The notes below the pieces were generated by a model, which saw only the letters and a program-made list of their open reading frames with translations, was not told where the DNA came from and made no database searches. This document shows, one piece after another, positions 1 to 64,000 of a stretch of DNA of 64,000 bases. Every line of letters starts with the position of its first letter. The stretch's first letter is position 1. Both the position numbers and the translations under genes were made by a program. The stretch lies in NCBI GenBank assembly GCA_013151965.1, contig JAADHF010000042.1, forward strand, positions 27,426-91,425, written 5' to 3'. This DNA is from Spirochaetota bacterium. GTDB lineage: Bacteria > Spirochaetota > Spirochaetia > SZUA-6.

Positions 1-1
1 C

Positions 2-1009
2 AAGGTTAAATCCGGTTCGATTCTTGTCGGCAAGGTTACTCCGAAGAGCGAAACAAGTTCCACTCCGGAGTTCAGGCTTCTTAATTCCATATTCGGGGAA
101 AAGGCAAAAGAGGTGCGTGATACCTCTTTAAGAGTGCCCCATGGGATAGACGGCACCGTGATAGATGTTCAGAGGTTAAAACGTTCCGATGGCGACGACC
201 TTAATCCCGGAGTGGAGGAAGTTGTAAAGGTTATTATAGCAACAAAGAGAAAACTGCAGGAAGGTGATAAAATGTCCGGACGCCATGGTAATAAAGGAGT
301 TATTTCCCGGGTTCTGCCGGTGGAAGATATGCCCTACATGGAAGACGGCACTCCCGTCGATATTGTACTTAATCCTCTTGGTGTTCCTTCGAGGATGAAC
401 CTCGGACAGATACTGGAGACAGAGCTCGGGTGGGCAGCCCTGAATCTCGATGAATGGTATGCCACACCTGTTTTCCAGTCCGCAACAAACGAGATGATAG
501 AGGAAAAACTTAAGAAGGCCGGATTACCGGTTAACTCAAAAACCGTTCTTTACGACGGGCAGAGCGGGGAACCTTTTGAGAATCCGATTACAGTGGGCAA
601 TATATACATGCTTAAACTTCATCATCTTGTGGATGATAAGATGCATGCCCGTTCTACAGGTCCTTACTCCCTTGTTACACAGCAGCCGCTCGGAGGCAAG
701 GCACAGTTCGGAGGTCAGAGGCTGGGAGAAATGGAAGTGTGGGCATTAGAAGCTTATGGAGCTGCAAATACGCTTCAGGAACTTTTAACTCTAAAGTCGG
801 ATGATATGACCGGGAGAGCAAAGATTTATGAGAGTATAGTCAAGGGTGAAACCACATCGACAGCAGGGCTTCCCGAGTCATTTAATGTTTTAGTGCAGGA
901 ACTTAGAGGGCTTGCACTGGATATAACAATTTATGATGCAAAGGGAAAGAGAATCCCCTTAACAGAACGTGATGAAGAACTGATAAATCGTCAGGGGACC
1001 CGTTTTTAG
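2..1009 (+). CDS. rpoB: RNA polymerase beta subunit, C-terminal part
   Basis: Carboxy-terminal 335 residues of RpoB. The frame is open from base 2, so the start lies outside the window. The visible part covers the catalytic-core segment [15 protein letters not shown], whose lysine and arginine contact the nascent RNA in known RNA polymerases, and the C-terminal clamp-anchor motif with [20 protein letters not shown]. The C-terminus (after [12 protein letters not shown]) is short. The rifampicin-binding region is upstream and cannot be judged. It ends 9 bp before rpoC, the usual rpoBC arrangement, and the rpoC Shine-Dalgarno AGGAGG overlaps the end of its stop codon. Confidence 0.98.
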
Positions 1010-1018
1010 GAGGAAAAA

Positions 1019-4000
1019 ATGAGGGATTTACAGGATTTTGATCATATAATGATTAAACTTGCCTCTCCGGATCAGATAAGAGCGTGGTCCTATGGAGAGG
1101 TCAAGAAGCCTGAAACTATAAATTACCGTACTCTGCGTCCGGAGAGAGACGGCCTTTTTTGTGAGAGAATCTTCGGAACAACCAAGGAATGGGAGTGCTA
1201 CTGCGGTAAGTTTAAATCAATCCGGTATAAGGGCGTTATATGCGACCGGTGCGGAGTGGAAGTTACTCATCCCAAGGTACGCAGAGAGAGAATGGGTCAT
1301 ATCGAGCTTGCATCACCTGTATCCCATATATGGTATTACAGATCCGTTCCGTCCAGGATGGGCCTTCTCCTCGATCTTTCCATAGCAGCTTTAAGGTCCA
1401 TACTGTACTACGAAAAGTACGTCGTTATCGATCCGGGGGATACCGATCTTAAAATGATGCAGCTTTTAACGGAAGATGAGTATATAGAGGCACAGGAGAG
1501 ATATGGCATGGCATTTACAGCCGGAATCGGTGCGGAAGCCATACGTACACTGCTCGAGTCCATAGATCTTGATGCTCTTTCTGTTGAACTTCGACAGAAG
1601 ATGAAGGAAAAGGGGGCAAAATCCGATAAAAGACTGCTAAAGAGAATCTCCATAATCGAAGATTTCAGGGATTCGGGCAACCGTCCGGAATGGATGATCC
1701 TGGATGTTATTCCGGTAATTCCTCCCGAATTACGCCCGATGGTACAGCTTGACGGCGGCAGGTTTGCAACTTCGGATTTAAACGATCTTTACAGGAGGGT
1801 TATTAACAGGAATAACAGGTTAAAGAGACTCCTGATTTTAAATGCTCCGGATATAATCATAAGAAATGAGAAAAGGATGCTTCAGGAAGCAGTGGATGCA
1901 CTCTTTGACAATTCCAAGAAGAAGCGTGTTGTAAAGGGTGCTTCCAACAGGCCTTTAAAATCCCTTTCCGATCTTCTGAAAGGGAAACAGGGGCGGTTCA
2001 GGCAGAATCTTTTGGGCAAGCGTGTGGATTATTCAGGCCGTTCCGTTATTGTAGTGGGGCCGGAGCTTAAACTGCACCAGTGCGGGCTTCCGACTAAGAT
2101 GGCATTGGAATTATTTAAACCTTTTATTATGAAGAAGCTCGTAGAGAAGGATATTGTTTATAATATAAAAAAGGCAAAAACTCTTGTGGAGCAGGAAACT
2201 CCCGAGGTCTGGGCTGTTTTGGAGGAGGTTGTTCAGGAACATCCGGTTATGCTGAACCGCGCTCCTACACTTCACAGGCTTGGAATCCAGGCTTTTGAAC
2301 CTGTGCTTGTCGAGGGAAAAGCTATTAAACTCCATCCGCTTGTATGTCATGCTTTTAATGCGGATTTCGACGGCGATCAGATGGCTGTTCATGTGCCCCT
2401 TACTCCGGAGGCTCAGATAGAGTGCTGGTCCCTTATTTTATCGTCGAGAAACTTATTGAATCCTGCAAACGGCAGTCCTATAGTCATACCCACCCAGGAT
2501 ATGGTGCTGGGGTTAAACTATCTTACCACGATACGTAAAGGAGCCCATGGAGAGGGAAGGTACTTCTCTTCCCTGGAGGAGGTTCTGCTTGCCGTGGATT
2601 CCAAGAGCGTGGACTATGAAGCGCAGATTAATGTTAAGATAAAGGGAAAATGGGTTAAAACAACACCGGGAAGAATAATCTTAAATGAGGAACTTCCCGA
2701 AGAGGTCGGGTTTTTAAACTTTACCGTCGGCGAAAAGGAACTGAAAAGTCTCATTGCTATCGCCTATAAGGATTACGGCCCTGCTGTCACTGTAAAGATG
2801 CTCGATAAGATTAAACACCTTGGATTTACCTATGCAACAAGATTCGGGGCCACCATCGGAATGGATGATATTGTTATTCCTGATGCCAAGAAAAAGATGA
2901 TCGAAAAGGCAAACAGGCAGGTGGAGGAAATACAGAAGCAGTATCTTCAGGGACATATTACAAATGAAGAACGCTACAACAGAGTAGTAGAGGTCTGGAG
3001 TACAACAAACGAAAATATTACGAACGAGCTTATGGAAGTGCTTAAAAAGGACAGGGGAGGTTTTAACCCTGTATATATGATGGCAAACTCGGGTGCCAGG
3101 GGAAGCAGGAGCCAGATCAGACAGCTATCGGGCATGAGAGGGTTAATGGCAAAGCCGTCCGGTGATATTATCGAACTTCCCATAAGATCGAATTTCAAAG
3201 AGGGACTTTCGATAATCGAATTCTTTATATCTACAAACGGAGCACGAAAAGGGCTTGCGGATACCGCGTTAAAAACGGCCGATGCCGGTTATCTGACGCG
3301 GCGCCTTGTGGATATTGCCCAGGATGTTGTTGTCAACGAAGAGGACTGCGGTACGATTAACGGAATCGAAATGAAGGCAATAAAGGACGGCGAAGATGTT
3401 ATAGAGCAGCTGCGCGACAGGATTGTCGGCAGATTTACTCTTGAGCGTGTTAAGCACCCCATAACAGGTGAAATTATCATCGATGTAAATCAGGAAATAA
3501 CGGATGAAATAGCCGAAAGAATCGAAGATGTAGGCGTCGAAAGTGTCAGGATCAGAACCGTTTTAACCTGTGAGGCGGAACATGGTGTCTGCAGGAAATG
3601 CTACGGAAGAAACCTGGCCACGAATAAAACGGTGAATATCGGCGAAGCCGTAGGTATTATAGCTGCACAGAGTATAGGGCAGCCCGGAACGCAGCTTACA
3701 ATGAGAACCTTCCATATAGGTGGTGTAGCTACAAAGGTAAGCGAAGAGAATAGAATTTCCCTTAAATATCCGGTGGTTCTATCGGAGATAAAGGGAAATG
3801 TGATCGAGCTTAACGAAGGCAACCTTCTGTTTGCCCGCAAGGGATTTATCATAGTTAATAAAGTCTTAAAAAGAATTCCTTTTGGTAAAAAAGATAAGGT
3901 CATGGTGGAAGACGGGCAGAAGGTTTTAAAAGGTGAGGTTATTCTTAAGAGTGGGGGAAAAGAGATACAATCCGATGAGATCGCATATATGCGAATCTCC

Positions 4001-5245
4001 AAAAAAGAGATACTGCTGATTACTCAGCCTCAGCGGGTAAATATACGTAACGGTTCGGAACTGCTCTTTAGAGTGGGTGATATAATCGCAGCGGAAGAAA
4101 CGATTGCGTTTTTTGATCCCTTCAGCGAGCCGATAGTGTCGGAAGCCGACGGAATTGTAAAATTCGAAGATATAGTTTTAGGAACAACTCTGAAAGAGGA
4201 AATCAACGAAGATACCGGTAAAATAGAGAAAAAGATTGCAGAGTTCTCTTTAGAGTCTCTCCAGCCGAGGATCTCGATAGTTGATGATAATGGTAACGAG
4301 GTGGCCGGATACTATCTGCCGGGCTCTGCATATTTGAATGTAGAGGAAGGGCAGAAGATTAAAGCGGGAAAAATCCTTGCAAAACTTTTAAAGGAAAGTG
4401 TTAAAACAAGAGATATAACCGGTGGACTGCCGAGAGTCGGAGAGCTTTTCGAAGCAAGGGTGCCTAAGAATCCGGCCGTACTTGGAAAGATAGGCGGTAA
4501 GGTTTCTTTCGGCGGTATCGTGAAATCGAACAGGGTGATTATTGTCACCGATCCGTACGGTATGGAGTACAAACATCTGGTTCCCATGGGTAAGCATCTT
4601 TTGATAAGGGATGGGGATACGGTGGAAGCAGGCGAACCGCTATGCGACGGTAATATAGATCCTCATGATATTCTTCAGATCCTGGGAGAGAATGCCCTCC
4701 AGTTCTACCTTGTAAATGAGATACAGGAGGTTTACAGGCTTCAGGGTGTAAATATCAATGATAAGCATATCGGGGTCATAATACGTCAGATGATGAAGAA
4801 AGTGGAAATAATAGATGTCGGTGATACGGGTTTGATATACAACCAGCAGGTCGATAAGTATAAATTCCATGAAGAGAACAGAAAGGTAGAGAGAGAGGGC
4901 GGGCAGCCTGCTGTTGCCAAGCCTCTTCTGCTTGGAATTACCCGTGCGTCGCTGAATATAGATTCCTTTATCTCCGCTGCGTCCTTTCAGGAAACAACAC
5001 GTGTTCTTACAAATGCGGCAATTGCGGGAAGTGTGGATCACTTAAGAGGTTTAAAGGAAAATGTAATTATAGGTCATCTGATTCCTGCCGGAACAGGAAT
5101 AAAACAGTATCGTAAAATTAAGCTTTATGATGAAAATATGGAGGATCTTGACATCTCCATTAATAAGATACTGGAAGAAAAGAAAAAGGAAAAGGAATTA
5201 AAGGTTGTGCTGCAGGATAATACTGTGAATAATACTATTCAATAG
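1019..5245 (+). CDS. rpoC: RNA polymerase beta' subunit
   Basis: Full-length 1408-residue RpoC, which forms the active site together with RpoB. The N-terminal zinc site is C60, C62, C75 and C78. The magnesium-chelating loop NADFDGDQM starts at residue 447. The bridge-helix/trigger-loop region ([19 protein letters not shown], then the [17 protein letters not shown] segment) follows. The second zinc site includes C851, C858 and C861. The start is fixed by AGGAGG about 5 bases upstream. The length matches rpoC genes of Gram-negative type. It is co-transcribed with rpoB. No downstream terminator is clear: a GC-rich stretch near 5308-5335 can fold weakly but has no T-run. Confidence 0.98.
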
Positions 5246-5265
5246 CAGATATTGTGCATCTCTAC

Positions 5266-5294
5266 TTGATTCTTTATTAATTGTCTGTTATATT
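5266..5294 (+). promoter_or_regulatory. Putative sigma-70 promoter after rpoC
   Basis: TTGATT at 5266-5271 and TATATT at 5289-5294 are separated by exactly 17 bases, a good vegetative promoter match, in the 246-bp gap between rpoC and rpsL. It would let the str/S10 genes be transcribed independently of rpoBC. It leaves a leader of nearly 200 nt that contains a GC-rich stretch and a second promoter-like site. Seen as a sequence match only. Confidence 0.5.
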
Positions 5295-5421
5295 CTAACG
5301 AATCGGGGGGGGGCGGCCGGCGGAAGACCGGTGTGCTGGATGATTTATTCAGTATAAAAGTGTTGGTTTAAAATCAGTACTTTCATTTTTTCAACCTGTT
5401 GTAGAAATTTGTATAATAGGC

Positions 5422-5450
5422 TTGACTTTTTTTTAATCTATTGATAGATT
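5422..5450 (+). promoter_or_regulatory. Putative promoter with palindrome upstream of rpsL
   Basis: TTGACT at 5422-5427 and TAGATT at 5445-5450 are spaced by 17 bases. A perfect inverted repeat, AATCTAT-TG-ATAGATT (5435-5450), covers the -10 element, and a related half-site TCTATCA occurs at about 5464-5470. This layout fits a promoter with an overlapping operator. It could equally be a small hairpin in a longer leader. The rpsL start codon is 42 bases downstream. Confidence 0.45.
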
Positions 5451-5491
5451 TTCGTTTCACATAGTCTATCAGATGGGAGATTTGTGTTTAT

Positions 5492-5866
5492 ATGCCAACT
5501 ATAAATCAGTTGATAAGAAAAGGCAGAAAGAAGATTATAAAGAAAACAAAGGCGCCCGCGCTGCAGGGTTGTCCTCAAAAACGCGGAGTATGCACAAGGG
5601 TTATGACCATAACGCCCAAGAAGCCTAATTCCGCATTAAGGAAGGTTGCAAGGGTGAGGTTGTCGAATGGTATTGAGGTTACGGCATATATTCCCGGCAT
5701 CGGGCATAATCTGCAGGAGCACTCGGTAGTGCTGATAAGAGGGGGCAGGGTAAAGGATCTGCCTGGTGTGAGATATCATATCGTACGTGGTGCTAAAGAT
5801 ACCCTCGGGGTCGAGGATAGAAAAAAGAGCAGGTCGAAGTACGGTACCAAGAAGCCGAAGGCGTAA
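5492..5866 (+). CDS. rpsL: 30S ribosomal protein S12
   Basis: Complete 124-residue S12, the decoding-centre protein of the small subunit. The conserved segments [11 protein letters not shown] and [13 protein letters not shown] are intact. K43 and K88 are the wild-type residues found in streptomycin-sensitive ribosomes, and D89 is the usual methylthiolation position. A GGGAGA element lies about 11 bases before the ATG. It is the first gene of the str cluster (rpsL-rpsG-fusA-tuf), 14 bp ahead of rpsG. Confidence 0.98.
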
Positions 5867-5880
5867 ACGAGGAAATATAT

Positions 5881-6351
5881 ATGCCAAGACGAAGGGTAGT
5901 TCAGAAAAAAGTCGTATATCCGGATCCGAAGTACAGGAGTGCTGTCCTTTCCAAATTCATTACCAGAATGATGTACTCCGGAAAGAAGGCTATTGCAACG
6001 AGGATTGTTTACGATGCATTTAAGGCTATAGAAGAAAAATTAAAAAAGGAACCTCTGGAGGTTTTTTTAAAAGCATTGGAAAATGTTAAGCCCATTGTCG
6101 AGGTAAAATCGCGAAGAGTGGGCGGGTCGACATACCAGGTTCCTGTAGAAATACGGGACAGCAGGCGGGATGCACTGGCTATGAGGTGGATTATACAGTT
6201 CGCACGTAAGAGAAGCGGCAAGTCCATGAGTACGAAGCTGTCTGCAGAGTTGATGGATGCGTATAATTCTACGGGTGCATCATTTAAAAAGAAAGAGGAC
6301 ACCCATCGAATGGCTGAGGCTAATAAAGCCTTTGCTCATTATAGATGGTAG
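5881..6351 (+). CDS. rpsG: 30S ribosomal protein S7
   Basis: Complete 156-residue S7, the 16S rRNA 3'-domain assembly initiator. It begins with the canonical MPRRR and keeps the conserved [11 protein letters not shown] and [15 protein letters not shown] segments. A GAGGA ribosome-binding site precedes the ATG. It sits between rpsL and fusA, as in most bacteria. In E. coli S7 represses its own operon at the rpsL-rpsG junction; the 14-bp junction here is too short for a similar structure. Confidence 0.98.
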
Positions 6352-6363
6352 TTGTTTTTGGAT

Positions 6364-8445
6364 ATGGCTACGCGGTTTCCTCTAAAGAAAATCCGCAATA
6401 TCGGGATCATGGCGCATATAGACGCCGGGAAAACGACTACGACGGAGCGGATTCTCTACTATACAGGCAGAACACATAAGATTGGTGAGGTTCATGAAGG
6501 TGATACCGAAATGGACTGGATGGAACTTGAAAAAGAACGGGGCATAACGATAACAGCTGCTGCGACTTCCTGTTCCTGGAAAGATCACCAGATAAATATA
6601 ATAGATACACCAGGGCATGTGGATTTCACGGTCGAGGTGGAACGATCTTTGAGAGTATTAGACGGAGCAATAGGGGTTTTCTGTGCTGTTGCAGGAGTGG
6701 AACCTCAAAGCGAGACCGTATGGAAGCAGGCGAATAAGTACAAGGTTCCCAGGCTTGTTTTTATCAATAAGATGGATCGGGTCGGGGCGAGGTTTTACGG
6801 CGTTGTGGAGGAACTCGGGAGCCGGTTAGGGGCGAATGCCCTGGTTGTCCAGATTCCCATAGGAAGCGAGAGCAAATTCAAGGGTGTTGTGGATCTTATA
6901 AAGATGCGGGCTTTTGTGTGGGAAGATGACGGGTCCGGTGCCGAGTATATCGAAGGTGAAATACCCGAAGAAATGAAGAATGAGGCGGAAGAAAAACGCG
7001 TGGAGCTTCTTGAAAAGCTTTCCGAACAGGATGATCTCTTTATGGAAGAGTATCTTGAGGGAATTGAGATTTCCGGAGAAAGAATAAAAGAGGTGCTGCG
7101 GGCGGCTTGCATTGATAGTACGCTTTTTCCCGTACTTTGCGGGACGGCTTTTAAGAACAAGGGTGTTCAGCTGCTGCTTGATGCGGTTGTGGATTATCTG
7201 CCTTCGCCGGTTGATATTCCTGCGATAACCGGAATACTGCCGAACACGGGTGATTACATAGAACGTGAGCCTTCGGATGACAGTGCTTTTTCGGCATTGG
7301 CCTTTAAGATTATGTCCGATCCTTATGTGGGGAAACTAACATTTTTCAGGGTTTATTCGGGCAGCCTGAAAAGCGGCAGTTATATTTATAACTCGACTGC
7401 CGATCGAAGAGAGCGTGTTTCCAGGATATTAAGGATGCATGCAAACGACAGAGAAGAGATTGGTGAGGTTCATACGGGTGATATTGCCGCTTTAGTGGGA
7501 TTAAAGAAGACTACAACGGGCGATACGCTCTGTGATATGGATAATCAAATAATTCTTGAGTCCATGGTTTTTCCGGAGCCGGTTGTCTCTATTGCTATCG
7601 AGCCCAAGACGAAGTCAGATTCCGATAAATTAATGGGAGCGCTGCAGAAGCTCTCCGAAGAGGATCCGACTTTTAAAGTCCGCTATGATCATGAAACGGG
7701 CCAGACTATAATATCCGGAATGGGGGAACTTCATCTTGAGGTTCTTGTAGAGAGGCTTTTACGGGAGTTCAAGGTAGAGGCCAGTGTCGGCAAACCGGAG
7801 GTGGCATATCGTGAGACGATTATGGGTTCTGCCAAAGCGGAAGGGAAGTTTGTAAAGCAGTCAGGCGGACACGGACAGTATGGTCACGTTGTGATGAGGT
7901 TCGAATCGCTGCCGCCCGGAACGGGATTCCTCTTTGAGAGTAAGGTTGTCGGAGGCAGGGTTCCAAAGGAATATATACCTGCTGTTCAGAAAGGAATAGA
8001 AGAGGCCAGAGACAACGGTGTGCTTGCCGGATATCCTGTTGTGGATTTCAGGGCGACACTGCTCGACGGCTCGTATCATGATGTTGATTCAAGCGAAATG
8101 GCTTTTAAGGTAGCAGCTTCGCTTGCATACAGGAATGGGCTTAGGAAAGCTAAACCAACTATCCTGGAACCGATTATGTCTGTGGAGGTTAATGCTCCCG
8201 AAGAGTATCTTGGGGAAGTTATTTCCAATTTCAGTGCAAGAATGGGACATGTGGAAGGTATAGAAGATCGGTATGGTGGTAAGGTAGCTAAGGCACTTGT
8301 GCCTTTACGAATGATGTTCGGATATACTACCGTTCTCCGCTCCATGACAAAGGGGCGGGCAACTCATACCATGCAGTTTTCTCACTACCAGTCAGTTCCC
8401 AAATCGGTGCAGGAAGAGATAGTAGCGAAGGTTAGGGGAAAATAA
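6364..8445 (+). CDS. fusA: Elongation factor G
   Basis: Translocase GTPase of about 693 residues. The P-loop AHIDAGKTT is at residues 17-25, followed by the switch segment [12 protein letters not shown] and NKMD. Domain IV/V sequence continues to the C-terminus ([10 protein letters not shown], then [19 protein letters not shown]). I place the start at ATG 6364, giving [12 protein letters not shown], because it matches family N-termini. A TTG at 6352, directly after the rpsG stop, is in frame and would add four residues. Neither start has a strong Shine-Dalgarno, so translation may be coupled to rpsG. Confidence 0.97.
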
Positions 8446-8526
8446 AGATAAAATCCTCTATGCCTTAAAGTAAGCATAATAATGTGCTATATGTTTTGAA
8501 TTGCGTTTCAAAGCAAGGAGGAAGAA

Positions 8527-9717
8527 ATGGCAAAGGCAAAGTTTGAAAGGACCAAACCGCATATTAATGTAGGTACGATAGGTCATGTCGATCATGGGAA
8601 AACAACTCTTACGGCAGCAATTACCATGTACTGTGCAAAAAGTTTTGGTGATAAAGTGATGAAGTATGAGGATATAGATAATGCGCCGGAGGAGAAGTCG
8701 AGAGGTATTACTATTAATACCAGGCATGTTGAATATCAGACGGAGAATAGGCACTATGCCCATGTAGACTGTCCGGGACACGCTGATTACATTAAAAATA
8801 TGATAACCGGTGCCGCGCAGATGGATGGTGCTATTTTGGTAGTATCCGCCCCTGATTCGGTGATGCCGCAGACAAGAGAGCATATACTGCTTGCACGTCA
8901 GGTTGGTGTACCGTCTATAATTGTTTACCTCAATAAGACAGATCAGGTTGACGATCCCGAATTGATCGAACTCGTGGAAGAGGAAATTCGTGATGTCTTA
9001 AAGGAATATGAATTTCCCGGAGATGAAATTCCTATTATTAAGGGTTCCGCTCTCCAGGCCATGGAAAATCCGGATGATCCGGAAAAGATTAAATCTGTTA
9101 TTGAGCTTCTTAAAGCCATGGACGAGTATGTTCCTCTGCCTGAAAGGCCCATTGATAAGCCTTTCCTGATGCCAATAGAGGATGTTTTCTCCATATCCGG
9201 GCGTGGTACGGTTGTGACCGGAAGAGTTGACCGGGGAAAAGTCAAAGTCGGCGAAGAGGTGGAAATTGTCGGCATCAAGCCCACAAGGAAAACTGTTGTA
9301 ACCGGTGTGGAAATGTTTAATAAAATACTGGATGAAGGACTTGCCGGTGATAATATCGGTACTCTTTTAAGGGGTGTCGACAAGAAGGAAGTAGAAAGAG
9401 GACAGGTAGTTGCCAAACCGGGCAGCATTACTCCTCATAGGAAATTCAAAAGCAGAGTTTATATACTGACAGGAGATGAAGGCGGAAGACATTCTCCGTT
9501 CTTTGCAGGTTACAGGCCGCAGTTTTATTTCAGAACAACGGATGTTACCGGCAGCGTTTCACTTCCCGAAGACAAGCAGATGGTTATGCCGGGAGATACG
9601 GTTGAACTTACCGTAGAATTAATTTCGACAATAGCTATTGAAAAAGGTTTAAGGTTTGCTATTCGTGAGGGTGGAAGAACTGTCGGCGCGGGAGCCGTTA
9701 CGGAAATTATTGAATAA
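8527..9717 (+). CDS. tuf: Elongation factor Tu
   Basis: Complete 396-residue EF-Tu, which delivers aminoacyl-tRNA to the ribosome. The P-loop GHVDHGKT is at residues 19-26, with RGITI and DCPGHADY following. The G4 motif reads NKTD where many bacteria have NKCD. The C-terminal domains include [21 protein letters not shown] strong AAGGAGGAAGAA ribosome-binding site precedes the ATG, consistent with very high expression. A perfect hairpin with a T-run follows the stop, so tuf probably ends a transcription unit or sits at a partial terminator. Confidence 0.98.
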
Positions 9718-9722
9718 ATTAT

Positions 9723-9753
9723 GCTCCTGCATTACAAAATGCAGGAGCTTTTT
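9723..9753 (+). terminator. Intrinsic terminator between tuf and rpsJ
   Basis: GCTCCTGCATT (9723-9733) and AATGCAGGAGC (9738-9748) form a perfect 11-bp stem with the four-base loop ACAA, followed by TTTTT (9749-9753). This is a textbook rho-independent terminator. It lies only 14 bases before the rpsJ start codon, so no separate promoter fits between it and the S10 operon. Readthrough, attenuation or a promoter inside tuf must therefore feed the downstream genes. Confidence 0.85.
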
Positions 9754-9767
9754 CAGGGAGTTTATAC

Positions 9768-10076
9768 ATGACAGGGGATAGGATACGTGTTAGGTTGCGT
9801 GGTTTTGATGTGGAACTTATAGATCAGAGTGCAAAATCGATTGTCGAGACGGTGTTAAAAGCCGGGTCTAAGATATCGGGACCTATTCCTCTGCCTACAA
9901 AGATAAACAAATATACAGTTCTGCGGTCTCCGCATGTCAATAAAAAGTCGCGGGAACAGTTTGAAATGAGAACCCATAAGAGATTAATAGATATAATCGA
10001 ACCTACAAAGGATGTTATGGATGCACTTATGAAACTGGAGTTACCTGCAGGTGTTGATGTAGAAATAAAGCAGTAA
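9768..10076 (+). CDS. rpsJ: 30S ribosomal protein S10 (NusE)
   Basis: Complete 102-residue S10, first gene of the S10 operon and also the antitermination partner of NusB. The sequence keeps the signature [20 protein letters not shown] and the C-terminal [17 protein letters not shown] ribosome-binding site lies directly after the tuf terminator hairpin, so folding of that hairpin in a readthrough transcript would sit next to the initiation region. rplC follows after 10 bp. Confidence 0.98.
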
Positions 10077-10086
10077 GGAAAAAGCA

Positions 10087-10707
10087 ATGTTGGCATTAAT
10101 GGCAGATAAAATAGGAATGACACAGGTTTTTGATGAAAACGGTATACTTATCCCTGTTACGGTAATCCATGTGGAACCGAATCTGGTTGTGGGTGAAAGA
10201 AAACAGAAAAAACACGGCTATGATGCAGTCATCCTGGGTGTGGAAAAGGTAAAAGAAAACAAGGTTTCCAAACCGTATGCAGGCCAGTTTCCCGGTGATG
10301 CGGGGATAAGAAAACACATTCTGGAGATAAGGGATTTTGAAAAAGAGTATAGGATAGGTGAAGAGCTTAGTGTTGCTGTATTTGAAGGCATAAGATATTT
10401 AGATGTTCGCGGGATCAGCAAAGGTAAAGGATATCAGGGTGTCATGAAACGTCATGGTTTCAGCGGCGGCCAAAAAACGCATGGTTCCAAATTCCACAGG
10501 GCGGGAGGATCTACCGGACAGGCTGCCTGGCCTTCCAAGGTTTTTAAAGGCACAAAGATGGCGGGAAGAATGGGCGGTGTTAAAAGAACCATTCAGAATT
10601 TAAGAGTCCTGCGTGTTGATAAAGATAAAAATATTATTCTTCTGCAGGGTTCGGTACCCGGTAGAAATAAAAGCAAAGTGCTTTTAATGAAATCAAAGAA
10701 AAAATAG
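10087..10707 (+). CDS. rplC: 50S ribosomal protein L3
   Basis: Complete 206-residue L3, an early 23S assembly protein that reaches the peptidyl-transferase centre. The motif GGSTGQ places the usual methylated glutamine at Q145. The ATG at 10087 ([13 protein letters not shown]) follows an AAGGAA element. A second in-frame ATG four codons later matches the family's usual start position, so the first four residues are uncertain. It is part of the S10 operon between rpsJ and rplD. Confidence 0.97.
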
Positions 10708-10716
10708 AGGATCCGT

Positions 10717-11343
10717 ATGAAAACTCAGGTTTTGGGGTTAGATGGCAGTGTATTACGAGAAATAGAACTATCGGATAGTGTATTTAGTGTGGATATAAGC
10801 GAAGGCTCTATTTATCATGCCGTAAGGAATGAGCTTGCTAATTTAAGACAGGGAACCGCTTCCACAAAAACCAGAAGTGAAGTTCGGGGAAGCGGAGCTA
10901 AACCCTGGCGGCAGAAAGGAACCGGAAGGGCGCGTTCGGGAAGCAGAAAATCTCCTGTATGGGTAGGAGGCGGAACGGTTTTCGGTCCAAAGCCCCGTGA
11001 TTATAGTTATAAACTGCCTAGAAAAATAAAGAGACTGGCGGTAAGGTCGGTTCTATCGCTTAAATTAAAAGATAAGGTCTTAAAGATAATTGAAGATTTT
11101 ACGGTAGAAAGCGGAAAGACGAAGGATCTGCTTAAGATAGTGAGCGGTTTTGTTCCGGATGAACGTACAATACTGGTGCTTAAAGATAATGATAAGATGG
11201 TGAAAAGATCAGGAGGAAATGTGCCGTGGCTTCGTTTTCTCTCTTTTGACAGATTAAGGGTGCATGATCTTTTTTACTGCAGGCATCTTTTGCTGATGGA
11301 ATCCGCTGCGAAAAGTTTAAATGATTTCTATGCTTCGAATTAA
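10717..11343 (+). CDS. rplD: 50S ribosomal protein L4
   Basis: Complete 208-residue L4. The long internal loop that lines the exit tunnel is recognisable (the segment with PWRQKGTGRARSGS), followed by FGPKPRDYSYKLPRK. In E. coli L4 represses its own S10 operon by attenuation in the leader; here the only comparable structure is the hairpin between tuf and rpsJ. A GAGGA ribosome-binding site precedes the ATG. The C-terminus has a divergent PWLRFLSFDRLRVHDL segment of family type. Confidence 0.97.
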   Translation: MKTQVLGLDGSVLREIELSDSVFSVDISEGSIYHAVRNELANLRQGTASTKTRSEVRGSGAKPWRQKGTGRARSGSRKSPVWVGGGTVFGPKPRDYSYKLPRKIKRLAVRSVLSLKLKDKVLKIIEDFTVESGKTKDLLKIVSGFVPDERTILVLKDNDKMVKRSGGNVPWLRFLSFDRLRVHDLFYCRHLLLMESAAKSLNDFYASN

Positions 11344-11360
11344 ACGGAAGAGGTTAAATA

Positions 11361-11645
11361 ATGAATGCTGATCAGATTATCATAGAGCCTGTTGTTACTG
11401 AAAAGACAAATATAATGAGGGAATCGCATAAGTATGCATTTAAGGTAAACCGTGGTGCAAATAAGTATCAGGTAATGCTGGCAGTCAACGAACTTTTTGA
11501 TGTGCATCCATTGAAATGCAATATTGTTAATGTTTCAAGAAAACCGAAACGTGTACGTTACAGGCTGGGATATACTGCTGTATGGAAAAAAGCTGTTGTA
11601 ACTCTTCCTCCGGGAGAGATTATCCCGATTTTCGAGGGCGCATAG
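11361..11645 (+). CDS. rplW: 50S ribosomal protein L23
   Basis: Complete 94-residue L23, the tunnel-exit protein that docks trigger factor and SRP. It opens with IIEPVVTEKTN, the family signature, and has the conserved F.V...ANKYQV segment. It lies between rplD and rplB with short spacers (17 and 12 bp), the standard S10 operon order. No unusual features were seen. Confidence 0.97.
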   Translation: MNADQIIIEPVVTEKTNIMRESHKYAFKVNRGANKYQVMLAVNELFDVHPLKCNIVNVSRKPKRVRYRLGYTAVWKKAVVTLPPGEIIPIFEGA

Positions 11646-11657
11646 GGAGTTAAAGTA

Positions 11658-12482
11658 ATGGGAATTAAGAAATACAAACCGGTTACTGCCGGAACCAGAT
11701 TTAAGACAGGCTTGACATTCGAGGAGATAACGAAAGATAAACCCGAAAAATCTTTAACAAAAGGGTCCGCTTTCAGTTCCGGCCGGGATGGTGCAGGAAG
11801 GATCAGTGTGCGAAGGAGAGGCGGCGGACACAAAAGAAGATATCGTGTTGTTGATTTTAGAAGGGGTAAGACCGGTGTACCCGGAAAGGTAGCCGCTATA
11901 GAGTACGATCCTAATAGAAGTGCTAATATCGCGTTAATCAATTATGCAGACGGCGAAAAGTGTTATATTATTGCCCCGGAAGGGCTAAGTGTCGGTTCTA
12001 CCGTTTTAAGCGGACCCGATGCACCTTTGGAAGTCGGAAATGCGCTGCCATTGGAGCGGATACCTCTTGGAATGATTGTTCATAATATTGAATTACAGCT
12101 TGGGAAGGGCGGGCAGTTAGCAAGGTCTGCGGGTACCGGAGCATCGATTGCAGCAAAAGAGGGCGACTATGTAACGCTTAAACTACCGTCCGGTGAGATG
12201 AGAATGGTGTTTAAAAAATGTTATGCAACGCTTGGGACTGTTGGTAATGAGGAGCATATGAATGTTACCCTGGGAAAAGCGGGGCGTGCAAGATGGCTGG
12301 GCAGAAGACCGAAGGTTCGGGGCGTTGCCATGAACCCTCACGATCATCCTCACGGCGGCGGTGAGGGTAAGTCGTCCGGAGGGAGACATCCTGTTTCTCC
12401 GACGGGTGTTCCCACAAAAGGTTATAAAACACGGAAGAAGCGCAAGCTTTCCAGTAAATTTATTGTTAAGAGAAGAAAATAG
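11658..12482 (+). CDS. rplB: 50S ribosomal protein L2
   Basis: Complete 274-residue L2, required for subunit association and peptidyl-transferase centre assembly. The C-terminal segment [17 protein letters not shown] carries the histidine (residue 232 here, His229 in E. coli) implicated in peptidyl-transferase function. The position before DHPHGG is His where most bacteria have Val. The C-terminus is strongly basic. The ribosome-binding site is GGGAG. Confidence 0.98.
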
Positions 12483-12491
12483 GAGAAGCGA

Positions 12492-12773
12492 GTGTCTAGA
12501 TCGGTAAAGAAAGGACCTTTTATTGCAAAAAGCCTGTATAAAAAGGTCCTGGATATGAATAAAAGCGGTGAAAAAAGGATGATAAAAACCTATTCGAGGT
12601 GTTCGACAGTCATCCCTGAAATGGTTGGTTTTACTATTTCTGTTTATAATGGTAAAACCTGGATTCCTGTGTATGTTACAGAGAACCTTGTCGGCCACAA
12701 GCTCGGTGAGTTTTCACCAACAAGGATTTTCAGAGGACATGCAGGATCGGATAAAAAGGCTTCTAAAAGGTAA
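12492..12773 (+). CDS. rpsS: 30S ribosomal protein S19
   Basis: Complete 93-residue S19 of the 30S head, starting at GTG 12492 with [10 protein letters not shown] and preceded by AGGAG, which decides the GTG start. Conserved blocks include IPEMVGFT and [10 protein letters not shown]. It sits between rplB and rplV as expected in the S10 operon. Confidence 0.97.
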
Positions 12774-12785
12774 CAGGTGATGGTT

Positions 12786-13136
12786 ATGGAAATAAAGAAG
12801 GGTTATCAGGCCCACGCAAGGTATTTAAGGGTGTCACCGACAAAGGTGAGAAGAGTTGCGGATATCATAAGAAAAAAACCCTACGGAGAGGCTGTTGCGA
12901 TTCTTGATTCTTTGCCTCATAAAGGTGCCCGTTTTTTAAAGAAGGTTATTAAATCCGCTGCTGCAAATGCTCTGTATAACAACAAGAAACTTGATGAAGA
13001 AATGCTGTATATAAAAGATTTGCAGGTAAACGGAGGGCCTACTATGAAGAGGGTATGGCCGAGGGCCCGCGGCAGGGCTGACAGGCTTTTAAAAAGATCA
13101 TGCCACATTTCCGTGGTATTGGACGAAATTAGTTAA
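12786..13136 (+). CDS. rplV: 50S ribosomal protein L22
   Basis: About 116-residue L22, which contributes the extended loop of the nascent-peptide tunnel. Recognisable blocks are [18 protein letters not shown] and [16 protein letters not shown]. Three in-frame starts lie close together: GTG 12777, ATG 12780 and ATG 12786. I prefer 12786 because AGGTGA sits five bases upstream and the N-terminus then reads [11 protein letters not shown]. The alternatives would add two or three residues and would abut the rpsS stop. Confidence 0.95.
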
Positions 13137-13149
13137 TCTGGGGGATATT

Positions 13150-13851
13150 GTGGGACAAAAGGTTAATCCGATTGGTTTAAGGCTTGGAATTAATAAAACA
13201 TGGAAATCAAAATGGTTTGTTGATCCCAGGGAGTATGCTTCGACTCTGCATGAAGATCTTCGTATACGGGAAGCGATTATGAACGGTCGTTTTGCACGCG
13301 GAGCAGATATTGCTGATTTGGAGATCGTCCGGCATCCCCAAAAGGTTACTGTAATAATACATACCGGGCGGCCTGGTGTGGTAATAGGTGCCAAAGGCGC
13401 GAATATAGAGAAACTTGGCGGTGAGCTTCAGAAGATAGTCGGCAAGAAGATTCAGCTTAAAATTAAAGAGATTAAAAGGCCGGAAATTAATGCGCAATTA
13501 ATTGCAGAGAATGTCGCCAGGCAGCTGCGAGCACGTTCCTCGTACAGAAGGGCTATGAAAATGGCAATAAGTAATGCCAGAAAAGCAGGTGTCGAGGGGA
13601 TAAAGATAAAGATAGCCGGCAGGCTCGGCGGTTCCGAGATGGCCAGAAGGGAAGAGTATAAGGAAGGAAGAATTCCGCTTCATACTTTTAGAGCTGATAT
13701 TGATTATGGTTTTACGGCGGCTATTACAACATTCGGTTCGATTGGTGTTAAAGTCTGGATATTTAACGGTGAAGTTTACGGCAGGGAAAAGAAAGAGGAT
13801 GCGGGAAGGCTGATAAAGAAGCAGAAGAACGGAAGTACGTCGAGGAGATAG
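13150..13851 (+). CDS. rpsC: 30S ribosomal protein S3
   Basis: Complete 233-residue S3 at the mRNA entry channel. It starts at GTG 13150 ([13 protein letters not shown], the canonical N-terminus) behind GGGGG. The KH domain carries the GAKG loop within [13 protein letters not shown]. The C-terminal domain has the [11 protein letters not shown] and [11 protein letters not shown] blocks. A lysine-rich tail ([14 protein letters not shown]) extends the C-terminus. Confidence 0.97.
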
Positions 13852-13857
13852 GATACA

Positions 13858-14274
13858 ATGCTTAGTCCGAAAAGAACGAAATACAGGAAAAAACAGCGCG
13901 GCAGGATGAAAGGGGCGGCAACACGCGGCAATAAAATCTCTTTCGGAGATTTTGCACTTATTGCACTGGAAAGAAAGTGGATAACCAACAGGCAGATAGA
14001 AGCCGCAAGGGTTGCAATGACGCGTCATATCAAAAGGGGCGGAAAAGTATGGATAAGGATCTTTCCCGATGTGCCGTATACAAAAAAACCCGCAGAAACA
14101 AGGATGGGAAAAGGGAAGGGTAATCCGGAGTATTGGGTTGCCGTTGTTAAACCGGGTTCTGTCATGTTCGAAATTGCCGGTGTGGAACCGGGTCTTGCTG
14201 AAGAAGCGATGCATCTTGCCGGAAGCAAGCTTCCTATTAAAACTAAATTCATGGTAAGAAGGGATCTGAGGTAG
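13858..14274 (+). CDS. rplP: 50S ribosomal protein L16
   Basis: Complete 138-residue L16, which lines the A/P-site tRNA region of the 50S subunit. It begins [17 protein letters not shown] and has the signature [21 protein letters not shown], where the conserved arginine lies. It follows rpsC by 6 bp and precedes rpmC by 4 bp, as expected in the S10 operon. Confidence 0.97.
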
Positions 14275-14278
14275 TAAA

Positions 14279-14479
14279 ATGAAAGATTCATTTAAAGATT
14301 TAGCGTATAATGAGCTTCTGACAAAACGTGAAGAATTAAAAAAACAGTATCGTGATTTAAGGTTTAATGTAGTGATCGGGCATGTTGATAATCCTCTGGA
14401 AAAGAGGACGCTTCGTAAAAAATTAGCACGGATTAATACAATAATTCATGAATATGAACTTGGAATCAGAAAAGTTTAG
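14279..14479 (+). CDS. rpmC: 50S ribosomal protein L29
   Basis: Short 66-residue L29, a two-helix protein near the tunnel exit next to L23. The conserved features are the N-terminal helix with [18 protein letters not shown] and the C-terminal [11 protein letters not shown]. The family is 60-70 residues, so it is full length. The start is 4 bp after the rplP stop, so translation is probably coupled. Confidence 0.95.
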
Positions 14480-14488
14480 GAGAAAGCT

Positions 14489-14740
14489 GTGGAGGGTAAC
14501 AAGAAAATATTTACCGGGAAAGTGGTAAGTAATAAAATGGATAAAACGGTTGTAGTGGAGATAAGCAGAAGGAAGCTTCATAAATTGTACAAGAAGTATA
14601 TCACCAGGTCTAAGAAGGTTAAGGCTCATGATGCGAAAAATGAATGTAATATCGGTGATACTGTCAGAATAATTGAATCCAGGCCGCTGAGTAAGGACAA
14701 ACATTGGCGCCTTCTGGAAATTGTAGAGAGAGCTAAATAG
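14489..14740 (+). CDS. rpsQ: 30S ribosomal protein S17
   Basis: Complete 83-residue S17, an OB-fold assembly protein of the 30S body. Family blocks are [18 protein letters not shown] and the C-terminal [21 protein letters not shown]. The start is GTG 14489 behind TAGGAGAAAGCT; no ATG upstream of the conserved block is available. It is the last gene of the classical S10 operon before the spc genes. Confidence 0.96.
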
Positions 14741-14761
14741 GGAATATGTCGGGGGAGCATT

Positions 14762-15130
14762 ATGATACAGATGAATACATACTTAAATGTTGCAGACAAC
14801 AGCGGTGCAAAACGCGTGCAATGTATAAAAGTTTTAGGTGGGACAAGGCGGAAATACGCCGGAGTCGGAGATATTATTGTGGTTGCTGTTAAAGATGCTC
14901 TTCCGAATGCAGCAATTAAAAAGGGAACAATAGAGCGGGCTGTTATCGTGAGAACCAGTAAAGAGTATAGAAGACCGGATGGAACTTATATAAGGTTTGA
15001 TGATAATGCATGTGTAATAATAGATCCGGGTAGAAATCCGAAGGGAAAGAGAATATTCGGACCTGTTGCAAGAGAGTTAAGGGAGAAAGATTACATGAAA
15101 ATAATTTCTCTGGCCCCGGAGGTTCTCTAG
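14762..15130 (+). CDS. rplN: 50S ribosomal protein L14
   Basis: Complete 122-residue L14 at the subunit interface, the docking point for RsfS. It begins [27 protein letters not shown], closely matching the family, and keeps the [12 protein letters not shown] and [11 protein letters not shown] blocks. It is the first gene of the spc operon, 21 bp after rpsQ with a GGGGGAG ribosome-binding site. Confidence 0.98.
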
Positions 15131-15140
15131 GAGTACAGTT

Positions 15141-15470
15141 ATGGTTAAGAAAAAGCAGCGAACAAAGTATAAACTTAAAAAAAATGATCTGGTTAAGATT
15201 ATTACAGGTAAGGAAAAAGGCAAAAGCGGGCGTATCCTTGATATTGACAGCCGCAAAGGGAGGATAATGATCGAAGGGCTTAATATGGTAAAAAAGGCCA
15301 TAAGGCCCAAGGGTCAGAATCAAAAGGGCGGTATTACTGAGATCGAGGCGTCAGTGGATATATCGAATGTAATGATTGTTTGCAAAAAATGCGGTCCTAC
15401 AAGGATTGGGTACAGTTTTGAAAGTGATAAGAAGATCAGAGTATGTCGTAAATGTGGAGAATTGTTGTAA
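15141..15470 (+). CDS. rplX: 50S ribosomal protein L24
   Basis: Complete 109-residue L24 with the KOW motif near the N-terminus ([19 protein letters not shown]). The C-terminal end carries two CxxC pairs (CKKC and CRKC), a zinc-ribbon-like feature found in many bacterial L24 proteins. The stop codon shares its last base with the ATG of rplE (TAATG), so the two genes are probably translationally coupled. Confidence 0.97.
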
Positions 15471-16030
15471 TGGGTAAAAAAGCTTCTTATATTCCGCGAT
15501 TAAAGAAACTCTTTAGGGAGCGGCTCGTTAAAGAGTTAATGGATGAGTTTAGTTATAAGTCGGTGATGCAGGTTCCAAGGGTGGAAAAGGTCATTGTCAG
15601 CGAAGGTGTCGGCGAAGCGATTCAGAACAAGAAACTTCTTGATTCTGCGGTTAAGGAGTTAACGGCGATTACAGGCCGTAAAGCTGTAAAGACCAGAGCA
15701 AGGAAGTCGATAGCAGGTTTTAAAGTAAGAGAAGGCATGGAAATAGGCACCAAAGTAACTTTGCGCGGTGATTATATGTATGAATTTCTGGATCGGCTTA
15801 TAAATACGGCAATTCCGAGGATTAAGGACTTTCGCGGCATAAATCCTAATGCATTTGACGGACATGGGAATTATTCACTCGGTATAACCGAACAGATAAT
15901 ATTTCCTGAAATTGATTATGACAGAATAGAAAGGATAAGCGGATTAAATGTTACGATTGTAACTTCCGCTCCTACGGATAAGGAGGCTAAGAGCCTCTTA
16001 AAGAAATTAGGAATGCCTTTTGCAAAATAA
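15470..16030 (+). CDS. rplE: 50S ribosomal protein L5
   Basis: L5 of about 186 residues, the 5S rRNA-binding protein of the central protuberance. I set the start at ATG 15470 ([15 protein letters not shown]) because it matches the family and overlaps the rplX stop by one base. An in-frame ATG at 15452 would add six residues inside rplX. Conserved blocks include [16 protein letters not shown] near the C-terminus and [18 protein letters not shown] in the middle. Confidence 0.96.
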
Positions 16031-16042
16031 GTTGGGGGAATT

Positions 16043-16228
16043 ATGGCAAGAAAAGCAATGATAATTAAGGCGGAGCGAAAACCGAAATATTCAACTCGAA
16101 AGGTCAACAGATGTAGAATTTGCGGACGTTCGAGAGGGTATATGAGGAAATTCGAAATGTGCAGACTGTGCTTCAGGAAGCTTGCGAGTGAAGGCAAAAT
16201 TCCTGGTGTAACGAAATCAAGTTGGTAG
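16043..16228 (+). CDS. rpsZ: 30S ribosomal protein S14, zinc-binding type Z
   Basis: Short 61-residue S14 of the zinc-binding (C+) class. The four cysteines C24, C27, C40 and C43 form the CxxC-x12-CxxC ribbon, and the C-terminus [11 protein letters not shown] is canonical. Being the short zinc form rather than the 89-101-residue zinc-free form, it points to a dependence on zinc. It lies in the spc operon between rplE and rpsH; rpsN is an accepted alternative symbol. Confidence 0.97.
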
Positions 16229-16238
16229 GGAGAGTTAT

Positions 16239-16637
16239 ATGAGTCTTTCAGACCCTGTTGCCGATATGTTAACAAAAGTAAGAAACGCCACTATGGTTCA
16301 ACTCGAGAAGGTTGATATTCCGGCTTCCAAGTTGAAGCTTGAGATCATAAAAATTCTTAAAACGGAGGGGTTTATTAAGAATTTTAAGAAGATCAACCAG
16401 GAGGGAAAGAGCTTTATAAGGATCTTTCTAAAATATGATAACAGAAGTAAACCTATAATCCACGGTCTTAAGAGGATCTCAAAACCGGGAAGAAGAGTTT
16501 ATACCGGGTATAAAAGTATGCCGCGGGTGCTTAACGGCTACGGAACGGTAATTATTACTACTTCATCCGGTGTTATTACAGGTTCCAAAGCTCTGGAAAA
16601 AAAGGTCGGCGGTGAATTAATCTGCAGTATCTGGTAG
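16239..16637 (+). CDS. rpsH: 30S ribosomal protein S8
   Basis: Complete 132-residue S8, a primary 16S rRNA binder. It starts [17 protein letters not shown] and ends with the typical GGELICSIW. The middle block [24 protein letters not shown] is conserved. In E. coli S8 represses the spc operon at the rplE mRNA; no target structure was modelled here. Confidence 0.97.
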
Positions 16638-16651
16638 AGAAGAGGTAGTTT

Positions 16652-17191
16652 ATGTCAAGAATAGGGAAGATGCCCATAACGGTGCCTGAAGGTGTAAAGG
16701 TAACTATAAAGAAGAGCATTGTTGAGGTAGAAGGACCGAAAGGGACGCTAAGTCAGAATATCAGGTCTCAGATTGCTGTTACACAGAAGGATAGCAGTAT
16801 TGTGGTATCCCGGAAAAATGAAACTAAGTATACGCGGTCCCTGCACGGGCTTTATAGGAATCTGATCAATAATATGGTGATAGGTGTATCGAAAGGGTTT
16901 TCGAAAACACTCCTTATAAACGGAGTCGGTTACAGAGCGGAAGTAAATGACGATAATCTGGTTTTGAACCTTGGATTTTCTAATCCCATTTTTTATCCGG
17001 TTCCCGACGGCGTTAAAATAAATGTGGAAGGAAATAACAAGATAATAGTAGAAGGTCCGAGTAAACAGAGAGTCGGCCAGATAAGTGCAGAGATTCGCTC
17101 ATTCAGGCCTCCGGAGCCTTACAAGGGAAAGGGTATTCGGTACGAAGACGAGTATGTAAGACGTAAAATCGGTAAAACAGGTGTGAAGTAG
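16652..17191 (+). CDS. rplF: 50S ribosomal protein L6
   Basis: Complete 179-residue L6, located near the factor-binding site. It starts MSRIGKMPITVPEGVKV and ends with the C-terminal signature PPEPYKGKGIRYEDEYVRRKIGKTG. Two tandem L6 folds are covered by the usual length. It precedes rplR by 9 bp in the spc operon. Confidence 0.98.
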   Translation: MSRIGKMPITVPEGVKVTIKKSIVEVEGPKGTLSQNIRSQIAVTQKDSSIVVSRKNETKYTRSLHGLYRNLINNMVIGVSKGFSKTLLINGVGYRAEVNDDNLVLNLGFSNPIFYPVPDGVKINVEGNNKIIVEGPSKQRVGQISAEIRSFRPPEPYKGKGIRYEDEYVRRKIGKTGVK

Positions 17192-17200
17192 GAGCAGGAG

Positions 17201-17560
17201 ATGAAGAAGTTAATAGCAAAACGAAAACGGCGGATAAAAAGAAAATTAAGAATACGCGGAAGGATAAGCGGTACGGCCGACCGGCCTAGAATGACTGTAT
17301 TTAAGAGTAATAAATATACGTATATTCAGGTAATCGATGATGTTTCAGAAAAGACTATTGTTTCCGCTTCTAATCTGGAAAAAGAACTGAAAAGTGTAAA
17401 GAATCGGGTAAAAGATGTTGAGAAATTAGGAGAAACACTGGCAAAACGTCTGCTCGAAAAAAAGATAAATACGGTCGTTTTTGACAGGAACGGATATCTG
17501 TATCATGGTATTGTCAAATCTATAGCCGATGGTGCGAGAAAAGCAGGATTAAAATTTTAG
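17201..17560 (+). CDS. rplR: 50S ribosomal protein L18
   Basis: Complete 119-residue L18, which binds 5S rRNA together with L5. It has the basic N-terminus and the conserved [20 protein letters not shown] and C-terminal [24 protein letters not shown] blocks. It sits between rplF and rpsE, the standard spc operon position. Confidence 0.97.
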
Positions 17561-17569
17561 GGGGGATAG

Positions 17570-18067
17570 GTGAAACAGGATAGATTTGAACGTGAATTTG
17601 TAGAGAAGCTTGTAAAGTTGAATCGTGTTGCGAAAGTTGTAAAAGGCGGGAGAAGGTTTTCGTTTTCTGCACTTGTTGTTGTCGGGGATAAGAAAGGTAA
17701 TGTAGGCTTCGGTTTTGGAAAGGCGAATGATGTTGCAGATGCAATAAGAAAGAGTGTCGAAAAAGCAAAAAAAAGCATGATTCGTGTACCTATAAAAAAG
17801 AATACTTTTCCCCATGTGGTAATCGGTAAATATAAAAGTGCGAGTGTCCTTTTAAAACCTGCTACACCTGGTACGGGAATAATCGCCGGAGGACCTGTTA
17901 GAGCTGTTCTGGAGGCTGCAGGTGTTAAAGATATTTTAAGCAAATCTCTGGGAAGTAAAAATGCGATCAATATCGTAAAGGCGGTTTTTAACGGCATAGA
18001 GAATCTTCTCGATGCAAAGGCGATTGCCGAATCAAGAGGAAAAACGCTTAAGGAACTGTGGAGTTAG
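17570..18067 (+). CDS. rpsE: 30S ribosomal protein S5
   Basis: Complete 165-residue S5 involved in translational accuracy. It starts at GTG 17570 behind GGGGGGATAG. The N-terminal dsRBD-like block reads [21 protein letters not shown] and the C-terminal domain includes [19 protein letters not shown] and SRGKTLKEL. Its stop lies two bases before the preferred rpmD start. Confidence 0.97.
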
Positions 18068-18069
18068 AG

Positions 18070-18252
18070 ATGGGAAAACTGAGAATTAAGCTGATTAGAA
18101 GCAAAATAGGCAGAAAACCGAAACACAGACGTACCGTAGAAGCTCTCGGGTTACGGCGTATAGGAGCTGTCGTGGAGCAGGAGGATAATCCTGTAATTAG
18201 AGGAATGATACGTTTGATATCCTATATGTTAGAGGTTGAGGAGATAAAGTAA
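18070..18252 (+). CDS. rpmD: 50S ribosomal protein L30
   Basis: Short 60-residue L30. I choose ATG 18070 ([20 protein letters not shown]) over an in-frame GTG at 18058, because the former gives the family's length and has GGAG seven bases upstream, inside the end of rpsE. The block [12 protein letters not shown] is the L30 signature. The stop TAA shares its last base with the rplO ATG. Confidence 0.95.
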
Positions 18253-18983
18253 TGGGTCAATTCGACATCCGTGCTCCTAAAGGGGCCGTTAAGAATAAAA
18301 AGATGCTTGGAAGAGGAACCGGTACAGGTCACGGAAGTACTGCAGGACGTGGTACCAAGGGGCAGAAGTCCCGTTCGGGAGGTGGTGTACGGCTCGGGTT
18401 CGAAGGCGGTCAGATGCCTTTGTTCAGAAGGATAGCACGGCGTGGTTTTTCTAATTATCCTTTTAAAAAAGAGTATATTGTTGTCGGATTGGACAAGCTG
18501 GAAAAGTTTAAAAACGGTGAAACTGTGACGCCGGAAGCACTGTTGGAAAAGGGTATTGTTAAATATAAAAACAGGCTGGTTAAGATACTTGCAAACGGAA
18601 AACTGACAAAAAAACTTATTATAGATGGAGTTAATGTCTCGAAAAAGGCAAAAGAGGTTATAGAATCTTTAGGCGGCGAAATTAAGGGACAAAAAAAAGT
18701 TACTGAAGGGAAAAATACAAAAAATAAGGAAACAAAGAAAGTAAAAGAAGAGGTGCATAGTACAGTTCAGAAAAAGCAGAAAGAAGCTAAAGCACCTAAA
18801 GAAGTTAAGGCACCTAAAGAAGTTAAGGCACCTAAAGAAGTTAAGGCACCTAAAGAAGTTAAGGCACCTAAAGAAGTTAAGGCACCTAAAGAAGTTAAGG
18901 CACCTAAAGAAGTTAAGGCACCTAAAGAGAAACAGGAAGAAAATCCGGAAGAGGAGAAAAAGGTAGAAGATAATGGCAGGTAA
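18252..18983 (+). CDS. rplO: 50S ribosomal protein L15 with repeat-built C-terminal tail
   Basis: The first 145-150 residues are a normal L15 (GSTAGRGTKGQKSRSGG, then FEGGQMPLFRRIARRGFSNYPF). Bacterial L15 normally ends near residue 145, yet this protein has 243. The extra roughly 95 residues are Lys/Glu-rich and contain APKEVK seven times in a row (residues 181-222), encoded by identical 18-bp units, plus a degenerate eighth copy and an acidic end. The tail lacks aromatic residues and is probably disordered. Its last 11 bases overlap the secY start. Function of the tail is unknown; it may be surface-exposed on the ribosome. Confidence 0.93.
   Translation: MGQFDIRAPKGAVKNKKMLGRGTGTGHGSTAGRGTKGQKSRSGGGVRLGFEGGQMPLFRRIARRGFSNYPFKKEYIVVGLDKLEKFKNGETVTPEALLEKGIVKYKNRLVKILANGKLTKKLIIDGVNVSKKAKEVIESLGGEIKGQKKVTEGKNTKNKETKKVKEEVHSTVQKKQKEAKAPKEVKAPKEVKAPKEVKAPKEVKAPKEVKAPKEVKAPKEVKAPKEKQEENPEEEKKVEDNGR
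18792..18935 (+). repeat. Tandem 18-bp repeat in rplO
   Basis: Seven identical 18-bp direct repeats (GCACCTAAAGAAGTTAAG) run from 18792 to 18917, followed by a partial eighth copy to about 18935. Each unit is in frame and encodes APKEVK. Perfect identity at the DNA level, including synonymous positions, indicates recent expansion by slippage or recombination. Copy-number change would lengthen or shorten the L15 tail by six residues without changing the frame. Confidence 0.97.
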
Positions 18984-20295
18984 CCCCCTTGTTGATCTAT
19001 TCAGGGTAAAAGATTTAAGGGATAGAATCTTTTTTACTATATTCATTCTCATTATTTTCAGGCTGGGGACTATACTTCCTATTCCGGGCATTAATATTAA
19101 TGCATTAAAAGTTTATTTTCTCTCACAGCAGACCGGTGCGGGTGTGGGTATTACCGATTATCTGGACTTCTTTGCAGGCGGAGCATTTAAACGTTTTTCG
19201 ATTTTTATGCTTGGGATAATGCCTTATATTTCTATGTCCATCATTATGCAGCTCTTCACAGTTGTTTTTCCTAAAATGAAGAAGATTTCAGAGGAGGAAG
19301 GCGGCAGGAAGAAGATACACAGATGGACAAGGTATGGTACTGTGGCCGTATGTCTGGTACAGTCATTTGCTATTACTCAGTATGCCGATAGAATACCGGA
19401 TGCCATTACCATGGAAAGGCTTCCCTTTATTTTGATTGCAATGCTTACTGTAACCACCGGAACTATGTTCTTAATGTGGATGGGCGAGCAGGTAACACAG
19501 CGTGGTGTCGGTAACGGTATATCCTTAATTATATTCGCAGGAATTGTGGCAAGGATACCGAATGCTCTCTATCTTATGCTTAATCAGATTCAGGGCAGAG
19601 AGCTTAATCCCGTATTTGTCATAGTTGTTTTTATCCTGTTTATCGTTGTTGTCGGGTTAGTGGTTTATGAGCAGCAGGGCCAGCGTAAAATACCGGTGCA
19701 TTATGCAAAGAGAGTAATCGGAAGAAAGGTATACGGAGCACAGAATACATATATACCTTTTAAAATTAATCCCTCCGGTGTTATTCCGGTTATTTTTGCT
19801 TCTTCAATATTGATATTTCCATTGCAGATAGCGCAGAATCTCGGTTCCAAGATTGTATGGTTGTCTAAATTTGCTTCCTGGTTGAGACCAACCGGAGTTC
19901 CCTATGTTATACTTTATGCACTCTTAATCATCTTTTTCGCATATTTTTATACGCAGGTTACTCTGAATCCTGTAGAGATATCCAGGAATATAAGAGAAAA
20001 CGGAGGATCTATTCCCGGAATAAGATCGGAAAAAATGGAAGAATATCTGACAAGGATTCTCCATAGAATTATCCTGCCCGGATCATTGTTCCTTGCGTTT
20101 ATTGCTATTATTCCTACTCTTGTTCAGGTATGGTTTAACTTCCCGCGTTCATTGGCACTTTTAATGGGTGGAACATCACTCCTTATTATGGTCGGAGTGG
20201 ATCTGGATACAATGTCTCAGATCGAAGGTCACTTAAGAATGCACCATCATGATGGTCTTGTTCGAAAGGGCAAGATAAGATCGAGAAATCTTTAG
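18973..20295 (+). CDS. secY: Preprotein translocase subunit SecY
   Basis: Complete 440-residue SecY channel subunit with ten predicted membrane segments. Family blocks are [15 protein letters not shown], the [16 protein letters not shown] segment and the C-terminal [19 protein letters not shown]. The start ATG 18973 overlaps the end of rplO by 11 bp, with AAGGT upstream. Unlike in many bacteria, adk, map and infA do not follow; rpmJ is next. Confidence 0.97.
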
Positions 20296-20309
20296 GGGGT
20301 AATATAACG

Positions 20310-20423
20310 ATGAAAGTTAGAGCAAGTGTAAAGCCTATTTGTGATAAATGTAAGGTTATCAGGCGAAGGGGGGTTGTAAGAATTATTTGTGAGAACCCCA
20401 AACATAAACAGAGGCAAAAATAG
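20310..20423 (+). CDS. rpmJ: 50S ribosomal protein L36
   Basis: A 37-residue ORF beginning [19 protein letters not shown]. It is the zinc-type L36 with ligands C11, C14, C27 and H32. A GGGGG ribosome-binding site lies a few bases upstream. It sits between secY and rpsM, its standard position at the spc/alpha operon junction. Confidence 0.96.
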
Positions 20424-20435
20424 GAGTTTTATTTT

Positions 20436-20804
20436 ATGGCTAGGATTGCTGGAGTTGATCTCCCAAACAAACATGTAGATATCGCTTTGACCTATATCTA
20501 CGGAATCGGTCATTCATCCGCTTTGAGTATTTGTAAAAAAACCGGTATTGATATTTCCAGGAGAATGAATGATCTGACATCCGATGAGATAAATGAATTA
20601 CGTAAAGTGATCGAAAGTGATTATAAGGTAGAAGGGCGGCTGAGAACCGAAGTTTCGCTGAATATCAAACGGCTTATGGATATAGGCTGTTATAGAGGAG
20701 TACGGCACAGGCGTGGTCTGCCTGTTCGTGGTCAGCGGACACGTACGAATGCACGTACACGGAAGGGAAGGAAAAAAACAGTTGCCGGGAAGAAGAAACG
20801 TTAA
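20436..20804 (+). CDS. rpsM: 30S ribosomal protein S13
   Basis: Complete 122-residue S13 of the 30S head, which contacts P-site tRNA and bridges to L5. It starts [25 protein letters not shown] and ends with the basic tail [19 protein letters not shown], both canonical. An AGGAG ribosome-binding site precedes it. First gene of the alpha operon. Confidence 0.98.
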
Positions 20805-20826
20805 TATATTTGGAGGACTACTATAA

Positions 20827-21213
20827 GTGGCTAAAAGAAAAGGTAAAAAAGATAAAAAGAAAAAGAATATTGCCGAAGGAAATGTTTATATTCAGGCAAC
20901 CTTTAATAATACAATAGTGACAATTACAGACCTTTCAGGTAATGCAATTTCCTGGGCATCGGCCGGAGCGCTGGGTTTTAAGGGGGCAAAGAAATCGACT
21001 CCTTATGCGGCACAGACAACTGCAGAAACGGCTGCTACCCGTGCTATGGAAAGTGGGTTGCACGAGGTTCATGTATATGTAAAGGGACCGGGTGTGGGCA
21101 GGGAATCTGCTATTCGTTCACTTGGTGCACTGGGACTTAAGGTTAAGTCTATCAAGGATGTGACGCCCATCCCGCATAATGGATGTCGACCTCAGAAGAA
21201 GCGAAGAGTTTAA
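20827..21213 (+). CDS. rpsK: 30S ribosomal protein S11
   Basis: Complete 128-residue S11 at the platform of the 30S subunit. It starts at GTG 20827 behind GGAGGA and has a lysine-rich N-terminal extension ([18 protein letters not shown]) before the conserved body with [12 protein letters not shown] and the C-terminal [15 protein letters not shown]. No ATG in frame would give the same N-terminus. Confidence 0.97.
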
Positions 21214-21225
21214 CGGGAGGATTTA

Positions 21226-21861
21226 ATGGGTAGATATTTAGGACCTCAATGCAGGTTATGCAGGGCGGAAGGTGCAAAGCTCTATTTAAAAGGTGACAGG
21301 TGTAATAGTGATAAGTGCCCGGTTACTAAAAGGAAAGGTATGCCAGGGAAGGGGCCAAGAGCCCGGTTAAGAAAAAAATCCGACTACGGATTACAACTGA
21401 GGGAAAAGCAGAAGGTTAAAAGAATTTACGGTATGCTGGAAAAACAGTTTAAAATATTCTTTATGAAAGCGGAAAGAATGAGAGGGATAACAGGTGACAA
21501 TCTGATTCAGCTTTTAGAAAGAAGGCTTGATAATATCGTATACAGAATGCATTTTGCTTCATCCAGAAAAGAAGCGCGGCAACTTATTTCTCATGGCCAT
21601 ATAATGGTTAACGGCAGGAAGGTGGATATTTCCTCATTCCTTGTAAGGGAAAATGACGAGATAGAGGTGAGAGAAAAGAGCAAGAAGTTACTGTTCATCA
21701 AGGAAAGTCTAAAAGAATATTCCAGGTCCGGTGTATCACCATGGCTGACGGTTGATCCGGACAAAGTCTGGGGGCAGGTAAGAGCAATACCCAGACGAAA
21801 CGACGTAACCGATATAGCAGACGTTAATGAACAATTAATTGTCGAGCTTTATTCAAAGTGA
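21226..21861 (+). CDS. rpsD: 30S ribosomal protein S4, zinc-binding
   Basis: Complete 211-residue S4, the primary 16S rRNA 5'-domain binder. The N-terminus carries the four-cysteine zinc site C9, C12, C26 and C31 (C+ form). The S4 RNA-binding domain is recognisable in ERRLDNIVYRMHFASSRKEARQLISHGHI. In E. coli S4 represses the alpha operon; no leader target was identified here. Confidence 0.97.
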   Translation: MGRYLGPQCRLCRAEGAKLYLKGDRCNSDKCPVTKRKGMPGKGPRARLRKKSDYGLQLREKQKVKRIYGMLEKQFKIFFMKAERMRGITGDNLIQLLERRLDNIVYRMHFASSRKEARQLISHGHIMVNGRKVDISSFLVRENDEIEVREKSKKLLFIKESLKEYSRSGVSPWLTVDPDKVWGQVRAIPRRNDVTDIADVNEQLIVELYSK

Positions 21862-21870
21862 GGTATTTAA

Positions 21871-22926
21871 ATGGCACGTAAGAATCTATTAAAGGGATTC
21901 AAAAGGCCTAAGGGCATCACTTTTGAGCATAGTGAACTTACGCCCAATTATGGTAAATTTATAGCATATCCATTTGAACGTGGTTATGGGGTAACGATAG
22001 GAAACACTTTAAGAAGAATACTTTTATCGTCGATTCAGGGATATGCAATAACGGGTATAAAGATTACAAGTTATAACAGCGAAGGTAATCCTCATATGGT
22101 GACAAATGAATTCGAACCTATACCTGAGGTTGTGGAGGACACTCCTGATTTAATAAACAATCTGAAACAAGTTAAAATTCAGCTGGATGATGAGCTGGAG
22201 GATAAGGTTATTACTGTAGAGAAAAAGGGAGCCGGGGTTTTTGTTGCGGGGGACCTTGAGGTTGATAATTCAATTAAAATACTTAATAAGGACCTGCATA
22301 TAGCAACACTGATGGAAAATGCAAATATAGATATCGAAATGCAGATAGATATTGGGAGAGGGTATATATCTGCCGAGCGCAATGAGAAATACGTAGAAGT
22401 TGTGGGGACAATTCCAATAGATGCTATCTTTTCTCCGATTATTAAGGCTAAATATTCCATAGAAAATGCCCGTGTCGGACAGAGAACTGATTATGACAAA
22501 CTTATTCTGGAACTCTGGAGTGATGGAACAATGGCACCTGATGATGCTCTTGCGGAAGCTGCAAAAATAGCGAAAGATCATTTTACTATTTTTATTAACT
22601 TCGATGAACAGGAAACTATCGAGGAAGAAGAGATCGACGAGGAAGAAGAGCGAATTAAAGCCCTTCTAGGTACACCTGTTGAAGAGCTTGAACTTTCCGT
22701 ACGTTCGAGTAACTGTTTAAGGAATGCAAATATAAGAACAATAGGTGACTTGACAAGAAAAACAGAAGAAGAGATAGCCAAGACAAGAAATTTCGGCAAG
22801 AAATCGTTACAGGAGATTAAAGAAAAGTTAAAAGAGAGGAATTTAACGCTTGGAATGACAGATTATAGTGTATTGAAAAAACTAAATACTATTGAAGCTG
22901 AAAAGGATAAACCAAATGAAGCATAG
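21871..22926 (+). CDS. rpoA: RNA polymerase alpha subunit
   Basis: Complete 351-residue alpha subunit. The N-terminal dimerisation domain has [19 protein letters not shown] and the second insert domain. The C-terminal domain (from about residue 262) has [17 protein letters not shown] and the DNA/UP-element-contacting [14 protein letters not shown]. The linker between the domains is a run of glutamate and aspartate residues ([11 protein letters not shown]). The stop overlaps the rplQ start by 11 bp. Confidence 0.97.
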
Positions 22927-23338
22927 AATGGGTTTTAACAGGCTAAGGAGAAAAGCCAGCCATAGAAAGGCTCTGCACAGGAGTATGGCAACTGCTTTGT
23001 TTAAATATGAAAGGATAAGAACTACAAAGGCAAAAGCCAGGGAAATTCGCAGAACGGCAGAAAAGATGATTACACGGGCTAAAGTTGACAATGTTCATAA
23101 CAGGAGAATTATTTTTAAGAATATAAAGGATAGCTATATTTTAAATAAATTGTTTACCGAGATTGCTCCGCGTTTTATTGACAGACCCGGAGGGTATACC
23201 CGGATGCTTAAGCTTGGTTTCAGATTTAGCGACGCATCGGAAATGGTACTGCTTGAACTTGTAGAAAGAAAAGAGATTGTAAGGAATAGGAAGAAAAAAG
23301 AAGAGGCCGTCGAAGAGGCCGCGCCAAAGGAGAGTTAG
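22916..23338 (+). CDS. rplQ: 50S ribosomal protein L17
   Basis: L17 of about 140 residues, last gene of the alpha operon. The start ATG 22916 ([22 protein letters not shown]) matches the family and lies within the 3' end of rpoA, behind AAGGATA; an in-frame TTG at 22892 is less likely. The body ends with [17 protein letters not shown] short Glu/Ala-rich tail ([12 protein letters not shown]) extends past the usual end. Confidence 0.95.
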
Positions 23339-23365
23339 TCAATACCAAAATCAAAGAATAGAAAT

Positions 23366-23956
23366 ATGGGGGAAGATACCTGGTTTTGCGAAAATGTATC
23401 TTCCTCTTTTTTATTTATTGCAGGTCTTTTTTTATCGGTCTCTGTTATCCTGCAAAAAAATTTAATTTTAAAAGCAGGACAATTCCTGTTTTTTATAGCA
23501 CTTTCCGCGTTAATCGGAAGAAAGATACGGTATTTTATAAATCTGATTTTTCTTTTGATTACAGTAATTTTTAACTGCCTGGCTCCGGCCGGCCGTGTAC
23601 TTTTTTATCTGTTTAAATATCCTATTACAGAAGATGCCCTGAAATCAGGCTTAAGTAAGGGTCTTACGATTATTACTTTGATATATATTTCAAAAATTTC
23701 GGTAAGACGGAATATAAAGCTTCCCGGTAAATTGGGCATTTTGCTCGGATATGCTTTTAACTATGTAAATGAATTGATGCAGAGTAAGAATAAAATTGTG
23801 ATAAAGGAAGCTTTTAAAAGTATTGATAAATTATTACTGGAAACGTATAAAAAAGATAATGTGGATTTGAATACAAATTATTGCAGGAATAGGATTTTAG
23901 GTGTTATCATTGTATCATTATTAGTTACTATAAATGTCGGATTACTCTATTTTTAA
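23366..23956 (+). CDS. Small membrane protein, weakly EcfT/CbiQ-like
   Basis: A 196-residue protein with about four hydrophobic segments in the first 110 residues (near 13-30, 33-50, 56-75 and 88-108) and one at the C-terminus (178-196). The stretch with LAPAGRVLFYLFKYPITEDALKSGL resembles the region of EcfT/CbiQ-type transporter membrane subunits that precedes the coupling helices. No EcfA ATPase or S-component gene is nearby, so a complete ECF transporter cannot be claimed. It follows rplQ by 27 bp and is probably read from the same transcript. The ribosome-binding site is weak. Function unknown; the EcfT resemblance is tentative. Confidence 0.6.
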   Translation: MGEDTWFCENVSSSFLFIAGLFLSVSVILQKNLILKAGQFLFFIALSALIGRKIRYFINLIFLLITVIFNCLAPAGRVLFYLFKYPITEDALKSGLSKGLTIITLIYISKISVRRNIKLPGKLGILLGYAFNYVNELMQSKNKIVIKEAFKSIDKLLLETYKKDNVDLNTNYCRNRILGVIIVSLLVTINVGLLYF

Positions 23957-24033
23957 GCTAACGGGCACTGACAATTATAGCCGATAAATAGATAAGGAAA
24001 AGAAGAAATGTTTGTAGAGGATCTTCTATTGAT

Positions 24034-25650
24034 ATGAGGCAGACCTTAAAAGTCTCCTTAAGTTTATTAATTACTCTCGTTGTTTTTGCAGTATTTTTAG
24101 TAGTTGCATATACAGGATTCTTTTCTTTTATACAAACAGGATTTTTCCGGCCCAGAGTCCAGGAAGAGTACTCGAAACAGCTTAAAGCTATTAGCAAAGG
24201 AATAGAGGATTATCATAAAAGAAATATAGAGAGGTTCTCCCCTGTTGCCGGACAGGATTTTGTAAGCCGTGCATTTTTAACACAGCAGAGTGAAGAAGAT
24301 ATATTCAGGAGAGAGAATTTTTTTGGAAAATTATTAGAGAATTTTACAAATCTTCAATTTGTCCGCTTTATTGGCAAAGAAGGTAAAAAAATTCATTTCA
24401 GTACTTTGAATTCTGATATAAGAAAACAGAACAGATATAGAAAAGTCTATTATAACTTAAATGATACAGGCAGCAGTATTCCAGGTCCTAAACTGGTAAC
24501 AAAACCTGAAGAAAAATACAAAGTTATAATTGACGGTAAAAATCAACGTTTTATCTATTCGCTTCCTGTAGTTGATAAATATAAGGTGTATAGAGGTTCT
24601 ATCCTATTCTATGTCTCCAGGGTTGATCTTGATGACTATTTAATTAATTTTCCTGGTTTGAGTTTCAGAGGTGCATCTCTTATAGATAATACAGGGATTG
24701 TTGTAAATTTTCCAGGAGGAGAAGCGGCTAATCTTAGAAGTGCTTTTGAATCTTTCTGGAAATCGAGTGATTTCAATAATTCTATGATTGTTCCTTTCTC
24801 CCTTAAAAACAAAGATGGTAATTCGGTTAAATATCTTTTATTTACGGAACAGACAGATTCCTTCGGGAAAGTAGGTCTGCTGGTCCCTGTTGATCGTTTC
24901 GAAATCCAGTTCTGGATGAAAATCATTCTTTCCGGATCATTATTCATGACATTATTTCTTTTTATCTATTTGATTTTTAATCTTCGTCAGGATCCAATGG
25001 TAATACTTTCGGAAAGAATAAAGAGATTTCAGATTGAATTTTTACAGGAGTTTATTGAGAATAAGGAAAAATTAAACTGGCAGAAATGGCATCGTGAATT
25101 GACGTTGAAAAGAAATGATGTAAAGGGAAGAATAAAGCAGGGTATTGGTAGAATATCCGGAAATAAGGTAAAAGAAGTTGATGATATTATAGATAGAAGC
25201 TGGGATGAGATTATTTCGATTATAGGCCGAAAAGTGGAAGAGGCGCCTAAAGAAGAATCTGCAGATCTTAAGCGAATAGAGGAGATGATTCAGCGGGCAC
25301 TTGCAAACGGACGTTTCGTTGTTCCGGCTGCAAAGGAAACGGTAAAGTCTCCGGTACTGCCTGAGAGGCAGAGACAGGCGGTACAGGTTGAGGAAATTGA
25401 TGAACGTGAAGTCGAAGAAGTCGAGGAGCTGGAAGAGGCCGAAGAAGCCGAACCTGCCGGGGAAGCTATGGAGGCCGTACAGGTAGAAGAAGTCGAAGAA
25501 GCAGAGGAAGTTTCAGAAGTCGAAGAGCTGGAAGAAGTCGAAGAAGTAGAGGAGGCTGGAGAAGTTGAAGCAGCCGAAGAAGTCGAGGAGCTGGAAGAGG
25601 CCGAAGAAGGCGAACACCTGCCGGGGAAGCTATGGAGGCGGTACAGGTAG
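24034..25650 (+). CDS. Membrane sensor-like protein, N-terminal part of a frameshifted gene
   Basis: Reads 538 residues. A membrane helix at about 8-30 is followed by an extracytoplasmic domain to about 300, where a Cache-like core is suggested by GASLIDNTGIVVNFPGG. A second helix at about 303-325 leads into a cytoplasmic basic/helical segment, then from about residue 445 a strongly Glu-rich repetitive region. The frame ends prematurely in PGKLWRRYR because the copy of the repeat at 25612 has two extra bases (ACAC where other copies have AC). The following two ORFs continue the same protein, so this is the front of a roughly 1080-residue gene. Topology and repeats are seen; the sensor role is inferred. 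Confidence 0.7.
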   Translation: MRQTLKVSLSLLITLVVFAVFLVVAYTGFFSFIQTGFFRPRVQEEYSKQLKAISKGIEDYHKRNIERFSPVAGQDFVSRAFLTQQSEEDIFRRENFFGKLLENFTNLQFVRFIGKEGKKIHFSTLNSDIRKQNRYRKVYYNLNDTGSSIPGPKLVTKPEEKYKVIIDGKNQRFIYSLPVVDKYKVYRGSILFYVSRVDLDDYLINFPGLSFRGASLIDNTGIVVNFPGGEAANLRSAFESFWKSSDFNNSMIVPFSLKNKDGNSVKYLLFTEQTDSFGKVGLLVPVDRFEIQFWMKIILSGSLFMTLFLFIYLIFNLRQDPMVILSERIKRFQIEFLQEFIENKEKLNWQKWHRELTLKRNDVKGRIKQGIGRISGNKVKEVDDIIDRSWDEIISIIGRKVEEAPKEESADLKRIEEMIQRALANGRFVVPAAKETVKSPVLPERQRQAVQVEEIDEREVEEVEELEEAEEAEPAGEAMEAVQVEEVEEAEEVSEVEELEEVEEVEEAGEVEAAEEVEELEEAEEGEHLPGKLWRRYR

Positions 25651-26024
25651 AAGAGGTCGAAGAAGCGGAAGCGATCGAAGAAGTCGAAGAGCTGGAAGAG
25701 GTGGAAGAGGCGGAGGAAGTTTCAGAAGTCGAAGAAGTAGAGGAGGCTGGAGAAGTTGAAGCAGCCGAAGAAGTCGAGGAGCTGGAAGAGGCCGAAGAAG
25801 GCGAACCTGCCGGGGAAGCTATGGAGGCGGTACAGGTAGAAGAAGTCGAAGAAGCAGAGGAAGTTTCAGAAATCGAAGAAGTCGAGGAGCCGGAAGAGGC
25901 GGAGGAAGTTTCAGAAATCGAAGAACTTGAGGAGGCTGGAGAAGTTGAAGCAGCCGAAGAAGTCGAGGAGTTGGAAGAGGCCGAAGAAGGCGAACCTGCC
26001 GGGGAAGCTATGGAGGCGGTACAG
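25450..26024 (+). repeat. Glu-rich tandem repeat with frame changes
   Basis: The module beginning GAACCTGCCGGGGAAGCTATGG occurs at about 25450, 25612, 25803 and 25992. Spacings are 162, 191 and 189 bases, that is 54 and 63 codons once the two extra bases in the second copy are removed. The encoded units are dominated by EVEE, ELEE and AEE motifs. Near-identity of the copies indicates recent duplication and makes the region prone to slippage, recombination or assembly error. Confidence 0.9.
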
Positions 26025-26045
26025 AGAGCTGGAATCTATAGATGA
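25632..26045 (+). pseudogene. Middle fragment of the Glu-rich repeat gene, shifted frame
   Basis: This frame carries the acidic repeat (EVEE, AEE and GEPAGEAMEAVQ units) after the first frameshift and ends at TGA 26043-26045, having left the acidic frame at about 26025 (ACAGAGAGCT instead of the expected repeat continuation). It overlaps the end of the N-terminal part. The internal ATG at 25632 belongs to the repeat unit and has no convincing ribosome-binding site. It is not a gene of its own; it links the two halves of one long protein. Confidence 0.6.
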
Positions 26046-27282
26046 AACGGGTGAAGATAATGAACTGGAAGAATTAGAGGTGATACCCGAGATAACCGAA
26101 TTACCTCCGGAGCCTGTGGAAGAGGAAGATATAGAAGAACTTCCGGTTTTAGAAGAGCAGACTGCGGATGAGAGTCCGGAAAAGATAGAAGAAAAAGTAA
26201 GTAAGGAAGGTTATACGGCTATGAAAGATAGGAATCAGGAATATACAGAACATGACGAGGAAAAACCTATCGAAGGAATTTCCGGCAAAAACGGGAAAGA
26301 ACCTGTCTCAGAAGAAGCGGATAAGGAAGCGGGAAAACCAAAAGAAACAGAGGATATTGCAGAAATTGACGAGGGAGAGGAAGTCGAGGAGCTTGAATCC
26401 GTAGATGAAACAGAATTGGAAGAATTGACTGAGGCGGAGGACCTCGAGGAATTAACGGAAGAGGTAAAAACATGGTCTTCGGAGGAAGAATCTTCCGATC
26501 TGGATGAGCTTTTAAAAAATGGTAAAATCAATACTTATACGATAGAAGAAATAAAAGAATTAGTGGAAAAGTATAAACATGCTATTGTAGTTGAAAACGG
26601 GGTATTCAGGATAAAAGAGGAATTATTCGATTCCGAAAAAGAAAAGGTTAATAATACGGGGAAGAGAGATTCGGATGAAAAAAAAGGTGCCGACAAAGCC
26701 GGAAGTGATTTTATCAGCATAGATGATTTATTCGGTGATAAGGAAACAGAAGATCTTTTTAAGGACGTGGACGGTTATGGAGAACATAACAGACAGGACC
26801 TTAAGAGAAGACAGAATAGGATTAAGATACTTCCGTTAATAGATAATGGAATAGACTGGGATGAATATTTGAAATTTTACGATCATTCCTTCAGCGAGAT
26901 CACACAGGTCAAAGCACTTGTAGAGGTTTCACGAAGTGTGCAGGCTGTAAGCTGCGCTATTATGATAAAAAAGGATGAGTATTTTGTCCCCGATATAACA
27001 ATCGGTTTATCGGCGAAAAGTCAGCAGATGTTCCGGATATCCGAAAATGATTCCTTTGCCGAACATTTTATCACGAATAAGTTAACGGTTATTTGTAATG
27101 AATACCTTAAGGATGTAAAGTATTTTTCAGGAAAGTTTTCGAACGAAGACAAACCATATTTTAAAAGGGCGATATTCTTTCCTGCCGTTTATAAAGCAGG
27201 TGAGGCCTTGTTATTCTTTGCATTTTCCAGGGATGATGAACTTGATATAAAAGAGCTGATAAATCGTTTTAACATCGTTTAG
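26026..27282 (+). CDS. C-terminal part of the frameshifted Glu-rich protein
   Basis: From 26026 the reading frame is again that of the N-terminal part, giving about 418 residues to the stop. The first 200 are acidic and repetitive (ELEELEVIPEITEL, then VEELESVDETELEELTEAEDLEEL), followed by an IEEIKELVEKYKHAIVVENGVFRIKEEL segment. The last 150 residues form a folded, globular region (DWDEYLKFYDHSFSEITQVKALVEVS onward) vaguely GAF-like in its pattern. If translated separately, the first ATG is at 26221, without a strong ribosome-binding site. It is most simply the cytoplasmic output end of the gene that starts at 24034. I do not recognise the family. Confidence 0.6.
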   Translation, partial: ELESIDETGEDNELEELEVIPEITELPPEPVEEEDIEELPVLEEQTADESPEKIEEKVSKEGYTAMKDRNQEYTEHDEEKPIEGISGKNGKEPVSEEADKEAGKPKETEDIAEIDEGEEVEELESVDETELEELTEAEDLEELTEEVKTWSSEEESSDLDELLKNGKINTYTIEEIKELVEKYKHAIVVENGVFRIKEELFDSEKEKVNNTGKRDSDEKKGADKAGSDFISIDDLFGDKETEDLFKDVDGYGEHNRQDLKRRQNRIKILPLIDNGIDWDEYLKFYDHSFSEITQVKALVEVSRSVQAVSCAIMIKKDEYFVPDITIGLSAKSQQMFRISENDSFAEHFITNKLTVICNEYLKDVKYFSGKFSNEDKPYFKRAIFFPAVYKAGEALLFFAFSRDDELDIKELINRFNIV

Positions 27283-27327
27283 TTTTTCTGTATCAAAAAG
27301 ATATATTGTAAATTATATGTTATAATC

Positions 27328-27357
27328 TTGACAAAAGGTGTACTATTTCATTAGAAT
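27328..27357 (+). promoter_or_regulatory. Putative sigma-70 promoter of rny
   Basis: TTGACA at 27328-27333 and TAGAAT at 27352-27357 are separated by 18 bases and lie 30 bases before the rny start, with GGTGGAGGAAG as the ribosome-binding site. The surrounding AT-rich region also contains TATAAT at 27321-27326, but without a good -35 element. Confidence 0.6.
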
Positions 27358-27386
27358 ACAAATAAATATTTTGGTGGAGGAAGATT

Positions 27387-28916
27387 ATGGGCAGAATACT
27401 TTTAATTGTTCTTCCTCTAACCGGTTTGTTTCTAGGTTGGATTATTAGATGGCTTTATGCCAGATTTCAACTTTCATCTTCCGAACAGAAGGCTTCCAGG
27501 ATTATCCAGGAAGCGGTAAAGGAAGCTGCGGCTAAGAAACGTGAAGCGTTATTAGAAAGCAAAGATCAGCTGATCAGAGAAAAAAATCAGCTGGAAAGAG
27601 AAACCAGAGAGAGAAGAAACGAATTACAAAGATTTGAAAGAAGACTTGTACAGAAAGAAGAAAACCTAGAGAGGCGGATAGACTCTCTCGAGAAACAAGA
27701 GAGGGAATTCACAAACCGGCAGAGGTCATTAGAAAAAAGACAAACTGTTTTATTAGAAGAAGAGAAAAAGTGGGTAAAGGAACTCGAGCGTATTTCCGGT
27801 TTATCAGTTGATGATGCGAAAAAATTATTGATTCAGAGCCTGGAAAATGAAGCGCGGCATGATGCTCAGGTTACGATTAACCTGATAGAGCAGGAAGCAC
27901 AGAGAACTGCTGAAAAAAAGAGCAGAGAAGTATTGATCTCAACAATTCAAAGAATTGCGACAGAGGTCAGTTCCGAAGTAAGTGTAACAACGGTGAGTCT
28001 TCCCAATGATGAAATGAAGGGAAGAATAATCGGGCGCGAAGGAAGAAATATACGTACTCTGGAAACATTAACGGGGGTTGATATAATAATCGACGATACT
28101 CCCGAAGCTGTTGTTGTTTCCTGTTTTGATCCGATAAGGAAGGAGATTGCCCGGGTCTCACTGGATAGGTTGATATCCGACGGGAGAATTCATCCTGCCA
28201 GAATCGAGGAGATTGTCCAGAAAGTTACGAAAGAGATAAGTCAGACAATCTATGAAGAGGGGGAACGGGTACTTTTCGAATTGGGTATACATGGAATGAG
28301 TCCGGAAGGAGTCCGGGCTCTCGGAAGGCTGCACTTTAGAACGAGTTATGGTCAGAATGTTTTAAATCATTCAAAGGAAGTTGCTATTATCGCTGCAGCT
28401 TTAGCGTCGGAAGTGGGAGCGGATATAGAGCTCGCAAAACGTTCCGCTCTTTTGCACGATATAGGTAAGGGTGTAGAGACGAGCGGAGACGGGAGTCATG
28501 TGGAAGCCGGTATGGAGCTTGCCCGTAAACTTGGTGAGGATTCGAAGGTAATTAATGCAGTAGGAGCTCATCATAACGATATTGAACCGGAAAGCCTGGA
28601 GGCTGTTATAGTTCAGATAGCGGATGCTATTTCCGCTGCCCGTCCGGGGGCACGCAGAGAAACTCTGGATAATTATCTTAAACGGCTGGAGAGCCTTGAG
28701 AAAATATCGGAAGGTTTTGAGGGCGTGGATAAGGCCTATGCAATACAAGCCGGCAGAGAGGTTCGTATACTCGTTAATAATGAAGCGGTGGATGATGTGG
28801 AAGCTAAGGAACTTGCAAAGAAAATAGCTAAGAAAATAGAGAGTGAACTAAAATATCCGGGAAGAATAAAAGTCACTATCATTCGAGAGACGAGAATTGT
28901 TGAGTATGCTCGTTAG
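27387..28916 (+). CDS. rny: Ribonuclease Y
   Basis: Complete 509-residue membrane-anchored endoribonuclease that initiates mRNA decay. An N-terminal membrane helix at about 3-22 is followed by a long charged coiled coil (to about 190). A KH domain carries GRIIGREGRNIRTLETLTGVD. The HD phosphodiesterase domain has its HD pair at H357-D358 (LLHDIGKG) and the later HHNDIEPES. It precedes the YmdB-type phosphodiesterase gene by 17 bp, a pairing common in bacteria with RNase Y. It has its own promoter. Confidence 0.97.
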   Translation: MGRILLIVLPLTGLFLGWIIRWLYARFQLSSSEQKASRIIQEAVKEAAAKKREALLESKDQLIREKNQLERETRERRNELQRFERRLVQKEENLERRIDSLEKQEREFTNRQRSLEKRQTVLLEEEKKWVKELERISGLSVDDAKKLLIQSLENEARHDAQVTINLIEQEAQRTAEKKSREVLISTIQRIATEVSSEVSVTTVSLPNDEMKGRIIGREGRNIRTLETLTGVDIIIDDTPEAVVVSCFDPIRKEIARVSLDRLISDGRIHPARIEEIVQKVTKEISQTIYEEGERVLFELGIHGMSPEGVRALGRLHFRTSYGQNVLNHSKEVAIIAAALASEVGADIELAKRSALLHDIGKGVETSGDGSHVEAGMELARKLGEDSKVINAVGAHHNDIEPESLEAVIVQIADAISAARPGARRETLDNYLKRLESLEKISEGFEGVDKAYAIQAGREVRILVNNEAVDDVEAKELAKKIAKKIESELKYPGRIKVTIIRETRIVEYAR

Positions 28917-28933
28917 GAAGGATATGTTATAAA

Positions 28934-29728
28934 TTGCCGTCATTGTTAAGAGCTCTTATTTTGGGAGATGTAATAGGGCAGCCTGGGTGCAGGGCTTTAT
29001 TTATCGGATTAAAACAGATAGTAAAGAATACAAAAGCGGATGTTGTAATTGTAAATGGTGAAAATGCAGCGGATGGGTACGGACTTACCCCCGAACTTGC
29101 CGACGGTTTGTTCCAGTCCGGAGTCGATGTTATAACATCCGGTAATCATATCTGGCAAAAGGATGAGATATATCCGATGCTGGAATCGGAAAACCGGCTT
29201 CTGCGTCCGGAGAATTATCCTAATGGAGTTTCGGGAAAAGGTCACTGTATAATCGAAAAAGCGGGGGAAAAAGTTGCAGTTCTTAATCTGGAGGGGAGAG
29301 TTTATCTTTCTAATATACGGTGTCCCTTCAGAGTCGGGAAGGAAATTGTAAACAGGCTGCAGAATACTACTAATATAATAATTCTGGATTTTCATGCGGA
29401 ATGGCCCGAGGAAAAGGAAGCTCTTGCTATTTATCTAGACGGTAAAGTCTCTGCTGTAGTCGGCACGCATACCCATGTTCAGACAGCGGATGAAAGAATA
29501 TTACCGGGAGGAACCGGATATATTACGGATATAGGAATGACGGGACCGGCAGAAAGCGTTATAGGCATGAGAATTGAAACCGCAATCAGAAGAGGACTTA
29601 CTCAGATGCCCTTGAAATTGGAAGTGGAAGATGAACCGGTGGAAATATGCGGAGTACTGCTTGAAATTGATAAAACAACAGGTAAAACACGGTCTTTAAA
29701 GAGAATTCGTAAAAAATCTTTGATTTGA
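28934..29728 (+). CDS. ymdB: YmdB-type metallophosphoesterase
   Basis: A 264-residue protein of the YmdB/DR1281 family, metallophosphatases that in Bacillus hydrolyse 2',3'-cAMP and affect development. Metal-ligand motifs are GDVIGQPG (D near 14), VNGENAADGYG, SGNHIWQKDE and VGTHTHVQTADE. No ATG precedes the conserved N-terminus; TTG 28934 (or TTG 28943) is the likely start, with AAGGA about 13 bases upstream at the rny stop. It is co-transcribed with rny, linking RNA decay and cyclic nucleotide handling. Confidence 0.9.
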   Translation: MPSLLRALILGDVIGQPGCRALFIGLKQIVKNTKADVVIVNGENAADGYGLTPELADGLFQSGVDVITSGNHIWQKDEIYPMLESENRLLRPENYPNGVSGKGHCIIEKAGEKVAVLNLEGRVYLSNIRCPFRVGKEIVNRLQNTTNIIILDFHAEWPEEKEALAIYLDGKVSAVVGTHTHVQTADERILPGGTGYITDIGMTGPAESVIGMRIETAIRRGLTQMPLKLEVEDEPVEICGVLLEIDKTTGKTRSLKRIRKKSLI

Positions 29729-29743
29729 TAGTTCAGAAAGAAT

Positions 29744-30544
29744 ATGAGTGAAAGAAAAAAACCGCTTTTGCTTTTTCTTAAACATAAATATCCGGAAATA
29801 GAAAAAAAAGAACTCTATTCTAAAATTCTGTGCGGGGAAATACTGATCAATGGGGATATAGTCAATAATCCCCATGAACATGTTTCCTGTTCGAGTTCTG
29901 TTGTTTTTAAAGTTAAGAAAAACTTTGTTTCCAGAGGCGGAGAAAAACTTGAATATATATTGCATGCCTGGAAAATTGATGTTACAGGGGAAACAATACT
30001 GGATGCCGGCGCTTCGACCGGCGGGTTTACAGACTGTCTTTTAAAACATGGTGCTTTAAAAGTTTATGCTGTAGATGTGGGGTACAATCAGCTCTCCTTT
30101 AAATTACGAAAGGATTCACGGGTTGCTGTTATGGAGCGGGTAAATATAATGTCTTTAAAACGGGAGGATTTTAATCCGCTTCCTGATTCAGCAGTTATGG
30201 ATTTATCTTTCCGTTCTGTCAGGAAAGCCGCTTTCCATGTTTTGAATCTTGTAAAAGGTAAATATATTATTTCTCTCATCAAGCCTCAATTTGAACTTCT
30301 TAATCCGGATATTGGCTTTAACGGTGTTGTTAAGAGTAGAGAAGAGGTTTTTGCAATCTTAAAAAGATTAATAAAGAATCTGTTTGGTGAGGGAGTTTAT
30401 GTCCATGATATCGGAAAGTCTCCGATACCGGGAAGAAAAGGCAATAGGGAGTATTTTTTTAAGCTCTCTTTAAATTCCGGTAGTACCATATCTGATATTA
30501 GGGAAAAATTACAATTCATCGTTTTCGAAGGTTTCACGGGTTAG
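29744..30544 (+). CDS. tlyA: TlyA family rRNA 2'-O-methyltransferase/hemolysin
   Basis: A 266-residue protein with an N-terminal S4 RNA-binding domain (about 1-60) and an FtsJ/RrmJ-like methyltransferase domain. The SAM-binding loop reads LDAGASTGGFTDCLLKHGA, and DLSFRS and LIKPQFEL follow. TlyA of mycobacteria methylates 16S and 23S rRNA and determines capreomycin sensitivity; the spirochaete homologue was first named a hemolysin. It follows ymdB by 15 bp. Its last 36 bp overlap the convergent GerMN-domain gene. Confidence 0.93.
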   Translation: MSERKKPLLLFLKHKYPEIEKKELYSKILCGEILINGDIVNNPHEHVSCSSSVVFKVKKNFVSRGGEKLEYILHAWKIDVTGETILDAGASTGGFTDCLLKHGALKVYAVDVGYNQLSFKLRKDSRVAVMERVNIMSLKREDFNPLPDSAVMDLSFRSVRKAAFHVLNLVKGKYIISLIKPQFELLNPDIGFNGVVKSREEVFAILKRLIKNLFGEGVYVHDIGKSPIPGRKGNREYFFKLSLNSGSTISDIREKLQFIVFEGFTG

Positions 30545-31252
30545 GGGTTTCCCTATATAAACACCTTCGGGACCAAGGTATTCCACCTTCTTCCCGTTAA
30601 TGAGTATCTGAACTTTTGTAATATTAGTAAATTCGGTTGTTGTATAGACAATCTGTTTAAGTTGTGTTTTTAAACCCTGAATCCCAAGTGAATTAAAGCG
30701 GAAATTTTCTGTAAAATCAAGATAGGCAGTATCATCCTTAACGTAAATATTTAAAAGTTTTGTGTTTTTAGGTATCAAAGTTATAAAGCCTCTATTTAAC
30801 TCCGCAGAATCAGGGCCCTGCAGAAGAGTTTTTATTGTCTGTCTAAGCGGTGAGTCTTTATATTTTATATTTTTTATTTCTCCTTTGAGTCCTATTTTGC
30901 CGTTTTTTTCTACTAATGCAAAAAAGATACGGGCCTTTCTTAAGCTGTATTTCTCCTTTTTAAGGTTGGAGGAAGTTTTGTTTTCCGTATTTTTCTCTTT
31001 ATTAGACGGGGCTACTGTAATTGTTACCTGTTCCTTGCCGGATGATTGCTGTTTAGTTTCCGGCTTTGCTTTTTCTGCTTTTTTAATTGTTACATCGGGA
31101 GGTTTTACAGCTTCTTTTTTAGTGATGGTATTTAGAAAATCTGTTTTATTCAGTATATTTTCTATATTTTTTCTGTTAAACAGGAAGATGACAATAACGA
31201 GGAGTACAAGTGCAACCCAGAATAAACAGCCAAGTGAAGATTTCTTTTTCAT
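30509..31252 (-). CDS. GerMN-domain exported protein
   Basis: A 247-residue protein starting MKKKSSLGCLFWVALVLLVIVIFLF, an uncleaved signal anchor or signal peptide, followed by a Lys/Glu/Thr-rich linker to about 105 and a C-terminal GerMN domain. The domain's typical pattern is visible in TIKTLLQGP, the DTAYLDFTENF segment and the late QIVYTTTEF. An in-frame ATG at 31276 would add eight residues, but the shorter start gives the cleaner signal. GerMN domains occur in envelope proteins of sporulating and non-sporulating bacteria, usually near peptidoglycan. It is convergent with tlyA, overlapping by 36 bp, and divergent from ptsI. Confidence 0.8.
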   Translation of the reverse strand: MKKKSSLGCLFWVALVLLVIVIFLFNRKNIENILNKTDFLNTITKKEAVKPPDVTIKKAEKAKPETKQQSSGKEQVTITVAPSNKEKNTENKTSSNLKKEKYSLRKARIFFALVEKNGKIGLKGEIKNIKYKDSPLRQTIKTLLQGPDSAELNRGFITLIPKNTKLLNIYVKDDTAYLDFTENFRFNSLGIQGLKTQLKQIVYTTTEFTNITKVQILINGKKVEYLGPEGVYIGKPLTRETFENDEL

Positions 31253-31291
31253 ATCTTTACTATAATCGGCATACACCTTCTATGTATTGAT

Positions 31292-31320
31292 TTGACACCG
31301 CTAAAAAAAGCACGTATATT
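31292..31320 (+). promoter_or_regulatory. Near-consensus promoter of ptsI
   Basis: TTGACA at 31292-31297 and TATATT at 31315-31320 are separated by exactly 17 bases. The ptsI ATG lies only 9 bases after the -10 element, so the expected start site (about 31327) is within a few bases of the start codon. No Shine-Dalgarno fits between, suggesting a leaderless transcript. Confidence 0.8.
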
Positions 31321-31329
31321 TATAACCAA

Positions 31330-33072
31330 ATGAAAGTATTTCATGGTATTATGGCTTCTCCGGGAATTGCCGCGGGGAAGGCCTATGTTTTTAAGCAGAT
31401 AAAGATTTCCATTCCCGAATACAACATAGCTTCACAGGACATCGAAGCGGAAATGTCCAGATTCTTAGAAGCAGTGGAGAAAGCGACTTTTGAAGTTGAG
31501 AACATAAAATTGAATATTAAAGGTAATATGAAGAACGGACAGCAGGAGTTACTGGACAGCCATATCCTGATGATGAATGATCCTGAATTAAAAGAGAAAA
31601 TTAATTCAGGATTAAAGAATCAGAAAAAGAATGTGGAGTGGATTCTTATTCAGGTAATCGAAGATATGATAGCACAGCTTAAATTATCACAGGATGAATA
31701 TCTTAACGAAAGAAGCCTGGATTTCAGAGATATGTCCAACAGGATACTGAACCAGCTGCTTTATTTTAAGCAGCCGTCTCTCTCCGAACTTGACGAGCCT
31801 GTAATAATAGTATCACATAATCTTATGCCTTCCGATGCTATCGGTATGCGTAAAGATATGGTAAAGGGTATAGCAACGGATGCCGGAGGTAAAACTTCAC
31901 ATACAGCTATTCTTGCAAGATCCCTGGAAATACCGGCTGTTTTAGGCCTGATGGATATTTCCAGATACGTAAAAGATGGTGATGATATCATTATTGACGG
32001 CAACAGCGGAACGGTTATTGTCGATCCGGATAAAAAAACAGAATCGGGATATAGAACAACGAAAAAGAAGTGGGAAAAGCATGAAAAAGATCTTTTACAG
32101 CTGAACAGGCTGGCGGCAGAAACAAGGGATGGTAAATTAATAAATCTCGAGGCGAATATAGAAATACCCGAAGAAGTGGATTCTGTTATTATGCACGGTG
32201 CTGACGGAGTGGGGCTTTTCCGTTCCGAGTTTCTATATATTCAGCCGAATAAATTTCCCAATGAAGAGGAGCAATACATTGCATATAAATCCGTTCTGCA
32301 GAGGCTTAAAGGGAAAACAGTTACAATAAGAACACTCGATCTCGGCGGAGACAAGCGTGTCCCCGGCTTAAACACGATAGAAGAAAATAATCCGATTCTT
32401 GGATGGAGGGCAATCAGGTTCTGCCTTTCACGTCCGGATATCTTTAAGACTCAGTTAAGGGCTCTGCTCCGGGCATCGATATATGGAAATTTAAAAGTAA
32501 TGTTTCCAATGATTTCCGGGATCGAGGAAGTAGAGCACAGTTTTGAAATTTATGAAGAAGCTAAAGCGGAGCTTAAAGCGAAAGGCATCGAATATAATGA
32601 AAATATTCCCGTGGGGATAATGATAGAAATACCGTCTGCAGCGGTAACGACGGATATACTTGCGAAGAAGGTGGACTTTTTTTCCATAGGTACAAATGAT
32701 CTTATACAATATACAGTTGCTGTGGACAGGGGTAATGAGCGTATTGCATATTTATACGAACCTTTTCATCCGGGTGTACTTCGTCTTATTCAGCTTACCA
32801 TAGTAAACGGACATAAACAGGGAATCCCTGTTGGTATGTGCGGTGAAATGGCCAGTGACCCTCTTGCTACAGTAATACTGATCGGAATGGGTCTGGATGA
32901 GTTCAGTATGAGTGCTATCAGTATTCCCGGGATTAAGAGAATAATAAGATCAATAAATGTACTTGATGCGGAGGAAGTGGTGGGTAATATTATGGAGATG
33001 AGATCATACTCTGAGATATCAGAATATGTAAAAAAATGGATGAGGAATTACTTTGATTTCGAAACATATTAA
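31330..33072 (+). CDS. ptsI: Phosphoenolpyruvate-protein phosphotransferase (PTS enzyme I)
   Basis: Complete 580-residue enzyme I, the first phosphocarrier of the sugar phosphotransferase system. The phosphohistidine is H191 in TDAGGKTSHTAILA. The PEP-binding TIM-barrel domain has GADGVGLFRSEFLY, TIRTLDLGGDKR, and the C-terminal GTNDLIQYTVAVDRGNE and GMCGEMASD motifs. No ptsH or other PTS gene adjoins. The promoter position implies translation without a leader. Its 3' end overlaps the TTG start of der by 20 bp. Confidence 0.96.
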   Translation: MKVFHGIMASPGIAAGKAYVFKQIKISIPEYNIASQDIEAEMSRFLEAVEKATFEVENIKLNIKGNMKNGQQELLDSHILMMNDPELKEKINSGLKNQKKNVEWILIQVIEDMIAQLKLSQDEYLNERSLDFRDMSNRILNQLLYFKQPSLSELDEPVIIVSHNLMPSDAIGMRKDMVKGIATDAGGKTSHTAILARSLEIPAVLGLMDISRYVKDGDDIIIDGNSGTVIVDPDKKTESGYRTTKKKWEKHEKDLLQLNRLAAETRDGKLINLEANIEIPEEVDSVIMHGADGVGLFRSEFLYIQPNKFPNEEEQYIAYKSVLQRLKGKTVTIRTLDLGGDKRVPGLNTIEENNPILGWRAIRFCLSRPDIFKTQLRALLRASIYGNLKVMFPMISGIEEVEHSFEIYEEAKAELKAKGIEYNENIPVGIMIEIPSAAVTTDILAKKVDFFSIGTNDLIQYTVAVDRGNERIAYLYEPFHPGVLRLIQLTIVNGHKQGIPVGMCGEMASDPLATVILIGMGLDEFSMSAISIPGIKRIIRSINVLDAEEVVGNIMEMRSYSEISEYVKKWMRNYFDFETY

Positions 33073-34390
33073 AAAACGTCCTTTTACCGTTGCAATTGTA
33101 GGAAGGCCGAATGTCGGGAAATCGACCCTTTTTAACAGATTAATCGGCAGAAGGAGGTCTATTACAGATCCGTTCCCGGGAGTTACCCGTGATACGGTGG
33201 AAGAGGAGCTTACAATAGACGGCAGAAATATCCTTCTGGTAGATACAGGTGGTTTTAAGCTGGAAAGAGAAGAACTTGATGATCTCGTTGTAGAAAAAAG
33301 CCTTAAAGCTGCAGAGGAATCCGATTTAATACTTCTTCTTGTTGATATTAATGAAATTACCGGTGAAGATTATCATTTTATTGAGTTTTTAAGGAAATAC
33401 GAAGATAAAGTGGTTCTGATAGCAAACAAGGCTGATAATGAAAAAAAGGAGTATGCTGTCTGGGAACTTTACAGTTTCGGTTTTAAAGAAGTTATACCGG
33501 TTTCGGCGGTTCATGGAAAAAATATGGATAAAGTAAATTCGGTAATTATTAATGCAGCGGATAAAACCGGAAGCAATGTTGAGCATGATACCGCTTCTGA
33601 TGTTAAAATTATCAGGATTGCAATTCTCGGAAAACCTAATACCGGAAAATCAACACTTTTAAACTATCTGCTGGGTGAGGAAAAATCAATTGTTTCCGAT
33701 ATTCCGGGCACTACACGGGACACGATAAACGGCATCTTTAACTACAAAACATTTACCTTCGAGGTTGTAGATACGGCCGGCATAAGAAGAAAGAGTAAGG
33801 TAAAGGATTCGGTTGAATATTATTCCGTTAACCGGGCGATTAAGACGATAGAGAGATCGGATATTGTATATCTGCTGATCGATTCCGTAGATGGGTTAAC
33901 CGAGCAGGATAAAAAAATAGCATCTCTTGTAATAAAAAAGGGGAGCGGAATTATCCTTGTATTAAACAAGTGGGACAGGGTTAAAAAAGTTTCAAATCAA
34001 CTTCGCGCGGTTACGGACAGGGTACGCTTCCTCTTCCCTGTTCTGCATTTTGCGCCTTTAGTTACGACATCGGCGATTAACGGCGAAGGTGTCGAGCATC
34101 TTCTGGATGTTTCTCTTAAAGTCTGGGATCAGCTTAACAAAAGGGTGGACACAGCACAGTTTAACCAGGCATTGCAGAAATGGTTAACAGAGTATCAGCT
34201 TCCGGTACGGGGTAAGAATATCAAAATTCGGTATGCCACACAGGTGGAAATTAATCCGGTTAAATTTGTCTTTTTTGTCAATAACATGAGGGGTTATCCG
34301 TCCCGTTATACGAGGTATATAGAGAATAAAATAAGGAAAGTGTTTGGTTTTTCCCTTATACCCATTCATATTGATTTAAGACAGAATTAA
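33053..34390 (+). CDS. der: Ribosome-associated GTPase Der (EngA)
   Basis: A 445-residue GTPase with two tandem G domains for 50S maturation. G domain 1 has GRPNVGKSTLFNRL and DTGGF; G domain 2 has GKPNTGKSTLLNYL, DTAGIRR and NKWDRV; a KH-like C-terminal domain follows. The start is TTG 33053 inside the end of ptsI, decided by GAGGAA five bases upstream and by the N-terminus MISKHIKKRPFTVAIVGRP. No ATG is available before the P-loop. Translation is probably coupled to ptsI. Confidence 0.95.
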   Translation: MISKHIKKRPFTVAIVGRPNVGKSTLFNRLIGRRRSITDPFPGVTRDTVEEELTIDGRNILLVDTGGFKLEREELDDLVVEKSLKAAEESDLILLLVDINEITGEDYHFIEFLRKYEDKVVLIANKADNEKKEYAVWELYSFGFKEVIPVSAVHGKNMDKVNSVIINAADKTGSNVEHDTASDVKIIRIAILGKPNTGKSTLLNYLLGEEKSIVSDIPGTTRDTINGIFNYKTFTFEVVDTAGIRRKSKVKDSVEYYSVNRAIKTIERSDIVYLLIDSVDGLTEQDKKIASLVIKKGSGIILVLNKWDRVKKVSNQLRAVTDRVRFLFPVLHFAPLVTTSAINGEGVEHLLDVSLKVWDQLNKRVDTAQFNQALQKWLTEYQLPVRGKNIKIRYATQVEINPVKFVFFVNNMRGYPSRYTRYIENKIRKVFGFSLIPIHIDLRQN

Positions 34391-34400
34391 TAATCAGTTC

Positions 34401-36098
34401 ATGAAATACTACAGTATTGGTGAGGTAAGCGAAATACTTAAAATAAAAACACATGTTTTAAGGTACTGGGAAAGAGAAGTTCCCTTTCTCGGGCCGCAGA
34501 AGAGCAAATCAGGGAGGCGCATCTATACAAACCGGGATGTGCAGCTCTTGTTCAGGTTTAAATATCTGACACAAATTAAAAAATACACTGTACAGGGAGC
34601 CCGGCAGAAAATATGGGACGATATGAGGGGAACAAAAAGCTCTGCCGCTGTAAAAATAATGGAACTCAGGACAGAGCTTGTGGACATACTTTCGAAACTT
34701 AGAAACAGGAGAAGCAAAAATATGGAAAGAGAGTTAAAGGACAGCATGCTTTCGATCGGACAGGGTCATCTTTTCGATTATTGGGATAAACGGGATAAGT
34801 TGAAGCGTGATAAACTTATCGGAGATTTGGAAAAGCTCGATGTTTCTTTGCTTGGTGTTTTAACACAGAGGCTCGGTAAAAAGGAGAGTAATACCCTCAC
34901 TTTTAAACCTGTCGGCTACGTATCTATTGAGGAAAGCAGAAAGGATAAGGAAGCTTTAAATCTGGGCAAGGAATTTATTTCCTCCGGTAAAACCGCATTT
35001 TTAACCGTTGCAGGGGGCCAGGGTTCCAGGCTTGGTTTTAACGGACCCAAGGGGACTTTTAAGATAAGTCCGGTAAGACGGGTATCCCTGTTTCAGATTT
35101 TTGCGGAGAAGTTGTTTTCGGCAAATCGTATTTATTCTACGGATATTCCATGGCTTATTATGACAAGCCGGGCGAACTATGATGAGACTGTCGATTACTT
35201 TAAGAAAATGAATTATTTCGGTCTTGATAGTAAAAGTATTCATTTTTTTAAACAGGGTATGCTGCCCTCACTGTACCCGGACGGAAGGCTGGTTCTTTCC
35301 GAAGACGGAGGTATTTTTCAGAATCCGAACGGCCATGGCGGTGTAATAAAGGCGCTGCATGACTCCGGGATAATGCTGTTTTTAACGAAGAATGGGATAG
35401 AGGAGATATTTTATTTTCAGGTAGACAACCCTCTGGTGCAGGTCCCTGATCCTCTCTTTCTCGGAATACACTTAAAAAGAGAATCGGAAATGTCGTCGAA
35501 GGTTATAAAAAAGGCCTTTCCTGAAGAAAAACTCGGCACAATAGGCCTTATAAACGGAAAACCCGGAGTTATCGAATATTCAGATCTGGATAAAGATACT
35601 ATGTATAGCAGGGGAACGGACGGTAATCTGCTCTTTAATCAGGGGTCTATTGCCGTGCATATCCTTAATGTCGGATTTTTAAACGGGATAAAAAAGAATC
35701 TTCCGTTTCACTTTGCCCGGAAAAAAGTGAAAACGCTCAAACCCACGGAGGAAGGCGCCGATTTAAGAGAAGAAGAGGTTATTAAATTTGAAATGTTCAT
35801 CTTTGATGCTGTACCCGAGGCTAAAAATCCGGTTTTTTTTGAAACCGAACGAAGAGAGGAATTTGCTCCTCTTAAGAACAAAACAGGTATCGATTCGATA
35901 ACGACATGCCTTGCAGGGCAGATAGAGAAATATTCCGGCTGGCTGGAGGCTGCCGGTGTGGAAGTTCCCCGGGATAATGATAATAAACCGGTATATCCTG
36001 TGGAAATCAGCCCTGTTTTTGCCCTTGACAGGGAAATACTTATTACCCGTAAAGGAGAATTACCTGCAAAAATCAAAAAGGAAACATTGTTCGCATAG
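34401..36098 (+). CDS. MerR-type HTH fused to UDP-sugar pyrophosphorylase (UAP-like)
   Basis: A 565-residue protein. Residues 1 to about 75 are a MerR-type winged helix (YSIGEVSEILKIKTHVLRYWE, then SGRRIYTNRDVQLL). From about 110 it is an eukaryotic-type UDPGP/UAP protein: an N-terminal helical block with GQGHLFDYWDKRDKLKRDKL, then the nucleotide-binding loop AGGQGSRLGFNGPKG (residues 204 onward), QNPNGHGG and FQVDNPLV. UAP enzymes make UDP-N-acetylglucosamine from UTP and GlcNAc-1-phosphate. An in-frame ATG at 34722 (residue 108), with AGGAG ten bases upstream, could start a 458-residue enzyme without the HTH. DNA binding by the fused form is inferred, not shown. Confidence 0.9.
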   Translation: MKYYSIGEVSEILKIKTHVLRYWEREVPFLGPQKSKSGRRIYTNRDVQLLFRFKYLTQIKKYTVQGARQKIWDDMRGTKSSAAVKIMELRTELVDILSKLRNRRSKNMERELKDSMLSIGQGHLFDYWDKRDKLKRDKLIGDLEKLDVSLLGVLTQRLGKKESNTLTFKPVGYVSIEESRKDKEALNLGKEFISSGKTAFLTVAGGQGSRLGFNGPKGTFKISPVRRVSLFQIFAEKLFSANRIYSTDIPWLIMTSRANYDETVDYFKKMNYFGLDSKSIHFFKQGMLPSLYPDGRLVLSEDGGIFQNPNGHGGVIKALHDSGIMLFLTKNGIEEIFYFQVDNPLVQVPDPLFLGIHLKRESEMSSKVIKKAFPEEKLGTIGLINGKPGVIEYSDLDKDTMYSRGTDGNLLFNQGSIAVHILNVGFLNGIKKNLPFHFARKKVKTLKPTEEGADLREEEVIKFEMFIFDAVPEAKNPVFFETERREEFAPLKNKTGIDSITTCLAGQIEKYSGWLEAAGVEVPRDNDNKPVYPVEISPVFALDREILITRKGELPAKIKKETLFA

Positions 36099-37389
36099 AT
36101 TAATAGTTTTCTTTCTTTTCCTTTCTTTCTTTAACGGAGTAAATATATACTCCCAGGGAATAGTTAATCCCGAAATATATTTAAGATCTTCGATTTATAG
36201 TTTCCCCGATAATGCCGGAGCACGTTTTAAACTGCGGGACATTATTTTTAGTCCTCTGTATGAACTTCTAAATAGCAAAGAACGGTATATTTATCAGCAT
36301 GAAAGCGGAACTTCAGTAAAGTTCGAAATAAAAAGGAGTAAAGAGGCTGTATATCTCCTGTTCCTGAATGAAACAAAAAGAGGATTTAATATTCTGGGCA
36401 GGGGTAATTACATAATTAAACGCAGTTTAAAAGACGGAAATTTTATTCAGGTAAAAATATTTATTCGCGATGATCCGGACTCGTTTATTCGGTTGTATCC
36501 CTTCCATGACAGATCATATTTTGATCTTACCATCTACGGTTTTCCGGTAGCCATGAAAGTTGTATTGCCTGTTAAATTTAATGCAATGCTTACCGCTCCT
36601 TTTTCCGAGATTGTCCGCCTGTCACAGAAACTTATCGATTGGAATTTTGTTCTTTACAAAGAATCCGGGAGAAAAAGCCGGGTCATCGAAGGTGTTGTAA
36701 AGAGTATCGAATCGAAAATCTCCGGCCTGCATGATGCTGATGACGGGGCTATGAATAGTGATGGTAAATTTGTATTTATTAATGACAGTAGTACTCAGAA
36801 TAGCCCCGGAGGATTTAACTGTTCGGGGTTTGCAAAATGGGTTGTCGACGGGTTTTATTATCCGCTGACGGGACATCTTTTATCCATAGATACTGCTAAA
36901 AAGAAAGATACCGGTATACGCGGTAACAGATGGAGTGCCAGGTACGAGAGTGTACGTGATCCCTATTTCGGGCTGGATTGGAGCCGTAATCTTGCAGTTT
37001 CCCTGGCGGAAGCACGTAATAATATAAAGATAACAGGCCCCGAGTCCATGGATGTGAGGGACAGTAAATATATCCGTTATATCGAGGATGTAGGGTACCC
37101 GGTTAAAAACTTAAGATTCCTGATGTTCCGGCTGTCCGTGCTTTATCCCGGTTACTTTTTTATCGGTTCGCTGAATAAGGAATTCGGCAAGGATCCTGTA
37201 TTAAGGCAGCATTTTCATGTTGTTCTGCTGTTTCCGTATTTTGATGACCGCGGTTATTTCCGTATAGCTGTAATGGAACGCAATAAAGAGACAGGCATAT
37301 CATCATTACTAAAGAGGTATGGTGAGGATTACATACACCTTGTTAAGGTTAATGCAGAAGGAACCTTTAAGCCGATTTCCATTGAATAA
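36064..37389 (+). CDS. Exported NlpC/P60-like protein
   Basis: About 441 residues, exported: QKSKRKHCSHR is followed by a hydrophobic stretch LIVFFLFLSFFNGVNIYSQ that ends in a likely signal-peptidase site. The motif GGFNCSGFAKWV (C253) and a later QHFHVVLLFPY (H383/H385) resemble the Cys-His pair of NlpC/P60 peptidoglycan peptidases. The start is unclear: no ATG, GTG or TTG close to the signal has a ribosome-binding site, whereas CTG 36064 has AAAGGAG six bases upstream. The frame is open back to ATG 35956, within the preceding gene. Its stop shares a base with the ATG of the next gene, so it is in the envelope operon. Confidence 0.75.
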   Translation: MQKSKRKHCSHRLIVFFLFLSFFNGVNIYSQGIVNPEIYLRSSIYSFPDNAGARFKLRDIIFSPLYELLNSKERYIYQHESGTSVKFEIKRSKEAVYLLFLNETKRGFNILGRGNYIIKRSLKDGNFIQVKIFIRDDPDSFIRLYPFHDRSYFDLTIYGFPVAMKVVLPVKFNAMLTAPFSEIVRLSQKLIDWNFVLYKESGRKSRVIEGVVKSIESKISGLHDADDGAMNSDGKFVFINDSSTQNSPGGFNCSGFAKWVVDGFYYPLTGHLLSIDTAKKKDTGIRGNRWSARYESVRDPYFGLDWSRNLAVSLAEARNNIKITGPESMDVRDSKYIRYIEDVGYPVKNLRFLMFRLSVLYPGYFFIGSLNKEFGKDPVLRQHFHVVLLFPYFDDRGYFRIAVMERNKETGISSLLKRYGEDYIHLVKVNAEGTFKPISIE

Positions 37390-40313
37390 TGAGAATTAGT
37401 GGTATATCTTTTCCTATGTATATGAGAAGAAATCTAATTTTAATATTATTTTTTCTGCCCGTTTATCTGTTTCCTGCATCATCGGAGCGGGAACTGTTTT
37501 CTTTAGCGGAAAGAGAATACGCCCAGGGCAACTATATCCTGGCACTTGAAGATTATAATGAATTCTTAAAAGAGTATCCTCTCTCCAACCTGGTACCCGA
37601 TGCTCAATACAGAAAAGCCGTAAGTCTTTTCAGACTTGGTAATTTAAGTGAATCTCTTATACTGTTCCGTGAAATAGAGAAGAAGTACCGCTACACACGT
37701 TATTTCGACTATGTGCCTTTCTGGGAAGGTATAATTCTATATAACCGGAAACACTATTCCGAATCCATAGATAGTCTCGAAGCCTTTCGTGCCAGAGTCA
37801 GGGATTCTACCCTGCATCCGCAGGCATACCTGTACGAAGCCCTGTCTTTTGTTTCGATCGATGAAAATAGTAAAGCTGTTCACTTGTTAAAAGAACTTAT
37901 AAAACTGTATCCGGATTACGGCAACAGGTCATATGCACTTGTGCTTTTATGCAGCCTGTTTCTGGAAAATAAGGATTATGATGATGTTCTTAAGTACTCT
38001 TCCCGGTATACTCTGGATACAATTGCTGAAAATTGGAAGGATCAATATTCCCTTTACAAAGCGGAAGCGCTGTGGGGAAAGGGAGATTATTTAAAGGCTA
38101 AGACGATTTACGATGGTTTGCTGAATTCCAAACCCGGAATATCTTCAGTTGCATTCAGAAGGCTGTTTGCGCTTGCCCAGAAGGAGAACGATTTTACGGT
38201 AATGGAAAGCCTTACCCAGCGGGCGGAGGAGAAATTTGCCGGTAATCCTGAAGCATTAAAGGACCTGTGGCTCCACTTCGGTATCGCGAGCTTTAAACGG
38301 AACAATCTGGACCTTGCCGAACATTTTCTTAAAAGGCTCTGGAATATGCGGAAGCGTGAAGTTCCGGAGTCCGCGGCAGTTTTGTATCTTGCAGAGATAA
38401 GTATAAAAAAGCATGATCTTAAGGCGGCGCAGTCGATTCTTTCCGAATATTTAAAAATAAAAGGGAAACCGGATTCATCGGTAGTAATGCGTCTCGGCGA
38501 TGTTTATCTTGCAGGGAAAAATTATTCAAAAGCTGTGCAGTACTATTTTCAGTTTGTCGAAAGTTTCCCTGATTCCGAACGTTCCAGGGAAGCCGGCTAT
38601 CTTCTTGCCTATTCCTACTACAGGGAAGGTTCTCTTGCCTCAGGGCTTAAATCTTCGGAAAAATTACTATCGGATAATAAAAAAGGGAAATATTATGTCG
38701 ATGCCCTTAAACTTAAAGCCATTATTCTTAAAAAGCTTAAGAAATACAGGGAAGCCGGAGAAACACTGGTAAAGTATTTAAAGTATTTTCCTGATGATAT
38801 AAAGGCCAATCTTGACCTGATAAAAATATCATTTATTCTAAAGAACTACAGGTATGCAGTGGAGCAGTCGGAGGATCTGATAAAAGCGGAACCTGCTTTA
38901 AGCGGGAAAGATGCATCAGCTTTTATACTGACTTACTATGTAAAAGGTTTATCAGAGATAATGCTGAAATCTTATACTCAGGCCATTAAATCATTTTCTC
39001 ATATATCGAAAAAAATGCTTCTTAAGACGAATATGTCGTCATTGTACCCCTTTGTAATCTACTACACGGGGTGGTCGTACTACAGACTGGGGGATTACCG
39101 GGAGGCTTTCGACCTGTTTGCCCTGTTTGTGAAAGACTTTAAAGGTCATAGTCTGTATAATTCGTCCATCTATATGGCGGGATGGTGCAGCTTCAGCCTG
39201 GGGAAGTATAAAGAAAGTGCAGCATACTTTTCATTACTCGGCAGTGCCGGGAATACCGGTTTATCTGTAAAAGCAACCTTTCTTAAGGGTAAAAGCCTGG
39301 AAAATCTCAAAGACAGCGAGGGTGCGAAGAGAGTATTTCGATATATATTTAAGAAGTTCCCGGGATCCGATTTTGGGGATGATTCCCTTTTTGAATATGC
39401 CGGTATATTAGCCGGGCAGGGTAAGGCGGATAAGGCCGCAGAAGCGTACATGGAACTGGCAAAGAGCTATCCGGAAAGCCCGCTTAGAGAAGATGCCTAT
39501 TACAAGCGGGCGGAGACTTTCTTTGCGTCGGGAATGTATGATAAATCAAAGGACGCTTTCTATGAATACAGGCTTAAATTCCCGGATGGTAAACTATTTG
39601 ATGCTGCTCTGTACTGGGGTGGTTACTCGGCTTATAAATTGGGAGAGGCTTTCGGTGCGGTTCTGCTGTGGGAGAATCTTATATCGCATTACAGAGAGAG
39701 TCCCTTTACCCCGGATGCAATGCAGAAAACTGCAGAAATCTATTCCGGGAAGGGGAAATATAAAGAAGCTCTGAACCTCTATACGGACATGATATCGGAA
39801 TATCCGCAGGAAGCGGCTGTTGCAAATGCCAGAGAGAAAGCGGATCAGCTCCGGTATCTTATACTCGGCCTGGGCAGCAAAGAAGCGGAGCTCTCTGCGA
39901 AAATCGGTGAGGAGGGCGGAGCAAAAACAAGGAAGGGCAGAGAAGCGATACTCGGGCTGGCAAGAATTTACATTACCGATCAAAATAAAATTGATCTTGC
40001 ATACAGAATGCTTGAGGAAGTGATTAAAAAAGACGACCCTGAGACTTCTTCCAGGGCGCAGTATCTGGTCGGCGAATATTTTTACAGGAAGGATGACATT
40101 GTAAGGGCCGGGAAAGAGTTCTTAAAGGCCGCTTTTATTAATCCGCATGATCGTGACTTAATGGCGATGTCGATATATAAAGCTGCGGAAATGATGAAAC
40201 TGGCAGGTAAAATCGAAGATCTTAAAAGTCTTGTAAAAAGGCTTAAAGATAACTTTGCCGGCACTCAATGGGCAGAGGAGGGCGAAAAACTGCTTAAGGG
40301 TGTTGAACAGTGA
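37389..40313 (+). CDS. Exported TPR-repeat protein
   Basis: A 974-residue protein with an N-terminal signal (MRRNLILILFFLPVYLFPASS; the mature part starts near residue 32). The rest is a long array of TPR-like helical hairpins, for example REYAQGNYILALEDYNEFLKEYP, QGKADKAAEAYMELAKSYP and KGKYKEALNLYTDMISEYP, of the kind found in periplasmic BamD/YbgF-type proteins. The initial ATG overlaps the stop of the previous gene (TAATGA). A GTGA overlap joins it to the barrel gene. With ExbB-ExbD-TonB downstream it probably scaffolds an envelope complex. Confidence 0.85.
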   Translation: MRISGISFPMYMRRNLILILFFLPVYLFPASSERELFSLAEREYAQGNYILALEDYNEFLKEYPLSNLVPDAQYRKAVSLFRLGNLSESLILFREIEKKYRYTRYFDYVPFWEGIILYNRKHYSESIDSLEAFRARVRDSTLHPQAYLYEALSFVSIDENSKAVHLLKELIKLYPDYGNRSYALVLLCSLFLENKDYDDVLKYSSRYTLDTIAENWKDQYSLYKAEALWGKGDYLKAKTIYDGLLNSKPGISSVAFRRLFALAQKENDFTVMESLTQRAEEKFAGNPEALKDLWLHFGIASFKRNNLDLAEHFLKRLWNMRKREVPESAAVLYLAEISIKKHDLKAAQSILSEYLKIKGKPDSSVVMRLGDVYLAGKNYSKAVQYYFQFVESFPDSERSREAGYLLAYSYYREGSLASGLKSSEKLLSDNKKGKYYVDALKLKAIILKKLKKYREAGETLVKYLKYFPDDIKANLDLIKISFILKNYRYAVEQSEDLIKAEPALSGKDASAFILTYYVKGLSEIMLKSYTQAIKSFSHISKKMLLKTNMSSLYPFVIYYTGWSYYRLGDYREAFDLFALFVKDFKGHSLYNSSIYMAGWCSFSLGKYKESAAYFSLLGSAGNTGLSVKATFLKGKSLENLKDSEGAKRVFRYIFKKFPGSDFGDDSLFEYAGILAGQGKADKAAEAYMELAKSYPESPLREDAYYKRAETFFASGMYDKSKDAFYEYRLKFPDGKLFDAALYWGGYSAYKLGEAFGAVLLWENLISHYRESPFTPDAMQKTAEIYSGKGKYKEALNLYTDMISEYPQEAAVANAREKADQLRYLILGLGSKEAELSAKIGEEGGAKTRKGREAILGLARIYITDQNKIDLAYRMLEEVIKKDDPETSSRAQYLVGEYFYRKDDIVRAGKEFLKAAFINPHDRDLMAMSIYKAAEMMKLAGKIEDLKSLVKRLKDNFAGTQWAEEGEKLLKGVEQ

Positions 40314-41935
40314 AAAAATATCTTGTCTTTATCTTACTGCTTTTAACTTTTAATATTTTTGCGGATACTACCGGGAAAAATGGGGAGAACGGGGAAACAA
40401 TTAAGGAAAAAATGGCACCGAAGGAGCCGGAAATAGTACTTCCCCCTGTTATTCTCGAAGTTGAAGATTTAACAGTGGAAAGTGTGGAAACAGCTCTGCC
40501 GGAAACAAAGGAATTACTCCCGCCCGAACGTAACATTCCTTTACCGAAGGCGGGTGAACTGGAAATAAAAGAACCGGAGGTAAAACTACTGCAGCCTGGC
40601 CGGGACATAAAAATTAAACAAAGAGCCGAATCTTCATTAAGTGCGGAAGGTACTCTCGGAATCGGAAGTAAAAATCATATTTTAAGCAGCATTTCCCTTT
40701 ATAAACTTGGGAAAAAACCCACTTTTAAGGTCAGGTTTAACCATGAAATGCTCGATGGTTTTGGAATTCATCCTGCCGGATCCGGTTTTTTTAAGAGAAC
40801 GGATAATCTTTCCGGTTCTTTGAATTTTGTATATTCAGGATTTGGTTTTTCGGGAGAGGGCAGTTACAGTGATAATGAAAAGGGTTTTCAGGGAAGAGGA
40901 GCGTTTATAACAGGTATAAACCGCTTTCTTAACGAAAAGATACTGATAAATACCACACTGTTAAAATCCCTGCGGTTTAATACCGGCCTTTCCGGTGATT
41001 TTTCCTCGCTTCTCTTAACGGGAGAAACGCCGGAACAGGATAATGAACTTCTGTTGTCACCGGATACCGGGTTGGCGCTGCGGTTAAAAGCATTCCGTTT
41101 CGGTATTACCGCACGATATACTTTTCGTACACTCCTGGAATCTTCTGCTTATAATCTTCACAGGCTGCGTGTAAAGGGACTTGTTTCGTATGACGCCCCC
41201 TTCGGATTATCTTTCGCAGGGGAGGGCGGGTGGTTTTTTAATTCCGACAATATAAATACATTTCCCTTTAATTTAACGATATCCGGTTCACCTCTTAACT
41301 TTCTTAATATTCGTCTCAGCGGAGGTTATGGCGTTAATGAATATAATCTTAAAAACCTTTTGCAGGAAACAACGATTACAGCCATTCCGGCATCGATAGT
41401 CGATGATCCTTACTGGTTCGGGACACTGAACACAAAATTAAGCCTCTTAAAGAATACCGTTTTGTCTGTCGGAACGAGTCTTTACTGGAATACCGCCATG
41501 CCTGATCTGGATACCGGCTCTGCGGACTCCGGCGGTTTTTATCCTTTTTATCAGAGAAATGCTTTTCAGCTGAATACCGAATTGGGGTTCCGGTGGAATA
41601 TCACCAGCCTTTTTATTCTGAATACAGGATGGAGACGCAGGTGGGCTGACCGGTCTTTGTACAGGCCTCTGGATTCGATAACTTTTGAATTAAGTGCATC
41701 GGATAAGAACAGCATATACGGAGGAGATCTCGATGTTTCGTATCTTTCGGGGATTACCGGACAGCTTCAGTTTCCTGATGTAAGCATAGACGGTTTTTAT
41801 CAGATTTCTGATTATATCCGGGTAGTAACAGAGATCGATGATATACTCCTTATATCCGGAACGCCAAGATACGACGCTTTAATGTTGGAAGAACCCGGAT
41901 TCAGAGCTACATTTAAGATACAAATAAATTTTTAA
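40310..41935 (+). CDS. Outer-membrane beta-barrel protein
   Basis: A 541-residue exported protein, starting at GTG 40310 in a four-base overlap with the preceding gene. The signal peptide MKKYLVFILLLLTFNIFAD is followed by a Pro/Glu-rich linker (about 25-100). From about 105 on, alternating polar/hydrophobic strands ending in a terminal phenylalanine (TFKIQINF) form the classical outer-membrane insertion signature. Repeated aromatic and glycine-rich strands such as LSGSLNFVYSGFGFSGEGSY support a barrel. No plug domain or TonB-box was recognised. It is followed directly by ExbB-ExbD-TonB genes, so it may be their target. Confidence 0.8.
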   Translation: MKKYLVFILLLLTFNIFADTTGKNGENGETIKEKMAPKEPEIVLPPVILEVEDLTVESVETALPETKELLPPERNIPLPKAGELEIKEPEVKLLQPGRDIKIKQRAESSLSAEGTLGIGSKNHILSSISLYKLGKKPTFKVRFNHEMLDGFGIHPAGSGFFKRTDNLSGSLNFVYSGFGFSGEGSYSDNEKGFQGRGAFITGINRFLNEKILINTTLLKSLRFNTGLSGDFSSLLLTGETPEQDNELLLSPDTGLALRLKAFRFGITARYTFRTLLESSAYNLHRLRVKGLVSYDAPFGLSFAGEGGWFFNSDNINTFPFNLTISGSPLNFLNIRLSGGYGVNEYNLKNLLQETTITAIPASIVDDPYWFGTLNTKLSLLKNTVLSVGTSLYWNTAMPDLDTGSADSGGFYPFYQRNAFQLNTELGFRWNITSLFILNTGWRRRWADRSLYRPLDSITFELSASDKNSIYGGDLDVSYLSGITGQLQFPDVSIDGFYQISDYIRVVTEIDDILLISGTPRYDALMLEEPGFRATFKIQINF

Positions 41936-41945
41936 GGAGCAGTCT

Positions 41946-42578
41946 ATGTTGGAGATAATGAATCAGGGAGGGATAATAATGTATTTTATCCTCCTGCTCT
42001 CGTTAATTGCAACGGTAATAATCGTGGAAAGGCTGTTGTTTTTTAGAAAAATAAAAATCGATGAAGATAAGATGATGAACAGATTAAAATCCACATTGGA
42101 GAAGGGCCATTTTGATGAAGCACTGTCCATATGTGAGAACAACCCTTCTCCCGTTACCAATCTTATGAAGGTGGGGATAGAGCACAGACACTATGAGGAT
42201 CATACTATTAAAGAGGTTATCATGGATGCGGCAAACCTGGAAATTCCGAAACTGGAGAAGTTTATCTCCGCTTTAGGCACGATTGCGCATATTGCTCCTC
42301 TGCTGGGACTTCTGGGAACGGTGACCGGCAACATCATAGCTTTCGGAGTGCTCGGCAGGTTTGGTGCAATGGGGAATCCGGCTCTTCTTGCAAAGGGTAT
42401 AGCGCAGGCTTTGCTGACTACTGCAGCGGGATTGATCGTTGCGATACCTGTTATTATTTTTTACAATTATCTTGTGAGCAAAGTTAATCATACTATTATC
42501 AGGCTGGAAAACAAGGTAAATGAGCTGGTGCTTTTCTTAAGTACCAGGAACGCGGAGGCTAACCCGAATGAGGTTTAA
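41946..42578 (+). CDS. exbB: ExbB/TolQ-type proton channel protein
   Basis: A 210-residue MotA/TolQ/ExbB family protein with three membrane segments (near 10-28, 112-135 and 157-180). The conserved channel region is LGLLGTVTGNIIAFGVLG and GIAQALLTTAAGLIVAIPVIIFYN. Together with ExbD it converts the proton gradient to energise TonB or Tol partners. A good AAGGAG ribosome-binding site precedes the ATG. The exbD start overlaps its end by 11 bp. Confidence 0.9.
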   Translation: MLEIMNQGGIIMYFILLLSLIATVIIVERLLFFRKIKIDEDKMMNRLKSTLEKGHFDEALSICENNPSPVTNLMKVGIEHRHYEDHTIKEVIMDAANLEIPKLEKFISALGTIAHIAPLLGLLGTVTGNIIAFGVLGRFGAMGNPALLAKGIAQALLTTAAGLIVAIPVIIFYNYLVSKVNHTIIRLENKVNELVLFLSTRNAEANPNEV

Positions 42579-42984
42579 AAGGAGGCTTATGCCTCAGGCC
42601 GTTGCAGATCTGGTGCCGATGATAGATGTTGTTTTTCAATTGGTCATATTCTTTATGGTCTCCTCGACATTTATTCTTACCCCGGGCATAAGTCTTATAC
42701 TTCCAGGTTCCTCCACATCCGAACCTGTAGCAATGAGCCGGCTTGTTGTAACGATAATCTCCGGGAATGAAATATATCTTAATAAAGACAAGTATAGTAT
42801 TTCCGGCCTGGATAAAAAACTTGCTTCCTTAAGCAGTGAGAAAAAGAAAAATATTAGAACGGTCGTAGTTGAAGGCGACAGAGCCGTATCTTATAATCTC
42901 ATGATAGAGGTACTCGATGTCTTAAGAAAAAATGGGTTTAAGGGCGTTAACTTAAAAACAAGGGAGGTTAAAGGGGGAAGTTGA
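42568..42984 (+). CDS. exbD: ExbD/TolR-type biopolymer transport protein
   Basis: A 138-residue ExbD/TolR protein: a short N-terminal cytoplasmic part, a membrane helix with the conserved aspartate (the LVPMIDVVFQLVIFFMVSSTF segment, D20), then a small periplasmic domain. The start lies in the end of exbB behind GGAGG. It is the rotor/stator partner of ExbB. The 58-bp gap to the TonB gene contains no separate promoter that I can see. Confidence 0.9.
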   Translation: MRFKRRLMPQAVADLVPMIDVVFQLVIFFMVSSTFILTPGISLILPGSSTSEPVAMSRLVVTIISGNEIYLNKDKYSISGLDKKLASLSSEKKKNIRTVVVEGDRAVSYNLMIEVLDVLRKNGFKGVNLKTREVKGGS

Positions 42985-43042
42985 CCGGAGATATGGTCAG
43001 GCCGGCATGGCCCGGCAGGGTACCAGTTAGCAGGGGGAGGCA

Positions 43043-44080
43043 ATGTCTGTAACTGCAAGGAAGGATTTCGAAAGAGTATCTTTTAGTATTTCTATCGCGA
43101 TACTTATACATCTGTTTATTTTTTTCATATTACCGCTTGTGATAAAGATTAACGTCAATGAACCGCCCGAATACAGCGGTCCGGTTTATGTAACTCTGGA
43201 GGCAGTCCCTGCGGTATCAGCAGAGAAAGCCGTTAAATCATTAGAGGCTCTAAAGCCGGCCGTAAAAACCGATAAAAATATGCCGGCGGAAAAAACAGAA
43301 AAGAGGCAGGAGTCTTCTGCTGCCGGGACAGAGAAGACTGCCGTGGCAGAGAAGACTGCCGGCAGTATCATACAAAAAAATGAGACTAAACAGGCCGTTA
43401 TCAGGAGTGCGGGAACAAACACACAGCCGGTTAAGGAAAGTGCATCGTGGAGGCAAATCCCTTCGCGCAAAGCAGGAGAGAGTCCGGTACCACCTGAAAG
43501 AAAGCCGGAGCAGTCTTTACTGTCAGAGGAAAGATCTGTAAATATACCCTTTGTTCCGCCTGTAGTTAGTAATGAGAAGGCTTTAGAGAATGCGGAAAAG
43601 TACGGATCGAAACAGAGTAAAGAAAATACCGAAGCTCTGGGCAGGAATGTTTATAGCAATCTTGATAAGCTTCTTAAAGGAACATCAGGGAAGGAAACAT
43701 CCGGTACCGGGACGGCAGGTACTAAAGGAACCGCTTCTTCTTCCGGCAGTGCGCAGGCGGGCTTACCGGGCACAGGATCGGCGGCGAAAGCGGGAGTACC
43801 GATACAGTGGGAACAGCAGTCAGAGGCCCGGCAGCCTCTGTATATGCCGAAACCGTCGATTCCCGAATGGGTCGGGAAAGAAGGTTTAAAGCTAAAAGCG
43901 GTTATTTCTTTTAAACTACTTCCCGGGGGTGTTATTTCAACAATACATGTGGAAAAATCATCCGGCTACAGCGATGTGGATGCAGCAATAACAGAAGCCT
44001 TAAGACGCTGGAAGTTTCAGGCTGTAAGAGGCAGCAGGGTGGTTAAGGGGAGAATAACCTATGTTATCAAACCGGAATAA
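43043..44080 (+). CDS. tonB: TonB-like energy transducer
   Basis: A 345-residue protein with an N-terminal membrane anchor (ISIAILIHLFIFFILPLVIKI, about 16-36). A long Pro/Ala/Lys/Glu-rich and Ser/Gly-rich linker runs to about 260. A C-terminal TonB/TolA-like domain includes FKLLPGGVISTIHVEKSSGYSDVDAAITEAL then RRWKFQAV and the final ITYVIKPE. This architecture spans the periplasm to contact an outer-membrane protein. A strong GGGGGAGG ribosome-binding site precedes the ATG. Last gene of the probable envelope operon. Confidence 0.87.
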   Translation: MSVTARKDFERVSFSISIAILIHLFIFFILPLVIKINVNEPPEYSGPVYVTLEAVPAVSAEKAVKSLEALKPAVKTDKNMPAEKTEKRQESSAAGTEKTAVAEKTAGSIIQKNETKQAVIRSAGTNTQPVKESASWRQIPSRKAGESPVPPERKPEQSLLSEERSVNIPFVPPVVSNEKALENAEKYGSKQSKENTEALGRNVYSNLDKLLKGTSGKETSGTGTAGTKGTASSSGSAQAGLPGTGSAAKAGVPIQWEQQSEARQPLYMPKPSIPEWVGKEGLKLKAVISFKLLPGGVISTIHVEKSSGYSDVDAAITEALRRWKFQAVRGSRVVKGRITYVIKPE

Positions 44081-44088
44081 CATGGGAT

Positions 44089-44103
44089 TGCCGGATTCCG
44101 GCA
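44089..44103. repeat. Small inverted repeat after tonB-like gene
   Basis: TGCCGG-ATT-CCGGCA forms a perfect 6-bp stem with a three-base loop in the 35-bp gap before the HAD gene. No T-run follows, so it is not a typical terminator. It could affect mRNA stability or coupling. Confidence 0.4.
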
Positions 44104-44115
44104 TTACGGAGCTGT

Positions 44116-44808
44116 ATGAAAATTAAAGCTGTTGTTTTTGATATCGACGGAACTCTGTATCCGTATGAAAGCATGTATCTTAAATCGATTCCTGTTTTTA
44201 TAAAATATTTCCGGTTTATTTCTAATTTCGGTAAAGTGCGCAGTGAAATCAGGAAGAAGCCCGGAGAAGATGTAAATTTTCGTATCCGGCAGGCAAAGAT
44301 GCTTGCTGCAAGATTAGGCGTTACGGATGATTATGCATATACGGCTATAGAAAGCATCATATATGATAAATGGATAAATTCCCTTAAGGGGATAAAGCCT
44401 TACCGTAATGTGGAAGCAGTACTGGACTATTTAAAAAAAAAGAGAGTAAAATTAGCGGTTCTGTCCGATTTTCCTGTTACGGAAAAGCTTAAGTTTCTGG
44501 GATTACAGAATTACTGGGATATTGCCCTGTGTTCCGAGGAAAGCGGTAATTTAAAACCGGATCCGGAGCCCTTTTTGATAGTATGTAAAAGACTTGGAAT
44601 CTCTGCGGATCAGGTACTGTTTGTAGGTGATAACCCGCGGTATGATATAGCCGGTGCACTGCGGGCAGGTATGAAAACCGCCCTTTTTTCGGGAATTCTT
44701 GCAAGGGCCGACCGTTTTAAAAACCGGTATTCCGGGATTAAGCCTGATTTTAAATTTTCCGGGTACGCCGCTTTTTTACAAATATTGTTAAAATTAATTG
44801 ATAATTGA
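44116..44808 (+). CDS. HAD-superfamily phosphatase
   Basis: A 230-residue HAD-IA hydrolase. Motif I is FDIDGTLY (nucleophile D9, D11), motif II the serine-equivalent in LAVLSDFP, motif III the lysine in NLKPDPEPF, and motif IV VGDNPRYDIAGA. Substrate unknown; the family includes phosphoglycolate- and nucleotide-type phosphatases. CGGAG precedes the ATG. The promoter of the following coiled-coil gene overlaps its stop codon. Confidence 0.9.
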   Translation: MKIKAVVFDIDGTLYPYESMYLKSIPVFIKYFRFISNFGKVRSEIRKKPGEDVNFRIRQAKMLAARLGVTDDYAYTAIESIIYDKWINSLKGIKPYRNVEAVLDYLKKKRVKLAVLSDFPVTEKLKFLGLQNYWDIALCSEESGNLKPDPEPFLIVCKRLGISADQVLFVGDNPRYDIAGALRAGMKTALFSGILARADRFKNRYSGIKPDFKFSGYAAFLQILLKLIDN

Positions 44809-44833
44809 CAACTGTTTATTACGAATGTAAGAT
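44805..44833 (+). promoter_or_regulatory. Putative promoter of the coiled-coil gene
   Basis: TTGACA at 44805-44810, overlapping the HAD-gene stop codon, and TAAGAT at 44828-44833 are 17 bases apart. The preferred start codon of the next gene is at 44864, behind GGGGAGGGGAACA. This gives a short untranslated leader. Confidence 0.55.
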
Positions 44834-44863
44834 ATAAATAAGTTTTCCATGGGGAGGGGAACA

Positions 44864-47800
44864 ATGTTCACAATAGGGAATTTAATAACCTTTTTAACGG
44901 TTTTATTAATCTTACTCATATATAGACAGATTGATAAAGGTAACAGATCCTTAGAGAAGGTAAAAAAATATTCGGACAGGGTAGTACAGAATTTATCTAA
45001 ATTTGTAGATGAAAAAACAGCGAAGTTAAAAGATCTTTCTATTGAACTTCAGGTAAATCTTAAAACAGGCAAAGATATATTAAACCGCGTACATGAAGTG
45101 GAACAGGGGTTAAACGAACGTTCCGATGATATTGTAAAAATAGAGCACCGGTTAACGGAGTATGATAGTGTTCTTAAGGAACTCATACGAATGACAGCGC
45201 GTGTCGATGAAAATATGAAGAGAATTCGTGAAGAATCACAGTTTATCGACGGCGTTAACAAACGTATAAAGGATTTGAGTGTTCAGGTAATAAAGCTGGA
45301 AAAGTCTGTTCCGTTAATTACAACGAGAATCGAGGATTATAATAGAAAGGAACTGGAGACTATCCGTGATGAACTTACATCCGGAATAACGGATAGAATC
45401 GATGAGATTAAAAGTATTATAGATAAGTCGGAGCATAAGGTTAAAGATTTCTCTGTGTATATTACAAAACTGGAGGCCAGAAAAGACGAGCTTCAGCGGA
45501 GTGCAGTAGAAAATCTTAAAAAGAATTTTGAAAGTTTCGAACTGGAAGCAAAAGGTAAAAAGTCGGGACTTATGTCGGAATTTCTGGCATCGATAAAGAA
45601 AATTTTAGGTGATGTCGAGGAGAAGGGGAAGGCGTTTACCAAAAAGCTCGAATATATGCTTGTGACTGCAGAGAAAAAATACCTCGCAATGGATGAGAAT
45701 TTTAGAACAGGTATAGCCGGAATCGATGAAACTTACAGTGATAAAATAGAAGAGAAAAGAGAACAGCTGCTGGAAGTTATCAGAAAGGGTGAATCTCTCG
45801 AGGATGCTGTTTTTTCACAGATAAAGGAAAAAATCAGCAGTAATGAGACTGCTGTATCTGCAAGACTCGATGATTTCCGGAATAATTTTATATCTATGTT
45901 CGAAACGGCGGAGAGCAGGCTTGCCGACTATGAAGGAGAAGTGGATTACCGTTTCCGCAAGCTTGAAGATGTTAATGTGGATATAGAGGCGCTTGATAAA
46001 AATCTTCGGGGTGTAATGGAACGTATGACAGAAAAAATAAAGGGTGACCTGGATACTTTCTCCAGATATCTCGAGGAGAGAAGAAAGGAAGAACGTCTTA
46101 AGGCGGAAGAAGAGATGTCTGTAATCAGAGAGGGTATGTCAGAGCTGGATAAAGGTCTGTCCGAATTAAAGTCCAGGGCATACCAGGATGTATCGGAAAA
46201 ACTGCAGGTTTTTGAAGACGGATTCTTTAAGGATCTACAGGAGCGCAGTATAAATATAGAAGAAAAGCTAAAGAGATGGCAGGAGGATATAGGTTCCAGG
46301 ATAGGTGAGATAGAAACCGTACATATATCAGAAAGGGAAAGGATAGAAGAAACATACGGCAATGATTTAAAAGCAAAGCTTGAAGAGCTTAAAAGTTCGG
46401 CTGCCGTAGAATTCACCGGCATGGAGAGACAGGTTGAGGAATTCGAGAACAGTCTTAAAGGCAGAATATCTACAGCGGAAGATACTGTTTCCTCTCTCGG
46501 TTCCGCTTTAAGAAATGAAGTGGAGAAAGCGAAAAATGACTCCATGGAGCTGTTCAGCCGTGAGATGAACCTTTTAAAACAGTCACTGGATGAGGATGCT
46601 GCAAGAGTACGAAAGGATATGGAATTAAAATTCAGAGAGCTGGGAGGAAGTATAGATATTGAGAAGCAGGAGGTATCGGAGCTTTTAAGGACAACGAGAG
46701 AGGATGTTACCGTATGGCAGTCAAAAATACTTCAGGAGATGAATGAATCGAAAGCCGGATTAACGGAAAAGGTCGAGTCTTTTAAAGAAGATGTAAACTC
46801 TACAATCGAGAACATAAAAACAGAGTTTACCTCTCAGCGTGATGATCTTATAGTATCCACAAATGAAGAACGGTTAAATCTAAAAAATGAGCTTGGTGAT
46901 ATATCGGAAAGAATAGTGCATCTGAAAGGAGAACTGGATAAAAAAACGGAAAGCTCAATGTCGGATTTAAAGAAAAGTCTGGAAGGTTTTGAAATAAGTT
47001 TCCGGAGAAAGATAAACGACTTTAACGGAGAGGTGGATAGAAAAGTAAAAGATTTTAAACTGCTGCTTAATGATGTTAGGGAAAAAACAGAAGCGATGCA
47101 GCAGAAACTTTTCGGAAAGGTTGAGGAAAATTATAAGATCCTCTCTGTAAATCTGACGGGAATAGAGAGACGGCTTAAAGATTTTACCTCTCAGACAAAG
47201 ATATTCGAAAGAGCGGATAACTTAAAACTTGCCCTGACAGCTGATATCGAAGGACTTAAAAGCGAGATTGCACATTTAAAAGCCCGGAAAAGAGAAATTG
47301 ATGAAATAGAGACTCAGGTAGGCAGGACCCGAAAGGTCAGTGAAGAGGTCTCGATTAAATTTAACCGCTTTTTAAACGAGAAGAGAAGAATCGAAGCAAT
47401 GGAGGGAGACTTTAAGAAACTTCTGAACATATCGAAGGATATCGATGTAAAGTTAGAAAATGTTACGATGAGTCATGATACATTACAGGAGATACAGGCA
47501 AGGATCCGCTCACTTGAAGAACTTGAAAAAGTGGTGGAGTCAAGGTTTAACAGGCTTGAGAATAAAAAAGAGATAATTGAGAGTACGATCGACGGGGTTG
47601 ATAAAAACTTTGAGAGACTTGAAGAACTGGAAAAGGCAATTAAGAATAACAAAGATGGTCTTTCGGAATTTACGGAAAACTTAGAAGAACTTAAAACCGA
47701 ACTGGAAGTTCTTGCGGAAAACAAGGACAAAGCGGATGCAGTTGTGGAGATGATCGGATCGATCGACGGCATTCTTGGTGATCTGGTAAAACGTATGGAT

Positions 47801-48073
47801 AAAATGCAGAAGGCGAGAGAGTGGCTTGCTAAGACCGAGACGAGGCTCGAGGATATCGGGCGTCAGGCACAGGAACAGGTGCGTCTTTTAGAGAGCCTGA
47901 TTAAGGAAGAAGTTAAAGATAAAAAAGCAGAGAGGGGGGCGCCGCCTCTCGATAAAAGGGAAACCGTAGTAAAACTTTCTCACCAGGGATGGTCGGTTCC
48001 GGAAATTGCAAAAGCTACCAGGCTGAGCAGGGGAGAGGTGGAGCTTATCCTGGAAATAGCCCCGAAAACTTAA
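44864..48073 (+). CDS. Very long coiled-coil protein with C-terminal HTH (SpiroCoCo-like)
   Basis: About 1069 residues from ATG 44864, chosen because GGGGAGGGG lies just upstream; an in-frame ATG at 44849 would add five residues. An N-terminal membrane helix (ITFLTVLLILLIYR) anchors an almost continuous Glu/Lys-rich coiled coil from about 25 to 1020. The last 40 residues, beginning RETVVKLSHQGWSVPEIAK, form a helix-turn-helix-like domain. The layout matches the family known as SpiroCoCo in spirochaetes, whose function is not established to my knowledge. It resembles an envelope-anchored filament or cytoskeletal tether. Confidence 0.85.
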   Translation: MFTIGNLITFLTVLLILLIYRQIDKGNRSLEKVKKYSDRVVQNLSKFVDEKTAKLKDLSIELQVNLKTGKDILNRVHEVEQGLNERSDDIVKIEHRLTEYDSVLKELIRMTARVDENMKRIREESQFIDGVNKRIKDLSVQVIKLEKSVPLITTRIEDYNRKELETIRDELTSGITDRIDEIKSIIDKSEHKVKDFSVYITKLEARKDELQRSAVENLKKNFESFELEAKGKKSGLMSEFLASIKKILGDVEEKGKAFTKKLEYMLVTAEKKYLAMDENFRTGIAGIDETYSDKIEEKREQLLEVIRKGESLEDAVFSQIKEKISSNETAVSARLDDFRNNFISMFETAESRLADYEGEVDYRFRKLEDVNVDIEALDKNLRGVMERMTEKIKGDLDTFSRYLEERRKEERLKAEEEMSVIREGMSELDKGLSELKSRAYQDVSEKLQVFEDGFFKDLQERSINIEEKLKRWQEDIGSRIGEIETVHISERERIEETYGNDLKAKLEELKSSAAVEFTGMERQVEEFENSLKGRISTAEDTVSSLGSALRNEVEKAKNDSMELFSREMNLLKQSLDEDAARVRKDMELKFRELGGSIDIEKQEVSELLRTTREDVTVWQSKILQEMNESKAGLTEKVESFKEDVNSTIENIKTEFTSQRDDLIVSTNEERLNLKNELGDISERIVHLKGELDKKTESSMSDLKKSLEGFEISFRRKINDFNGEVDRKVKDFKLLLNDVREKTEAMQQKLFGKVEENYKILSVNLTGIERRLKDFTSQTKIFERADNLKLALTADIEGLKSEIAHLKARKREIDEIETQVGRTRKVSEEVSIKFNRFLNEKRRIEAMEGDFKKLLNISKDIDVKLENVTMSHDTLQEIQARIRSLEELEKVVESRFNRLENKKEIIESTIDGVDKNFERLEELEKAIKNNKDGLSEFTENLEELKTELEVLAENKDKADAVVEMIGSIDGILGDLVKRMDKMQKAREWLAKTETRLEDIGRQAQEQVRLLESLIKEEVKDKKAERGAPPLDKRETVVKLSHQGWSVPEIAKATRLSRGEVELILEIAPKT

Positions 48074-48158
48074 GATTTTAATTTAACTTTATTATTTCGT
48101 TTCCACCCGTTTATAAGTATCCTTTCGGTGAGGAATTGCCGGGCTTTTACCTTCTGAC
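48074..48158. other. First part of the intergenic region before the MutS-like operon
   Basis: The whole interval between the coiled-coil gene and the first MutS-like gene is about 460 bp. This first part is AT-rich and shows no gene or obvious hairpin terminator. The rest contains a promoter, a fluoride-riboswitch-like RNA, its terminator and a small ORF, listed separately. Confidence 0.6.
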
Positions 48159-48187
48159 TTGACTTTTCGATGACGATTTATTAAATT
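48159..48187 (+). promoter_or_regulatory. Putative promoter of the fluoride riboswitch
   Basis: TTGACT at 48159-48164 and TAAATT at 48182-48187 are separated by 17 bases. The expected start site near 48194 falls just before the first aptamer base, exactly where a riboswitch leader should begin. Confidence 0.6.
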
Positions 48188-48195
48188 GTTAATTG

Positions 48196-48320
48196 ATATC
48201 GGGGATGGAGTCCCCCGGATTAAATGTACCGGCCGTACTGATGACTCCTACTGTGCAGTTTTCTGTAGCGTAGGAGTTGTAAAGATACGGCTAAGCACCC
48301 GCTATAGAGCGGGTTTTTTT
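48196..48320 (+). promoter_or_regulatory. Fluoride riboswitch (crcB RNA) with expression platform
   Basis: The core at 48201-48252 matches the crcB/fluoride aptamer: a GGGG/CCCC stem closing the loop ATGGAGTC, then a GUAC-CGGCC-GUAC hairpin, then the conserved TGATGACTCCTAC. The pseudoknot is perfect: loop GGAGTC (48206-48211) pairs with GACTCC (48243-48248), the fold that encloses fluoride in the known structure. Downstream, GTAGGAGT (48270-48277) can pair with ACTCCTAC (48244-48251), destroying the pseudoknot, and a terminator follows. Fluoride riboswitches generally turn genes on. The genes that follow are MutS-like ATPases rather than crcB or a CLC-F transporter. Confidence 0.88.
48297..48320 (+). 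terminator. Riboswitch-controlled intrinsic terminator
   Basis: ACCCGCT (48297-48303), loop ATAG, AGCGGGT (48308-48314), and a run of seven T to 48320. It lies 45 bases after the aptamer and before the small ORF and MutS-like genes, so it is the likely off-switch of the fluoride riboswitch. GTAGCG at 48265-48270 can pair with the terminator's left arm as a possible antiterminator. Confidence 0.85.
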
Positions 48321-48407
48321 ATACTTGTTTATACACGCTGCCCGTTACTCATTGCACGATGTGAGAAGTCAGATGCGGGAAATCATTAGATAGGGAGGAC
48401 TCCATAT

Positions 48408-48539
48408 ATGCGCCGTGATGCTGTATCTATCCGCTTAAGACCGGCCGACTTTGATAGACCTCTTATCACGAGTAATCGATTACACAGGAGTATACCTTCC
48501 CATAGCATACTATTTGATAGGGAGGTGTTTCGCCTATGA
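48408..48539 (+). CDS. 43-residue small ORF at the head of the MutS-like operon
   Basis: ATG 48408 follows AGGGAGGA by a proper distance and the frame runs 43 codons to TGA 48537-48539. The stop overlaps the ATG of the first MutS-like gene (ATGA), the same coupling seen between the two MutS-like genes. The protein starts MRRDAVSIRLRPADFDRPL, is Arg-rich and lacks a membrane segment or known motif. It could be a small regulator or partner, or a leader peptide coupling translation. No family recognised. Confidence 0.45.
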   Translation: MRRDAVSIRLRPADFDRPLITSNRLHRSIPSHSILFDREVFRL

Positions 48540-50071
48540 CTTTTAACAGTATCCTGTTTAAGAAAATCGACAGCACAATAAAAAAAGAAACACTTGAAAC
48601 ACCCGTTTTTTTTGTTGATTTAAATCTTGATCAGATTATAGAGGCCATTACGGCCGGCAAACAGGAATATAACTTAAAACCGTTTTTTTACACTCCGTTA
48701 AGGGATATTGATACGATCAGCTATCGTCATGAAATCATGCAGGATCTGGAAAATCGAATACTTTTCGGGAATATAGAATCATTTGCGCAAAAAATGCGTA
48801 CAATGCGGGAGCATCTTGCAAGGTCAGACAAACTTTACTATAAATACCAGAAGGAAGGGTGGTTTTTAGATGCAGTGGAGATTTATTGCAGCGCCGTTAA
48901 TGAAATGGTGCACGATTTATTCCTCGTAGATTTAAAATCGCGCGGATTTTTGTCTTTTCGGGAATATTTAAAAGAATATACCGGTTCGGACCGTTTTACT
49001 TCGCTTCTGGCTGAAACTAAAAAGCTTAAAAGCGATTTATCAGAAATTAAATACAGCCTGCTTATAAAGGATAACAGCGTTAAGGTTCGCAAATACGAAT
49101 CTGAAACTGATTACAGTGTCGATGTCGAGGAAACCTTTGCGAAATTCAAACAGGGAGCAGTAAAAAATTATAGGATCGATTTCCACGAAAGCCAGGATAT
49201 GAACCATATCGAAGCACAGATACTGGATTTGGCAGCCAAACTGTATCCTGACGTATTTTTACCTCTCGATGAATATTGCACCAAAAACAGCAGTTATATT
49301 GATGAAACCATAGGAAGTTTTGACAGAGAAATACAATTCTACATATCCTATCTGAATTTCGCTGCAATATTTAAACGGGAGAGGTTGAAATTTTGTTATC
49401 CTGTGATTTCAAATAAGAGTAAAGAGATTTATGATTATGAAGGATTTGATTTAGCCCTGGCCTATAACCTCATTACGGAAGGATCATCCGTTATCTGCAA
49501 TGATTTTTATCTGAAAGATAAAGAGCGTATAATTGTAGTAACAGGCCCGAACCAGGGTGGTAAAACAACCTTTGCCCGTACCTTCGGTCAGTTGCATTAT
49601 CTGGCCGGTATCGGCTGTCCCGTCCCGGGCAGGGAAGCGCAGCTCTTTCTATACGACGGGATTTTTACGCATTTCGAAAAAGAAGAGAACATTAAAAACT
49701 TAAGAGGCAAACTGGAAGATGATCTGGTGAGAATTTATGATATTCTAAACAGCGCGGCATCTGACAGTATTATCATCATGAATGAAATTTTTACATCCAC
49801 AACATTAAAGGATGCCATTTTTCTGAGTAAAAAGGTAATGGAAAGAATAATACAATTGGATTCGCTGTGTGTTCTGGTAACGTTTTTAGATGAATTGTCA
49901 TCTTTTAGTGAAAAAACTGTAAGTATGGTCAGCATGGTAGTGCCCGAAAATCCGGCAGTTCGAACCTATAAAATTGTAAGAAATCCGGCGGACGGGCTTG
50001 CCTACGCGCTGTCTATCGCCGAAAAGTACCGGCTTACATATGATCATTTAAAGAAGCGCATAAAATCATGA
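48536..50071 (+). CDS. MutS-like ATPase, first of a tandem pair
   Basis: A 511-residue protein of the MutS core plus ATPase type. The helical core is followed by the P-loop GPNQGGKTT at residues 337-345. The Walker B region reads SIIIMNEIFTSTTLKDA, with Asn (N416) in place of the usual Asp before Glu417, and STTLKD in place of MutS GRGT. The N-terminal mismatch-recognition domain is absent, so classical mismatch repair is unlikely; related MutS-like families have other or unknown roles. AGGGAGGTG precedes the ATG. It lies downstream of a fluoride riboswitch and overlaps the second MutS-like gene by four bases. Confidence 0.85.
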   Translation: MTFNSILFKKIDSTIKKETLETPVFFVDLNLDQIIEAITAGKQEYNLKPFFYTPLRDIDTISYRHEIMQDLENRILFGNIESFAQKMRTMREHLARSDKLYYKYQKEGWFLDAVEIYCSAVNEMVHDLFLVDLKSRGFLSFREYLKEYTGSDRFTSLLAETKKLKSDLSEIKYSLLIKDNSVKVRKYESETDYSVDVEETFAKFKQGAVKNYRIDFHESQDMNHIEAQILDLAAKLYPDVFLPLDEYCTKNSSYIDETIGSFDREIQFYISYLNFAAIFKRERLKFCYPVISNKSKEIYDYEGFDLALAYNLITEGSSVICNDFYLKDKERIIVVTGPNQGGKTTFARTFGQLHYLAGIGCPVPGREAQLFLYDGIFTHFEKEENIKNLRGKLEDDLVRIYDILNSAASDSIIIMNEIFTSTTLKDAIFLSKKVMERIIQLDSLCVLVTFLDELSSFSEKTVSMVSMVVPENPAVRTYKIVRNPADGLAYALSIAEKYRLTYDHLKKRIKS

Positions 50072-51567
50072 AGGCTTTTCTGATGTATAGGGATCGTGAT
50101 TTTGATCCGGAGCAGACACTTCCTCCGAATGCCGAAGCATTGATGCAGGATCTGGAATTAAACACTTTGTTCAGTGCAATGGCGCTCGAGGATGATTTTT
50201 TGTCCGAAGTGGCAAAGAAGGTTGTTTTAGCGAGTTTAAACAATCCGGACACAATACGGTACCGCCAGGACATTCTTAAGGATTGCCTTAAGAATTCTTC
50301 CGTTGTCAGGGATATTTATGATATTGCGGTGGAATCCAGTGAAAGCAAGAAAAAAAGCTATTATGGTATTTTTAACCGATATCCGGGTGCGATACTCCAT
50401 GGATCGATAGAAATATTACATATTTTTGTTGCCCTGCTGAGGAAACTAAAGAATATAGCCGATGAACATGCAGATAAATTCGAATCGGAGGGTTTTGCAG
50501 CGTTTTTCTCTATGCTGAAAAAGGAGCTTGATGCGGAATATTTTGCCAGGGTACAGCATCATCTTAAGGAACTGAAATTCCGTAATGGAGTTTTGATCAG
50601 TGCCGAATTAGGAAAAGGTAATAAAGGCATCAATTACAAACTCCGTAAACCGCAGGATAATAAATCGAGGTGGTTAAACAGGATCTTTTCCAGGAAACCG
50701 CCCGCTTACACTTTCCGTATCGCCGAGCGCGACGAAAACGGCGCCAGGGCATTATCGGACTTAAGAGACAGGGGAATTAACCTTGTTGCCAATGCACTTG
50801 CCCAGTCTGTTGATCATATTGACAATTTCTTTAACATGCTTCGGACAGAATTGGCCTTTTACATCGGCAGTTTAAATTTACACGAACAATTATCCGGGAT
50901 GGGGGAGCCGGTATCTTTTCCTGTGCCTGCAGCTCTTAAAGAACGCAGACACTCTTTAAAAGGGTTGTACGATATCTGTTTAAGTTTAACAATAAAACAT
51001 AAAATTGTGAGCAATGGTGTTAATGCTGATAATAAAGATCTTGTAATAATCACAGGCACCAATCAGGGTGGTAAATCGACTTTTTTAAGAAGCATAGGTA
51101 TAACTCAATTGATGATGCAATGCGGAATGTTTGTATCTGCCGAGTATTTCTGCGCTAATCTCTGCAATGGTCTTTATACACACTACGGACGTGAAGAAGA
51201 TGTTACTATGAAAAGCGGCAAACTTGACGAGGAGCTTAGCAGAATGAGTGATATAGTAGACAGGATAACGCCCGATTCGATGGTGCTGTTTAATGAGTCA
51301 TTTGCCGCGACTAATGAAAGAGAAGGTTCGGAGATTGCAGGGCAGATAATTAATGCATTAATGGAAGAAGGTATTAAGATTTTCTTTGTTACACATTTAT
51401 ACGAATTTGCAAGTGGTCTTTACGGAAAAAAAATGAAAAATGCTATTTTCCTGAGGGCGGAAAGGCTGACCAATGGAGAAAGAAGTTTTAAAATTATCAA
51501 AGGCGAACCCTTGCAGACCAGTTATGGTGAAGATGTATATAACAAGATATTCCTTACAGACAATTAA
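50068..51567 (+). CDS. MutS-like ATPase, second of a tandem pair
   Basis: A 499-residue homologue of the preceding protein. The P-loop is GTNQGGKST at residues 330-338. The Walker B equivalent is MVLFNESFAATNEREG, with N409 and E410 again replacing the usual Asp-Glu, followed by FFVTHLYEFA. The two proteins diverge substantially, so they may form a heterodimer like MutS paralogues. The start overlaps the upstream stop (ATGA), indicating coupled synthesis. It is convergent with clpB, with only 21 bp between the two stops and no clear terminator. Confidence 0.85.
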   Translation: MKAFLMYRDRDFDPEQTLPPNAEALMQDLELNTLFSAMALEDDFLSEVAKKVVLASLNNPDTIRYRQDILKDCLKNSSVVRDIYDIAVESSESKKKSYYGIFNRYPGAILHGSIEILHIFVALLRKLKNIADEHADKFESEGFAAFFSMLKKELDAEYFARVQHHLKELKFRNGVLISAELGKGNKGINYKLRKPQDNKSRWLNRIFSRKPPAYTFRIAERDENGARALSDLRDRGINLVANALAQSVDHIDNFFNMLRTELAFYIGSLNLHEQLSGMGEPVSFPVPAALKERRHSLKGLYDICLSLTIKHKIVSNGVNADNKDLVIITGTNQGGKSTFLRSIGITQLMMQCGMFVSAEYFCANLCNGLYTHYGREEDVTMKSGKLDEELSRMSDIVDRITPDSMVLFNESFAATNEREGSEIAGQIINALMEEGIKIFFVTHLYEFASGLYGKKMKNAIFLRAERLTNGERSFKIIKGEPLQTSYGEDVYNKIFLTDN

Positions 51568-51588
51568 ATCCGTTACCGGCAGTAATTA

Positions 51589-54195
51589 TTACGGTTTTAT
51601 GTTCTTTTCCGGTATTCCCTGCTTTTTAGAAAATGTCAGTCCGGACGAATCCGTATCGACATATATTGTATCACCTTCCGTGTAATCTCCCGAAATAATC
51701 TTTTTGGCAAGCGGATTCTGAATAAGATTCTGAATCGTTCGTTTTAACGGCCGTGCTCCGAACATAGGATCGTATCCTGCATCTGCGAGGTATTTTTTCG
51801 CCTTTTCGGATATCACTATGGAGAGTTTGTTTTCTTTAAGCCTGCCTTTTAGTTCGGTAAGCTGGATATCCACGATCTTTAGAATTTCGGCTTTACCGAG
51901 CCTGCTGAATGTGATTACTTCGTCTATCCTGTTTAAGAATTCAGGTTTAAACTTTGCCTTTAACAGGCTGTCTATACTCTTTTTTATCTCTTCCAGGCTC
52001 TGCGCCTGAAGGATTAAATCACTGCCTAAGTTGCTTGTCATAATGATTATACAGTTTTTAAAGTCGACGATTCTTCCCTGTCCGTCTGTAAGCCTTCCGT
52101 CATCGAGGAGCTGTAACAGTACATTAAATACATCCTGATGAGCTTTTTCTATCTCATCGAAAAGAATAACCGAATAGGGTCTTCTCCGTACAGCTTCCGT
52201 TAACTGGCCTCCCTCTTCATATCCTACGTATCCCGGAGGTGCCCCGATGAGTCTCGATACGGAAAACTTTTCCATATACTCGCTCATATCTATCCGGGTA
52301 AGAGCCTTCTCGTCATTAAAGAGGAAATCCGCAAGTGTTCTGGCAAGTTCGGTTTTTCCCACTCCCGTCGGGCCGGTAAAGATGAATGAACCTAACGGTT
52401 TGTTTATATCCGAAAGGCCCGATTTATTTCTGCGGATAGCATCGGAAATTGCCCTGATAGCTGTGCCCTGACCTACAACTCTGCGGGAAAGTATTTCTTC
52501 GAGTTTAAGAAGTTTGGTCTTTTCGGAAGAAAGCATTTTGGAAACCGGTATTCCGGTCCACTGGGAAACAATTCTTGCTATGTCTTCTTCGGAGACCTCT
52601 TCGCGGAGCAATCTTGATTCTCCGTGAAGATTATTAAGTGCTTTTGTTTTTTCTTCGAGATTTTTCTGTATATCGGGAATTCTTCCGTGTTTAATCTCTG
52701 CAGCTTTATTTAAATTGCCCTCACGTTCGTACCTGGTTTCTTCTATTTTTAATTCTTCAAGTTCCTGCTTAAGCTTTCTTATCTCTGTAATGATGGCCTT
52801 TTCGTTCTGCCACTGAAGCCGCATTCTGTTTCTCTTGCCCTGAAGTTCGGCAAGCTCTTTTTCGATGATAGAAAGCCGTTCCTTCGAAGCCGGATCGTCC
52901 TCTTTGGACAATGCCTGCTTTTCTATGTTAAGCTGGAGGATTCTTCGTTCTATTTGATCAAGTTCCGTAGGCTGGCTCTCTATCTCCATTTTAAGCCTGC
53001 TTGCAGCTTCGTCGATAAGGTCTATCGCCTTGTCCGGCAGAAACCTCGAGGTGATATACCTGTTGGAGAGCATTGCAGCAGCTATCAGAGCTTCATCTTT
53101 AATTCTGACGCCGTGATGAACCTCGTAACGTTCCTTTATTCCCCTTAGTATTGCAATTGTATCCTCTACAGAGGGTTCTGCTGTATATACGGGCTGAAAC
53201 CTTCTCTCCAGAGCAGGATCTTTTTCTATATGCTTTCTGTATTCATCCAGTGTTGTTGCTCCGATGGCCCGCAGTTCTCCTCTTGCAAGGGCGGGTTTTA
53301 ACAGATTGGATGCATCCATTGAACCTTCCGCAGCGCCTGCACCGACAAGTGTGTGGAGTTCATCGATAAAGAGTATAATGCTTCCGTCGGAATCGGTTAT
53401 TTCCTTTATTACAGCTTTCAGCCTGTCTTCGAATTCTCCTCTGAATTTAGCTCCCGCAACAAGTGAACCGAGATCTAATGCAAGCACCATTTTGTTTTTA
53501 AGCGAATCGGGAACATCTCCGGAAACGATTCTCCGGGCAAGCCCCTCTACTATTGCGGTTTTGCCGACTCCGGGTTCGCCTATAAGTACGGGATTGTTCT
53601 TTGTACGCCGTGAAAGGACCTGCATAACACGTCGGATCTCCTCGTCCCGTCCGATTACAGGGTCGAGCTTTTCCCTCTTTGCAAGATCGGTTAGGTCCCT
53701 GCAGTATCTTTTTAATGCCTGATATCTGGTTTCCGGGTTCTGGTCTGTTACCCGTTGATTACCCCGGACCGATTTTAATGCCTCCAGAATTCCGGTTTTT
53801 GTTATGCCGTGTCTTTTTAAAATCTGCTGTGTAGAACTTGCAACCTCGGAAAGGCCTAAAAACAGGTGCTCTATGCTGATAAAATCATCTTTAAGCCTGT
53901 CCGCCTCTTCTTCTGCCTGATGAAAGACTCTGTTTAGTTCCGGTGAAAGATATACCTGTGCGCTTTCTCCGTATATTTTAGGCTTGGAAGTCAGCGCTTT
54001 CTGAATTTCCGCCTTTACGTCCTGTATGTTTACCTGAAGCGCGTCGAGCAGAGGCGGCACAACACCGTCTTTCTGCTCCAGCATGGCAAGAAATAGATGA
54101 TCCGTATCTATGGCCGAATGGTTGTGGTTATGAACAATCGATTCTGCCTGCTGAATCGCCTCCTGTGCCTTTATGGTCAGTTTGTCGTATCTCAT
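51589..54195 (-). CDS. clpB: Disaggregase chaperone ClpB
   Basis: An 868-residue Hsp100 hexameric disaggregase. The N-terminal Clp repeat domain spans about 1-145. The first AAA+ module has [15 protein letters not shown] and [17 protein letters not shown]. The middle coiled coil (about 400-530) distinguishes ClpB from ClpC/ClpA, and the second module has [24 protein letters not shown] and [12 protein letters not shown]. It works with DnaK. A GGAGA ribosome-binding site and a sigma-70-type promoter precede it; no CIRCE element was seen. Confidence 0.96.
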
Positions 54196-54256
54196 GGTTT
54201 TCTCCTTGATTTATGGAAGCAGGAAGGAAAAACTGTCATTCTTATTGTTCTCTAAA

Positions 54257-54285
54257 AAGATAAGCAGAGAAATCCTTATGGTCAA
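54257..54285 (-). promoter_or_regulatory. Putative promoter of clpB
   Basis: On the - strand, TTGACC and TATCTT are separated by 17 bases (plus-strand GGTCAA at 54280-54285 and AAGATA at 54257-54262). The predicted start site is about 55 bases before the clpB ATG. The sequence is a vegetative-type match rather than a heat-shock sigma-32 one, and no CIRCE inverted repeat is visible nearby. Confidence 0.65.
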
Positions 54286-54357
54286 ATGCAAATTTAGTTT
54301 ACATAATTATTTCGGTTCAAATGCATGCCGTTAAAAATCAGATCCCTACTATCCGTA

Positions 54358-55374
54358 CTATCGAAAAAAAACTACGTTTTTCTTTTTAACAGCTTCGGTA
54401 GCTGCTACTGCCCATTCGACTGCTCTGTATCCGTCCTCAAGGCCTATGAGCGGTTCCTGATTATTACGGATACACATGATGAAATCTTTAATCTCGCTTA
54501 AAAAAGTAGGCTCCCAGTACTCGTAGAACCATCCGGCGGTATCAAAATTAATACCCTCTGCATTCATGTATGTTACCCTGTTTCTTAACGGGATCATTCC
54601 TACACGGATATTACCTTTGCTGCCGTATATTTCCATCTCTACATGGTACCCATAGGCACTGTTTCTGCTTGTTTCGAACTGGCCTATAACTCCGTTTTTA
54701 AATTCCACAAGCAGGGAGCAGTTGTCTATATCACCGGCCTTTTTTAGTCCTTCATATACAAAAGCATCTCCGATGCCGTATACACTTTTAGCTTCCGAAC
54801 CTACGAACCATCGTGCCAGGTCATAGTCGTGTGTGAGCATGTCCATAACAAGTCCCCCGCTTTTCGGGCTGAACTTTATAATAAAATCGGCCATTGCTGC
54901 AGGATCGCGGTTTATCATATGAACCTGAATAATTTTGCCCACGAAACCTTCTTCCGTCTTTTTCTTTGCTGCCCTTATGGACGAATCAAATCTACGGTTG
55001 TAGCCGATCTGCAGTTTCATTCCCTTATTTGACATGACCGATTCTTTAATTTTATCGATCTCCTTAAGCGACATTCCAAGCGGTTTTTCGGTATATACGT
55101 ACTTCTTGCCTGCCCATGCGGCTTCGCAGATCATACTGCAATGTTCCTGTGAAGAAGCTGCAATAACTATTCCGTCCAGGGGATAGCTTAGCAGTTCGCT
55201 GTAGTTATCCGTAATATATTCGGGATGCATTTCCTCTGCAATGGAGTCTAATTCGCCTTGAACAACACTGCAGGCTGCAGTTAATTCCGCTCCGGGTATA
55301 TGGTAGTGAATATTCTCCGCATGTTTACGCCCCAGCCTTCCGAGCCCTGCTATTCCAAGTTTAATTTTGTCCAT
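54358..55374 (-). CDS. Gfo/Idh/MocA oxidoreductase, inositol dehydrogenase-like
   Basis: A 338-residue NAD(P)-dependent oxidoreductase. The Rossmann loop is GIAGLGRLGRKHAENI, the family lysine motif is YTEKPLG, and the catalytic region reads DMLTHDYDLARWFVG, similar to myo-inositol 2-dehydrogenases (IolG). Substrate is not proven. No other inositol genes adjoin. A second, divergent family member lies at 62333-63322. It is preceded on the same strand by the PAS-SpoIIE phosphatase gene, 24 bp away. Confidence 0.85.
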   Translation of the reverse strand: MDKIKLGIAGLGRLGRKHAENIHYHIPGAELTAACSVVQGELDSIAEEMHPEYITDNYSELLSYPLDGIVIAASSQEHCSMICEAAWAGKKYVYTEKPLGMSLKEIDKIKESVMSNKGMKLQIGYNRRFDSSIRAAKKKTEEGFVGKIIQVHMINRDPAAMADFIIKFSPKSGGLVMDMLTHDYDLARWFVGSEAKSVYGIGDAFVYEGLKKAGDIDNCSLLVEFKNGVIGQFETSRNSAYGYHVEMEIYGSKGNIRVGMIPLRNRVTYMNAEGINFDTAGWFYEYWEPTFLSEIKDFIMCIRNNQEPLIGLEDGYRAVEWAVAATEAVKKKNVVFFR

Positions 55375-55398
55375 AATAGAACCTCTGTATTCTTCGTC

Positions 55399-57159
55399 TT
55401 AAGCTTTAACTTCCCTGGTGATTTCCAGTACAATACACGAAATATCATCTTCTGTTATTTTTGTTGCAGTGCGTCTTTTTGCCTCGGCCACGAGATAATC
55501 CGGTACCTTGCTGACAGGCAGTGATGATGAATCTTTAATAATTTCCGTTAAACTTTTAATTCCAAGGATTTCCCCGCGCAGGTTTACGAGTTCTGTAAGT
55601 CCGTCGGAGAAGAAGAAGAATCTGTAACCGGGTCCTGTTTTTATAAGATTTTCTCTGTAACCGGGTTTATCTGTAAAACCTATGGGAAAACCCTTAAGTT
55701 CGGGGAAATACATCTTCCCTTTCCTGTCCGTATAAATAAATCCGGGATGACCTGCAGAGACATAATTAAAGGTTGCTTTTTCCAGATTAAAGATGCCGTA
55801 TAGGAATGTAAAGAATTGATCTTTTTCGCTGCTAAATTGGAAGCGTTTATTAAGTAAATCTGCAATCTCTGCAGGCGGAGTTATTCTGTAATGCTTTAAC
55901 CTGTTGTTATAAGTTTTTAATAACCCGGAGTGTTCTGCAAGAGGTGTCAGTATACGGGAAAGTGTAACGGAAAGCATGGCGGCTTTAAGCCCGTGCCCGC
56001 AGACATCGAGTATGTAGAAACCGATATTGGATTCATCTAATTTGAAAATATCAAATATATCACCGCCCACATCTTCGGAAGGTTCAAAGGACCATGAGAA
56101 TTCCATTCCTTTTATGGAAAGATTCTGCGGAGGAAGAAGCGACCTTTGAACTTTTACGGCAGTTTCCAGATGTTTTTTCATTTTCTCATTAAGAAGCTGA
56201 GCCGTATTTCCTTCCTGTTTTTCTTCTGTTATATCCGTAATGACTGAAAGATAATATATCGGGCTTCCATGTTTATCCAGGATAAGTGAAATGGTATTTT
56301 CCGCATGGAAGACCGAACCGTCCTGTTTTTTAACTTTTAACTCTCCGTGCCATTCATGTTTACTGTCGATGCATTTCTTTATCTCTCTGATTTCTTTGGC
56401 GGATAGCCGAATGTTCGGCTGGTTCCATAATTTTTTCCCGATTAAAGTGCTTTTGGAATAACCGGTTATGATTTCGTAACGTTTATTGATGTATTCTATA
56501 GTGCCGTTTAAATCGGCAATGATAAAAACATTTGTACTATGTTCTATTGCCTGATAAAGCCTGTTAAGCTTACGGAGAAGCTGGGTCCTGTTAATAAAGA
56601 ATCTGAAAAAAATCCAGATAAACAGGCCTGTTATAATTAATATGACCGGTACCAGGAAAAGGTACTGTTTAGCAGAAAAAAACGGCAGATATATGCCGGA
56701 TGCTCCTTTACAGCAGGGATTGTCTTTTATTAATGAAGATGTTTTGTTGTAAGCGTAGGTTGTTTCCTTAAGATAGTTGTTTGTACCGTTAATATAATAG
56801 CGATTTCTTTTAGGCGGAGACTGTTTATCCCTAACAGAAGCAGGATTGTTTCCGCTTAAGTCTGTTCCGGGTATTCCTCCTGTCCTAAAATATATAAGCC
56901 GGATCCGTCTGTAAACCGGTCTGGTTTTATTAAGACCGGTTTCGGACAGGGAGGTGCCATCGATAATAAAATTTTCTACGGATTCCGGTGTAATAAGGCA
57001 TGGCTTATAGGAATAGGATTCTCCGATGAAAAATAATGTTAACAGACAAAGCACGGCTGCCAGGGGAATAAATATAAAGGAGTAAAGGATAAGAGGTTTG
57101 ATTAAAAATTGTGTTCTTATCCGCCGGATTAAAAAACCAATATTTCTGTTATTCAGCAT
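55399..57159 (-). CDS. Membrane PAS-SpoIIE (PP2C) phosphatase
   Basis: A 586-residue protein from ATG 57159 (MLNNRNIGFLIRRIR); the frame is open for 32 codons more, but that part overlaps a decayed gene. Two membrane helices (about 22-44 and 163-185) flank an extracytoplasmic segment. A PAS domain (about 195-310: YINKRYEIITGYSKSTLIGK, then a PAC motif) leads to a SpoIIE/RsbU PP2C phosphatase with EPSEDVGGDIFDIF, DVCGHGLKAAM, FFFFSDGLTELVN and EDDISCIV. Such proteins dephosphorylate anti-sigma antagonists. The signal and partner are unknown. Confidence 0.87.
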   Translation of the reverse strand: MLNNRNIGFLIRRIRTQFLIKPLILYSFIFIPLAAVLCLLTLFFIGESYSYKPCLITPESVENFIIDGTSLSETGLNKTRPVYRRIRLIYFRTGGIPGTDLSGNNPASVRDKQSPPKRNRYYINGTNNYLKETTYAYNKTSSLIKDNPCCKGASGIYLPFFSAKQYLFLVPVILIITGLFIWIFFRFFINRTQLLRKLNRLYQAIEHSTNVFIIADLNGTIEYINKRYEIITGYSKSTLIGKKLWNQPNIRLSAKEIREIKKCIDSKHEWHGELKVKKQDGSVFHAENTISLILDKHGSPIYYLSVITDITEEKQEGNTAQLLNEKMKKHLETAVKVQRSLLPPQNLSIKGMEFSWSFEPSEDVGGDIFDIFKLDESNIGFYILDVCGHGLKAAMLSVTLSRILTPLAEHSGLLKTYNNRLKHYRITPPAEIADLLNKRFQFSSEKDQFFTFLYGIFNLEKATFNYVSAGHPGFIYTDRKGKMYFPELKGFPIGFTDKPGYRENLIKTGPGYRFFFFSDGLTELVNLRGEILGIKSLTEIIKDSSSLPVSKVPDYLVAEAKRRTATKITEDDISCIVLEITREVKA

Positions 57160-57269
57160 AACGCCTATCCGGAGTATAGAGAAATTTTTAAAAAAAAGCA
57201 AATGGTTTAAATCCGGCAAACAGCCGGATGACCGGGGAAGAGACAAAAATGCCACGGAATTTTATTACG

Positions 57270-57830
57270 TTTATGTACCGGATGTTTTTGCTGCAATAAC
57301 AATGATTATTCCAACATATGCAGCACTTTTTCAGAATGATGCAAAGAGGTTAGCCGTCCGGTCAGGAATAATCGGCCTTGCCGGAATTCCTCCTATGAAC
57401 GGTTTTGTCTCGAAGTGGTTTATCTACAGGGCGTTAATTTTAAACGGGTATCCGTTCCTTGCAATAGCAGCGGTAATAGGTACTTCCGGAACGCTGCGAC
57501 GATGTAAAAGAAGTTCTCCTGGATATGCAGCTTCCAATCCGGATACTCGCCATAGCTGCTTTTCTATTAGGTGTGTTCCCCGGAATAGCAATGTCGCCGG
57601 TTGCAAAAATCCGGACTTCCTTTGGACTTGCGGCGGTGCCGTATTCACTAACTGGAATAAAGACATCTGCAGATCAGCTCGACATACTGATAGTCGCACT
57701 TGTATTTTTTGCAGGTATAGCTGCAGGCGATTATCTTAGACGTCTATATACCGGCAATATAAGTACATATGCAATCTATGTATTGTCTGCCTTTGTAATT
57801 ACCGCTATACTCCTGGTAAGACTTTTTTAG
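57270..57830 (+). pseudogene. Remnant of a proton-translocating antiporter subunit (NuoN/MrpD-like)
   Basis: Two fragments of one membrane protein remain. In one frame to about 57495, YAALFQNDAKRLAVRS joins directly to GIIGLAGIPPMNGFVSKWFIYRAL, where a functional NuoL/M/N- or MrpD-type protein has roughly a hundred residues between these blocks. In another frame from about 57498, DDVKEVLLDMQLPIRILA continues to the C-terminus. The N-terminal half is missing, and the remnant abuts the start of the phosphatase gene. It therefore carries a 5' deletion, an internal deletion and a frameshift. No intact partner subunits are nearby. Confidence 0.75.
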
Positions 57831-57859
57831 CTTTTAGTTCGGTAATAGGGGGGCGGACT

Positions 57860-59200
57860 ATGGGGGACAATAGAAAAGGACTCGGTTTAAAAATAAAATT
57901 AGGTTTCGGTGTCTGTGATCTGGGAGGCAATCTCTTCTTTACAATGATGGGATTTTACCTCCTTTATTTTTTAACGGACACTGTAGGCCTTTCCGCAGGT
58001 CTTGCCGGTACCGCATTGATGGTCGGCAAGGTATGGGATGCCGTAACCGACCCTGCAGTAGGTTATCTGTCAGATAGAACAAAATCACCGATGGGAAGAC
58101 GAAGGCCGTATATCCTTTTCGGTTCTGTGTTTCTCTTTATTTTTATGATTGTCATGTTTACAAATCCGGGCATAAAGGAGCAGATAGGACTTTTTATATG
58201 GGCCGCTCTGGTTTACTGCCTGTTAAATACGGCATATACGCTTGTTAATATACCGTACGGTGCATTAACCCCTGAACTAACAGCGGATTTTAACGAGAGA
58301 ACTGTTTTAAACGGCTTTCGTATGAGCTTTGCAGTGGTGGGGACTCTGATAGGTGCGGGTATCGTTATTCCCCTGATCGGTATGTTTAAAAACAGAAGTT
58401 CAGGCTGGACGGTTGTCGGCGGAATTATGGGAGCAGTAATGGCTGTAACTGCCCTTATTACCTTCTTTGCGGTAAAAGGCAGGGATGCGGGAAAACCTGT
58501 TATCCATAAAAATATTATAAAATCTTATACGGAAGTGCTTAAATTAAAACCCTTTATTCTGGCACTTCTTCCATGGACTCTGCATATAACAGGAATTACC
58601 ATTATTCAGGGAGCACTGTTATACTATTTCAAATACATTTACAGGGCGGAGAATTTTTTTCAGTTTGCACTTTTAAGTCTTCTTGTAAGCAGCCTCATCT
58701 TTATTCCTGTCTGGGTTGCAATTTCAAAGAGGATCGGAAAAAAACTGAGCTACAATATCGGTATGCTTATTTTTACATTATCTGTTATTCTGTTCTTTAT
58801 TTTCGGGCAGAAGTTCGGTGTATACTTTGCTATCGGTCTGCTCTTTTTCGGCGGGATAGGATTTGCCACTCAGTATGTTATGCCGTATGCTATAATCCCC
58901 GATGTTGTGGAATACGATGCTGTAAAAAGCGGTGTCCGGAGAGAAGGGATTTTCTACGGTCTTTGGACCTTTGTCAGTAAATTCGGGCAGGCATTTGCAA
59001 TTGCATTAAACGGCTGGGTATTGAGCATTTTCGGATACATCCCCAACGTAGATCAGAGTAAACTTTCGATTTTAGGAATAAAGCTGCTATGCGGCCCGGT
59101 GCCCGCACTATTTTTTATTTCCGGGGTGATTATCCTTTCCTTTTATCCGATTACGAAAACCTACTATGATAATATGCTGTCGCGGGAAAGTGCCGCTTAA
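57860..59200 (+). CDS. GPH-type sugar:cation symporter (MFS)
   Basis: A 446-residue, 12-helix transporter. The N-terminal signature FGVCDLGGNLFFTMMGFYLLYF and the loop DAVTDPAVGYLSDRTKSPMGRRRPY are typical of the glycoside-pentoside-hexuronide:cation symporter family (MelB-like). GIGFATQYVMPYAIIPDVVEYDAVKSG near the C-terminal third also matches. Substrate unknown, probably a glycoside or sugar acid. It starts at ATG 57860 behind GGGGGGCGG, next to the antiporter remnant. It is convergent with the acyltransferase gene, overlapping by four bases. Confidence 0.85.
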   Translation: MGDNRKGLGLKIKLGFGVCDLGGNLFFTMMGFYLLYFLTDTVGLSAGLAGTALMVGKVWDAVTDPAVGYLSDRTKSPMGRRRPYILFGSVFLFIFMIVMFTNPGIKEQIGLFIWAALVYCLLNTAYTLVNIPYGALTPELTADFNERTVLNGFRMSFAVVGTLIGAGIVIPLIGMFKNRSSGWTVVGGIMGAVMAVTALITFFAVKGRDAGKPVIHKNIIKSYTEVLKLKPFILALLPWTLHITGITIIQGALLYYFKYIYRAENFFQFALLSLLVSSLIFIPVWVAISKRIGKKLSYNIGMLIFTLSVILFFIFGQKFGVYFAIGLLFFGGIGFATQYVMPYAIIPDVVEYDAVKSGVRREGIFYGLWTFVSKFGQAFAIALNGWVLSIFGYIPNVDQSKLSILGIKLLCGPVPALFFISGVIILSFYPITKTYYDNMLSRESAA

Positions 59201-59961
59201 TATTTTCCTTTTTCTATTCTGTATGCCTTGTGCATACTTATTCCTGCGACCGACGTAATTATTGTATTATCCGGGATTATCTTGTCCTTGCGGATGTAGG
59301 AGTTAATGCCGATAAGACAGTTACTGCCGATTGTGACCCCGGGAGAGATATAACAGTGTGCGCCTATTAATGTGCCCGGACCGATTTTTACAGGTTTCAA
59401 TTTAAGATATCCGTTTTCAAAGATATGGCATGAAACATCCGTGCCCCCGCCGACAATAACATCATCACCTATCTCGAGCAGGTATGCATCGTTTAATATC
59501 CATGTGTTAAGACGGACATTCCTTCCGATTTTACATCCGATAATTTTAAAGAAGAGATTACTGAAAAAGGTTATGGGTATAACAGGCAGTATCATGCGAA
59601 TGGCCAGGGTATAAATGCCCGAGTATATAAGCCACCTGAGCATTGTAAAAGAAGCCGGAGGATATTTACCTGCTTTTACACCGGCAGAAAGAGCTCTGAT
59701 AAAAATACTCATTACAAGAAGACCTGTTATAAAAAAGAGAAAAACAGCAGCCCCGATGGAAAAAGCCGTGGCAACTAAATGTGATAAAACCAGATTTCCG
59801 GCTTTTATATCCTCTAACAGATAACGCCTTACCGAAACTACCAGGAGATAAAGAGGAGGCGTAAAACTGAGCCCCAGAATAAAGGCATAAAAAGAATAGG
59901 TTATCAGAGTTAAAGGTATCTGTATAAGAAAGGAATCACTTATTCTCTTTAAAATATTCAT
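59197..59961 (-). CDS. Membrane-anchored hexapeptide-repeat acyltransferase
   Basis: A 254-residue protein. Several hydrophobic segments fill the first 130 residues (about 15-45, 63-92 and 110-133). The rest is a left-handed beta-helix of hexapeptide repeats: VRLNTWILNDAYLLEIGDD, then IGPGTLIGAHCYISPGVTIGSNCLIG. It resembles Pls-type or LbH acyltransferases that modify cell-surface glycans or peptidolipids. Donor and acceptor cannot be told from sequence. No gene cluster for a surface polysaccharide is visible around it. Confidence 0.75.
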   Translation of the reverse strand: MNILKRISDSFLIQIPLTLITYSFYAFILGLSFTPPLYLLVVSVRRYLLEDIKAGNLVLSHLVATAFSIGAAVFLFFITGLLVMSIFIRALSAGVKAGKYPPASFTMLRWLIYSGIYTLAIRMILPVIPITFFSNLFFKIIGCKIGRNVRLNTWILNDAYLLEIGDDVIVGGGTDVSCHIFENGYLKLKPVKIGPGTLIGAHCYISPGVTIGSNCLIGINSYIRKDKIIPDNTIITSVAGISMHKAYRIEKGKY

Positions 59962-60058
59962 TTGCGTTGCTGAATACTATACACCATTTAAAGCCTGCCA
60001 TCAATCACAGACGGATAGAATGATAAAAAAATTTTAAAGCAGTAAAGTGAAATCTATT

Positions 60059-60334
60059 CTAATGGTCGTACCTTTCGTGCCTCGGTTTTTGTTCCCGTGC
60101 TTCTGCCACTTTAAGTGCCCGGCCGTCAAGTTCCTGGCCGTTTGCCGATTCTATTGCCGCTTTTGCAGAGTCGTCAGTATCCATCTCTACAAAGGCAAAA
60201 CCTCTGGACCTTCCTGTGTACTTGTCGGCAACTACATTCACAGAGACAACTTCACCGTAGTTGGAAAACATACTTCTGAGAGAATCTTCTGTTGTGTCGT
60301 AGTTCATGTTACCGACATAGAGCTTTTTACCCAT
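60059..60334 (-). CDS. RRM-type RNA-binding protein
   Basis: A 91-residue protein consisting of one RNA recognition motif: RNP2 is LYVGNM (residues 5-10) and RNP1 is RGFAFVEM (near 44-51), followed by a short charged tail (EQKPRHERYDH). Such single-RRM proteins occur in cyanobacteria and several other phyla, spirochaetes included, often linked to stress or cold. A GGAGGA ribosome-binding site precedes the ATG; a GCCCG/CGGGC hairpin lies just upstream of it. Confidence 0.93.
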   Translation of the reverse strand: MGKKLYVGNMNYDTTEDSLRSMFSNYGEVVSVNVVADKYTGRSRGFAFVEMDTDDSAKAAIESANGQELDGRALKVAEAREQKPRHERYDH

Positions 60335-60544
60335 AAGAGTAACTCCTCCTATTAAATGCCCGAAAACGGGCGCTAAGTTAATTCGGATACAGATACGCTA
60401 TACAAGAGGAAAATGAGGGATTTGCAATTCCGGAAGGATTAATTATAAAAACCATTTCCAAATTGTAGATAAGACCGCCTATAATACACTCTCGATATCG
60501 TACTTTACCCAACGGTACAACGTTACAGGAAAACTTGCGGATTG
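60335..60544. other. Leader/intergenic region upstream of the RRM gene
   Basis: This 210-bp gap precedes the RRM gene on the - strand. It contains a GCCCG-AAAA-CGGGC inverted repeat (60358-60371) next to the ribosome-binding site. A possible -10 element on the - strand lies near 60443-60448, without a convincing -35. The long leader is compatible with an RNA-structural control such as cold regulation, but no known motif was recognised. Confidence 0.5.
60358..60371 (-). repeat. Hairpin in the leader of the RRM gene
   Basis: GCCCG-AAAA-CGGGC forms a perfect five-base-pair GC stem, read as GCCCG-TTTT-CGGGC on the gene's strand. It is 8 bases upstream of the GGAGGA ribosome-binding site, so it may affect ribosome access or mRNA stability. 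No T-run follows, arguing against a terminator. Confidence 0.45.
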
Positions 60545-61522
60545 TCAATAATTTTTATTTTTTTGTTTCTTTAGCCTGATTCCGTGTGCCTTTGCGAATT
60601 CCCTGATTATATCAAAGGCGGATTTATGCGGCGAGTATCCGAGCTTTTTAAAAGTCGTATTACCATCTATGAGTACAGGATATCTTAAAAGTTCTATCTG
60701 AAATGTGTTTGTGACTGCAATTTTAATTTTTGATGCAGTTTTTGCAAATAGCTTTAACATGCGGAAGGGCAATCTTATGTATTTTTTCCCCATTAATTCA
60801 TATAATTCTTTCATGGTAATGGTTTCCATGCCTGCTGCATGGTAGATGCCGGATATTCCGTTTTTCATGGCGAGATAACATATTTGTGCTGCTTCTTCCT
60901 CGTGAATAATCTGGAAAGCGCCCCTGCTGTTGCAGGGGAGGACGGCAAAGGGGAGTTTTAATGCGGAAAGGAGAAGATTGGATTTTAAGTTAGGCCCGAA
61001 TATACCGGAGAACCGGACGATTATGACGGAAACGGAAGGATATTGTGCCATGTATTTTTCGCATATCCCTTCCGCTATTGTTTTATGCAGCCCATAGAAG
61101 TCGCCTTCGTTTGGGTGGGGATTATCATTTTCGCCGTGAGGTACGCTTGTCGATTCCCATGCTCCGAATACGGATATACTGGAAGCTACCGTGATACTTT
61201 TTACTCCTGCATCCACAGCCTCATGCAGAACATTTTCTGTTCCGTTTACATTAATATCATACATAAGATCCGTATCGGAGATATTCTCTAAGATAAAGGC
61301 AAAGTGGAAAAGATCCGTTACTCTATAGTCTGTAAAAATTGAATGCAGGTCTTTTGATCTCACATCCGTCTTTATGTACTTATACCTGTCATGTTTCGGG
61401 GAGTTATTCTGAATATCCAGACCGATTACCCTTTCTATATCGTCCTGTTTTAAAAGGAACTCTTTTAGAACGGAACCAACGTATCCGTTTACACCGGTAA
61501 TTGCAACGATTCGTTTTCTCAT
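60545..61522 (-). CDS. NAD-dependent epimerase/dehydratase
   Basis: A 325-residue extended short-chain dehydrogenase. The N-terminal Rossmann motif GVNGYVGS (residues 10-17) binds NAD(P), and YGLHK supplies the catalytic Tyr-x-x-x-Lys. VASSISVFGAW precedes it, as in GalE-type enzymes. Substrate unknown, probably a nucleotide sugar or lipid-linked substrate. It starts in a four-base overlap with the tetR gene (ATGA), so the pair is one operon under the TetR-type operator. Confidence 0.85.
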   Translation of the reverse strand: MRKRIVAITGVNGYVGSVLKEFLLKQDDIERVIGLDIQNNSPKHDRYKYIKTDVRSKDLHSIFTDYRVTDLFHFAFILENISDTDLMYDINVNGTENVLHEAVDAGVKSITVASSISVFGAWESTSVPHGENDNPHPNEGDFYGLHKTIAEGICEKYMAQYPSVSVIIVRFSGIFGPNLKSNLLLSALKLPFAVLPCNSRGAFQIIHEEEAAQICYLAMKNGISGIYHAAGMETITMKELYELMGKKYIRLPFRMLKLFAKTASKIKIAVTNTFQIELLRYPVLIDGNTTFKKLGYSPHKSAFDIIREFAKAHGIRLKKQKNKNY

Positions 61523-62106
61523 AATTTGATCCCTACGGATTGTGAAATGACACTTTTTGTAAAATCAATAATATCCTGGTTTGTAATTCCCATAACTTTC
61601 GTCTTTGAAATTTTTGCTGTCTGCAGAATCCCTAAGAAAAATACAACGATAGAGGTCTTCATAAATCCTCTTGGAATGTTTGTAAGAGCACTTTTTGATT
61701 GAGGGATTGCCTGCAGGATTGAGTCGATCGTATCGGTAAGTTTTTCTATTTTATCTTCTATGATTGTGTACTGAATTGCCTCGGTTAATAGGATATTTAT
61801 CAGATCGACATCCTGCAAAAGCTCAGGTATTATTTCTTCTATTACGGTTCTTAATTTTTCCACAGGCGGTATATTCGAATCCCGTATGGACTTAAGATTG
61901 GCGTAAAATTCTTCCCATCCTTCTTCTACTATTTTCTGAATAATATCCTCTTTATTCTGAAAATAGGTGTAAATAGTTCCGACAGGAAAGCCTGTTTCTC
62001 TGACTATGTCGGCAATGGAAGTGTTAAAGAATCCTTTGTCTGCAAAAAGGCTCTTGGAAGTTAAAAGTATCTGATTCCGTTTTGTCTCATCTCTGCTTCT
62101 TGCCAT
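61519..62106 (-). CDS. TetR family transcriptional regulator
   Basis: About 195 residues from ATG 62106 (MARSRDETKRNQILLTSKSLFADKG), chosen because GGGGG lies upstream; the frame is open to ATG 62154. The N-terminal HTH (IADIVRETGFPVGTIYTYFQNKEDI) is typical of TetR/AcrR proteins; the C-terminal ligand-binding half is specific. An inverted repeat typical of TetR operators sits in its promoter, so it probably represses itself and the coupled epimerase gene. Ligand unknown. Confidence 0.9.
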   Translation of the reverse strand: MARSRDETKRNQILLTSKSLFADKGFFNTSIADIVRETGFPVGTIYTYFQNKEDIIQKIVEEGWEEFYANLKSIRDSNIPPVEKLRTVIEEIIPELLQDVDLINILLTEAIQYTIIEDKIEKLTDTIDSILQAIPQSKSALTNIPRGFMKTSIVVFFLGILQTAKISKTKVMGITNQDIIDFTKSVISQSVGIKL

Positions 62107-62143
62107 CTTTCCCCCTTTTCTCTTCCCGGCTCTGTTTTTATAA

Positions 62144-62161
62144 AGAATGAGCATTCATTCT
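62144..62161. promoter_or_regulatory. TetR-type operator
   Basis: AGAATGA-gcat-TCATTCT, a perfect seven-base inverted repeat with four bases between, covers the likely transcription start of the tetR gene. Palindromes with GAATGA/TCATTC half-sites are common TetR/AcrR targets. It is placed to block transcription initiation, implying autoregulation. Confidence 0.75.
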
Positions 62162-62167
62162 TATATT

Positions 62168-62196
62168 AATATAACAGATTCCCGTTTGTTTATCAA
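62168..62196 (-). promoter_or_regulatory. Promoter of the tetR-epimerase operon
   Basis: On the - strand TTGATA and TATATT are 17 bases apart (plus-strand TATCAA at 62191-62196, AATATA at 62168-62173). The predicted start site near 62161 falls at the edge of the TetR-type operator. Confidence 0.75.
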
Positions 62197-62285
62197 GCAA
62201 ATTAATATTTTTAGTATAATAGCGGCAGTCATGGCGGTGTCGATGATTATTTAAAAAATAAAGCTAAACAAACAGGAAATATAAA

Positions 62286-62294
62286 TGTTATAAT
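62286..62294 (+). promoter_or_regulatory. Extended -10 promoter of the second dehydrogenase gene
   Basis: TGTTATAAT, an extended -10 (TGn plus a perfect TATAAT), lies 38 bases before the preferred start codon. No good -35 is seen 17 bases upstream (AAACAA), which extended -10 promoters do not strictly need. The TetR operator is about 125 bases away, so joint control is unlikely. Confidence 0.5.
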
Positions 62295-62332
62295 CTACCC
62301 GGAAATAAAATAATGTTAGGAGAATGAAAAAG

Positions 62333-63322
62333 ATGGAAAGAGTAAAATGGGGTGTTTTAGGCATTTCCGGACATTTTATAAAGAAAGTGCTGCTTCCGAT
62401 GCAGAAATCAGATATTGTCGAACTTTACGGGGTTGCTTCGCGAAACCTTAAGAAAGCTCAAATTACAGCTGATAAATTCGGAATAAATAAAGTGTACTCC
62501 GGCTACGGGGAACTGCTCGATGATCCGGAAATAGAGGCGGTTTATTTACCGCTTCCGAATAATCTTCATGTGGAATGGATAAAAAAAGCTGCCGATCACG
62601 GCAAGCATATTCTCTGTGAAAAACCGATTGCACTTAACGCGGAAGAGGCGGAAAAGGCTGTTAAGTATGCCGGAGATAAACATGTACGCATTATGGAAGC
62701 ATTCATGTACAGATTTCACCCTCAATGGAAACGGGCGCTTGAACTCGTACGGGTAGGGGAAATAGGAAAGGTCAATTTTGTACAGTGCACATTTACCTAC
62801 AACAACCCGGACCGGAATAATATAAGAAACAAGCCGGAAATGGGAGGCGGCAGTATCTACGATATCGGTTGTTATGCGGTATCCGTTGCAAGATATATTT
62901 TTGATAAGGAGCCTTTAAGAGTTGTGAGTCTTATAGAAAGAGACATGGAATTTAAAACAGACAGCCGGGTAGCCGGAATACTGGATTTTAAAGATGCTCA
63001 CTCTGTTTTTTCCGTAGGAACAAGAACCTTTCCCTATCAGGTTGTTGAAATATTCGGGACAGGCGGAATTATAAAGATAAGAATTCCCTTTAATACATTC
63101 CCCGATGTGCCTGCGGAAGTGGAAGTTACAACGAAGGTAGGCATGCGTGAAATATTAACGGAGCCGGAAGACCAATATCAGCTTGAGTTCGAAGCTTTTT
63201 CCAGGGCTGTAAGAGAGGACTCCGATGTTCCGACAGCACCTGTGGATGCTGTAAATAATTTAAAAGTTATGGATGCTCTTTTTAGATCGGAGAAGAGCAG
63301 AAACTGGGAAGATGTACGTTAA
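62333..63322 (+). CDS. Gfo/Idh/MocA oxidoreductase
   Basis: About 329 residues (MERVKWGVLGISGHFIKK). I prefer ATG 62333, which has AGGAG ten bases upstream; an in-frame ATG at 62324 is too close to it. Family features are CEKPIALNAEE with the conserved lysine, and GGGSIYDIGCYAVSVARYIF, resembling trans-dihydrodiol/glucose-fructose oxidoreductase-type members more than inositol dehydrogenase. It is divergent from the tetR operon. Confidence 0.85.
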   Translation: MERVKWGVLGISGHFIKKVLLPMQKSDIVELYGVASRNLKKAQITADKFGINKVYSGYGELLDDPEIEAVYLPLPNNLHVEWIKKAADHGKHILCEKPIALNAEEAEKAVKYAGDKHVRIMEAFMYRFHPQWKRALELVRVGEIGKVNFVQCTFTYNNPDRNNIRNKPEMGGGSIYDIGCYAVSVARYIFDKEPLRVVSLIERDMEFKTDSRVAGILDFKDAHSVFSVGTRTFPYQVVEIFGTGGIIKIRIPFNTFPDVPAEVEVTTKVGMREILTEPEDQYQLEFEAFSRAVREDSDVPTAPVDAVNNLKVMDALFRSEKSRNWEDVR

Positions 63323-63430
63323 AAACCGGTTATTGTGCATCGGCTTGTTTTGTACAGCACGCCAATTTAAAACAAAACCTGTTTCGGCGGTATGTTTTAA
63401 GGGTGTGTAATTAACGTTCTCAAATATGAC

Positions 63431-63464
63431 GAAAATAACGGGGAATATTCTGCCCATTATTTTC
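63431..63464. repeat. Inverted repeat downstream of the dehydrogenase gene
   Basis: GAAAATAA (63431-63438) and TTATTTTC (63457-63464) are exact inverted copies, with an inner GGG/CCC pairing. This could be a transcription stop or stabiliser after the dehydrogenase gene, but there is no T-run on the + strand. Confidence 0.4.
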
Positions 63465-63531
63465 GGTAAATTATTGGTATCAGATTCTAAAACTTAGATT
63501 ATGAAACACTCCCGAATATATAAACTTTAAC

Positions 63532-63560
63532 TTGTAATTATAATATGTATAGGATATAAT
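63532..63560 (+). promoter_or_regulatory. Putative promoter of the last gene
   Basis: TTGTAA at 63532-63537 and a perfect TATAAT at 63555-63560 are spaced by 17 bases, 19 bases before the start codon of the downstream partial gene. This leaves room for only a short leader; AAGGG serves as a ribosome-binding site. Confidence 0.65.
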
Positions 63561-63579
63561 TTATGCAAAAGGGTTAAAT

Positions 63580-64000
63580 ATGATTCATGCAATGAGGCAA
63601 ATCTCTTTAGATTATATTTACGATGAATTATACGAAAGTAAAGAGAATATAGGAACAAAGGTTGAGGATCTCGAATCCTGGTATTTAAAGTTCAGAAAAA
63701 AAGATCCTGGGAAATTATTTCCTTTTTTAATTGAAGATATAGGAAAAATAGAGAAATTATATACAGTTATACCGGATCTTAAGGAAAAAGACACTGTAAA
63801 TCTAATCGTTTCCGATATAAAAGAAGAACATAAGCAATTACTGCCTTTTGTAAAACCATCCGGTTCACAATCCAGTCCGGTTGGTCCTGTAATAAAACGT
63901 TCATACATCGGAAATAAGGCAGGTCCGTCCGGCAAGATAGTCAAAACAGCCTATACCGTTTGGGGAAAAATAGCAGACTCTAATATCGAAGTAAGCTCTT
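63580..64000 (+). CDS. Unidentified protein, N-terminal part, runs off the window
   Basis: An open frame from ATG 63580 (MIHAMRQISLDYIYDELYES) stays open for 140 codons to the window edge. It is supported by a near-consensus promoter and an AAGGG ribosome-binding site. The visible part is charged and soluble, without signal peptide or membrane helix: a helical N-terminal half (KVEDLESWYLKFRKKDPGKLF, then VNLIVSDIKEEHKQL) and a segment with YTVWGKIADSN at the end. I do not recognise it, and the rest of the protein is outside. Confidence 0.7.
   Translation, partial: MIHAMRQISLDYIYDELYESKENIGTKVEDLESWYLKFRKKDPGKLFPFLIEDIGKIEKLYTVIPDLKEKDTVNLIVSDIKEEHKQLLPFVKPSGSQSSPVGPVIKRSYIGNKAGPSGKIVKTAYTVWGKIADSNIEVSS

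Follow-up and report, generated by a model that had tools for sequence, protein, structure and literature searches.

The fluoride (crcB) RNA has been associated with mutS since Weinberg 2010 (PMC2864571), where the gene is named once among those of this RNA and a DNA-damaging stress is suggested; the passage concerned gives no gene pair, clade or function. In the literature found since then, no function is given for riboswitch-linked mutS, and the main text of a 2024 fluoride-resistance review contains zero occurrences of MutS. Such genes, including those on plasmids, are annotated as mismatch repair, as in the annotation given in an Enterobacter plasmid paper. As mutS was listed with the fluoride RNA in 2010, the association itself was already known, and the mention to this effect in an earlier reading of the present locus, made from the letters of the DNA (the sequence-only reading), is correct. 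New here are the gene pair encoding two MutS-like ATPases (A and B), its clade, the expression platform, and the quantified link to the riboswitch.

A comparable described set of fluoride genes is the GI3 island of Enterobacter cloacae FRM (PMC5533749). As in the loci considered here, its fluoride genes are described as being under riboswitch control, but a MutS gene is absent from Table 1 of that paper, and a six-gene set without A and B is reported there to confer resistance. A GI3-like set (PPase-Usp-eno-PGM-crcB) is found on a Klebsiella IncF plasmid beside the A-B genes, being divergent from an aptamer-antiporter-Usp-A-B set.

The riboswitch and its expression platform

The analyzed stretch of DNA (the window) comprises 64,000 nt, and the sole match above the gathering score in all of it, according to Rfam cmscan, is the fluoride riboswitch aptamer RF01734 at 48192-48257 on the + strand (44.8 bits, cut-off 34, E 3.6e-9, model positions 1-64 of 64), in agreement with the crcB-type aptamer proposed earlier. 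The loop-strand pseudoknot GGAGT (48207-48211) / ACTCC (48244-48248), also on the + strand, consists of five Watson-Crick pairs, as noted earlier. It is identical in the five leaders compared, and the strands covary at other A loci (e.g. GAAGC/GCTTC, GAGGC/GCCTC, GGCAT/ATGCC).

The aptamer had been proposed to have its own promoter and terminator, and candidates for both are found on the + strand. The promoter-like sequence TTGACT-17-TAAATT (48159-48187) matches 9 of 12 consensus letters, which is weak alone, as 1.4 chance matches are expected in the stretch scanned; these letters are unchanged in L083, the nearest relative (A gene 90% identical). The intrinsic terminator (48297-48320) has a 7-pair stem (48297-48314) followed by a T run. 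Two more hairpins on the same strand are predicted by folding. The anti-aptamer hairpin (48244-48277), formed by ACTCCTAC (48244-48251) and GTAGGAGT (48270-48277), is present in the minimum-energy fold, with all eight pairs in the window leader and seven of eight in each of four related leaders, and no T run follows it. The predicted antiterminator (48263-48307), formed by CTGTAGCG (48263-48270) and CGCTATAG (48300-48307), appears in constrained folding of a transcript ending at 48308 in which the pseudoknot strand is barred from pairing; its eight pairs are complete in four of five leaders, while the remaining one retains 5/8. Since the terminator persists in the full-length fold under the same constraint, the antiterminator must act during ongoing transcription.

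According to these folds, without fluoride the anti-aptamer hairpin would take the pseudoknot strand and the terminator would form, while with fluoride the pseudoknot would be kept, so that CTGTAGCG could base-pair with the terminator's 5' side and thereby allow read-through into A and B. In the Bacillus cereus and Thermotoga petrophila switches, as presented in PMC11077080, the design is overlapping, and the pseudoknot strand itself forms the base of the terminator. Here, in contrast, the strand is not the 5' base of a terminator, but would be captured by a separate hairpin lacking a T run, and the terminator stands apart. The window leader would represent a second switching design for the fluoride riboswitch class.

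Genes A and B and their place among MutS-like proteins

Gene A (48536-50071, + strand, 511 aa) and gene B (50068-51567, + strand, 499 aa) overlap in ATGA. Both proteins match the Pfam domain MutS_V (74.3 and 77.9 bits, respectively, cut-off 30.2), which bears out the two MutS-like genes noted previously; no other Pfam family is above the cut-off in either of them. In particular, Smr, a nuclease domain that is a feature of MutS2, has no Pfam match in A or B. The 43-aa reading frame upstream (48408-48539, + strand), formerly considered a part of the operon, has no Pfam or NCBIfam match, and the region is a gap in L083, so that it was rejected as a gene and is probably outside the gene unit. The sequence-only reading is retained with respect to the predicted fluoride control of the MutS-like genes, owing to its recurrence, and to the mention of mutS, but not with respect to the small frame; the role it suggested, against fluoride damage to nucleic acid metabolism or Mg-dependent enzymes, is speculative.

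Predicted models of A and B (pLDDT 85.9 and 86.6, respectively) span the MutS core, clamp, lever and ATPase. They align from about residue 260, while the mismatch-binding and connector domains occupy residues 2-266 according to the published domain boundaries; neither domain is present in the models, and Pfam gives MutS_V only. The structural scores are equally high for MSH2, MutS1 and MutS2. None of the NCBIfam cut-offs is reached by A and B, which score 68.5 and 73.4 bits with mutS1 (cut-off 641.7), 68.3 and 72.4 with MutS2 (cut-off 400), and 51.7 and 67.6 with KamC (NF052383, cut-off 300).

In the tree, A and B form two separate clades with NE in the Walker-B motif, distinct from MutS1, MutS2 and KamC, and join MutS1 rather than MutS2, though a long-branch warning applies to this placement. 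The tree contains 94 of 96 rows, as the Walker A of the B proteins of the window and of L083 was not matched by the search pattern. The sister clade of A/B also has NE, in 10 of 14 rows, the other four being missed by the pattern.

Each described relative resembles the pair in part. MutS2 likewise combines core, clamp, lever and ATPase in a fold that has no mismatch domain, but its Walker-B motif is DE, and A and B are two unlike subunits. MutS1 and MSH2-MSH3 have the ATPase, core, lever and clamp in common with A/B, and MSH2-MSH3 heterodimers exist, as seen from PDB titles, but A and B lack the mismatch and connector domains. KamC is likewise a MutS-like ATPase of about 500 aa, acting on an enzyme, judging by its name; still, its identity with A/B by descent was rejected, as the scores are far below the cut-off, its Walker-B is DE, and it clusters with MutS2 (98/96). 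Clamps of the MSH4-MSH5 type are heterodimers in which the subunits differ and both lack a mismatch domain. A and B are adjacent, fall into separate clades, and may form a complex.

Recurrence of the riboswitch and gene neighbourhood

A survey of MutS-like genes in other genomes for upstream RNA, suggested in the sequence-only reading, yielded 80 A orthologues from many phyla; the carriers identified include the culturable environmental species Thermoanaerobacter wiegelii and Paraburkholderia phenazinium. According to our own scans, the aptamer lies at most 480 nt upstream of A in 52 of them (including L082, whose aptamer is below the Rfam cut-off), and stands first in the gene run that includes A in a further 10. 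Of the 18 loci with neither arrangement, 11 have no riboswitch anywhere in the locus sequence examined; none was found at the A locus G046:C88. Among 61 relatives, 11 of 12 A genes are preceded by the aptamer. These counts are based on broader scans, as a strict regular expression recovers 17 of the 80 loci only. The two models R1 and R2 (the latter built from R1 hits) contain no more than six pairs, and give true aptamers too low a score, e.g. that of L077 (18.6 bits by R2 vs 43.3 by Rfam). In the sister NE clade, the fluoride riboswitch was found at none of 10 loci searched (17 fetched). This recurrence supports the predicted fluoride control of MutS ATPases lacking the mismatch domain, and regulation of A and B by the fluoride riboswitch is very probable.

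The neighbours of A/B include genes for enolase, CrcB, an antiporter, Usp, and a dynamin-like GTPase. The phage collection contains one match, with 28% identity. The source genome has two A/B pairs, each behind a riboswitch, in addition to separate MutS1 and MutS2 genes; the MFS protein beside a third riboswitch (L003) has no match among island proteins at E 1e-10. The exporter absence noted for the locus extends beyond the window, as neither CrcB (PF02537) nor CLC (PF00654) was found in this 94%-complete genome. Exporter loss was rejected as a mark of A/B genomes: both families are below the cut-off in 7 of 10 A/B genomes vs 26 of 51 others, with fluoride and chloride types of CLC unsorted, which is no clear enrichment.

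Possible function of the A/B pair

As A and B are found together next to fluoride-resistance genes in many phyla, and also on plasmids, the pair likely clears machinery jammed by fluoride rather than repairing mismatches, and its role in fluoride tolerance is quite probable. We tentatively favour an accessory fluoride-tolerance module, in which an ATP-gated A/B clamp would pull apart fluoride-arrested complexes. The 18 loci with neither riboswitch arrangement speak against it, as does the resistance conferred in E. cloacae FRM by a set lacking A/B. The two products likely pair as a heterodimer; given that they have no mismatch and connector domains, the client gripped would be something besides a mispair. 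ATP binding would close the clamp, and hydrolysis would free or split the client. As with MutS2, the stalled ribosome would be the foremost candidate, itself a doubtful one, as the equal structural scores for MSH2, MutS1 and MutS2 and the tree joining A/B with MutS1 do not single out ribosomes.

Alternatively, A and B could be a reactivase opening fluoride-poisoned Mg enzymes, such as enolase, to release the trapped Mg-fluoride-phosphate complex, similarly to KamC for lysine 5,6-aminomutase. The weak matches to the MutS-like NCBIfam family 'reactivase ATPase KamC' and the presence of enolase in 25 of 89 islands are consistent with this; however, the family assignment fails as described above, and enolase may be there only because of its inhibition by fluoride (PMC11139923), which makes this function rather unlikely. 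A DNA or junction clamp similar to eukaryotic MSH4-MSH5, guarding or repairing DNA under fluoride stress, is what both Weinberg 2010 and the naming of the genes suggest. The engine common to A/B, MutS and MSH2, the DNA-damaging stress proposed in that paper, and the clamp tip of B, which has a net basic charge averaging +4.2 and the conserved motif GNKG-NY-LRKP, could point to such a clamp. However, the charge in the clamp of A is close to zero (+0.4), neither protein has a mismatch or connector domain, and the source genome has its own MutS1 and MutS2; we consider it improbable.

The pair might also simply be carried along in mobile stress islands, without any part in fluoride tolerance, given that A occurs on 45 of 72,556 plasmid records and that the E. 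cloacae FRM set functions without A/B. This is very improbable, as the aptamer directly precedes A at most loci across phyla, while none was found at the 10 sister-clade loci searched. Finally, A/B could be an exporter-independent defence, namely, a fluoride-switched heterodimeric clamp stripping complexes trapped by Mg-fluoride-nucleotide off ribosomes or enzymes, with Asn in place of the Walker-B Asp evading the Mg-fluoride lock, and serving as the main defence where CrcB and CLC are not found, as in the source genome. This, too, is unlikely, and the Walker-B Asn as an adaptation to fluoride is weakened by NE occurring in the sister clade as well, itself without the riboswitch at the loci searched.

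If the favoured accessory clamp is real, an obligate-looking pair of clamp ATPases not directed at mismatches would constitute a defence system of fluoride islands, and its client would join enolase and pyrophosphatase as a further target of fluoride.

The fluoride riboswitch and its leader

The Rfam fluoride riboswitch model RF01734 matches window positions 48192-48257 on the forward strand (44.8 bits against a cut-off of 34, E-value 3.6e-9), bearing out the aptamer proposed by the sequence-only reading, and is the sole Rfam family above the cut-off in the 64-kb window. The aptamer is preceded by a weak promoter-like match, TTGACT-17-TAAATT (48159-48187, forward strand), with identical letters in the nearest relative locus, L083, and followed on its 3' side by an intrinsic terminator (48297-48320, forward strand). 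The MutS-like ATPase genes A (48536-50071) and B (50068-51567), both on the forward strand, encode proteins of 511 and 499 aa and overlap by ATGA; in Pfam, both have MutS_V and no other family above the cut-off. The 43-aa ORF between the leader and A coincides with a gap in L083; the A genes of the two loci are 90% identical. A 1074-aa coiled-coil-like protein (44849-48073) ends just 5' of the unit, and L083 has a similar 1069-aa ORF upstream of A.

The pseudoknot strand ACTCC (48244-48248) has two possible partners, the aptamer loop or, as ACTCCTAC, the segment GTAGGAGT at 48270-48277. The unconstrained leader is predicted to fold into the ACTCCTAC/GTAGGAGT hairpin and the terminator (-57.9 kcal/mol). 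When pairing of 48243-48252 is disallowed and the transcript is cut at 48308, CTGTAGCG (48263-48270) is predicted to pair with the 5' arm of the terminator, CGCTATAG (48300-48307); under the same constraint the terminator nonetheless forms in the predicted full-length fold (-39.1 kcal/mol), and hence read-through would hinge on timing. All eight standard pairs of the antiterminator are present in four of the five aligned leaders (5/8 in that of L093), and in the second leader copy within the window's genome one pair has changed on both sides, from T-A to C-G; the anti-aptamer helix has 8/8 pairs in the window and 7/8 in each of the four other leaders. This conservation of pairing, as read from the aligned leaders, lends modest support to a two-hairpin switch, and the leaders of two alphaproteobacterial bins (L088, L114) likewise fold as two hairpins. 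The published B. cereus and T. petrophila switches use the pseudoknot strand as the base of the terminator (PMC11077080); the window leader, in contrast, lacks this overlapping form, assigned by our own criteria to 23 of the 55 leaders scanned.

Recurrence of the association

In a scan of genome contigs, the best 80 of 570 confirmed A orthologues (54-90% identity) span many phyla, including two archaeal bins; three are contigs that also appear in the set of relatives, and L071 and L073 have almost the same leader. With a structure-aware scan, an aptamer was located at most 480 nt upstream in 47 of the 79 loci that could be tested, at a score attained by 0/237 shuffles and 0/158 coding windows, and a matrix scan found one in 48/79, above all 948 shuffles and 160 coding windows. 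The same RNA, which the sequence-only reading had suggested seeking upstream of MutS-like pairs elsewhere, does recur: counting scan matches and one further model match, it directly precedes A in 52 of these best 80 of 570 loci, heads the same gene run in 10, and does neither in 18. Among the latter, seven carry an aptamer at another place in the locus, four have fewer than 545 bases upstream, and L102, L125 and L129 show sub-threshold aptamer-like letters. Rfam, applied to nine loci, confirmed L071, L073, L077 and L080 and gave nothing above the cut-off in L070, L074, L084, L151 and L082, although the last is counted as direct from our own scans. In L077, from a Thermotogae bin, the A gene (9001-10533) is interrupted by an in-frame stop following codon 253, and the riboswitch before it exceeds the Rfam cut-off.

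The window's genome has three riboswitches: that of the window, one before a second A/B pair (C4), and one (L003, 1501-2054) 23 bases before an ORF that clusters with hycD-like ORFs and runs off the contig. In a sample of 61 related genomes, an A orthologue occurs in 10, all of which have a riboswitch above the cut-off, versus 11 of the 51 others; 11 of the 12 A genes (that of G034, split across two contigs, counted once) lie behind a riboswitch, the exception being G046:C88. Compared by eye, none of the other MutS places among the matches listed is on a riboswitch-bearing contig. In other spirochaetes (L195-L206), several single MutS genes of the NE clade (Walker-B NE instead of DE) adjoin an ORF read as sigma-factor-like.

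Neighbouring genes and plasmids

Clustering of neighbours in 89 loci (92 minus three duplicates) yielded dynamin-like GTPases (26), enolases (25), MFS transporters (22), Na/H exchangers (12), CrcB (11), hydrogenase-type subunits (7 to 11), Usp (10), heavy-metal P-type ATPases (8), DUF6062 (8), DUF190 (7), phosphoglycerate mutases (6) and a mixed cluster with pyrophosphatases (5). The dynamin, MFS, exchanger, P-type ATPase and DUF6062 names were checked with Pfam on one or two members; the remainder come from sequence reading. Among 139 riboswitch matches in these loci, which were picked for A, the next gene downstream is MutS in 44 cases, dynamin-like in 7, enolase in 6 and CrcB in 3. The dynamin-like GTPase, with Dynamin_N in both members scanned, has its own aptamer directly before it in seven places, e.g. 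L149 7104-9125, L108 4247-6122, L127 15976-18144 (reverse strand) and L140 282-2457. ORFs read as glutamine synthetase-like (L086 1565-3091; L117 3902-5814, reverse strand) and CLC transporter-like (L105 227-1768; L146 3442-4899) also directly follow aptamers, and one 20-kb stretch, L148 (G037:C31, 2375-15023), has seven riboswitch model matches near enolase, hydrogenase-type and A/B genes.

A is present on 45 of 72,556 plasmid records. In four plasmid stretches, the aptamer directly precedes A in two and heads the run in one; the Rhodococcus stretch has no aptamer before A. One Klebsiella IncF plasmid has an aptamer-headed antiporter-Usp-A-B run divergent from an aptamer-headed PPase-Usp-eno-PGM-crcB run, the latter resembling the E. 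cloacae FRM set, which was shown to confer fluoride resistance (PMC5533749). In L207 (NZ_CP084857.1, Klebsiella IncF plasmid, 7909-19797) the pair carries the annotation "DNA mismatch repair protein MutS" despite being flanked by two fluoride riboswitches.

Novelty and possible function

Weinberg 2010 (PMC2864571) lists mutS with the crcB motif, and by title it is the only paper concerning the RNA among those retrieved for crcB and MutS; another of these names mutS and crcB on an Enterobacter plasmid. Searches for the fluoride riboswitch with MutS (the gene list of the 2012 ligand paper falling outside their coverage), for the crcB motif with fluoride and MutS, and for fluoride, riboswitch and dynamin found no paper joining them. 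As far as the literature was searched, the A/B pair, its clade and active-site change, the counted riboswitch link, the two-hairpin platform and the dynamin-like neighbour are new.

Neither CrcB nor CLC turned up in the window's genome or in six other A/B genomes, but both are likewise missing from the matches in 26 of the 51 genomes without A/B, and there may be other exporters. As to the role of A/B, we infer an ATP-gated clamp that would dismantle fluoride-arrested complexes. Its leading client would be ribosomes, because MutS2, a relative without the mismatch domain, has been solved on a collided disome (7qv3). Alternatively, the pair could reactivate enzymes or serve as a clamp on DNA. 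The predicted regulation of A/B by fluoride and their membership in a fluoride-defence gene set are well supported.
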